The notes under the pieces were generated by a model. It worked only from the letters and a program-made list of their open reading frames with translations, did no database searches and had not been told where the DNA came from. Below, piece by piece: positions 1-33,678 of a stretch of DNA of 33,678 bases (positions are counted from its first letter, which is position 1; each line of letters opens with the position of its first letter). Position numbers and translations under genes: made by a program. The DNA is taken from contig JAKEGM010000049.1 of NCBI GenBank assembly GCA_022615575.1, positions 1-33,678 of the forward strand, written 5' to 3'. The stretch comes from Planctomycetales bacterium (lineage in GTDB: Bacteria; Planctomycetota; Phycisphaerae; Sedimentisphaerales; Anaerohalosphaeraceae).

Positions 1-129
1 AGAATAATTCTTGCGTAAAAAACAGTATCTTTTTTACCCCCTGCGCGGTATTTTATAAAATTAGGCCGGCCGGAAAAAGGATTCGTAGAGTCAAGAGAAT
101 GGCTGAAATCAGATAGGTGTAAATGAAAC

Positions 130-924
130 ATGATTAACCCCAAAATACGGAGCGGATTGAACATGGTGCAACCCCGGCAAATTGTACGGCTTCTGGCGCT
201 TCTTATCACAACGGCAGCGTGGGTATCTGCGCAGGAATCAGACCCGAACATACCATCCGAACTGAATATCGGTTTTGGAGTTGCCGCTTACAACAGTGTT
301 TATAAAGGGGACGACTCCGAAACGCTGGCAATTCCGATCATTTTCTATGAATCTGAGAAATTTTATTTCCGCGGGCGCATGGGGGGCTATCGCTTTTTCG
401 GAGACGAAACGTTTTCCGTTGCCGCAATTGGACAATGGCGGGTCGATGGCTATGATGACGATGACAGTTGGTTTCTGCGCGGGATGAAAGACCGGGAAAT
501 GACCCTTGACGGCGGTCTTTCGGCCACTTATTTTGACGGCTGGGGGGCAACGACCGTTTCACTGGTGACGGATCTGCTGGGTCGGCATGACGGGCAGGAA
601 CTGACGGTCAGCTACGGACATCGTTTTTTATCGGAACGCTGGACGCTGATACCGGCGGCGGGCGTCCTGTGGAAAAGCAACAATCTGGCGGACTACTATT
701 ACGGCGTTCGGGCCGGTGAAGCTATCTCCGGGCGTCCTGCCTATTCGGCCGGTGACGGGTGGGATCCCTTTGTCTCCCTCTATACGACGTACAAAATAAC
801 AGACCAATGGTCGTTTCTGGCGACGCTGCGTTACGAATGGCTTGGCAGTGAAATCACCGACAGCCCGATTGTGAACGACCATTATCAAGCAATGCTGATG
901 GCGGGCCTGATGTACCAGTTTTAG
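130..924 (+). CDS. MipA/OmpV family outer-membrane protein
   Basis: Predicted outer-membrane beta-barrel of the MipA/OmpV family, 264 aa. An N-terminal signal peptide (hydrophobic stretch about residues 18-32, probable cleavage after VSA before QE) is followed by family features: a GFG...YKGDD opening strand, SATYFDGWG, a VTDLLGRHDGQ segment, a LADYYYGV strand and the pattern DSPIV before the final strand. It ends in YQF, the C-terminal aromatic signature of barrels inserted by the BAM machinery. Family members are linked to MltA interaction or porin roles; the substrate here is unknown. The start is ambiguous: ATG 130 has an AGGTG ten bases upstream, and ATG 163 has GGAG at 149-152 and gives a more compact signal peptide. 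It stands alone, followed by a hairpin and the tRNA-Pro promoter. Confidence 0.82.
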   Translation: MINPKIRSGLNMVQPRQIVRLLALLITTAAWVSAQESDPNIPSELNIGFGVAAYNSVYKGDDSETLAIPIIFYESEKFYFRGRMGGYRFFGDETFSVAAIGQWRVDGYDDDDSWFLRGMKDREMTLDGGLSATYFDGWGATTVSLVTDLLGRHDGQELTVSYGHRFLSERWTLIPAAGVLWKSNNLADYYYGVRAGEAISGRPAYSAGDGWDPFVSLYTTYKITDQWSFLATLRYEWLGSEITDSPIVNDHYQAMLMAGLMYQF

Positions 925-952
925 GACGCCTGCCCCCCATCGGAAGTTAAAC

Positions 953-987
953 ATCCCACGTAAGGCGGCTGGGATTTTGGGCTTTTT
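953..987 (+). terminator. Probable intrinsic terminator after the MipA-like gene
   Basis: ATCCCA (953-958) can pair with TGGGAT (970-975), leaving an 11-base loop. This is followed by a T-rich stretch ending in five Ts (983-987). It sits 28 bases after the stop of the barrel gene and just before the -35 box of the tRNA promoter. The stem is short, so confidence is moderate. Confidence 0.45.
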
Positions 988-988
988 G

Positions 989-1017
989 TTGACAAACCGG
1001 GCGGGGTTATATATCTT
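989..1017 (+). promoter_or_regulatory. Sigma70-type promoter for tRNA-Pro (and queE)
   Basis: A consensus -35 TTGACA at 989-994 is separated by 17 bases from TATCTT at 1012-1017. The predicted start at about 1024 is 12 bases before the tRNA. No other promoter is visible before queE, so the same transcript could carry it. Confidence 0.7.
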
Positions 1018-1035
1018 GCCGCACGTGGCTAACGA

Positions 1036-1110
1036 CGGGGTGTAGCTCAGTTTGGCTAGAGCGCCTGGTTTGGGACCAGGAGGCCGAAGGTTCGAATCCT
1101 TTCACCCCGA
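1036..1110 (+). tRNA. tRNA-Pro (anticodon UGG)
   Basis: A 75-nt cloverleaf. The acceptor stem CGGGGTG pairs with CACCCCG. The D arm starts TAGCTCAG. The anticodon stem CCTGG/CCAGG carries the loop TTTGGGA with anticodon TGG. The T arm contains GGTTCGAATCC. The discriminator base is A, and CCA is not encoded. It lies 28 bases upstream of queE. Confidence 0.97.
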
Positions 1111-1138
1111 TTGACCGCGCCGTCCATCGGATAAAACG

Positions 1139-1816
1139 ATGATTGTCAACGAACTATTCTACTCTCTGCAAGGAGAAGGCCGTCTGGCCGGTGTGCCGAG
1201 CGTCTTTATCCGCTTAGCAGGATGCCCCCTGCGGTGCCATTGGTGCGATACGAAATACGCATGGAACCCCGATGCCGGCCAATCGATGACCCCCGAACAG
1301 ATACTGAAGCAGATTGGCCGTCATCCGACCCGCTATGTAGTTTTAACAGGCGGCGAGCCGCTGGTCCATGAGGGCGCTGCAGAGATTATCGCAGCCGTCA
1401 GCCGGTCTGGATACCATGTGACAATCGAAACAGCGGGTATCGCGTATTGGGCTGATTTGCCGGTAAATTTGATGAGCATCAGTCCAAAGTTATCCAATGC
1501 GCTGTTTCCAACCGCACAGAACTCGACTCTCGCCATGCCTTTGGCGGACCCGAACCTAATTGGCTGCCTGATAGATGCCTATGATTATCAGCTCAAGTTT
1601 GTGGTGGATACTCCCCAAGACCTGGACGAGATTGCAAAATTTCTGGATAAACTTGCACGTGTCGATATGTACAAAGTTTATTTGATGCCGCAGGCATCGA
1701 GAACGGATGAATACCTCGAAAAATCGCGATGGCTGGCGGATTATTGCATACAAACCGGCTTTTCCTTCTCCCCCCGACTTCAAGTTATGCTCTGGGGCGG
1801 CCAGCGAGGCAAATAA
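1139..1816 (+). CDS. queE: 7-carboxy-7-deazaguanine synthase QueE (radical SAM)
   Basis: Radical-SAM enzyme that ring-contracts 6-carboxy-tetrahydropterin to 7-carboxy-7-deazaguanine in queuosine precursor (preQ0) synthesis. It is 225 aa, normal for the family. Visible motifs are an N-terminal NELFYSLQGEG, the cluster-binding C29-x3-C33-x2-C36 (the CX3CX2C spacing) and TGGEP at 70-74 for SAM binding. The start is ATG 1139 without a strong Shine-Dalgarno. It follows tRNA-Pro closely and is probably co-transcribed with it, which places a tRNA-modification enzyme behind a tRNA gene. No queC, queD or queF is present in the window. Confidence 0.95.
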   Translation: MIVNELFYSLQGEGRLAGVPSVFIRLAGCPLRCHWCDTKYAWNPDAGQSMTPEQILKQIGRHPTRYVVLTGGEPLVHEGAAEIIAAVSRSGYHVTIETAGIAYWADLPVNLMSISPKLSNALFPTAQNSTLAMPLADPNLIGCLIDAYDYQLKFVVDTPQDLDEIAKFLDKLARVDMYKVYLMPQASRTDEYLEKSRWLADYCIQTGFSFSPRLQVMLWGGQRGK

Positions 1817-1982
1817 GTCTTCCTATAGGTATGCTTTTTCCTTTAAACCCTTTCTCTAAAACACACCAAAACCAAGCTCTTCTCCCCCTCTCTTTTTGGT
1901 ACACTTTGGCACACACCTCATTGTGGATTATTTAATGCACTTTTGCTTGTTTTTAAGTGCCTGAAATGCAAAGAGTTATGAA

Positions 1983-2055
<73 letters not shown>

Positions 2056-2224
2056 GAGCCATACGGCAAAGTTGGAAAATTAGCAAATCCCCTCCGTCAA
2101 TGCAAGCGAAATTCCTGAAAATCCCAAAATCCTCTGCGGCATTCATCGTACCGTACTGCTTGCAGTTTCAACCCATGTGTATTTTACAACTTTGCGCAAC
2201 ATTGATAATTTCTGAAATTTGGGA

Positions 2225-2252
2225 TTCAAATTGTCCGGCAATAATTTATAAT
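2225..2252 (+). promoter_or_regulatory. Candidate promoter of the ECF sigma operon
   Basis: TATAAT at 2247-2252 lies 16 bases after TTCAAA (2225-2230, four of six consensus positions). It is 32 bases upstream of the preferred ATG at 2285. An ECF operon may also be autoregulated, but an ECF-type promoter cannot be identified by eye here. Confidence 0.45.
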
Positions 2253-2284
2253 GAAGTAACGTATGTACTTTGGTACGCAAAACG

Positions 2285-2911
2285 ATGAATAAAAATGAAA
2301 CCAAATCCTTATCGGACAAAATGTCCGACGCAGAATTGCTCAATCGGTATCGCCAAGGCGATGAATGGGCTTTTAGAGAAATTGTAAACCGTTACAAAAA
2401 CTCACTTTACGCATTTTTGCGCCGGTTCGTCAGCCAGGAAGACATCGTCGAGGATGTATTCCAGGAAACATTCCTTCAGCTTTATACAAGCAGGGACAGC
2501 TTTGATACAGAACGCCCGCTGCGTCCTTGGCTTTTCACCATTGCCGCCAACAAAGCCAAGGATGCTCTGCGGAAGATACAGCGGCAGCCGGCGATGAGCA
2601 TGGGTGCCATTGCGGATGCAGGCGAATTCTCGGTGGACGAGGTCGTCAATATTCTGACATCCTATGAGACCACGCCGGACGAAGAGGTTTCCAGGGAAGA
2701 AACCGCCCAACGGGTCCGGCAGATTATAGCGGATATGCCGGAAAATTTGCGGGGAATTTTAATTTTGGCCTATTTTGAACAATTTTCCTACAAACATATG
2801 GCCGAGATTTTGAGTATACCTATTGGGACGGTCAAGAGCCGGCTTCACACTGCCGTGGTGTTTTTTATGAAAAAATGGAAAGCAGCGAATCGCGGGTTTG
2901 ATCAATCATGA
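2285..2911 (+). CDS. ECF-type sigma70 family RNA polymerase sigma factor
   Basis: About 208 aa from ATG 2285; the frame also opens five codons earlier at TTG 2270. Region 2 lies around residues 25-100, with the characteristic DIVEDVFQETFLQLY helix and RPWLFTIAANKAKDALRK. A linker with an acidic TPDEEV stretch leads to region 4 (about 140-195), with FSYKHMAEIL and GTVKSRLHTA as the helix-turn-helix that recognises the -35 element. Regions 1 and 3 are absent, as in ECF factors. The stop overlaps the next gene's start by four bases (ATGA), so the two are translationally coupled. This is the usual arrangement of an ECF factor with its anti-sigma partner. The signal and regulon are unknown. Confidence 0.93.
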   Translation: MNKNETKSLSDKMSDAELLNRYRQGDEWAFREIVNRYKNSLYAFLRRFVSQEDIVEDVFQETFLQLYTSRDSFDTERPLRPWLFTIAANKAKDALRKIQRQPAMSMGAIADAGEFSVDEVVNILTSYETTPDEEVSREETAQRVRQIIADMPENLRGILILAYFEQFSYKHMAEILSIPIGTVKSRLHTAVVFFMKKWKAANRGFDQS

Positions 2912-3987
2912 ATAAACTGACGCAGGAGCAGCAGCAGCTTATATTGGATTTTTATTTTCGGTGCGGCGAACAGGACGACATTGAGCGCGGTCGGGATTTG
3001 ATTGCGTCAAACCATGAGGCCTCAAGGCTTTATGCAAACCTCGAAATGTCTTTGACAGATCTGGACCATATCAAGTACGAGCCTTGTCCCGATAATTTGG
3101 CTGACCTGACGATTGCACGGCTGAAACTGGCTGCCAAATGTACAACATCATCCAACTCCCGCCTCCATCAATTACTGGAACAACAGAGAGAAGTCCCCCT
3201 GCCATCGGCTCAATCCGCCCGTGCGATATCTCATCCCAAGAAGAATTTTTTCCGCCCGGCGTTTGAAATACTGGCCACTGCGGCCAGCATTACCCTGATT
3301 GCGGGCATCCTCTTTCCTTCGTTTGTATCCCTGCGGCGTCATGCGCAGCAAAACACTTGCGCATACAACCAGGGACAAATCAGCAAGGCCTTTTCGTCGC
3401 TTGCCAGCAATGACGGGGCCCTCGCAAGCACCCGTGTACAAGCCGGGTCGCCCTGGTGGAAAATTGGAGACCAGGGTTCCGAAACGCAATCCAACACGCG
3501 CTATCCCTTCCATCTTGTCAAACAGGGCTATATCGACGGGCGCATGTTTGTATGTCCGGGCGACAAACAAGCCAAATGCCTGACGGACACCCCGGCGCAC
3601 CTTGGTCAACTCAACGACTTCCCCTCCCGCAGCAACATCAGTTACAGCTTTATCCTCTGGCACGACAAAAACAGCAATCCATTCACCGGCAGCCGACGCA
3701 TTATTGCCGGTGATCTGAACCCCGTCTTCAGAAAGATTTTGTTTCAGCAAAATACGTATCGCCAGCGCGATGAATTTGAACAGGTCCTGCTGGATGAAGA
3801 ACTTAAAAAAATACTAAGCGACAATCACCGCTGCCGCGGTCAAAATATTTTATACAGCGACGGAAGCATTGAATTCACCAAAAGCCGAATCATCAACGGC
3901 GATGATATCTTTACCATTCATGGCGTGGACATCTACATCGGCCGGGAAATCCCCGCCAGTGTCCTGGACACCTTCCTGACTCCTTAG
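2908..3987 (+). CDS. Putative anti-sigma-like membrane protein with pseudopilin-like exterior
   Basis: A 359-aa protein encoded in an ATGA overlap with the ECF sigma gene, so the context suggests an anti-sigma factor. Residues 1-110 would be cytoplasmic and helical; I see no zinc-type Hx3Cx2C motif. One membrane segment lies at about 118-141. What follows resembles planctomycete DUF1559/pseudopilin proteins: a helix after the membrane segment (CAYNQGQISKAFSSLASNDG), FVCPGD (214-219) and near the C-terminus HRCRGQNILYSDGS (307-320), close to the H-X9-DG signature but with ten residues between H and D. The FEILATAASITL stretch echoes a prepilin helix without an obvious prepilin cleavage site, and it is internal. 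The anti-sigma role is inferred from position. A related alternative is a surface assembly protein. Confidence 0.7.
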   Translation: MNKLTQEQQQLILDFYFRCGEQDDIERGRDLIASNHEASRLYANLEMSLTDLDHIKYEPCPDNLADLTIARLKLAAKCTTSSNSRLHQLLEQQREVPLPSAQSARAISHPKKNFFRPAFEILATAASITLIAGILFPSFVSLRRHAQQNTCAYNQGQISKAFSSLASNDGALASTRVQAGSPWWKIGDQGSETQSNTRYPFHLVKQGYIDGRMFVCPGDKQAKCLTDTPAHLGQLNDFPSRSNISYSFILWHDKNSNPFTGSRRIIAGDLNPVFRKILFQQNTYRQRDEFEQVLLDEELKKILSDNHRCRGQNILYSDGSIEFTKSRIINGDDIFTIHGVDIYIGREIPASVLDTFLTP

Positions 3988-4133
3988 CCGGACAGTCCCG
4001 CAAACTCAAGCATCCCCCCGGGGGCGAGCGCGGCAGGGTTCTTACAGCAGCGTACAAGGAACTAAAACCATCTAACGCACCGTTCCCAACGGAGCCGCTC
4101 GTGGGGGGCTAAAATGCCGCAAGGATTGCATCT

Positions 4134-5504
4134 TCAGATGAATCGGGAAAAGACGCCTTTTACAGCGGTGAGGATTTTTTTACAGCGGACCGCCCGTTGG
4201 AGACAGCGGCATCGGGCCTGCCAGGGCTGTCGGCCCCGATGCAGTCGCCGGCACTTCTGAACACACTCGTCGGCCTGAAGCCATTTTTCAAGCTTATAGT
4301 ACAGCCAGCCGGCAGCCAGCAGCCAATCGGGCCGGGATGAATTAACACACAGCGCCTGTTCCACACAGTCCACCGCTCCTTTATAATCGCCGTGGATCGC
4401 CAGCGCCATCCCCAGTCCGTAAAAAGCCCCATCGTGGGTGCCGGCCCCGTTAAGCACCTGCATAAAGCAGTTGCTGGCATCCGTTACCAAACCATTCTGC
4501 AGAAACAGCCGCCCCATCGCCAACAGCACATCGACATCCTCAACCCCCAACTGGAATTCTTCTCGCAGCAGTGAAATGGCCCTGTGTTTGTCTCCCTGTT
4601 TGAGGCAAAACTCGGCCATGCGAAACCGCGGCCCAATTAACGACCCGTCGCCCTGATGGGCACGGCGATAGCACCCGTGCGCCTGTTCGGCGGCTCCCCG
4701 GATGCGATAGACCTCACCCAGGTAGAATTGAGCCGCAGCGAAGGTTTTGTCAAATTCAAGAATCCGACTGAATTTCTCCTTAGCCCCTTCCATGTCGCCG
4801 CTTTCCAGCAGGAACAGCCCAAAATCAAGAATGACCTCCAAATCCATCGGATTTTTCCGCAATTCGATTAAAAATTCCTCCTGGGCGCGGCCGCCCTGCC
4901 CGCTGACCCAACAGGCCTGTGCCAGCCGGTAGTGGATTTGCGGATGATTGGGGTCGAGCTGGGCGCATTTATCCCAGCACCAGATCGCCCGTTCATAGCA
5001 GCCGCGGGTGAACAGCGAATTGCCGATGTTATAAAAACAGAGGGGGCATTCCGGGCTAATCTGCTGAGCCATATAAAACATCTGTTCGGCTCGTTCGTGC
5101 TGCTCCATTTCCGTATAAACGATGATGCGGTTGCAGTAGGCCGCCTCAAATGCCGGGTCAATTTGTTCAATCCGCTCAAAAAACTCGATGGCTCTGTCAT
5201 ATTGGCCGGCCCGGGTGCAATCCACCCCCAGACAATTCAAAATCTCGACATCGCCCGGCGCAAATTCAAGGGCGTGTTGGTAGAATTCGATGGCTTTTTC
5301 ATACTGTTCCAGGGCATCCAACGTCAGCCCCATGTCAAAATACCACTCGCCGTGTTCCGGCCTCAGGCGAATCGCCAGGTCGAGCTTTTCCAGTGCCTTC
5401 TGCATGTGGCCCTCTTCGTACAGCCCATAGGCCTCCACAGCCAACTCCTCGGCCTGATCCCACTGATGCGAGGTTCCATCAAACTCATCTTGCCAATCTA
5501 ACAT
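4134..5504 (-). CDS. Tetratricopeptide-repeat protein
   Basis: A 456-aa protein made almost entirely of TPR units from about residue 18 to 420. Recognisable repeats include EHGEWYFDMGLTLDALEQY, CLGVDCTRAGQYDRAIEFF, CFYNIGNSLFTRGCYERAI, AQFYLGEVYRIRGAAEQA and GAFYGLGMALAIHGDYKGAV, each with the W/L-G-Y-A-F-P spacing of the fold. No signal peptide or membrane segment is seen, so it is probably cytoplasmic. The C-terminus (about 425-456) is basic and Cys/Arg rich. It is a protein-interaction scaffold with no visible catalytic domain. ATG 5504 has GGAG five bases upstream. It is monocistronic and divergent from ribH. Confidence 0.85.
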   Translation of the reverse strand: MLDWQDEFDGTSHQWDQAEELAVEAYGLYEEGHMQKALEKLDLAIRLRPEHGEWYFDMGLTLDALEQYEKAIEFYQHALEFAPGDVEILNCLGVDCTRAGQYDRAIEFFERIEQIDPAFEAAYCNRIIVYTEMEQHERAEQMFYMAQQISPECPLCFYNIGNSLFTRGCYERAIWCWDKCAQLDPNHPQIHYRLAQACWVSGQGGRAQEEFLIELRKNPMDLEVILDFGLFLLESGDMEGAKEKFSRILEFDKTFAAAQFYLGEVYRIRGAAEQAHGCYRRAHQGDGSLIGPRFRMAEFCLKQGDKHRAISLLREEFQLGVEDVDVLLAMGRLFLQNGLVTDASNCFMQVLNGAGTHDGAFYGLGMALAIHGDYKGAVDCVEQALCVNSSRPDWLLAAGWLYYKLEKWLQADECVQKCRRLHRGRQPWQARCRCLQRAVRCKKILTAVKGVFSRFI

Positions 5505-5628
5505 GCATGCTCCGCTGCGTTGTGTTTTGTCTTGATATAAGGGTCCGTCACAGGTATATCGTCAGAAAAATACCCCGGCTTAGGCGGGCTTCGGGATTTT
5601 GGCGTTTTTTTGCCGGACCGGAGTTTTT

Positions 5629-5670
5629 CTGGCATTTGAACCCTTAACCTCATATAATCTCAGAGGTTAA
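5629..5670 (+). promoter_or_regulatory. ribH-nusB-parA promoter with palindrome around the -10
   Basis: CTGGCA (5629-5634), 18 bases, then a perfect TATAAT (5653-5658). The -10 lies inside a perfect inverted repeat, TTAACCTC (5644-5651) and GAGGTTAA (5663-5670), with an 11-base spacer. A protein bound to this dyad would block the promoter. ribH begins about 130 bases downstream. I do not see the conserved core of an FMN riboswitch in the leader. Confidence 0.5.
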
Positions 5671-5798
5671 AGATGTTTTTTCGGGCCGACGGCGTAAAGC
5701 GGATAAATTGTCGATGACTTTTGCCCGCCCGTCCGATAAGATAGTGATGGTTGTTTTGCTTTTCCAATGAGAAAATGGCTTTTTACGGAGTTTAACAG

Positions 5799-6263
5799 AT
5801 GGTTCAGGAAATTAAAGGTCAATTAACCGCCGGAAAAAACAAATTCGCAATCGTGGTCAGCCGGTTTAATGAATTCATCACCAGCAAACTGGTGAGCGGG
5901 GCTGTCGATACGCTCCAGCGTCACGGCGCCGCCGACAATCAAATCACCGTCGTATGGGTGCCGGGAACCATCGAGATTACCGTGGCAGCCAAAAAACTGG
6001 CCGAAAGCGGCAAGTACGCCGCAGTCCTTTGCCTGGGTGCGGTGATTCGTGGTTCGACCAGCCATTACGACTATGTCTGCCAGCAAATCTCACGCGGCGT
6101 CGGGCAAATCAATTACGATACCAGCGTTCCGGCGATTTTCGGGGTCTTGACCTGTGATACCCTTGAACAGGCCATTGAACGCGCCGGCTCCAAACAGGGA
6201 AACGCCGGAGTCAATGCCGCGATGGCTGCAATGGAAATGGCCAATCTGATGGGGCAGCTGTAA
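5799..6263 (+). CDS. ribH: 6,7-dimethyl-8-ribityllumazine synthase RibH
   Basis: Condenses 5-amino-6-ribitylaminouracil with 3,4-dihydroxy-2-butanone-4-phosphate, the penultimate step of riboflavin synthesis. It is 154 aa, the normal length. Family motifs are VVSRFNEFI near residue 20, VPGTIEI (54-60), the GAVIRG loop (80-85) followed by catalytic-type H89, and GVLT (115-118). GGAG eight to nine bases before ATG 5799 supports the start. Twelve bases separate it from nusB, a common bacterial pairing. No other rib gene is in the window. Confidence 0.97.
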
Positions 6264-6275
6264 CCGCCGGAATGG

Positions 6276-6752
6276 ATGAAATTAACACTCGTCGAAGGAA
6301 CACCTTTGGATCGCAGAACGATAGCCAGAGAACTCACGATGCAGGCTCTTTGCCAATTGGATGTACAAGGCAGCGATGTCATACCGATGCTGCGCCTCTT
6401 TTTCCGTGAGAATACCGATGACCCGATGACGGTGAATCTTGCGGAAAAATGGACACTCGATGCATGGGAGGTTGTTCGGGCATCCGACGACCTGATTGCG
6501 CAAGTGGCGGTGCGATGGAAGCTGTCGCGGCTGTCGCATGTGGATCGGGCCATTCTGCGGATGTCCGTCTATCAGCTGCGATACTGTTCCGATATTCCCT
6601 GCAAAGTCGTCATCAATGAGGCCATCGAAATCGCCAAAAAATTCAGCACGGAACAATCACCCCGCTTTGTCAACGGCGTACTGGATGCCGTCCTTAAAAC
6701 ACTTCAGACCCCCCCTGTATCGTCATCCTCTGCGGAGGGATCATGCGGCTGA
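6276..6752 (+). CDS. nusB: Transcription antitermination factor NusB
   Basis: RNA-binding partner of NusE (S10) in antitermination complexes at boxA sites of rRNA operons. It is 158 aa, all-helical, with the N-terminal RRTIARELTMQALCQLD signature and the C-terminal VVINEAIEIAKKF...PRFVNGVLDAVLK block typical of NusB. The start ATG 6276 is weakly supported by a GGA; an upstream ATG at 6272 is in another frame. The end overlaps parA by ten bases. A short Ser/Ala tail follows the domain. Confidence 0.95.
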   Translation: MKLTLVEGTPLDRRTIARELTMQALCQLDVQGSDVIPMLRLFFRENTDDPMTVNLAEKWTLDAWEVVRASDDLIAQVAVRWKLSRLSHVDRAILRMSVYQLRYCSDIPCKVVINEAIEIAKKFSTEQSPRFVNGVLDAVLKTLQTPPVSSSSAEGSCG

Positions 6753-7693
6753 GAACAATTGCAGTTCTGAATCAAAAAGGCGGCGTGGGCAAAACCACAA
6801 CCGTCGTCAATATGGCTGCCGCCCTGGCCCTCAAAGGCCGGCAGGTGCTGGTCATCGATATGGACCCGCAGGCCCACCTGACCATTCACCTCGGCGCCGA
6901 CCGCGACGCCGATGCTCCGGGGACATACGAGGTGCTTACCGAAGGCGCTTCATTAACGGATGCCGCACGGTCGGTGCGGGAAAACCTGTGGCTGCTGGGC
7001 GCCAGCATTGACCTGGTGGGCGCCGAAGCCGAACTGGTAACCGAAGTAGGCCGTGAAATCATCCTCCGGCAGGCGCTAGAAACCGTACGGAGCCGATTTG
7101 ACTATGTGATTATCGATTGCCCGCCGTCGCTGGGCTTATTGACGCTCAATGCGCTGGCTGCCGTCGACGAAGTGGTTATCCCGATTCAGCCGCATTTTCT
7201 GGCCCTGCAGGGCTTCAGCCGGCTGCTGCAAACGATTACGCTTGTTCAGACCCGTATCAATCCTGCGCTGCGGGTATCGGCCATTTTAATGTGCATGTTT
7301 GACAGCCGCACCAGCTTATCCAACGAGGTCTGTCAGGATATTGAGCGTTTCTTGTCGGCGGCGCGCAGCAGCGAGCAGCCCTGGTCAAGGGCCGCCGTTA
7401 TCCCGGTGCATATCCGGCGCAACATTAAACTGGCCGAAGCCCCCAGCCACGGCCAAACCATTTTTGAATACGAACCAACCTGTAATGGCGCCGCCGATTA
7501 CCAGGCGGTGGCCGACTTCATCGACTATCCTGCACCGGCCGCAGAATCGGCCCCTGTCGCGGATAGGGAACAACCTGCGCTTCACATCGATACGACAGCA
7601 CCCATCGAAGTATCGGCGAATCCCGCCAATACCGCCAACGCACTGCAAACCGAAGCCCAACCGGCAGCCGAAGAAAAGCCGGCGGGCGTTTGA
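6743..7693 (+). CDS. parA: ParA/Soj-family ATPase
   Basis: Cytoplasmic P-loop ATPase of the ParA/MinD class, 316 aa. The deviant Walker A is KGGVGKTT (residues 12-19), with DMDPQAHLT after strand 2 (Walker A-prime region) and the Walker B region VIIDCPPSLG. GGEG-like spacing is replaced by a good Shine-Dalgarno, GAGGG, just before ATG 6743, inside the nusB end. The last 55 or so residues are an Ala/Pro/Glu-rich low-complexity tail not needed for the fold. No parB lies next to it, so it may be an orphan ParA that positions some other cargo, or the parB partner may be elsewhere. It is the last gene of the ribH operon. Confidence 0.9.
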   Translation: MRLRTIAVLNQKGGVGKTTTVVNMAAALALKGRQVLVIDMDPQAHLTIHLGADRDADAPGTYEVLTEGASLTDAARSVRENLWLLGASIDLVGAEAELVTEVGREIILRQALETVRSRFDYVIIDCPPSLGLLTLNALAAVDEVVIPIQPHFLALQGFSRLLQTITLVQTRINPALRVSAILMCMFDSRTSLSNEVCQDIERFLSAARSSEQPWSRAAVIPVHIRRNIKLAEAPSHGQTIFEYEPTCNGAADYQAVADFIDYPAPAAESAPVADREQPALHIDTTAPIEVSANPANTANALQTEAQPAAEEKPAGV

Positions 7694-7696
7694 GAG

Positions 7697-7782
7697 TAAA
7701 AAGAAAAGGCTGCTTCGTGGATGATGAGAAGCAACCTTTTGTATTGAAGACCGCTCTGGCGAACGATCTTATCATTCAATTG
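7697..7782 (-). ncRNA. Candidate small RNA between parA and the E2-like gene
   Basis: A minus-strand promoter (TTGACA, 17 bases, AATAAT; 7789-7817) predicts a start near 7782. About 40 bases later comes a hairpin (7704-7740): a 13-bp stem AAAAGGTTGCTTC/GAAGCAGCCTTTT with one G-U pair and an 11-base loop, then TTTTCTTTTT. Read on the plus strand the same stem has a C-A mismatch and a poor T tract, so the hairpin suits the minus strand. No convincing ORF lies inside. The product would be about 85 nt. Alternatively, the hairpin is simply the terminator of the E2-like gene, with a fortuitous promoter. Confidence 0.45.
7704..7740 (-). terminator. Strong intrinsic terminator, best on the minus strand
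   Basis: A 13-bp stem with 11-base loop, followed on the minus strand by TTTTCTTTTT. It can end minus-strand transcripts (small RNA or E2-like mRNA). It also lies 11 bases after the parA stop, and its imperfect plus-strand form may serve parA. Confidence 0.75.
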
Positions 7783-7788
7783 CATTCA

Positions 7789-7817
7789 ATTATTGCCGCG
7801 GCTGTGCCTGTTGTCAA
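7789..7817 (-). promoter_or_regulatory. Consensus promoter driving the intergenic small RNA
   Basis: On the minus strand TTGACA (7817-7812) and AATAAT (7794-7789) are 17 bases apart. They lie between the E2-like stop codon and the terminator, with no gene of known type downstream before the terminator. Confidence 0.55.
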
Positions 7818-7891
7818 CACTTTTTTCACAAAACACCCCCTGTTTATCAAAAATTTCACGCATTTGCGCACACGGCGCAGACAGGATTCTA

Positions 7892-8596
7892 TTAATGCGT
7901 CAGTTCCGTTGGGTTTTGCAGCAAATCCACGACCTTCCGCAAAAAGCCGGCGGCGTAAAACTCATCCACAACCCGCTGGTCAAACGCCATCGCCACATAC
8001 ATCATCTTTCGTATCTGTACGCCGTCAGCAGCGGGCATGACGGCTTCTTCGATAGTGCCGATGGAGATAATTCCCGTCGCCGACGGCGGGCTGATGGCGT
8101 AAAACGACTCGATGCCGTACATTCCCAGACCGGTCAGAACCATACTGGCCCCGTCGAAATCATCCGGCAGAAGTTTGCCCGAACGCGCTTTTTTGAGAAG
8201 TTCTTCGCTTTCTATGGCCGTCTGGGCCAGGTTTTTATGCTCCATTTCCTTGAGAACCGGCACCACCAGTCCCTGCGGCGCAGCCACCGCAAAACCGATG
8301 CCGATGTGTTCAGCGATGACCCGGTGGGCGCCGGAGGCATCCATCGAAGCGGCCACCAGGGGAAACTCTTTAACGGCTCGGGCAATAGCATAGATAAAAA
8401 AGTCGTTGGTCGTTGCCCGCACGCCTGCGGTACGGCAGCAACGCTTGCGCACCGCGACCAGTTCGGTTAAATCCGCCCGCATCCGCAGATAAGCGCTGGG
8501 CTTTGTCCGCTTGGACTGATGCATATAAGCGCCGATCAGTTTCTGTATCCGCGTCAACGGCAGCCGGTTGTGTTCAGGCATCTGGAGCAAATTCAT
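7892..8596 (-). CDS. Stand-alone 2-oxoacid dehydrogenase acyltransferase (E2) catalytic-domain protein, active site altered
   Basis: A 234-aa protein that is only the chloramphenicol-acetyltransferase-like catalytic domain of E2 subunits. There is no lipoyl domain and no E1/E3-binding domain. Recognisable blocks are LTRIQKLIGAYMHQSK at the N-terminus, FAVAAPQGLVVPVL (about 102-115) and SMVLTGLGMYGIESF (151-165). The usual catalytic DHRxxDG reads D206-Q-R-V-V-D-E212: the His is replaced by Gln and the Gly by Glu. The codon is CAG on the minus strand, so this is not a translation slip. The protein is probably not a normal acyltransferase; a structural, regulatory or different catalytic role is possible. 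It has its own promoter and no E1 or E3 genes nearby. Confidence 0.85.
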   Translation of the reverse strand: MNLLQMPEHNRLPLTRIQKLIGAYMHQSKRTKPSAYLRMRADLTELVAVRKRCCRTAGVRATTNDFFIYAIARAVKEFPLVAASMDASGAHRVIAEHIGIGFAVAAPQGLVVPVLKEMEHKNLAQTAIESEELLKKARSGKLLPDDFDGASMVLTGLGMYGIESFYAISPPSATGIISIGTIEEAVMPAADGVQIRKMMYVAMAFDQRVVDEFYAAGFLRKVVDLLQNPTELTH

Positions 8597-8637
8597 CCTT
8601 TCACGTTCTTGTTCCTGGTTCCAAACAGATAACGGTT

Positions 8638-8666
8638 ATTGTAAGCCCTGCAGAGCGGCAATTCAA
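8638..8666 (-). promoter_or_regulatory. Promoter of the E2-like gene
   Basis: TTGAAT (8666-8661), 17 bases, TACAAT (8643-8638) on the minus strand. The predicted start is near 8631, about 35 bases before ATG 8596. Confidence 0.65.
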
Positions 8667-8677
8667 GTACAATTGTA

Positions 8678-8706
8678 TTGCTTAATTGTCCTGACAGGTT
8701 TATAAT
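8678..8706 (+). promoter_or_regulatory. Promoter of the yqaE-DUF2959 operon
   Basis: TTGCTT (8678-8683), 17 bases, perfect TATAAT (8701-8706). The expected start is near 8713, 36 bases before the Pmp3-like gene. Confidence 0.65.
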
Positions 8707-8748
8707 TGGATATCAAACTGTGACAGACGTGTTTATAAAGGAGATAAA

Positions 8749-8943
8749 ATGCGATACTTTCTGGCCATTGTGCTGCCTCCGCTGGCGGTTCTGCTTTGCG
8801 GCAAACCGTTTCAGTTTTTACTGAATATCGTGCTGTGGCTGTGTTTTTGGATTCCCGGCTCTATTCACGCCCTTTTTGTCGTACACAGCCACCTGGCGGA
8901 TAAACGTACCCGCAAAATCGTCGATGCCATTAAAAGCAAATAA
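8749..8943 (+). CDS. YqaE/Pmp3 family small membrane protein
   Basis: A 64-aa, two-helix inner-membrane peptide of the Pmp3/YqaE family. The first hydrophobic helix (about 2-18) contains the conserved LPPLAV...G motif. The second (about 22-46) runs through LNIVLWLCFWIPGSIHAL, matching the family's N-x2-L-x3-G-xxxIHA pattern. The C-terminus is polar and basic. Family members are stress-induced proteolipids that affect membrane potential. A strong AAGGAG before ATG 8749 fixes the start. It forms an operon with the DUF2959 lipoprotein 48 bases downstream. Confidence 0.92.
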   Translation: MRYFLAIVLPPLAVLLCGKPFQFLLNIVLWLCFWIPGSIHALFVVHSHLADKRTRKIVDAIKSK

Positions 8944-8991
8944 GTCGTTTGCTTCAAATAAAAATGTGTCAACAACCCCAGGGAGAATTCT

Positions 8992-9660
8992 ATGAAACAA
9001 ACCACACAGTATATCGGGGGCCTCTTGATAATCAGCGGGACACTGTTGACAGGGGCCGGCTGTCAAAAAGTATATTACGGCACGATGGAGAAATTCGGTG
9101 TGCACAAACGGGATATCCTGGTGGATAACGTCGCCGAAGCCCGCGACGCCCAGACCGAGGCCAAGGAGCAGTTTGCCTCCGCGCTGGAGGAATTCAGCGC
9201 CGTCGTGAACTTCCAGGGCGGCAAACTGGAGGACAAATACAAAATCCTCAACGCCGAATATGAACAAAGCAGGAAAAAGGCGGAGGCCGTCCATGAACGC
9301 ATCGGGGACGTCAAACGGGTTGCCAAGGCCCTGTTTGACGAATGGGAAAAAGAACTGGATCAGTACACAAGCGATACCCTTCGCAAGTCGAGTCAGCTCA
9401 AATTTAAGCAAACGCAGGAACGCTATGAGACGCTAATCGCCGCGATGGAACGCGCCGAGTCCAAAATCGCGCCCGTGCTGGCGGCCTTCGGCGACCAGGT
9501 GCTGTTCCTCAAGCATAACCTCAATGCCCAGGCCGTCGCTTCGCTGCAAAGTGAATTGACGACAATGGAAAGTGAAATCGGTACGCTGATCCGAGAAATG
9601 GAACGCTCCATCAATGAAGCCGACGCCTTCATTCAGGAAATGACGCAGCAGGAATCGTAA
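8992..9660 (+). CDS. DUF2959 family lipoprotein
   Basis: A 222-aa predicted lipoprotein with an N-terminal hydrophobic stretch and lipobox GAGC (Cys24). The mature part is a long alpha-helical, coiled-coil-rich protein. It matches the DUF2959 pattern: YYGTMEKFGVHKRDILVDNV, DAQTEAKEQFASALEEF, the LFDEWEKELDQY block and a highly conserved VLFLKHNLNAQAVASL. The function of this family is unknown. AGGGAG before ATG 8992 supports the start. It probably shares the Pmp3-like gene's promoter and ends before a strong inverted repeat. The pairing of the two genes suggests an envelope-stress role, which is inference. Confidence 0.92.
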   Translation: MKQTTQYIGGLLIISGTLLTGAGCQKVYYGTMEKFGVHKRDILVDNVAEARDAQTEAKEQFASALEEFSAVVNFQGGKLEDKYKILNAEYEQSRKKAEAVHERIGDVKRVAKALFDEWEKELDQYTSDTLRKSSQLKFKQTQERYETLIAAMERAESKIAPVLAAFGDQVLFLKHNLNAQAVASLQSELTTMESEIGTLIREMERSINEADAFIQEMTQQES

Positions 9661-9679
9661 CCGGGGCTGAAAATTACAA

Positions 9680-9706
9680 GGCCGACACGACAGGGTCGTG
9701 TCGGCC
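9680..9706 (+). terminator. Hairpin after the DUF2959 gene
   Basis: A perfect 12-bp stem, GGCCGACACGAC and its complement, with an AGG loop. It begins 20 bases after the stop codon. There is no T tract, so it may act by pausing, Rho, or as a 3'-end stabiliser. Confidence 0.55.
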
Positions 9707-9773
9707 CAACGATATATTGACCCGCACTTAAACGGCGCGGGAACCGTTGATGGTCAAAAGCAACTCACCAAAA

Positions 9774-10133
9774 TTACTCGGCAAACTGTACCGCTACGCC
9801 GATTGAGCCGGCCTGCAGGATTTGATTGCGTTCCACCCGCAGAACACGGGCGTGTTTGATGCGGGCATACTGGCCTTTCTGTTTTGCCAGGGTCGGGGTG
9901 CGCGGGAAATTAATTTCAATTTCATGGCCGGGCCGGATAGGAGCGGTCATAGGCACGGTAAAGAATGCCCCGCCCTTGCTGACATTGACGCTCTTGCCGT
10001 TAAAGAAACGGTTGGCCTTCGGCAGCCAGATGCTGACCGGCCAGCTTAAATCCGAGCGAATATCCTGACGCTGTTCAACAATCGTGCTCTCCATAGTTCC
10101 ATTCTCCATAAATTTAGTGAGCTTAATCGCCAT
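9774..10133 (-). CDS. PilZ-domain protein (c-di-GMP binding)
   Basis: A 119-aa single-domain PilZ protein. The c-di-GMP binding residues are visible: R22-x3-R26 (RQDIR) and N50-x-S52-x-x-G55 (NVSKGG). A beta-barrel pattern ends in GVAVQF. It would respond to the second messenger and act on a partner through its barrel. The start is uncertain: ATG 10133 has no Shine-Dalgarno, whereas ATG 10094 (residue 14) has GGAG nine bases upstream and leaves the binding motif intact. It lies downstream of the two LptF/LptG genes on the same strand but about 210 bases away, with a separate candidate promoter. Confidence 0.9.
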   Translation of the reverse strand: MAIKLTKFMENGTMESTIVEQRQDIRSDLSWPVSIWLPKANRFFNGKSVNVSKGGAFFTVPMTAPIRPGHEIEINFPRTPTLAKQKGQYARIKHARVLRVERNQILQAGSIGVAVQFAE

Positions 10134-10182
10134 GGATTCATTATCGTCAATGTCAAATTGGATAATTTAGGGTATTTGGGAA

Positions 10183-10211
10183 AAATAATTTGTTTTTTAT
10201 AAAAATGTCAA
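10183..10211 (-). promoter_or_regulatory. Possible PilZ-gene promoter
   Basis: TTGACA (10211-10206) with a 17-base spacer to TTATTT (10188-10183) on the minus strand. The -35 is perfect and the -10 is poor. The surrounding 208-base gap (10134-10341) is AT-rich and shows no other gene. Confidence 0.35.
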
Positions 10212-10341
10212 ACAGGATGGATTTTTTGCCTGTTTCGGATTTTTTATCGGGCATATTTTTGCCGAAAAATTCTGCCGGCCTGTTAAATCATCGTCCGATA
10301 AATAATATGGCTCAAAAATGGGGGCTTGCGAAGGGATGCGA

Positions 10342-11484
10342 TCAGGTTCTCATCGAATCGATTTCAATCAGGGCAACGGGGAAGAAAATAAAAATCGGCG
10401 CCCATGCCCACAGTGCCGGGCGCACCTGTCCGAAAACAATCTCCGCCGCAAAGAGTTTGCAGGCAAACACCACGATAAAGCAGCTCAGGGTCGTCATGAA
10501 GCTGATGATGATCGCATTTTTCATTGCCTTGGGATCACGGCAGACCAGTACAGGCAGCGCTACCATCAGCATAATCAGGTTGACCAGCGGGTCTGTAATC
10601 CGGCTGTGTTTCTGCAACGCCAGCTCGGCCATGTCGGTGCGGCGCGTGCCCGGGTTGTTTTCCATCGCTGTCAACTGGCCAAGACTCAGCAGCAACTTGA
10701 AACCCTCCTGCCGTCGGACGGGAATATCGGCGGCGGTCAGCTTGCTCGGGTAAAAATCGATGGGCTGGATTTGCTGCAGCGGCGCAACCTCCTGGTCGTC
10801 TTCGGTCAGCTGCATCCATCGCCCGCCGGTCAGCGTCCACCCCTCCCTTTGGCTGTCGTACACCGCCGTATCCGCCTGGATTTTTCCGGTAATACGATAA
10901 ATATCTTCCTGACCGCTGAGGGGTTCCCGCAAAATAATCAGCGGTTCGTGAAGCGTCCGGCTTTTTTCCTCGTAGCTGCGGCTGCAAAACAAACTGCCCC
11001 GGTCGTCCCCGATAAACCAGACATCATACGTGCCTGCATACGATAATTCATCATGCTTGCGGATCAGCTCGTACGCATACCGGGGAATTACCGCTTCCTG
11101 ATCGACCACCATCAGCCCCGTCAGAAACAGCGACAGAAACAGAATCGGCGCCAGGATGCGTTTTAAGCTCGTACCCGAGGCCATCACGGCGATTAACTCA
11201 TTATTGCGGGTCATACGGGCCAGCGAAAATACCGCCGCAACCACCATAATCATGCCAGCCATGTCCTTGTACCACAAACAGCACCGAATCCCGTAAAACC
11301 GCATGACCGTCCACGCCACATCGATCCGCCTCAGGTTAAGCTGCGGATTGTCGGTCCGCAATTCGGCAAACTCATCCAGGTGGACAAACAGGTCGATCGT
11401 CAGAAACATCCCGACCATCACACACAGCGCGATGAAATAGCCAAACAGAAAATTTCGTGCGATATAGCGGTCCAGAATCTTCAT
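10342..11484 (-). CDS. LptF/LptG family LPS-export permease (second copy)
   Basis: A 380-aa inner-membrane protein of the YjgP/YjgQ (LptF/LptG) family, which with LptB2 extracts lipopolysaccharide-type lipids for the transenvelope bridge. The order is typical: N-terminal helices (about 10-30, 70-90, 105-127) with LDRYIARNFLFGYF at the start, a periplasmic beta-jellyroll region (about 130-290), then three C-terminal helices (about 305-325, 330-350, 357-375). The RNNELIAVMASG segment corresponds to the conserved coupling-helix region (NNEL...ASG). Length is normal. It starts 18 bases after the larger paralogue, so both form one operon. No lptB is in the window. Confidence 0.92.
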   Translation of the reverse strand: MKILDRYIARNFLFGYFIALCVMVGMFLTIDLFVHLDEFAELRTDNPQLNLRRIDVAWTVMRFYGIRCCLWYKDMAGMIMVVAAVFSLARMTRNNELIAVMASGTSLKRILAPILFLSLFLTGLMVVDQEAVIPRYAYELIRKHDELSYAGTYDVWFIGDDRGSLFCSRSYEEKSRTLHEPLIILREPLSGQEDIYRITGKIQADTAVYDSQREGWTLTGGRWMQLTEDDQEVAPLQQIQPIDFYPSKLTAADIPVRRQEGFKLLLSLGQLTAMENNPGTRRTDMAELALQKHSRITDPLVNLIMLMVALPVLVCRDPKAMKNAIIISFMTTLSCFIVVFACKLFAAEIVFGQVRPALWAWAPIFIFFPVALIEIDSMRT

Positions 11485-11502
11485 GGTTCGTCCAGGCTTC
11501 CT

Positions 11503-13119
11503 TCAGGTTCGCAGCAGTTTACGATAAACCCACACCGTCACAATCGCCAGCACTGCCAGCCCGACCCACATCACCAGCACCCCTGTCGCAGCCGGCGTGG
11601 CAGGATTTTTGGTCAGTTCTTTTCCCGACAGGATAAACATTACCAGCACGCCGCCGGGAATGGCACTGGCTCCAAAGGCGCTGAGCATGTGGCCGCCGCG
11701 GAATTGGATTCCCAGGGCAATCCCCGTCAAAATCAGCGCCACACACCCCAGCCCCAGCACCAGCCGCGAATGAATCTCGGCATAAATTTCCTTGTCCACC
11801 CGCCCAAGCCGATCCTGAAGCTCCCGACAGGCGTTCTTCAATCGTTCGCTGACGGCAACCGGCCAATCGGACTGCCCCCCGCCAACCTCGGCCAGCTTTG
11901 TCAGAAGCTCGTCGGCCGTCACCATCGCCGCCAAGTCTTTTGGAAACTGAATATTATTGACATATTTCTGCAGTGACCGTCCCTTCGGAGCGCCCGGACC
12001 CGGGCGCTGCCAGGTCGGACTTTCGAGCGTCATCTCCAGCCGCAAACTCGAGCCATCGCCTTCCAGCATCAGAGAACCCTTGCTGTCGGTGTCATATTGA
12101 ACCGTTAAACTGTTACGCAGGGCATCAATCTGCAAGAGCCGGATCGGCCCATCCAGTTCCATTCGGCTGGGCTTTTTAGGATCGATCCGACAGGCGCCAA
12201 CACTGAGTCGGTACACCCGCATCTGATCCGCATCTTCCAATTCGTAGTACTCGCGGCTCTGTTCCATCCGCCGGCCGATATCCCACGCCAGCAGTTCCAT
12301 CGCCGCCTGACCCCGCACCTGTATCGCCTGCTGACGAATGGGAAAATAGTTCATCTTGTCAAGCTGAATGCGTTTGAGCTGTTCGAGTTTTTGAAACTTG
12401 ATCTTGTCGGTCAGCAGCGATGCAAACCGCGTCGAAATCGACACATTCCCGATAAACGCCGGGGCAACCTCGTCAAGCCGATGGGTATTTTGCGACACAA
12501 TGGTGGCCTCGTTGTAATCGCGATATGTTTCGATGCGGACTCGCGCTCGCTCGGCGGTCACCAGGCGGGCCGGCTGGCCCTCGGGCAAATCCACAATCAC
12601 AACGCCTTCCAGCAGATTGGTCTTGGGGTCGGCATAGTCGGCAAACAGCTTATACCGACTCTGCGGAAGCGCATAAAAGCCCTTCCGCTGGATATTACGG
12701 AACAGAATCTGCTCGGCGTTGGCCTTGACGCTGCGCTCGCTGCGGTGCACAAACGCCGGAGCCACATAGAAGCTCAGCGTCAGGTTGGCCGCCGCCACCA
12801 GAATCGACAGCATCAGTCCCGGATAAATCAGCGTCCACATGCTGATGCCGCTGGCCCGGCAGGCATCCAGCTCCCGGTCCGCCGCAAACCGCCCGTAAAT
12901 CAGCGACGCAGCGAACAGCGCGCTCATCGGCAGCACAAACGTCAGCGAAATCGGCAGAAAATACCCCAGCAGATGGATAATCTGCGCCGGCCCAACGCCG
13001 AAATCCAGCAGCCAGCGGACCAGCAGCCCCAAGCTGAGCATCAGGGTCAGCGCAATCGTCGCCAGAACAAACACGCGGAACAGCTCGCGAAAGATATATC
13101 TGTGCAGCGTAAAAATCAT
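11503..13119 (-). CDS. LptF/LptG family LPS-export permease, enlarged
   Basis: A 538-aa YjgP/YjgQ family permease, the upstream partner of the next LptF/LptG gene. N-terminal helices at about 14-36, 46-75 and 95-118 bracket ADRELDACRASG, the coupling-helix region. Three helices close the C-terminus (about 445-530). The part between is much longer than in ordinary LptF (about 360-390 aa total), because the periplasmic domain carries roughly 150 extra residues including helical stretches before the last helices. ATG 13119 has AAGGG just upstream, and it lies after the predicted transcription start, so the longer frame reaching 13182 is not used. Confidence 0.9.
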   Translation of the reverse strand: MIFTLHRYIFRELFRVFVLATIALTLMLSLGLLVRWLLDFGVGPAQIIHLLGYFLPISLTFVLPMSALFAASLIYGRFAADRELDACRASGISMWTLIYPGLMLSILVAAANLTLSFYVAPAFVHRSERSVKANAEQILFRNIQRKGFYALPQSRYKLFADYADPKTNLLEGVVIVDLPEGQPARLVTAERARVRIETYRDYNEATIVSQNTHRLDEVAPAFIGNVSISTRFASLLTDKIKFQKLEQLKRIQLDKMNYFPIRQQAIQVRGQAAMELLAWDIGRRMEQSREYYELEDADQMRVYRLSVGACRIDPKKPSRMELDGPIRLLQIDALRNSLTVQYDTDSKGSLMLEGDGSSLRLEMTLESPTWQRPGPGAPKGRSLQKYVNNIQFPKDLAAMVTADELLTKLAEVGGGQSDWPVAVSERLKNACRELQDRLGRVDKEIYAEIHSRLVLGLGCVALILTGIALGIQFRGGHMLSAFGASAIPGGVLVMFILSGKELTKNPATPAATGVLVMWVGLAVLAIVTVWVYRKLLRT

Positions 13120-13153
13120 AAAATCCCTTGTCGTACGATAATAAACCACTGTT

Positions 13154-13182
13154 ATTGTGGCACAAATGCCCCCCTTTGACAA
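13154..13182 (-). promoter_or_regulatory. Promoter of the lptF/lptG operon
   Basis: TTGTCA (13182-13177), 17 bases, CACAAT (13159-13154) on the minus strand. The predicted start near 13147 leaves a leader of about 28 bases. Confidence 0.6.
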
Positions 13183-13254
13183 CAGGAATTTTGCCGATTT
13201 TGTCCGGCAGCGATAACGGCACCGCTTCCCGCGCGTGTTCGGCCATTAAACAAA

Positions 13255-13281
13255 AAACCCGGCAGCAGAAACACCGGGTTT
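13255..13281 (-). terminator. Intrinsic terminator of the GH172 gene
   Basis: AAACCCGG pairs with CCGGGTTT across an 11-base loop. Read on the minus strand it runs into a T tract (13257-13252). It lies 53 bases after the stop of the DUF2961 gene and just before the lptF promoter. Confidence 0.75.
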
Positions 13282-13333
13282 GTCTTTGAGCAATGGCGGA
13301 TTACGCAAGGCAATAACATTTTACCGCCGGGGT

Positions 13334-14467
13334 TCACTTTGAGGTCAAATCGGCTGTCCGCTCCGTCAGCGACGGAAAAACCCCAAGCGGCGCGCTGGGT
13401 ATCGGTTCATACCAGAACGCCGCAGCAGACCAATCGTCCTGCCGTTCATACAGTCCATCCTTCCAGCCAATCTGCTGAATGGTAATATAGCACTCCTTCT
13501 CCCAGTAAATCGGGTCCGGCAGATGCCACCGATACATGCTGATAAACCCGTCCTTATTCAAACTGCATCCATGCAGATAAAACGGCGTGTGCTGCACACC
13601 GTAAGACAGGCAGACATAATCCTCAGACCCGGTCCCGCAAAGCGTCGGAAATTCCCGGTCGCCGTCACTGTAAATTTTTATCTCGCCTTCGCCCCACCAG
13701 TTCGAGTCAAATGAGCGTATCCCAAGCACCGCACCCATATAACGGCCCTTGCCGACACGCTTTTCCATAATCACAAAATCCTTTTTCATCGTTGTCGGAT
13801 TCTCCCGGCGAAAACTCACATGAAGACGACCCAACTCCTTCGGGTGCCGGTCATTAATCGTATAATCAACCTGGTACCACAACGTAATGGCTTTATCCGA
13901 TTCATTCGTAAGCGTAAGTCGGGCCCTTTCTTCAAAAGGCATGGGAAGCCAGAAATTCAATGCGGTAAGTTCGCCGACAGAATGCACCGCCGACTGATAC
14001 GGAGTAACCTTGGCATGAGCAAGACCCATGAAATCTCCCAGCGGACACTCAATGCTCGGATGTTCCTGTTCCTCCCAATACGCCCGGATAACAGCGATTC
14101 GAAGAGCCATTCTGTTTTGGTCGATCGTCCCCGCCATCCATATATGGCGGATGGTCCCGGGGCCGGCAATATCACAAAGGTCCGCCGTCTGGCCGGGAGC
14201 AATTGTTATGTTGGGCGCTCCCTTGCGGCCAACACCGAGATGACTTGCCGCCATCCCGCTTTTGCCTCGTTCGCCCGTCGGGTTTTCTCCTGAAATCGCC
14301 CTGGTTTCAAGCCCCGCATCCAGCCGATAAGGCATGCTGCTTAATGTCCTGTCGGCATCAGACCTTCCTCCGCAGCCCGGCAGAGCTGCACACGCCGATA
14401 CCAAAGCCGTTAAGGCAAAAATGCTCATTATTGAATTCGCAGACCTCATACCACTACTCTTTTCCAT
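13334..14467 (-). CDS. DUF2961/GH172 family lipoprotein
   Basis: A 377-aa exported protein with a hydrophobic signal (about 10-30) and a lipobox reading LPGC (Cys32), so probably lipid-anchored. The body matches DUF2961, now glycoside hydrolase family 172, which includes fructofuranosidases, difructose-anhydride synthases and arabinofuranosidases. The two acidic motifs of the family are present: WWGEGE (257-262) and GTGSEDY (278-284). IAGPGTIRHIW (100-110) is the N-terminal family signature. Substrate cannot be read from sequence; a furanose-containing glycan is the family expectation. Members assemble as oligomeric rings. It has an ATG at 14467 with GGAAAG upstream, and its own terminator. 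Confidence 0.88.
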   Translation of the reverse strand: MEKSSGMRSANSIMSIFALTALVSACAALPGCGGRSDADRTLSSMPYRLDAGLETRAISGENPTGERGKSGMAASHLGVGRKGAPNITIAPGQTADLCDIAGPGTIRHIWMAGTIDQNRMALRIAVIRAYWEEQEHPSIECPLGDFMGLAHAKVTPYQSAVHSVGELTALNFWLPMPFEERARLTLTNESDKAITLWYQVDYTINDRHPKELGRLHVSFRRENPTTMKKDFVIMEKRVGKGRYMGAVLGIRSFDSNWWGEGEIKIYSDGDREFPTLCGTGSEDYVCLSYGVQHTPFYLHGCSLNKDGFISMYRWHLPDPIYWEKECYITIQQIGWKDGLYERQDDWSAAAFWYEPIPSAPLGVFPSLTERTADLTSK

Positions 14468-14541
14468 AAATTTCTTTCCATTTTAATCATCTGTTTCCTG
14501 TATGCGTTGTTCACTTTTTACTATCGTGTTTTGTCAACAAA

Positions 14542-15255
14542 TCAAATGCCTATTGGGGCGGGGTGTTCACCACAGGTCAGAGTTTCAGCCGATGGGCAGT
14601 ACGGAGCGATGGGGCAATGGGGACAGTCGGGCTTGCGGGCGATGCAGATGTTGCGGCCGTGCCAGATGAGGTAATGGGAGAACATTGTCCAGCCGCCGAA
14701 TTTGGTTTTGGGGACAATCTCCATCAGGTCGAACTCCAGCTTGACCGGATCGCTGTTTTCCGACAACCCAAGCCGGCCGGACAGGCGAATGACATGCGTG
14801 TCGCAGGTAATGCCGGGGATACCGAAGGCGTTTCCGAGGATGCAGTTGGCGGTCTTTCGGCCGGCGCCAGGCAGGGTCAGCAGTTCGTCCATTGTCCGCG
14901 GAACCTTGCCGCCGAAGTCATCGATAATCTTCCGTGCGGCGCCGCGGATGTTTTTGGCCTTGTTGCGATAGAAGCCGGTCGAGCGGATATCCCGCTCCAG
15001 TTCCTCCTGCGGAACGTTTAGATAATCCTGCGGACACTTATATTTTTCAAATAGGTCTTTGGTGACGATATTGACCCGTACATCCGTGCACTGGGCCGAC
15101 AGCACAACCGCCACGAAGAGGTTCCACGGGTCATCCCAGTTCAGCGCGATTTTGGCATCGGGGTAGGTCTTTTTCAAAATCGGCAGGATTTTCAAGACCC
15201 GTTCCTTCGCCTCGGCCGGATCGACCTTGAGTTTTGACTTTTTCGCCTTTGCCAT
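14542..15255 (-). CDS. nth: Endonuclease III (Nth), iron-sulfur DNA glycosylase/AP lyase
   Basis: Removes oxidised pyrimidines and nicks AP sites in base-excision repair. It is 237 aa, slightly longer than usual owing to a Lys-rich N-terminal extension and a short tail. The helix-hairpin-helix LPGAGRKTA contains catalytic K134, and D152 sits in CDTHVIRL. The 4Fe-4S loop has C204-x6-C211-x2-C214-x5-C220. The promoter lies directly upstream so that transcription may begin at or next to the ATG (a leaderless message). It is separated by 74 bases from the downstream GH172 gene and may be co-transcribed with it. Confidence 0.97.
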   Translation of the reverse strand: MAKAKKSKLKVDPAEAKERVLKILPILKKTYPDAKIALNWDDPWNLFVAVVLSAQCTDVRVNIVTKDLFEKYKCPQDYLNVPQEELERDIRSTGFYRNKAKNIRGAARKIIDDFGGKVPRTMDELLTLPGAGRKTANCILGNAFGIPGITCDTHVIRLSGRLGLSENSDPVKLEFDLMEIVPKTKFGGWTMFSHYLIWHGRNICIARKPDCPHCPIAPYCPSAETLTCGEHPAPIGI

Positions 15256-15262
15256 GGGCGGT

Positions 15263-15290
15263 ATTGTATAAATAATTCAAGATTATTCAA
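15263..15290 (-). promoter_or_regulatory. Promoter of nth, possibly giving a leaderless mRNA
   Basis: TTGAAT (15290-15285), 16 bases, TACAAT (15268-15263) on the minus strand. The expected start, about 15256, is next to the A of the ATG at 15255. No Shine-Dalgarno is visible before this start. Confidence 0.6.
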
Positions 15291-15292
15291 AC

Positions 15293-15361
15293 CTTTTTCA
15301 GGGTTCTGAAAAAGTACCGCACCCGCTTCCCGACTCAAAAAGCCCTTTTTTGCGGCTTTTT
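15293..15361. other. Two inverted repeats between divergent nth and dockerin genes
   Basis: A perfect 9-bp inverted repeat, CTTTTTCAG/CTGAAAAAG with a 4-base loop (15293-15314), abuts the nth -35 box. A second hairpin, AAAAAGCC/GGCTTTTT (15337-15361), looks terminator-like although both flanking genes are transcribed away from it. They could be operators or attenuators, or the remains of a terminator. Confidence 0.5.
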
Positions 15362-15465
15362 CAAAAAAATTGACTTACTTTTTTTAGTGTTATTTTTTTG
15401 TAAAATCGAAGGTACCCAGGGACATAGAAATCTGTCGTTAGGAGAGGAAAGAAAGGGGAGTTGCT

Positions 15466-16284
15466 ATGCGGATAAGTATATGGGTGATCATCTGTCTTTC
15501 TGCACAGGCCGTTGCTGTCTTTGATTTTTCTGTCTGGAATAATCCCACTTGTTCGGCACAATGCCATGGAGACGCTGACTGTCAGGGGGCTTTGGGCGAG
15601 GTGCGTGTAACCACTGCAGATCTTTCAATTCTTATGGCAACTTATGGTGGTTCATGGCCGACCTCGTATCCCGATCTACGCTATAATCCGCAGGCGGACT
15701 TTGACAGAAATTTTCGGATTGACGAGGGCGATGAAATAATTATCGAGGAATGGCTTAATAAAAGAAATGTCCCGCAGGACTGCGGAAAGAAACTGGAGTT
15801 GGTTTTTGACAGGGGCTACGTAGCCGGCGGTTCAACACAATTCATTCAATGGAAATGGAACATTTTTACGGATTATATCCCCCTTCCGCCTCATCAAGAC
15901 AGCCCTTGTTCGTACTCGTTTGCTCTTTACTATGCATATCCCGGTTCTGGATGGGTATTCATCGGCACCGGTACCTGCAGAGGTCCGATCCCGTGGCAAG
16001 TTCCGAATATTAATATGCAAGATTGCCGTCTTCGGATTGCGGATATTGACCATCCGGGATTAGAAGATTATTCCGCGACATTTACCATTTATGAATGCCA
16101 GCTTGATCCGGAAATGGATTCAGATGGCGATTGCGTTATCACGATAAAAGATTTTTCTTACTTGGCGACGAATTGGCTAATTGAACCAGACGGTAAAAAC
16201 ATCGACGACCTTCTCTTGTTGGCCGATTACTGGCTGGCATGCGGCAATCCTTATGACCCGGAATGTATAATTATGGGGGAGTAA
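15466..16284 (+). CDS. Secreted protein with two dockerin-like modules
   Basis: A 272-aa exported protein: signal peptide about 1-18, then a Cys-containing dockerin-like block (about 28-106) with GDADCQG, the TTADLSILMATYGGSW helix and DFDRNFRIDEGDE calcium loop. A middle beta-rich region (about 107-212) follows, possibly an Ig-like fold. A second block (about 214-266), DSDGDCVITIKDFSYLATNWL and IDDLLLLADYWLACG, has the D-x-D-x-D/loop-helix pattern of dockerin or EF-hand-like repeats. No catalytic domain is seen, so the function is unknown; the modules suggest docking to cell-surface partners. AGGGGAG before ATG 15466 is a strong ribosome site. The gene is more AT-rich than its neighbours. 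Confidence 0.85.
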   Translation: MRISIWVIICLSAQAVAVFDFSVWNNPTCSAQCHGDADCQGALGEVRVTTADLSILMATYGGSWPTSYPDLRYNPQADFDRNFRIDEGDEIIIEEWLNKRNVPQDCGKKLELVFDRGYVAGGSTQFIQWKWNIFTDYIPLPPHQDSPCSYSFALYYAYPGSGWVFIGTGTCRGPIPWQVPNINMQDCRLRIADIDHPGLEDYSATFTIYECQLDPEMDSDGDCVITIKDFSYLATNWLIEPDGKNIDDLLLLADYWLACGNPYDPECIIMGE

Positions 16285-16377
16285 CGGCTTTATGACGCCC
16301 ATTGGTCATTTGGGCGGCGAACAATGCGGCTTCGTTTCTCGTCGCAGTCAAAAGCCAGGTATAATTTCCCCCTTGTT

Positions 16378-18246
16378 TTAAAACTTTTCGGAAACAAGCT
16401 GCTTAAATTCGCCGGCGGCAAAAATGCCGCGGAGTTTGGTCAGAGTTTTCTGTTTTGGATTGAGCAGGATGGTGACGGGGACATTGCCCGGTTCGCCGAA
16501 GACGCAATTCATGTCCACCGCCGCGGGGAAGGCGGCCTGGGTGGTGTCGGCCTTAACAGCGACAAAGCCCTTGTCCTTTACCAGCTTGGCGATATCCGGC
16601 TGCTGATAGACATTTTTATCCACGATTTTGCAGTTGGTACACCAGTCGGCGGTAAATTTCAGCAGGACGGGCCTGTTGGCTTCGATTGCCTTCTGCACAG
16701 CCGCGGCGTCATACGGCTGCCAGTCGATCTTCGGCGGAGTGATCGACGGCAGCAGCCACAGGCCCGCCGCAACAGCGATTGCGGCGGCAAGCAGCCGGGT
16801 GGTCCATTTTTTGCCTGCCGGCGTGGTCAGGCCGACCCACGAACCCCACATCCACACGCAAAAGGCAAAAATCACGCCATAAATCAGCACATTGAGCAGA
16901 TGTTCCTTGGCCAGCGTGGCCAGCGTGAACTTAAACGCTATCAGCAGCAGCAGAAAGCCGCCTGTCTTTTTGAAGATTTCCATCCATGTTCCAGGCCTGG
17001 GTACAATGTTCAGCAGTTTGGGAACCGCCACCAGCGCCGCATACGGCAGGGCCATTCCAATGCCCATCAGGACCAGCGCTGTACTGCTGACCGCCAGGGG
17101 CTGGGTCTGCGCCCAAACCAGCACAGCCCCCAGAATCGCTCCGCTGCACGGGGTACTCAAAACGCCCGCAAAAAAACCCATGCTGACCGATCCGGCCACT
17201 CCTGCCCCGCTGCCCTGTCGAGAAGCCAGCGAGGACGGCAGCGCCAGCGTCAGGACATCCATCAGCACCAGCGCAAAGAACACCAACAGAATAAACAGCG
17301 TAATGGCTGCGGCCGGACTGCGGTACAAGCTGTTTAAGTTCAGCGCCGTTCCCGTTGAAAGCTTGACAATCGCCGACAGTGCCGCGAAGACCGCAAAGAA
17401 CAGCACAATCCCGCCGCAGAATGAAAACCCCAGCGTCGCGCGTTTGGCGGGAGATTCTTTGGCCTGTGCAACCAGACGCATAATAATCAGCGGAATAATC
17501 GGCAGCACGCACGGCATAATATTGATGGAAAGACCCGCCAGCAGGGCTAAAAGCAGATACCATGCGGGATTTCCGCCAATGCCGGCCGCCGTGCCGGTTG
17601 TTTGCTCCTTCCAGCCGGCCAGCACATCTGAAAGCGGGCTAACAGAGCGCGCGTTGTCGGAGGGGGGCGGTGCAACCGGCTGCTGGTCCTGCAGCCCGGA
17701 CGGCTGCTGTCGCGGCGGGGCCGGCTTAAAGTCAACCGTCGGCCAATTTTTGACTTGTGAAAAATCAATTTTAGCGGTCAGCTGTTTTGCAAATGGAGGC
17801 AGGCACAACTTGCTGGTGCAGGTCATGCCTTTAACGACGGCGGTTACTTCAACTGTGTCCTGGCGTGAAGCGGTTTCCGTCAGAGGCACAAAAACCGTAA
17901 AATTGCCGATATAGACCTCCGTCCTGCCCTGTGCCGGGTCGTTAAAAAAACTCCAGACCGGATAGACGCAAGGACCGAAGGACAGCCCCGGCCCCTGAGC
18001 TGTGACAGTCAATTCCAGGCCCGGCGACGGCGCTGTTGCCGGGCTGGCGTAATAATGCAGGTCGTCCGTCCCCTCGAACACCACGGCAATGCCGGGCCGG
18101 TCATTCATCCTGGCCGGTTCGATGCGGGCGCCGGACGACTGGTCTTCATACTGAATCAGGACAGTTTTCGCGGCGGCAGACATCGCCATCAAAGCAAGCC
18201 CCGCCGCAATAAATTTGTATACGTGCATTATATTCTGACGATTCAC
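16378..18246 (-). CDS. dsbD: Thiol:disulfide interchange protein DsbD
   Basis: Carries electrons from cytoplasmic thioredoxin across the inner membrane to periplasmic disulfide reductases and cytochrome-c maturation. It is 622 aa with all three parts: signal peptide (about 8-26); N-terminal alpha domain with C143 and C148; an eight-helix membrane domain (about 228-500) with C246 in MPCVLPI and C367 in STPCSG; and a C-terminal thioredoxin domain with W535-C-T-N-C539. A Pro/Gln-rich linker (about 175-200) joins the first two. The GTG at 18246 is favoured because GGGAG sits about six bases upstream; an ATG at 18228 is the alternative. It is 36 bases after the RRM gene on the same strand. Confidence 0.95.
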   Translation of the reverse strand: MNRQNIMHVYKFIAAGLALMAMSAAAKTVLIQYEDQSSGARIEPARMNDRPGIAVVFEGTDDLHYYASPATAPSPGLELTVTAQGPGLSFGPCVYPVWSFFNDPAQGRTEVYIGNFTVFVPLTETASRQDTVEVTAVVKGMTCTSKLCLPPFAKQLTAKIDFSQVKNWPTVDFKPAPPRQQPSGLQDQQPVAPPPSDNARSVSPLSDVLAGWKEQTTGTAAGIGGNPAWYLLLALLAGLSINIMPCVLPIIPLIIMRLVAQAKESPAKRATLGFSFCGGIVLFFAVFAALSAIVKLSTGTALNLNSLYRSPAAAITLFILLVFFALVLMDVLTLALPSSLASRQGSGAGVAGSVSMGFFAGVLSTPCSGAILGAVLVWAQTQPLAVSSTALVLMGIGMALPYAALVAVPKLLNIVPRPGTWMEIFKKTGGFLLLLIAFKFTLATLAKEHLLNVLIYGVIFAFCVWMWGSWVGLTTPAGKKWTTRLLAAAIAVAAGLWLLPSITPPKIDWQPYDAAAVQKAIEANRPVLLKFTADWCTNCKIVDKNVYQQPDIAKLVKDKGFVAVKADTTQAAFPAAVDMNCVFGEPGNVPVTILLNPKQKTLTKLRGIFAAGEFKQLVSEKF

Positions 18247-18282
18247 CTTTTTCTCCCGGCCAGGCCAAGGGTTCGATGCTGT

Positions 18283-18534
18283 CTACGCCTTCCCCTTGCA
18301 TTCTTCAACTTTTACGGTGTAGCCGCCGCAATTTTTTCCGTTGAGCGCATTGATGGCAGCCAGGGCTTGCGCATCCGTGCTCATAACGACAAAACCATAT
18401 CCCTGGCTCTTCCCCGTCTTGTGATCGGGAATGATATACGCTTTTTCGACGGTCCCAAACATGGAAAACAACGCTTTGAGCATTTCTCCATCCGCCTGGG
18501 GACTTAAATTCCCAATATACAGTTTTTTGCCCAT
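18283..18534 (-). CDS. RNA-binding protein with one RRM domain
   Basis: A single RNA-recognition-motif protein, 83 aa from ATG 18534 (a GTG at 18558 would add eight residues). RNP2 is LYIGNL near the N-terminus and RNP1 is KSQGYGFVVM in the middle, with aromatic residues kept at both stacking positions. Small bacterial RRM proteins of this type are common in planctomycetes and cyanobacteria and bind single-stranded RNA, often in cold or stress response. This one has no Gly-rich tail. It lies just upstream of dsbD on the same strand, but the jobs look unrelated. Confidence 0.9.
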   Translation of the reverse strand: MGKKLYIGNLSPQADGEMLKALFSMFGTVEKAYIIPDHKTGKSQGYGFVVMSTDAQALAAINALNGKNCGGYTVKVEECKGKA

Positions 18535-18859
18535 GGTATCCGCTTTCAAGATTTTCACATTACATTTTGATGGGCGGCCGGCCCTTTCTAAATCTTATCA
18601 CGTCTGGCCAAAATGTTTCGTTTCGCAGCCCTCGTTTTACCGAAATCCATACGCAGCGGCAAAACCGTTGTTCCTACAGTAAACCTAATCGGCGCAGGTT
18701 TGAAAAGAAAAATTTTCCAAAATAGGACATTATCTGCCGGTAATTTATGGCGGACGCAGATTTTAAAGTCCGTTGCAAAAGTGTCGGCGGAACGGTATAG
18801 TACTGTTGCAGCAATCTCCGGTTTCAATAACCGATTACCATGTGCCCAGGATGAAGTCC
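18535..18859. other. Gene-free divergent region between the RRM and AlkD genes
   Basis: A 325-base region with no credible coding frame. It holds the alkD promoter (18773-18801) and short imperfect inverted repeats, such as ATCTGC (about 18732) with GCAGAT (about 18756). I could not identify a good minus-strand promoter for the RRM gene, whose leader may be long. Confidence 0.5.
18773..18801 (+). promoter_or_regulatory. Promoter of alkD
   Basis: TTGCAA (18773-18778), 17 bases, TATAGT (18796-18801). The expected start is near 18808, about 50 bases before the preferred ATG. Any start codon at 18773 would lie inside the -35 box and is excluded. Confidence 0.6.
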
Positions 18860-19579
18860 ATGATGAACGCCGCTCAATTATGCGATGAAATCCGCCGCTA
18901 TTGCCGGCGTCATGCCGACAAGGCCGTCGCGGAAAAATATGCCCGGTATTTCACGGAGGGGTACGACGCGTACGGCCTTTCGGACAAGCTGGTTAAAGAC
19001 AAAGTCCGCACACTTGTCAGCGACCCGAATCTTACGACAAAGACGGTACTTGCAGCGGCAAACTCGCTTGTCAAAAGCGGCAAGTATGAAGAGACCGGCT
19101 TTGCGATTTGTCTGCTGAGGGAGTTCCGCGGCCGGTTTGACGCCGCCACCTTTTCGGCGGTCGAAAGCTGGTTTGGACTGGGCATCGTCAACTGGGCACA
19201 TTGTGATATCCTGTGCAGCTGTCTGCTGTCGGTTTTCTTCAGCCGGGACCTCCTTTCGCCGGAAGACCTTTGCGGCTGGCGCACTGCGCAGAACAAATAT
19301 CAGCGGCGGGCCGTGCCGGTAGCTATGCTTAACCTGCTTAAAACCAGCGCCGATGTCGGACCGCTGCTGGCGTTTATCGAGCCGATGATGATGGATCCCG
19401 AACATACGGTGCAGCAGGGGCTGGGATGGTTTCTGCGGGAGGCGTGGAAGACGCAGCCCAAGCCGACCGAACGCTTCCTGCTGAAATGGAAAGATGCCGC
19501 CCCGCGAACGATTTTTCAGTACGCCACGGAGAAAATGACGCCCGATGAAAAAAAACACTTTAAACGAAAGAAGGTATGA
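18860..19579 (+). CDS. alkD: AlkD-type DNA alkylation repair protein
   Basis: A HEAT-like-repeat DNA glycosylase family that removes bulky or cationic alkylpurines. It is 239 aa from ATG 18860, which has AGGA eight bases upstream; ATG 18851 and 18863 are near alternatives. The helical repeats include RRYCRRHADKAVAEKYARYF and LVKDKVRTLV. The family's active-site pattern is present: NWAHCDILC (Trp and Asp), an Arg in QRRAVPVAML, and Trp in GLGWFLREAW. It is probably cytoplasmic and monomeric. It is 88 bases upstream of the AddB-like gene and may be co-transcribed, giving a repair gene pair. Confidence 0.85.
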   Translation: MMNAAQLCDEIRRYCRRHADKAVAEKYARYFTEGYDAYGLSDKLVKDKVRTLVSDPNLTTKTVLAAANSLVKSGKYEETGFAICLLREFRGRFDAATFSAVESWFGLGIVNWAHCDILCSCLLSVFFSRDLLSPEDLCGWRTAQNKYQRRAVPVAMLNLLKTSADVGPLLAFIEPMMMDPEHTVQQGLGWFLREAWKTQPKPTERFLLKWKDAAPRTIFQYATEKMTPDEKKHFKRKKV

Positions 19580-19667
19580 AATCAGAAGAGGGGCTTTGTG
19601 ATTGAAAAAGCGGAGGGGATGTGGTAAAAGTCAGGCGCTGAAGCAGACAGAGGCAAAAGGGAGTTTG

Positions 19668-22600
19668 ATGGCAGGGATTCAATTCATTCTGGGCAGGAGC
19701 GGAACCGGCAAAACGCGATGGTGCCTGGACGCGGTATGCGCTGCGATGGCCGATGGAGGCGATGAGCCGCTGATTCTGCTGGTTCCGGAACAGGCGACCT
19801 ACCAGGTCGAGCGGGCCATCCTGTCGTATCCGGGGATTGCGGGTTTTTCGCAGCTTCGGGTTCTGTCGTTTGACCGGTTGGGGTTCTGGCTGAATGGTGT
19901 CCGCCAGGGCGGGGTTCCACTGTCCCGCACGGGCCGCCAGATGGCAATCCACAAGCTGCTGCTGGATTTGTCGGACCGTCTGCGGCTGTACAAAGGCGAT
20001 ACACGTCGAACAGGCCTGGCAGGCAAACTGTCCGACCTGCTCAGCGACCTGCAGGCCAGCAACTGCACAGCCCGGCAGATTCAACTGTTGGCCGAGGCGC
20101 TGTCCCGACAGCCGGGACAGGAACTGGCGGCTGTCAAATGGGCGGATATCGCCGCGATATTCACCGCTTATGAGCATTTTTTTGAATCGTCGAACGGGCA
20201 ATTTGTCAATCCGGACGGGGGATTGACCCAGGCGAAAAAAAATGCGGCCGCCGCGTCGTTTCTGCACGGGGCACGGCTGTGGGTGGACGGTTTTTCGGGC
20301 TTCAGCGGCCAGGAGTTGGATTTGCTGGCCGAATTGCTGAGGGCCTGCAGCGAGGCATCGATTGCCCTGTGTCTGAATCCGGGGCAAATTGACCTGGATA
20401 ATGACGACAAAAAAAATCTTGATCCATGCAGCTTATTTGCCCTAACCGAGCAGACCTATTGCCAACTGCGGCGGGTTGTTCGGGCGTGCGGGCTGACCGT
20501 CAAAGCCCCCCTCCTTCTGGGTACGCCGCGGCGGTTTGAAAAATCGCCGGCCCTGGCAGCACTGGAAGCCGCACTTGCCTCATCGGATACATCCCCTCGG
20601 CCGCACAAAGCAAAAGAGGCGATTCACATAGCCGCCTGCGGTTCGGTGCGTGCCGAAACCCTCTGGATGGCGTCCACCATCCGCCGTCTGGTCAAAGACG
20701 AGGGGCTTCGCTACCGGGATATTGCGGTTGTCGTGCCGGACATGGGCGTCTATCAGCACTATATCGAATCGGCGTTTTCACAATACGCCATTCCGCACTT
20801 TCTGGATCGGCCCCGCCAGATGAAAGCCCACCCCCTGGTGGAATTGACGGGGTCGGCCCTGCAGGCGGCCCGGGGCGGTTTTATGATGGCGGATGTGCTG
20901 AGTTTTCTGAAGTCCGGCATGGCGGGCGTTTCCTTCGAGGCGGTCGATGATTTGGAGACATACTGCCGGGCGTTCGATATACAGACCCATGAATGGACCC
21001 GCAAACCCGCCTGGGACTTTGCCTCCGACGACGACAAAGACCGCTATGACCAGCCGCGTCTGGATGCCCTGCGGCGGCAGGCCGTCGAACCGCTGGTCGC
21101 CTTGCGCGACGCCTTGACGCGCCGGCCCACGATGACCGCCGGACAGTTTACGCAGGCGGTCTGGAAACTGCTTGAAACACTGGATGCGCAGACAACGTTG
21201 GCTAAACTGGCCGACAGCGACCCGTCCGATCAGCAGTTCGGACACCGCCAGTTGTTTTCAAAGCTGCTGGACCTGATGGACGAATTGTGCGGCGTCTTTG
21301 GCGACACAACGCTGTCGGCGGATGCGTGGGGGTCAATCTTTATCGAGGCGCTGTCGAATGTGACGGTCAAGCTGATACCGCCGACACTGGACCAGGTGCT
21401 GGTCGGCTCGATTGAACGCAGCCGACATCCGGATGTGCAGGCGATCTTTCTGGGGGGGGCTGTGCAGAAGCAGTTCCCCGTGCCGGTGATGGGCGAAACG
21501 CTGCTGACTGACCAGGATTATCAGGCGGCACAGGCGGCGCAGATGGAGTTGGCCAATCCGTATGGACGGCAGTTGATGCATCGGCCCTATCTGTCATATA
21601 TCGCGCTGACCCGCGCTTCGAGCCGTCTTTTTATTTCGTATCCCCTGATGGATGAAAAAGGAGCGAGCGTCGTGCCGTGGTCGGGCATCGAACAGCTGGA
21701 CGCGATGTTTGCGGATGCGGCCGTTGCGTATCCGCAGACGCAGGCCGACGAACCCGCCGACATCCAGACCCAGGATCAGCTTGGCCGGTGGCTGTGTTCA
21801 AACCTGGGCAAGGACCGGCAAAAGGCGGGACACAACGAAACGACTGCCGCCGGCGTGATGGACAGGGCGCAAAAAGACGCCGACCCTGCAATGCGCGCGG
21901 CTGCCGAACAGGCAAACCGGGCGCTTGCCTACAACAACACCTCACGGCTGGATGGGGTAATCGCCCGCAAGCTGTTTACGTCCCCGATAACCACATCGGT
22001 AACGCGCTTGGGCAGTTTTGCGGCTTGTCCGTACCAGTATTTCGCCCGGTATGTGCTGCGCCTTGAGGTACGGCAGCGGCTGGAACTGGAGCCAATGGAT
22101 GTCGGTAAATTTTATCACGATGTGCTGGAGAGGATGTTTGGGGCGATGAAGGAATGCGGCCGCCGGTGGGGCAACCTGACCGATACGCAGCTGGTGGCTC
22201 TCTGCAATGAACAAATCGACGCCATTCTTAATTCGGATGTGCAGCTTATCAATTTTATGCGCCGCCGGGCACATCACCGGCATATCATCCAGTCGGCCGA
22301 AGAAACCATCCGCTGTTTTGTGCCCGCGCTGGCACAACTGAGCCGGGCAGGGACATTTGAACAGGAGGCAGCCGAACTGGAATTCGGCCCCCAAAAAGGA
22401 ATGGAACTGGTGATTCGAAAAGACGGAAAACCCTTTGTTCTGTTGTCCGGCAGGATTGACCGGCTGGACATCGCCAACATTGATGGACAGCCCGCGGGCG
22501 TGGTGTTTGACTACAAAAGCGGGACTAAAAAGGTCGAATTTACCAAAATCCTTTATGGTCTTGACCTGCAATTGCCGGTGTACCTGCTGACCATTCGGCA

Positions 22601-23120
22601 ATCGGCACAGCGCGGCAGCGCATCTGACGCAGCCAAACCGAAGGGGCAAACCATCCCGGCGGGGGCATTCTTTCTGCCGATTGACAGCGGTATCGATAAG
22701 GGGCGGCTTTCGGAACTGGCTGGGACACAGGCGGCCTTCGGCAAGGCCCACGGCCTGTTTGACGGGCGGTTTTCCGGGACGCTGGACACAACGGCAGCCG
22801 GCGGATGGAATCGGTATTACAATTTTTACACCAGCAAAGACGGCGACCCCTACGGCAATTACAAAAACAGCGGGGCCTTGAAACCGGAGGACTTTGCGGC
22901 GCTGTTAAATTACACCGAAGCGTGTGTGCGAAAACTGGTGCAAGACCTTTCCGCCGGCCGGATTGACATCACGCCCTACCGCCTCGGTACGGAGTCGCCG
23001 TGTACCTGGTGCGACTACCGCAGCGTATGCCGCTTCGACTGGCAGGTCAACGACTACAACATCCTCGAAACCTGCGATAAAGAACACGTTCTGGAAAAAA
23101 TGAACGAATTCACCCAATAA
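19668..23120 (+). CDS. addB: AddB-type helicase-nuclease subunit (PD-(D/E)XK, 4Fe-4S)
   Basis: A 1150-aa AddB/RexB-family protein that, with AddA, resects double-strand breaks to load RecA. The N-terminus has a Walker A, GRSGTGKT (residues 9-16), followed by an inactive-looking UvrD-like helicase body. The C-terminal nuclease domain has D948-Y-K950 as the core of the PD-(D/E)XK motif. Four cysteines around it, C787 and C1112-x2-C1115-x5-C1121, match the AddB iron-sulfur cluster. ATG 19668 is supported by GGGAG seven bases upstream. There is no addA next to it (the next gene is convergent), so the partner must be elsewhere or different. Confidence 0.92.
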   Translation: MAGIQFILGRSGTGKTRWCLDAVCAAMADGGDEPLILLVPEQATYQVERAILSYPGIAGFSQLRVLSFDRLGFWLNGVRQGGVPLSRTGRQMAIHKLLLDLSDRLRLYKGDTRRTGLAGKLSDLLSDLQASNCTARQIQLLAEALSRQPGQELAAVKWADIAAIFTAYEHFFESSNGQFVNPDGGLTQAKKNAAAASFLHGARLWVDGFSGFSGQELDLLAELLRACSEASIALCLNPGQIDLDNDDKKNLDPCSLFALTEQTYCQLRRVVRACGLTVKAPLLLGTPRRFEKSPALAALEAALASSDTSPRPHKAKEAIHIAACGSVRAETLWMASTIRRLVKDEGLRYRDIAVVVPDMGVYQHYIESAFSQYAIPHFLDRPRQMKAHPLVELTGSALQAARGGFMMADVLSFLKSGMAGVSFEAVDDLETYCRAFDIQTHEWTRKPAWDFASDDDKDRYDQPRLDALRRQAVEPLVALRDALTRRPTMTAGQFTQAVWKLLETLDAQTTLAKLADSDPSDQQFGHRQLFSKLLDLMDELCGVFGDTTLSADAWGSIFIEALSNVTVKLIPPTLDQVLVGSIERSRHPDVQAIFLGGAVQKQFPVPVMGETLLTDQDYQAAQAAQMELANPYGRQLMHRPYLSYIALTRASSRLFISYPLMDEKGASVVPWSGIEQLDAMFADAAVAYPQTQADEPADIQTQDQLGRWLCSNLGKDRQKAGHNETTAAGVMDRAQKDADPAMRAAAEQANRALAYNNTSRLDGVIARKLFTSPITTSVTRLGSFAACPYQYFARYVLRLEVRQRLELEPMDVGKFYHDVLERMFGAMKECGRRWGNLTDTQLVALCNEQIDAILNSDVQLINFMRRRAHHRHIIQSAEETIRCFVPALAQLSRAGTFEQEAAELEFGPQKGMELVIRKDGKPFVLLSGRIDRLDIANIDGQPAGVVFDYKSGTKKVEFTKILYGLDLQLPVYLLTIRQSAQRGSASDAAKPKGQTIPAGAFFLPIDSGIDKGRLSELAGTQAAFGKAHGLFDGRFSGTLDTTAAGGWNRYYNFYTSKDGDPYGNYKNSGALKPEDFAALLNYTEACVRKLVQDLSAGRIDITPYRLGTESPCTWCDYRSVCRFDWQVNDYNILETCDKEHVLEKMNEFTQ

Positions 23121-23248
23121 AATCACAGGACGTTTTACGGCTATCCCGGATTATCAGACATTTTTATTACCTTTGCTAAAACTTGCCGCAAACAGGAACT
23201 TCAATTGCCCTATTGGGGGGGGAAAGCTCAGCAACCCGTTGTCACCAA

Positions 23249-25558
23249 TTATCCGGCGGGGTCTGCGGGGGCATTGAGGGTCTCAATCTTTTTCTTTGCA
23301 TCCTCATAGGCAGCATTGCCAAGCCGGCTGATGACGGTTTGGCGGTCGGGGTACATCACGCGAAACTGTGCGCGGTAAGCATCCTCAATCTCAACGGCCC
23401 TTTGGTAATGCTCCAGTGCGGTATCGTACTCATTAAGCTGCTCGGCAACTTTTGCCAGCGCATAATGAATACGGTCGGCTCCGGGATAACGCCCAAGGGC
23501 CAGCGTGAACGCCTCGCACGACCGCTTGAGATATTCATCCTTCTGCTGGCCGGCGGCCTGTTCGGCCAGCAGGGTATAAATCTCCCCTTGCAGCCGGCAG
23601 GGTTTGAAATCCGCGGGATTTCGTCGGGCGGCGGTTTGGGCATAGTCCAGCGCCTTGCTGAGAAACCGCACCTCTTTTGTCCGCTGGGTACGGTAGGTCT
23701 GTGTGAACATCCCGGCAACCGCATACGCGGTCTTTGGCGAAAGCGGGTCGGCAACAATGGCCTTGTCAATCAGTTCAATCCGCCGGATATCATCCCGCAT
23801 CGCCTGTTTGAGGATGTGATTGGCACGAACCGGTGGAACAAAGGCCGCGGTTAAATATATCACGCATGTCAGTATCAACCCCGAAGCAAGACCAAGGCGT
23901 TTAGAGGCATCAAGGAAAACCACTGATGCTTTTTGGCCCGCTGCAATATGCCTGTCCGCCATCAAAATCGCAATCAGCATCCAGAACAGTCCCCATATCC
24001 CCGGCTCAAAAAGGGCAAAATCAATGAGGTTATGAAACAACACGGCGACCAGCCCGCACATCAATGCCGTATTAAGCCGGTCAGTGCGGCCGCTAACCGA
24101 GCTATCCCCCATCGAGGCCGCCCACAACAGCACAAACGACACAACAAAAACCACCGCCGGAATCAAGTACAACACAAGATAGGCCGCCGCCCGAACATCA
24201 ACATTCTGGTATAAAAACTCCGTATCCACCCAGGCCGGCCGGACAAACAGCAGCATGCTCCCGGACGCCGCCAGTAGCCCCGCCCACAGATGCCCCTTTG
24301 TTAAAGCGGATTCTGTCGGGGCGTTGTCCGAAATCAGAAACCGACCCTGGAAACCTTTCCACAGCGGCCGCAGTGCTGCCCCCGAAAAAGCCAGCAGCCC
24401 CAGCGGCCCGTATTGGGACAGCAACGACAGGATCCAGTTATGCGGGTTTTGAACGGTCTCTGAAGCGGCCGGATTTTTGTAGCGGGGATAGAATTCAGTA
24501 AAATTGCCGCCGCCCACCCCTGCCAGCGGACGGTCCTGAATCATTTGTACGGCGCTTTGCCAGTACTGCCATCGCACCAGCATCGAGTTGCCGCCGGGCA
24601 GCCGACCGTGTCGGACACCGTAAGCAATAACGCAGCCGACGGCCAGAACCGCCCCCAGCAGTATCCCAATCCCAACCATCCGACGATGCCGCCAGAGGGT
24701 TTGGTTAAAAACACAGAGCATTACAAACAAGCTCAACCCCAGGATAAATGCCCCGATGCCGCCCTTGCTTTGCGTCATCAGCAATCCGCCGCCGCAAACC
24801 ACCATCGCCAGACCATAGCAAACCAGGGCCGCTGATTGTTCCTGCGTGCGGCTTTGGGTCAGCGCCTGGGCGCACAATCCCATCGCCGCGAAGACCGCCA
24901 GCAGAAAAAACGACGACGACGAATTGCTTGTCATCAGAAATCCATGTATATCTTTGGAATACAGACGGTGTTCATACATCCAATGTTCCATACTGTCCGG
25001 TTCGATACCCAATTTCCGCAGATGTTCAACCGGATTGGCCTGATAGTCGGCAATCAGCGTTTCGCTGGAGTCCATTAACTGATCGGCACACTGGACTGCC
25101 GCGGCGGCGCCGACCGCCAGAATCAGCAGCAGCGACAGGCGAATCGTCTGCCGCCTGTCCAGCAGTTGCACCAACAGCAGGCCCGTCAGCATCGGGGTCA
25201 GCAGCGTTACCATATCCGTTACGGCAGCGCGTTTGTCGGAGGCAACAAAGACCGACAGGACACCGGCCGCTGCAAAGACGCTGACAGCCATTCCGAATCC
25301 CGTCTTTCGCCAGCGGAATTGATTAAGCACAATAGAACACAACAGCCACAGCCCAACGCAAACCAGCAAGACGGTCGAAGCCAGCAAACTGATAATTTCC
25401 GCCGTCAGCAGCAGCCGCGTCTGCGGCTGGTCAATGTGGGGATTTTCGATAACCGTCAGACGGAGTACCATAACTCCCAGTACAACGCACAGCAGAATAT
25501 GCTCCAGACGCCGCAGTACGGGCGAACGCACCGCCGCCGTTTCCTCATGCGGTTTCAT
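23249..25558 (-). CDS. O-antigen ligase/Wzy-type membrane protein with C-terminal TPR
   Basis: A 769-aa polytopic membrane protein. The N-terminal two-thirds has about a dozen hydrophobic helices. A periplasmic loop carries the Wzy_C/WaaL-type signature ending in NPHNWILSLLSQYGPLG, whose His is the conserved ligase residue. The last 180 or so residues are a soluble TPR region, with SPKTAYAVAGMFTQTYRTQ and IHYALAKVAEQLNEYDTALEHYQRA. These proteins join or polymerise lipid-linked glycans on the periplasmic side; the TPR may recruit a partner. ATG 25558 overlaps the stop of the upstream glycosyl-phosphate transferase by four bases. It is last in the DUF4416 operon. Confidence 0.88.
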   Translation of the reverse strand: MKPHEETAAVRSPVLRRLEHILLCVVLGVMVLRLTVIENPHIDQPQTRLLLTAEIISLLASTVLLVCVGLWLLCSIVLNQFRWRKTGFGMAVSVFAAAGVLSVFVASDKRAAVTDMVTLLTPMLTGLLLVQLLDRRQTIRLSLLLILAVGAAAAVQCADQLMDSSETLIADYQANPVEHLRKLGIEPDSMEHWMYEHRLYSKDIHGFLMTSNSSSSFFLLAVFAAMGLCAQALTQSRTQEQSAALVCYGLAMVVCGGGLLMTQSKGGIGAFILGLSLFVMLCVFNQTLWRHRRMVGIGILLGAVLAVGCVIAYGVRHGRLPGGNSMLVRWQYWQSAVQMIQDRPLAGVGGGNFTEFYPRYKNPAASETVQNPHNWILSLLSQYGPLGLLAFSGAALRPLWKGFQGRFLISDNAPTESALTKGHLWAGLLAASGSMLLFVRPAWVDTEFLYQNVDVRAAAYLVLYLIPAVVFVVSFVLLWAASMGDSSVSGRTDRLNTALMCGLVAVLFHNLIDFALFEPGIWGLFWMLIAILMADRHIAAGQKASVVFLDASKRLGLASGLILTCVIYLTAAFVPPVRANHILKQAMRDDIRRIELIDKAIVADPLSPKTAYAVAGMFTQTYRTQRTKEVRFLSKALDYAQTAARRNPADFKPCRLQGEIYTLLAEQAAGQQKDEYLKRSCEAFTLALGRYPGADRIHYALAKVAEQLNEYDTALEHYQRAVEIEDAYRAQFRVMYPDRQTVISRLGNAAYEDAKKKIETLNAPADPAG

Positions 25559-26664
25559 TGCGTCCCCCTGCTGCCGGCGCCGGCGGCTTCCATGATCGCG
25601 ACAAAGACCAGCACCAGTACGGTCTGCGCAGCAATCATGATGGCGCCAAGCAGGTCGGCCCGCTGCAGCAGAATCGCCCCCAGCCCCGTGCACAGCGTGG
25701 CCAGGTACAGCGTCAGGGCCACCTGCCGGTCGGAAAGCCCGCGGCGCTTAAGCCGATGCGAAAAATGCTGCGTATCGCCCACAAACGGGCTTTTGCCCTG
25801 CTTAAGCCGAAGGAATGTCACGCTGATGAAATCGTACAGCGGAACGGCCATGGCAATCGCCGGCATGAAAACCGAATACAGCTTCGTTCCCGCCTCGGCG
25901 TTATAATAGGTTGTCCGCAGTGTCAGCAGCGCGACAAAAAAACCGACCACCATTGAGCCGCCGTCGCCCATGAAGATTTTGGCCGGCGGAAAATTAAACA
26001 CCAGAAAGCCCGCAAGCGCCCCGATGAAAACCAGCCCCATCGCCCCCACAAATACCTGCCCGCTGCGAAACGCCGCCGCCATCAAAACGCCGGTCGCAAT
26101 CAGGGCAATCCCGGCGCTGGCGCCGTCCATATTGTCCAAAAAGTTGAAAGCATTGATCATCAGCACAATCCAGAACACCGACAGCGCCGTCGTAATGCTT
26201 GTATTTTCGATAAACATCTCGACCCGCACATCCGCCCAGATTGCGGCCCCAATGGCGACCGCAAACTGAATCGCCAATTTAATAAACGGCCCCGGATGTT
26301 TTCGGTCGTCCCACAGCCCCGTCAGATGCAGGATAAACGCCGCCGCGACGATGACAAGCAGATCGCTGGTTTTCGACTGAAATCCGGCGGTATGCTGCGC
26401 GACGGATTGATCGATGAACGCAAGATGCCCGGGCGCAAGGATGAACTCGACCGCCGCCGCCCCGGCCAATACAAACAGGGCGATCGTCCAGAAAATTGCT
26501 ATCCCCCCGCCCAGCGCAATCACATTGCGATTGTAGCGGTCCTCCCGGGGCCGGCTGACAAACTCTGTCCGTACCGCCCAGCGTTTCACGCCTGCTGTCA
26601 AAAATACACTGCACAAAAACGCCGCCACGGGCAAACCGGCAGCTGCGATCGCTAACTGACTCAT
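25555..26664 (-). CDS. WecA/MraY-type polyprenyl-phosphate GlcNAc/MurNAc-phosphate transferase
   Basis: A 369-aa, roughly ten-helix inner-membrane enzyme that transfers a sugar-1-phosphate from a UDP-sugar to polyprenyl phosphate, starting a surface glycan. The active-site motifs are present: D119-D120 in GLWDDRK, NAFNFLDNMDG (171-181), FMGDGGS (about 231-237) and HFSHR (300-304). The last resembles the HxH-type loop of WecA-like members more than MraY. ATG 26664 has AGGA upstream. It is co-transcribed with the O-antigen-ligase protein (overlap of four bases), so it most likely initiates an exported polysaccharide rather than peptidoglycan. Confidence 0.92.
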   Translation of the reverse strand: MSQLAIAAAGLPVAAFLCSVFLTAGVKRWAVRTEFVSRPREDRYNRNVIALGGGIAIFWTIALFVLAGAAAVEFILAPGHLAFIDQSVAQHTAGFQSKTSDLLVIVAAAFILHLTGLWDDRKHPGPFIKLAIQFAVAIGAAIWADVRVEMFIENTSITTALSVFWIVLMINAFNFLDNMDGASAGIALIATGVLMAAAFRSGQVFVGAMGLVFIGALAGFLVFNFPPAKIFMGDGGSMVVGFFVALLTLRTTYYNAEAGTKLYSVFMPAIAMAVPLYDFISVTFLRLKQGKSPFVGDTQHFSHRLKRRGLSDRQVALTLYLATLCTGLGAILLQRADLLGAIMIAAQTVLVLVFVAIMEAAGAGSRGTQ

Positions 26665-26721
26665 CGGCACTGTCCTGAACTGTAATCTGCAAGCCGCATG
26701 GGCACAGCCCACCCTGCTTTT

Positions 26722-27267
26722 CTACTTTTCCAAGGCCCGTTGCTGGCGGACAACCGCCTCGCGACCCTGACTGAGGAACTCATTATACCGTCCGCTCTTA
26801 TAATCGGGAAATGTAAACGGGAATGTTTCCCATTTTCCCCGTGTGTAGGTCATTGTAACCTCGGCATACATCCCGTCGCCGATATAAATGCGGTGGGCAA
26901 AGTTCTTGGTAGAAGCCAGCACCAGCTTGCTCGGCTCGATAAAACCGGGGTCGAGATTGACCGGCCGCGGGTACGGCGTATTCAATTGTTTGGCCAACTC
27001 CTGCTCCATCCGGTTGGTCTGCTGCTTGATGGCAGCCAGCCGCCCGGGGTCAACCAGATTCCCAAAGGCCAGAAACTGCCGTACCATGTTCGGCCCGGTC
27101 TCGCTGATGTAGTATTCGGTCATATCAAACGGCCAGACCCGGCTGACCAAATCCGTCGGACCATAGGCGGCAATCAGGGGCGCATGGGACGCCGCCAGCG
27201 ACTGCTCATCGCACGCCAAAATTCCCACTATCAGCTTGACCGGCTTTGGAGTTTTGATGTCCCACAT
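26722..27267 (-). CDS. DUF4416 family protein
   Basis: A 181-aa soluble protein of the DUF4416 family, for which I know no established function. The conserved blocks are all visible: KPVKLIVGILA, FDMTEYYISETGPNMVRQFLAF, IKQQTNRMEQELA, PVNLDPGFIEPSKLVLASTKN, FAHRIYIGDGMYAEVTMTY and FPDYKSGRYNEFL. ATG 27267 is preferred over an in-frame TTG at 27294. A perfect palindrome, CGATACTATCG (27270-27280), lies two bases before the ATG and there is no clear Shine-Dalgarno. It is the first gene of a three-gene strand with the WecA-like and ligase-like proteins (57-base gap), which suggests but does not prove a link to glycan assembly. Confidence 0.88.
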   Translation of the reverse strand: MWDIKTPKPVKLIVGILACDEQSLAASHAPLIAAYGPTDLVSRVWPFDMTEYYISETGPNMVRQFLAFGNLVDPGRLAAIKQQTNRMEQELAKQLNTPYPRPVNLDPGFIEPSKLVLASTKNFAHRIYIGDGMYAEVTMTYTRGKWETFPFTFPDYKSGRYNEFLSQGREAVVRQQRALEK

Positions 27268-27356
27268 AGCGATACTATCGGACGATGGAGTCAATAATAG
27301 TGTCCGTATAATTCCCTATATACCTGAAAGTTATCCAAAATACTAATATTTTTCGT

Positions 27357-27385
27357 TTGACAATAACTTTAACGCTTGAAACAAT
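27357..27385 (+). promoter_or_regulatory. Promoter of the outer-membrane barrel gene
   Basis: Consensus TTGACA (27357-27362), 17 bases, AACAAT (27380-27385). The expected start is near 27392. On the minus strand the same position reads TTGTCA, a possible back-to-back -35 for the DUF4416 operon, but no good minus-strand -10 is seen. Confidence 0.6.
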
Positions 27386-27444
27386 GAGAAGTCAAGGATA
27401 CAGGAAAATCCAAAACCAGCCAATTTTTAGAAAGGAGAATGTTT

Positions 27445-28215
27445 ATGGACAAACGGATGCGATGGGTTGTGTTGATGGTCATTTCTCTGAGCGTTACCGC
27501 AATGGCGATTGATTTTATGGGCCCGCCAACCGCCACCCTGAAAAAAGGACAATGGAGAACCGATTTCACCTACCACTTTTCCGAGAACGATATCGAATTA
27601 ACCAACATTACAATCGAGGGATTTAATTTGGGTGACCTTGATGTTGATGAAATTGAAATTCAGCGTTATTACGCAACCTTTGGCTATGGCCTTGACGACC
27701 GTTGGGAAATCTATGCCAAAATCGGCGGCGCGGATCTCGAACAGGATGACATATCATTCAGCAGCGATGCAGACCTTGCTTATGGATGGGGGACGCGGAT
27801 AACAATGAATCAAAGCAAGGAAGTGGATTGGGGTGTCGGTTTCCTGATGAGTTGGTTCGGCGCGGATGAAGATTACTCCGGATCAAGCGAGTCAGACACC
27901 TATAAAACCAGCTTTGATATTGACGCTTATGAATTGCAGGTTGCCGCTGGACCGACTTTTAAGATGCAGGGCTGGGATCTTTACGGCGGCATCTTTTATT
28001 ACATGTTAGAAGGCGACATTGACGCCAAAGAAACCGGCACAGATGGGGGAGTCCCCTACTCCTTAACGGGGACGGCTGACATGGAAGAGGACTCCAATGT
28101 CGGCGGCTATGTCGGTACGCTGATGCACCTGACCAAGAACATTGACGCGATGGTAGAGCTGGCGTTTGTCAGCGACGGCTGGGGTGTCGGCGGCGGCATT
28201 GGCTGGAAGTTTTAA
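27445..28215 (+). CDS. Outer-membrane beta-barrel protein
   Basis: A 256-aa predicted outer-membrane protein. A signal peptide (about 1-21, ending near AMA) is followed by alternating beta strands and acidic loops, such as WRTDFTYHFSEND, YYATFGYGLDDRWEIYAKIGG and VAAGPTFKMQGWDLYGGIFYYML. The last strand ends in GWKF, with the C-terminal Phe expected for BAM-dependent insertion. Strand count suggests about ten or twelve. No named family is recognised, so transport or enzyme function cannot be assigned. ATG 27445 is chosen because AAAGGAG lies seven bases upstream; ATG 27439 would be too close. A strong terminator follows. Confidence 0.8.
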   Translation: MDKRMRWVVLMVISLSVTAMAIDFMGPPTATLKKGQWRTDFTYHFSENDIELTNITIEGFNLGDLDVDEIEIQRYYATFGYGLDDRWEIYAKIGGADLEQDDISFSSDADLAYGWGTRITMNQSKEVDWGVGFLMSWFGADEDYSGSSESDTYKTSFDIDAYELQVAAGPTFKMQGWDLYGGIFYYMLEGDIDAKETGTDGGVPYSLTGTADMEEDSNVGGYVGTLMHLTKNIDAMVELAFVSDGWGVGGGIGWKF

Positions 28216-28245
28216 CCCAAACAAACAGCTCCTTAACAAACAACA

Positions 28246-28283
28246 GAGTAAAAAGGCCGGTCACAAGACCGGCCTTTTTACTC
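28246..28283. terminator. Bidirectional intrinsic terminator
   Basis: A perfect 17-bp stem, GAGTAAAAAGGCCGGTC and its complement, with an ACAA loop. It has T tracts in both directions. It ends the barrel gene on the plus strand and the tmRNA gene on the minus strand. Confidence 0.93.
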
Positions 28284-28350
28284 ACTACTCGACTAATCGG
28301 CGGAAACAAGCAAATCGCTATCTGCCGAAAAATTTCCACTGTACACTCAG

Positions 28351-28700
28351 TGGAGGCGGGGGGATTCGAACCCCCGTCCCGTGACATTTCAGGACAGGCC
28401 TCTACATGCATAGTCGGTCATTTAGGATTCGCCCCGCGTCCCGCCGAACGACAGGCTGAACGCATCGCTATTTTGCTGAATTTCGCCGCCCTGCCGCAAA
28501 CCTTCAGGTTGGCTATCCCGCATTTCGGCGCCCGTGCAAAACCCGCGGGAAGGGGTCGTGCAGGACGGGCCGCTATTTAAGCAGCCATTGCATACTGGTA
28601 GTTGCCAGTTAAATTAGTTAACGGATGTTTTACCAGGCCAACCGTCATCCTGGGCATGCCGCCTGGCCCTCTACCTGTCCGGTCGAAGCCAGTCGCCCCC
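28351..28700 (-). ncRNA. ssrA: tmRNA (SsrA)
   Basis: A 350-nt transfer-messenger RNA that rescues stalled ribosomes. The 5' end GGGGGCGACTGG pairs with a 3' CGCCTCC (GGGGGCG acceptor stem with one G-U). The T arm contains GGTTCGAATCC, and the discriminator is A. CCA is not encoded. The tag reading frame (28577-28606 on the minus strand) ends with a TAA stop and is best read as G-N-Y-Q-Y-A-M-A-A, with GGC as the resume codon. The preceding TTAACT sits where the upstream resume-context bases lie in known tmRNAs. An Ala-Ala end is typical, although the Met is unusual. The resume codon is an inference; the rest of the molecule holds pseudoknot-rich sequence. Confidence 0.95.
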
Positions 28701-28724
28701 AATTGTCAAAGAACTCATCTATAA

Positions 28725-28753
28725 ATTATACAATCTCTGAACCTAAAATGCAA
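28725..28753 (-). promoter_or_regulatory. Promoter of the tmRNA gene
   Basis: TTGCAT (28753-28748), 17 bases, perfect TATAAT (28730-28725) on the minus strand. The expected start is about 18 bases before the mature 5' end, leaving a short leader to be trimmed. Confidence 0.7.
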
Positions 28754-28836
28754 CAATTCTTATTTCCGGGGAAACTGTCCGATAAACAAGAAGTGGATAC
28801 CGCCTGTCTGATACAAACAGATAGAACACTATCGGA

Positions 28837-29832
28837 TCAATATGAATCCAGCCAGTTCCCACACAGCAGGGCTGCATCGGCGTTGTCAACCCTGCCGCTG
28901 CGGTTGATATCGGCGCCGCCACAGAAGGTATTCACGGCAGAACAGCCAGCGTCAAGCCAATGCGATGCAAAACACATGACGTCCTCAAGGTTAATCTGAC
29001 CGCCGGGCACAAGGTCGCTTGCCTGCGGTTCATACCCGGCCTTTCGATTCCAATGTGCAAGGAACAGTTCCAAATCGGCTATATCCACGCCGCCGCTGTA
29101 ATTTAAGTCGATTCCGCCGCAGAACCCATCCGCCGAATCGCACATATCATCCAGCCAATGAGATGCAACCTTGGCAAAATCCGCAAAATCAATCGCCGCA
29201 TCCGAATTGAAGTCGCTGTCATAGGACCATTCGCACGGCCGTACATAGACCTTATTCATCCATACCGGCGGATTGCACGGGAAGTTGGAAAGCGAGGCAC
29301 TGACATAGCACGTCGGCACCTGCGCAATGGCATCGACCACATCCATCCCCTCAACGACCTTCCCAAAGACGCAATACCCCCAGCCGTCCGATGCATTTTG
29401 GCGGTCCAGATGAGGGTTATCAGCGTGATTGATAAAAAACTGTGAAGTCGCCGAATGCGGTTCATTGGTTCGTGCCATGGCAAGCGTGCCCCGCAGATTC
29501 TTTAATCCGTTGCCGCTTTCATTAAGAATCGGCCCTGCGGTCGGCGCCGCCTGATAAATATACTGACCATCCAGATAATACCCGCCGCCTTGGATCATGA
29601 AGGTGTAAATCACCCGGTGGAAGAGCAGCCCGTCATAAAAACCGCTGTTGATATAATATAGAAAGTTATCCACCGTAATCGGCGCTTTCTGAGGATAAAG
29701 CTCAACCACAATGTCCCCCAGATTGGTTTCCAAAACAGCCTTTGGATTCGGTGCGGCTGCGCAGAACGCCCCCTGTCCCGCTAATACCCACGAAACAAAC
29801 ACCGCCATCATACGATATCGCATCACCCTCAT
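28837..29832 (-). CDS. Secreted cyclophilin-type peptidyl-prolyl isomerase with dockerin-like repeats
   Basis: A 331-aa exported protein. A signal peptide (about 8-27) leads into a cyclophilin domain (about 31-198) with the core FHRVIYTFMIQGG (71-83) and ATSQFFIN (128-135). The remainder holds repeated calcium-loop-helix units resembling dockerins: SDFNSDAAIDFADFAKVASHW (about 206-226), IDLNYSGGVDIADLELFLAHW (about 241-261) and ADINRSGRVDNADAALLCGNW (about 307-327), with a looser unit between. It would assist protein folding outside the inner membrane, and the repeats may anchor it to a surface scaffold. The coding start is at ATG 29832, with later ATGs possible. It is monocistronic behind a strong promoter. 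Confidence 0.92.
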   Translation of the reverse strand: MRVMRYRMMAVFVSWVLAGQGAFCAAAPNPKAVLETNLGDIVVELYPQKAPITVDNFLYYINSGFYDGLLFHRVIYTFMIQGGGYYLDGQYIYQAAPTAGPILNESGNGLKNLRGTLAMARTNEPHSATSQFFINHADNPHLDRQNASDGWGYCVFGKVVEGMDVVDAIAQVPTCYVSASLSNFPCNPPVWMNKVYVRPCEWSYDSDFNSDAAIDFADFAKVASHWLDDMCDSADGFCGGIDLNYSGGVDIADLELFLAHWNRKAGYEPQASDLVPGGQINLEDVMCFASHWLDAGCSAVNTFCGGADINRSGRVDNADAALLCGNWLDSY

Positions 29833-29866
29833 TGCAGAAAAACACCCCCCATAGCAGGGATTGAAT

Positions 29867-29914
29867 TCACCGATTCAAAACGGTGATTATACCAGATTGA
29901 ATCTCAAAAATCAA
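29867..29914 (-). promoter_or_regulatory. Promoter of the cyclophilin gene with abutting dyad
   Basis: TTGATT (29914-29909), 17 bases, perfect TATAAT (29891-29886) on the minus strand. Directly after the -10, sharing its last base pair, comes CACCG/CGGTG with an 8-base loop; the flanking T and A extend the dyad to 29867-29886. The dyad covers the expected start site, about 29879. Confidence 0.65.
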
Positions 29915-30077
29915 GGTTTCTGCATCAAAAACCTGTTCGGAGTTTAGTTTTTGATACCCGGTTTAAGTTCAGGATTGAAAAAGGCCGATATTCAAACAGG
30001 ACGCAGGGGCGCCGTATCGACTCAGGCGAAAAACCGGGTTTTTTATCTTGAATTAAGCTGTTCGGGAAACAAAAAGA

Positions 30078-30887
30078 ATGATTGAAGAACTGGGCGATTG
30101 GACAATCACAAAAGTCAGCCATATCGGACGTTTCTGCCGCTTTGCCTGGCTGTCCATGGGGGCGATGTTCGGGGCAATTTTCAAGCCGAAGGGCTACCCG
30201 CTGGTTCTCACGCAGATGCAGGCCATCGGCGTGCAGTCGGTTCCTGTGGTGATGGCAACGGGGGCATTTGTGGGGATGATTCTGGCAATTCAGACGTACG
30301 GCCAGCTTGCCAGCATGGGACTGGAGGAACGGCTGGGCGTGCTGATTAACATCGCGGTTGTCAAGGAGCTTGGGCCGGTGCTTGCGGCGGTGATGCTGGC
30401 CGGACGGGTCGGCGGTGCGCTGACAGCCGAACTGGGCACGATGAACGTAACCGAACAGATTGCCGCCGTCCAGAGCATGGGGACCAATCCCATCGGCTAC
30501 CTCGTTGCCCCGCGGGTGCTGGCGTGCCTGCTGCTGACGCCCTTTTTGATTGTGTATGCGGACTTGCTGGGTATCCTCGGCGGCTATTTTATCAGCATTT
30601 ACCAGCTTAAAATCAACGCTGGCGCCTACTGGAACTACAGCGCTATCGGCGTGGAACTGTGGGATGTCACCACGGGCATTCTCAAGGGCTTCTTTTTCGG
30701 CGGGGCCATCGCCGTAATCAGCTGCTACAAGGGCTTTACCTGCCGCCAGGGCGCCCAAGGGGTCGGCGAGGCCTGCACGGAGGCATTTGTGGGTTGCTTT
30801 ATGACGATTCTGTTCTTAAACTATGTTTTTGCGGTCGTTCTGGACGCGATTTATAAATGCTTCTGGCCGCTGAGGCCGCTGCTGTAA
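30078..30887 (+). CDS. mlaE: MlaE-family lipid-transport permease
   Basis: A 269-aa integral membrane protein of the MlaE/YrbE family, the permease of ABC transporters that move phospholipids between inner and outer membrane. It has an N-terminal amphipathic stretch, then five or so hydrophobic helices. The conserved core runs IQTYGQLASMG, VVKELGPVLAAVMLAGRVGGALTAELGTM and VTEQIAAVQSMGTNP, including the EQxxAL-type coupling region. Length is normal (about 260). GGGA lies 13 bases upstream of ATG 30078. It sits next to an ATP-binding subunit, but no MCE-domain MlaD follows in the window. Confidence 0.93.
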   Translation: MIEELGDWTITKVSHIGRFCRFAWLSMGAMFGAIFKPKGYPLVLTQMQAIGVQSVPVVMATGAFVGMILAIQTYGQLASMGLEERLGVLINIAVVKELGPVLAAVMLAGRVGGALTAELGTMNVTEQIAAVQSMGTNPIGYLVAPRVLACLLLTPFLIVYADLLGILGGYFISIYQLKINAGAYWNYSAIGVELWDVTTGILKGFFFGGAIAVISCYKGFTCRQGAQGVGEACTEAFVGCFMTILFLNYVFAVVLDAIYKCFWPLRPLL

Positions 30888-30907
30888 ACGCATACGAGAA
30901 ACCAATC

Positions 30908-31744
30908 GTGACGCGAAAATCCATACAACCCGAAGACGGCCTGCTGGTTACACAAAACCTGACCAAGCGGTTCGATGACCGACTGGTGCTGGACTCCGTC
31001 TGTATGGCGATTGAAGAGGGCAAGACAACCGTCATCATCGGACCGTCCGGGTGCGGCAAGACCGTATTTATAAAGCACCTGATTGTGCTGGAACGCCCGA
31101 CCGAAGGCCAGATTTTCTTCAAAGGTCATCGCATTGATGCGCTGGATGAGCGGCAATTGGCCAAGATACGCACGCGGTTTGGCTTCTGTTTTCAGATGAG
31201 CGCACTGTTCGACAGCTTGACCGTCTATGAAAACATCACGTTCCCGGTCCAACAGCACTATAAGGCGGTCAATTATAAACCGCTGGATGAACTGGTCAAA
31301 CAGAAGCTGGCTCTGGTCGGGATGGACGGCTTCCAGAACCATTATCCGGCGTCGTTGTCCGGCGGGCAGAAAAAACGCGTCGCGCTGGCCCGCGCCATCG
31401 CACTGAACCCGGAAGTCATTCTCTATGACGAACCGACAACCGGGCTGGACCCCATTACCTCCGATGTCATCAATGAGCTGATTATCAAGCTGCAAAAGGA
31501 GCTGAAAATCACCAGTATCGTCGTTACCCATGATATGAAAAGTGCTTACAAGATTGCCGACCGCATTGTGATGCTATATAACGGCCGCATCATTGCCGAC
31601 GGCAACGCCGAGCAGATCCGCAATCACCCGCACGATATCGTCCAGCAATTCATCTACGGACGGGTCGGCGAGGCAGAATTGGCCGCCCTGCGGCTTGGCG
31701 GCACCCGCTTTGAAACACAATTCACCCCCGAGGACTTTGAGTAA
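30908..31744 (+). CDS. mlaF: MlaF-type ABC transporter ATP-binding protein
   Basis: A 278-aa cytoplasmic ATPase that pairs with the upstream MlaE. Motifs in order: Walker A GPSGCGKT (about 45-52), Q-loop FCFQMSALF, signature LSGGQKKR, Walker B VILYDEPTTGLDP and switch His in VVTHD. The MSALFDSLTVYENI stretch is typical of MlaF-type ATPases. The start is placed at GTG 30908, 20 bases after the mlaE stop, because family proteins begin here; an ATG at 30857 would overlap mlaE by 31 bases. The C-terminal 30 residues, GEAELAALRLGG and after, extend beyond the ATPase domain. Confidence 0.92.
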   Translation: MTRKSIQPEDGLLVTQNLTKRFDDRLVLDSVCMAIEEGKTTVIIGPSGCGKTVFIKHLIVLERPTEGQIFFKGHRIDALDERQLAKIRTRFGFCFQMSALFDSLTVYENITFPVQQHYKAVNYKPLDELVKQKLALVGMDGFQNHYPASLSGGQKKRVALARAIALNPEVILYDEPTTGLDPITSDVINELIIKLQKELKITSIVVTHDMKSAYKIADRIVMLYNGRIIADGNAEQIRNHPHDIVQQFIYGRVGEAELAALRLGGTRFETQFTPEDFE

Positions 31745-31753
31745 TCACCAACA

Positions 31754-31779
31754 GAGGATGTCTGCCATATAAAATCCTC
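31754..31779 (+). terminator. Possible terminator after mlaF
   Basis: GAGGAT (31754-31759) pairs with ATCCTC (31774-31779), with a 14-base loop, followed by GTCTTT. It is weak, but the gap to pfp is otherwise gene-free. Confidence 0.4.
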
Positions 31780-31933
31780 GTCTTTACTCTAAAATAGGAA
31801 TTGACCAGAGGCATCAAAAGTGCCATTGCAGGGTCAAATACACCGCCTGAAAAATAAAGATTTTTCGGCTCTTGTAATATGGGTTTGTAACAGGTTTGAT
31901 TCCAGTTTACGCCTCCCAAGGGTATGTTTGGAC

Positions 31934-31977
31934 TTGCATTATGGCGGAGGTTTTGTATAATCACCAGCCCGATGGTG
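31934..31977 (+). promoter_or_regulatory. pfp promoter with abutting dyad
   Basis: TTGCAT (31934-31939), 16 bases, perfect TATAAT (31956-31961). CACCA (31962-31966) and TGGTG (31973-31977) form a dyad immediately after the -10, similar in position to the cyclophilin promoter. The predicted start is near 31968. The rest of the 279-base gap (31745-32023) includes a nested inverted repeat at 31801-31837 and no gene. Confidence 0.6.
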
Positions 31978-32023
31978 TGATAAGCGATTTTTTAACCTCA
32001 CTACATGAAAGGCTTGGTATCAT

Positions 32024-33220
32024 ATGGCAAATGCAGTCGTCAGTCAATCCGGCGGGCCAACCGGCGTGATCAATGCCTCGCTGGTGGGTGTGATTGAAGA
32101 AGCTGCCAAACACAAGGAAATCGACCGTCTTTACGGCGGCGTCCATGCTGTTGCGGGCATCGTCAAAGAGCATTTTATCGATTTGAAAAAATTGTCGCTG
32201 GAAACGCTCGAAAAAGTCGCGGGTTCTCCCTCGTCGGCGCTGGGATCCAGTCGAGACAAGCCCGATGCGGCCTACTGTGAAAAAATCCTGAATGTATTCA
32301 GGAAGCGTGACATCCGCTATTTTTACTATATCGGCGGCAACGACTCAGCCAACACCTGCTACATCGTCAATAACATGGCCGAAAAAGCCGGTTATGACCT
32401 GCGGGCCTTTCACGTTCCCAAAACCGTCGACAATGACCTGCTGGTCACCGATCACTGCCCCGGTTTCGGCACGGCGGGCAAGTTCGTGGCCTGTGCCCTG
32501 ATGGGCGACGACCTGGACAACCGCGCGCTCCCCGGCATTAAAATCGATGTTATCATGGGGCGCCATGCCGGCTTCCTGACCGGTGCGGCCGCTTTGGCCA
32601 AACAGCGCGACGATGACGGGCCGCATCTGATTTACATTCCCGAACGGCCGGTCTCAATGGAGAAGTTCCTGGCCGATGTGGACGCGGTTTATAAGAAGCT
32701 GGGCCGGTGTGTCATTGCCGTCAGCGAAGGCATGATGGCCGACGGTCATACCACCTGGGCCGAAAAACTCGTCGAAAACGCCGAACGCGACTCGCACGGC
32801 AATGTGCAGCTCTCCGGCACCGGCGCGCTGGCGGACTTTTTAGCCGGACAAATCAAAGGCAAGCTCAAAATCAAGCGCATCCGCGCCGATACCTTCGGCT
32901 ACCTGCAGCGCAGCTTTGCCGGCTTGCAGTCCGAAACAGATGTCGTCGAAGCCCGCCAGTGCGGCCGGCTGGCAGTGCAGTACTCGATGAAAGAAGACAA
33001 CGGCTCGGTGGCGATGAAACGCACCGGAAACGGCGTCAACTACGGCATCGAATACTTCCGCACGGATCTGGCCAATGTAGCCGAAAAAACAAAATCGGTT
33101 CCTGATGAATATATCAACGCCGATGGCAACGGAATGACAGACGCCTTTATCGAATATGCCCTGCCCCTGGTCGGCGAACTGCCTGCAACGGAGTATCTGG
33201 GCGGCTACCCAACCCTCTAA
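32024..33220 (+). CDS. pfp: Pyrophosphate-dependent 6-phosphofructokinase
   Basis: Phosphorylates fructose-6-phosphate, reversibly, using PPi in place of ATP. It is 398 aa. Motifs include a nucleotide/PPi-loop SQSGGPTGVINASL (7-20), GGNDS (104-108, the second Asp being the residue that marks PPi-type enzymes), catalytic PKTVDND (132-138), MGRHAGFL and IPERPV. A glycolytic or gluconeogenic role is expected in the cytoplasm, typical of anaerobes and planctomycetes. ATG 32024 follows a weak GAAAGG and a strong upstream promoter. The stop is two bases before the next ATG. Confidence 0.93.
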   Translation: MANAVVSQSGGPTGVINASLVGVIEEAAKHKEIDRLYGGVHAVAGIVKEHFIDLKKLSLETLEKVAGSPSSALGSSRDKPDAAYCEKILNVFRKRDIRYFYYIGGNDSANTCYIVNNMAEKAGYDLRAFHVPKTVDNDLLVTDHCPGFGTAGKFVACALMGDDLDNRALPGIKIDVIMGRHAGFLTGAAALAKQRDDDGPHLIYIPERPVSMEKFLADVDAVYKKLGRCVIAVSEGMMADGHTTWAEKLVENAERDSHGNVQLSGTGALADFLAGQIKGKLKIKRIRADTFGYLQRSFAGLQSETDVVEARQCGRLAVQYSMKEDNGSVAMKRTGNGVNYGIEYFRTDLANVAEKTKSVPDEYINADGNGMTDAFIEYALPLVGELPATEYLGGYPTL

Positions 33221-33222
33221 AA

Positions 33223-33678
33223 ATGGCAAAACAGACAAAAATCTCTAACGCCCCGGACGACCTGCTGGCCGCACTGCAGGCCCATGAAGAAGTTATTGGC
33301 CGGTTCTACCAGGTCTGCGCCGGGCGGTTTTCCGACGATGCGCCCTTCTGGTCGGCACTGGCGGCCGAGGAAGCCAGGCATGCCGGCTGGCTTGAGCGGC
33401 TTCGCGGCCAACTGAAGGATTTTCCGGAGATTGTTATTGTGGAGCGGTTTTCAGTGGAGGCCATTCGCCATTCGATTGACTATGTCAATAAACTTATCGA
33501 ACGCGCCGGCCACAGCGAATTTGAACGCATCAATGCCCTCTCGCTGGCGATGAAACTGGAAGAGGCGCTCATCGAAGGCAGATTCTTTGAGGTCATCGAG
33601 GGCGAACCGGAGGAAGTCCGCACGATTTATGCCATGCTCCAGGCCGATACGCAGCGGCACTTCCAAACCATTCGGCAG
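33223..33678 (+). CDS. Ferritin-like/rubrerythrin-type protein (truncated at window edge)
   Basis: An open frame of at least 152 codons running off the right edge, starting at ATG 33223 two bases after pfp. The all-helical sequence has ferritin-like metal-site patterns: HEEVIGRFYQ (21-30), EEARHAGWLERL with E50-x-x-H53, a second half with LSLAMKLEEALIEGRFF, and H146 in DTQRHF. This fits a diiron, four-helix-bundle protein of the rubrerythrin or DUF455-like kind, with oxidative-stress or iron roles. No Shine-Dalgarno is visible, so translation may be coupled to pfp. The C-terminus, and any rubredoxin domain, lies outside the window. Confidence 0.75.
   Translation, partial: MAKQTKISNAPDDLLAALQAHEEVIGRFYQVCAGRFSDDAPFWSALAAEEARHAGWLERLRGQLKDFPEIVIVERFSVEAIRHSIDYVNKLIERAGHSEFERINALSLAMKLEEALIEGRFFEVIEGEPEEVRTIYAMLQADTQRHFQTIRQ

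Follow-up and report, generated by a model that had tools for sequence, protein, structure and literature searches.

Anti-sRNAs of enterohaemorrhagic Escherichia coli, which are reportedly phage-encoded and Hfq-associated, are said to act on another small RNA by base pairing, and the terminator loop of LhrC, reportedly a multicopy RNA of Listeria that regulates an mRNA, is said to have been discussed in pairing. Unlike these anti-sRNAs, the two RNAs considered here, RNA A and RNA B, occur as one copy per genome and are conserved throughout a lineage; their kinship with LhrC was compared through Rfam only. The nearest counterpart in kind is found in cyanobacteria. An interaction of Yfr1 with Yfr2 was proposed earlier (PMC2518516), and Yfr2 is reported to block Yfr1 and Yfr10 from a target (PMC6778093). 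Base-pairing small RNAs are hardly known in planctomycetes, and a table in a 2022 review counts 8 distinct annotated sRNAs across the PVC group as a whole (PMC9029176). Rhodopirellula-1, a published planctomycete motif, appears in a table of PMC2864571 without an Rfam accession and is outside the Rfam comparison. Among open-licence papers, the literature search found no paper on RNA A and none for “Sedimentisphaerales” together with “small RNA”.

RNA A lies in the window, the whole 33,678-nucleotide stretch of DNA that was analysed, and RNA B lies elsewhere in the same genome, before the pyrK-pyrD genes. The comparisons described below make it likely that RNA A is a stand-alone, trans-acting small RNA whose terminator loop pairs with that of RNA B, the two acting as a decoy pair. 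RNA A (about 85 nt) would be transcribed from a sigma-70-type promoter, and the open apical loop of its intrinsic-terminator hairpin would expose the 8-nt seed UCAUCCAC. RNA B would have a promoter of its own, TTGACA/TATACT, immediately before pyrK-pyrD. Contact between the two loops would pair UCAUCCAC with GUGGAUGA, which RNA B carries in its terminator loop, and one of the two RNAs would sequester or control the other. Transcription, loop-loop pairing in the cell, the direction of control and an effect on pyrK or on mRNAs are what we infer.

Like Yfr1, Yfr2 and Yfr10, as these are presented in PMC6778093 and PMC2518516, RNA A and RNA B are broadly conserved and would interact via exposed conserved motifs, nearly complementary in the cyanobacterial RNAs; a third RNA, RNA C, has the motif of RNA A as Yfr10 has that of Yfr1 (PMC6778093). 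There are also differences from the published description. The present RNAs belong to another phylum and have another sequence; the Yfr1/Yfr10 motif ACUCCUCACAC is absent from RNA A of the window. Their motifs match exactly over 8 nt and are both placed in intrinsic-terminator loops, RNA B is tied to pyrK, and RNA C, unlike Yfr10, is a 3′-UTR terminator. In addition, the interaction of Yfr2 with Yfr1 and Yfr10 was measured (PMC6778093), whereas that of RNA A with RNA B is predicted from sequence. The pair resembles Yfr1/Yfr2 in kind and is set apart from it by its sequence, its location and the way it employs terminator loops. If the proposed pairing is true, it would add to Yfr1/Yfr2 a second, independent example of two small RNAs that keep complementary motifs throughout a lineage.

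The convergent gap that houses RNA A on the minus strand spans 198 bases (7694–7891), between parA (6743–7693, plus strand; Pfam AAA_31/ParA) and an E2-like gene (7892–8596, minus strand; Pfam 2-oxoacid_dh acyltransferase catalytic domain). The first-pass annotation had placed a minus-strand promoter in this gap, and it was confirmed there, with the −35 box TTGACA at 7812–7817 and the −10 box AATAAT at 7789–7794, separated by a 17-nt spacer. It matches 11 of 12 consensus letters and ranks first among 32 promoter-like sites in positions 1–20000 of the window, against a mean of 15.7 sites when the same part is shuffled. The predicted RNA A (about 85 nt, minus strand) extends over 7698–7782, its start being placed from the −10 box and its end from the T tract. 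The 13-bp terminator hairpin, outlined by folding and by the alignment of 49 copies, occupies 7704–7740 (minus strand) and is followed by the T tract CTTTTT (7698–7703, minus strand) within the tract TTTTCTTTTT, which ends at 7698; hairpin and tract had both been annotated. The reported strand asymmetry also holds: all 13 stem pairs are intact in the minus-strand RNA, and the plus-strand stem is interrupted. Three features had been overlooked, namely a 9-bp 5′ hairpin (7748–7769, minus strand; folding and genus alignment), the invariant loop motif and the partner RNA B. The minus-strand fold of 89 nt has a minimum free energy of −30.6 kcal/mol, compared with a mean of −13.4 kcal/mol for shuffled sequences (z = −6.3; none of 200 shuffles as good). 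The predicted seed UCAUCCAC (7717–7724, minus strand), recognised from the alignment and from its unpaired probability of 0.95–1.00 in the predicted fold, lies in the loop of the terminator hairpin.

The conservation of the locus was studied in relatives. A blastn search with the 207-base element against 40 genomes (that of the window and 39 relatives) gave matches of 72–93% identity over 27–133 bases that span the terminator hairpin. They come from the genus, from further genera of the family and, with G028, from one other family; read in context, the matched loci show that the whole unit recurs. The final alignment comprises 49 copies, one per genome, from three families of one planctomycete order: f1, the family of the window’s genome, f2 and f6. 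We assume the name Anaerohalosphaera for f1 and, presumably, Sedimentisphaera applies to f4. The loop motif UCAUCCA is kept in all 49 copies and is followed by C in 48 and by U in G012; for G013 the loop TCATCCAC was taken from the alignment, and a look-alike upstream of it was set aside. The bases flanking the 8-nt block are variable, as are those flanking the corresponding block of RNA B. TTGACA is exact in 47 of the 49 copies (the exceptions being G023, TTGGAA, and G046, TTGGCA), with a −10-like box 16–19 nt downstream.

In the 11-bp core of the terminator stem, 98.3% of 538 cells are paired, and the compensatory changes that the first-pass annotation had proposed to look for in relatives are present. 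There are 24 double-change cells, compared with a shuffled mean of 6.3, and none of 500 shuffles reached this value; the number of pairs with double changes (five; 69 of 500 shuffles) and the further pair types (263 of 500 shuffles) are unexceptional. The 5′ hairpin varies between genera. Within the genus of the window, 98.2% of its cells are paired in eight genomes, and two doubly changed pairs among these eight copies, a count equalled in 53 of 500 shuffles, are moderate evidence for it. In the f2 copies no 5′ hairpin is clear, and the loop is longer, with the motif on its 3′ side. The alignment indicates that RNA A has its own conserved promoter and an intrinsic terminator under selection, together with a conserved, predicted-unpaired seed for which there is a complementary conserved candidate partner.

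The gap could also be read as an ordinary convergent-gene gap in which the hairpin is only the terminator of the E2-like gene, or a bidirectional one, and the promoter is fortuitous. The hairpin is indeed a good intrinsic terminator, and in 25 of the 40 genomes compared, all of them f1, the coordinates place the E2-like gene no more than 400 nt from RNA A. Against this stand the loop motif and the −35 box, conserved in three families, and 14 genomes that keep the RNA A unit where the E2-like gene is not adjacent (G005, G012, G013, G015, G021, G023, G028, G040 and G046, and in f2 G024, G030, G034, G038 and G057); G048 is undecided, as both are at contig ends. A terminator of the E2-like gene and nothing else was ruled out on these two grounds, and this whole reading is extremely unlikely. 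An alignment in which the boxes vary freely and the hairpin is kept only as a terminator had been named as the refuting pattern, and the opposite pattern was found. The annotation had left two origins for the roughly 85-nt RNA; the independent one stands, and origin solely as the 3′ end of the E2-like mRNA falls away. Since TTGACA is conserved and the unit is kept where the E2-like gene is not adjacent, the comparison supports RNA A as an independent small-RNA gene (INDEPENDENCE of the E2-like gene) and speaks against its being no more than the 3′ part of the E2-like mRNA.

A role of RNA A as a cis-acting leader or attenuator was also rejected, because the downstream ORF is mostly on the other strand. 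By crude ORF picks, the nearest one runs opposite to RNA A in 40 of 48 copies; in the window it is the convergent parA. Upstream of the ribH-nusB-parA cluster, the window carries a TPR-repeat gene (4134–5504, minus strand), and a similar-looking TPR gene was seen by eye directly downstream of RNA A in f2 (G160, G038). The wider region seems to be shared with f2 despite the changed gene order.

RNA A was found in 37 of 39 genomes of f1, 11 of 13 of f2 and the single genome of f6 in an order-wide search of 161 genomes in which borderline matches were read, with one strong match per genome. Outside these families the same search gave only weak matches, in f3 (one genome), f4, f5 and f7, and no strong match in f5. 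None of the weak matches inspected (those of f7 and 17 others) has the motif in a hairpin loop. Class-wide and phylum-wide searches at E ≤ 1e-4, with stricter filters than the order-wide one, found RNA A in 37 of 397 and 7 of 392 genomes, respectively, all of them f1, f2 or f6. Scanning named genome contigs with a pattern yielded 17 records, comprising 16 planctomycete MAGs and one chance match. Several candidates were rejected: L139, from a “Desulfovibrio” MAG, is a chance match without T tract or promoter; L054 has no promoter and a poor stem; L105, L106 and L122–L126 are weak model matches without loop motif or promoter; and in the 17 weak matches L387–L403 the motif is never in a hairpin loop, L392 and L401 having it tens of bases from the hairpin. 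Viral contigs gave one pattern match for RNA A and 19 for RNA B, none with a full stem and T tract. Identity with a known Rfam RNA was rejected as well, as Rfam 15 gives RNA A no family above threshold (nothing at gathering score, weak matches of at most 19.5 bits). RNA A is thus well supported at the gene level as a new, lineage-wide small-RNA gene, with a new RNA as its predicted pairing partner.

The complement of the RNA A loop, GTGGATGA, occurs at 114 sites in the window’s genome, of which 94 distinct ones were inspected: 51 match coding sequence in frame and 7 in another frame, 30 are antisense to genes, and 6 are intergenic or near a start. A hairpin scan of 184 oriented 8-mer contexts of this genome placed just two sites, those of RNA B and RNA C, in strong terminator-type loops. 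RNA B (G000:C1:8084–8167, in L148 1390–1560) is a unit of promoter, RNA and terminator, with a TTGACA/TATACT promoter in its locus. The genes after it match the Pfam families of dihydroorotate dehydrogenase B Fe-S binding and of dihydroorotate dehydrogenase, i.e., pyrK-pyrD. Its terminator loop contains GUGGAUGA (G000:C1:8136–8143, L148), the exact 8-nt complement of UCAUCCAC.

The layout of RNA B, in relatives too, consists of the promoter, a hairpin GCGGC-GCCG, a conserved CCGUGG, and a T tract preceded by the terminator CUUCCGGA-loop-UCCGGAAG. Pairing in the stems reaches 98.8%, and 6 double-change cells compare with 1.6 in shuffled alignments; GUGGAUGA is invariant in 25 aligned copies, the bases on both sides varying. 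In 51 of the 53 copies that a script read, TTGACA stands no more than 130 nt upstream of the core. At E < 1e-17 the RNA B model finds one copy per genome in 34 of 39 genomes of f1, 13 of 13 of f2 and the single genomes of f3 and f6, and GTGGATGA is present in all 49 copies of this set, which is the one outside f5. Compared with Rfam, RNA B gave no family match and two weak matches only.

The family f5 has ten weaker matches to RNA B (E from 1e-11 to 8e-3), which share the architecture CCGUGG-CUUCCG...CGGAAG-T and have unrelated loops; the motif is found in none of the ten (eight by script, two by eye). In G027 and G036 their place just before pyrK was borne out by coordinates. A long extra hairpin in the first loop and a different terminator loop were also observed in the f5 copies.

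The two 8-nt blocks are invariant parts of two separately conserved RNAs. The chance of such a match was estimated with a home-made hairpin score in one genome, that of the window, where 27 of 154782 tested positions were wholly within a terminator-type loop (9 distinct hairpins, including that of RNA A); about 0.03 loop sites would be expected among the 184 contexts, and two were observed, RNA B and RNA C. This estimate bears on the view that the loops of RNA A and RNA B are protein-binding sites and their complementarity fortuitous. That RNA A and RNA C have a common loop motif in otherwise different stems agrees with such sites, but both terminator loops hold an invariant 8-nt block, each the exact reverse complement of the other. 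This and the low number of loops expected by chance argue against such sites, and we regard protein binding as a very unlikely explanation.

The 8-mer duplex UCAUCCAC/GUGGAUGA has a calculated energy of −11.0 kcal/mol. With the 13-nt loop of the window’s RNA A, motif-bearing copies of RNA B give −13.0 to −14.5 kcal/mol (mean −13.4, n = 45) and the f5 copies −6.4 to −10.9 kcal/mol (mean −7.6, n = 8). In RNA B, GUGGAUGA is partly engaged in weak pairs inside the loop, with an unpaired probability of 0.14–0.82 at five of the eight positions. Because both blocks are invariant, covariation between RNA A and RNA B is unusable inside the clade: a compensatory change of the two loops was not found there, and the only change is that of G012, whose RNA A loop UCAUCCAU retains pairing with its own RNA B through a tolerated G-U pair.

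The distributions of the two RNAs do not coincide fully. RNA B keeps GTGGATGA without a detected RNA A in G016, G025, G053 and G154 (84–95% complete), and a loop-plus-T-run pattern for RNA A found nothing in these genomes or in G146 and recovered the control G015. Assembly gaps may explain some of the genomes with motif-bearing RNA B and no RNA A, but hardly all. The reverse, RNA A without a detected RNA B, is seen in G003, G020, G044 and G047 (57–89% complete). The contrast presented by f5, where RNA B is without the motif and RNA A was not found, may be a single evolutionary event. With an 8-nt contact, short partners and a sister family that has a motif-less RNA B and no detectable RNA A, the pair is experimentally tractable.

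Titration would be the simplest role for the decoy pair, since each RNA has a good promoter and start codons show no enrichment of perfect-match sites. A compatible and not exclusive reading makes RNA A mainly a regulator of mRNAs via GUGGAUGA near ribosome-binding sites, with RNA B as its sponge, or else makes RNA B the regulator and RNA A and RNA C its sponges. It has a precedent in Yfr1/Yfr2, RNAs that also have mRNA targets (PMC6778093). In the window’s genome, however, of the 94 perfect 8-nt sites only L214 falls among the first codons of a gene, and L200 coincides with a doubtful start; with crude ORF picks, GTGGATGA near start codons shows nothing beyond chance. Such regulation is plausible, falling somewhat short of probable.

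The place of RNA B suggests another possibility, that it is a transcription attenuator of pyrK which RNA A modulates in trans via the terminator loop. By coordinates, all 29 genomes in which both were located have RNA B directly before pyrK, and no promoter with at least 10 consensus letters was found between them in the f1 loci scanned, so that control of pyrK termination by RNA A would be possible in f1. However, termination can hardly be prevented by a loop contact that requires the terminator to have formed already, and an unsystematic look at RNA B recognised no alternative antiterminator. Several f2 genomes, moreover, have TTGACA and a TATAAT-like box between RNA B and pyrK. These boxes, seen by eye (e.g., in L283, L335 and L336) at 17–20 nt from each other, are unusual in spacing but recurrent, and were unscored by the strict scan. 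Taken together, attenuation appears unlikely, and the decoy pair remains the preferred explanation.

RNA C is the terminator located 3′ of a 29-codon, Lys-rich ORF (G000:C51:22930–22956, minus strand, L186). Its loop UCAUCCACAUUU bears the A-type motif UCAUCCAC, as do L237, L240, L241 and L349. The ORF before it is small and rich in Lys and Ala (MAKKVAKKKVAKKK...), is histone-H1-like in composition and varies in length between species. The arrangement is also found in G001, G002, G004 and G005, and a dedicated pattern, applied to 159 genomes, recovered it only in these four and the window’s genome, all five of the window’s genus. Among 20 weak second matches to RNA A (L237–L256), three have TCATCCA and represent RNA C, and 17 are without it. 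RNA C looks like a younger addition. Tentatively, and with more doubt than confidence, RNA A and RNA C, each displaying UCAUCCAC, may be rivals for GUGGAUGA on RNA B, the pyrK leader, forming a three-RNA network of intrinsic-terminator loops. If this is true, terminator hairpins would double as addressable RNA-RNA contact sites, and pyrimidine synthesis would be tied to a chromosome-type protein, the Lys-rich, histone-like small protein whose ORF precedes RNA C.

Other features of the window include a very strong terminator-like hairpin of 13 pairs with a 3-base loop (9707–9679, minus strand), located between the DUF2959 and PilZ-domain genes, a tmRNA gene (28348–28700, minus strand) and two tRNA genes (1036–1110, plus strand, and 1983–2055, minus strand). 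An AddB-like protein with ADDB_N and PDDEXK_1 domains is encoded at 19602–23120 on the plus strand.
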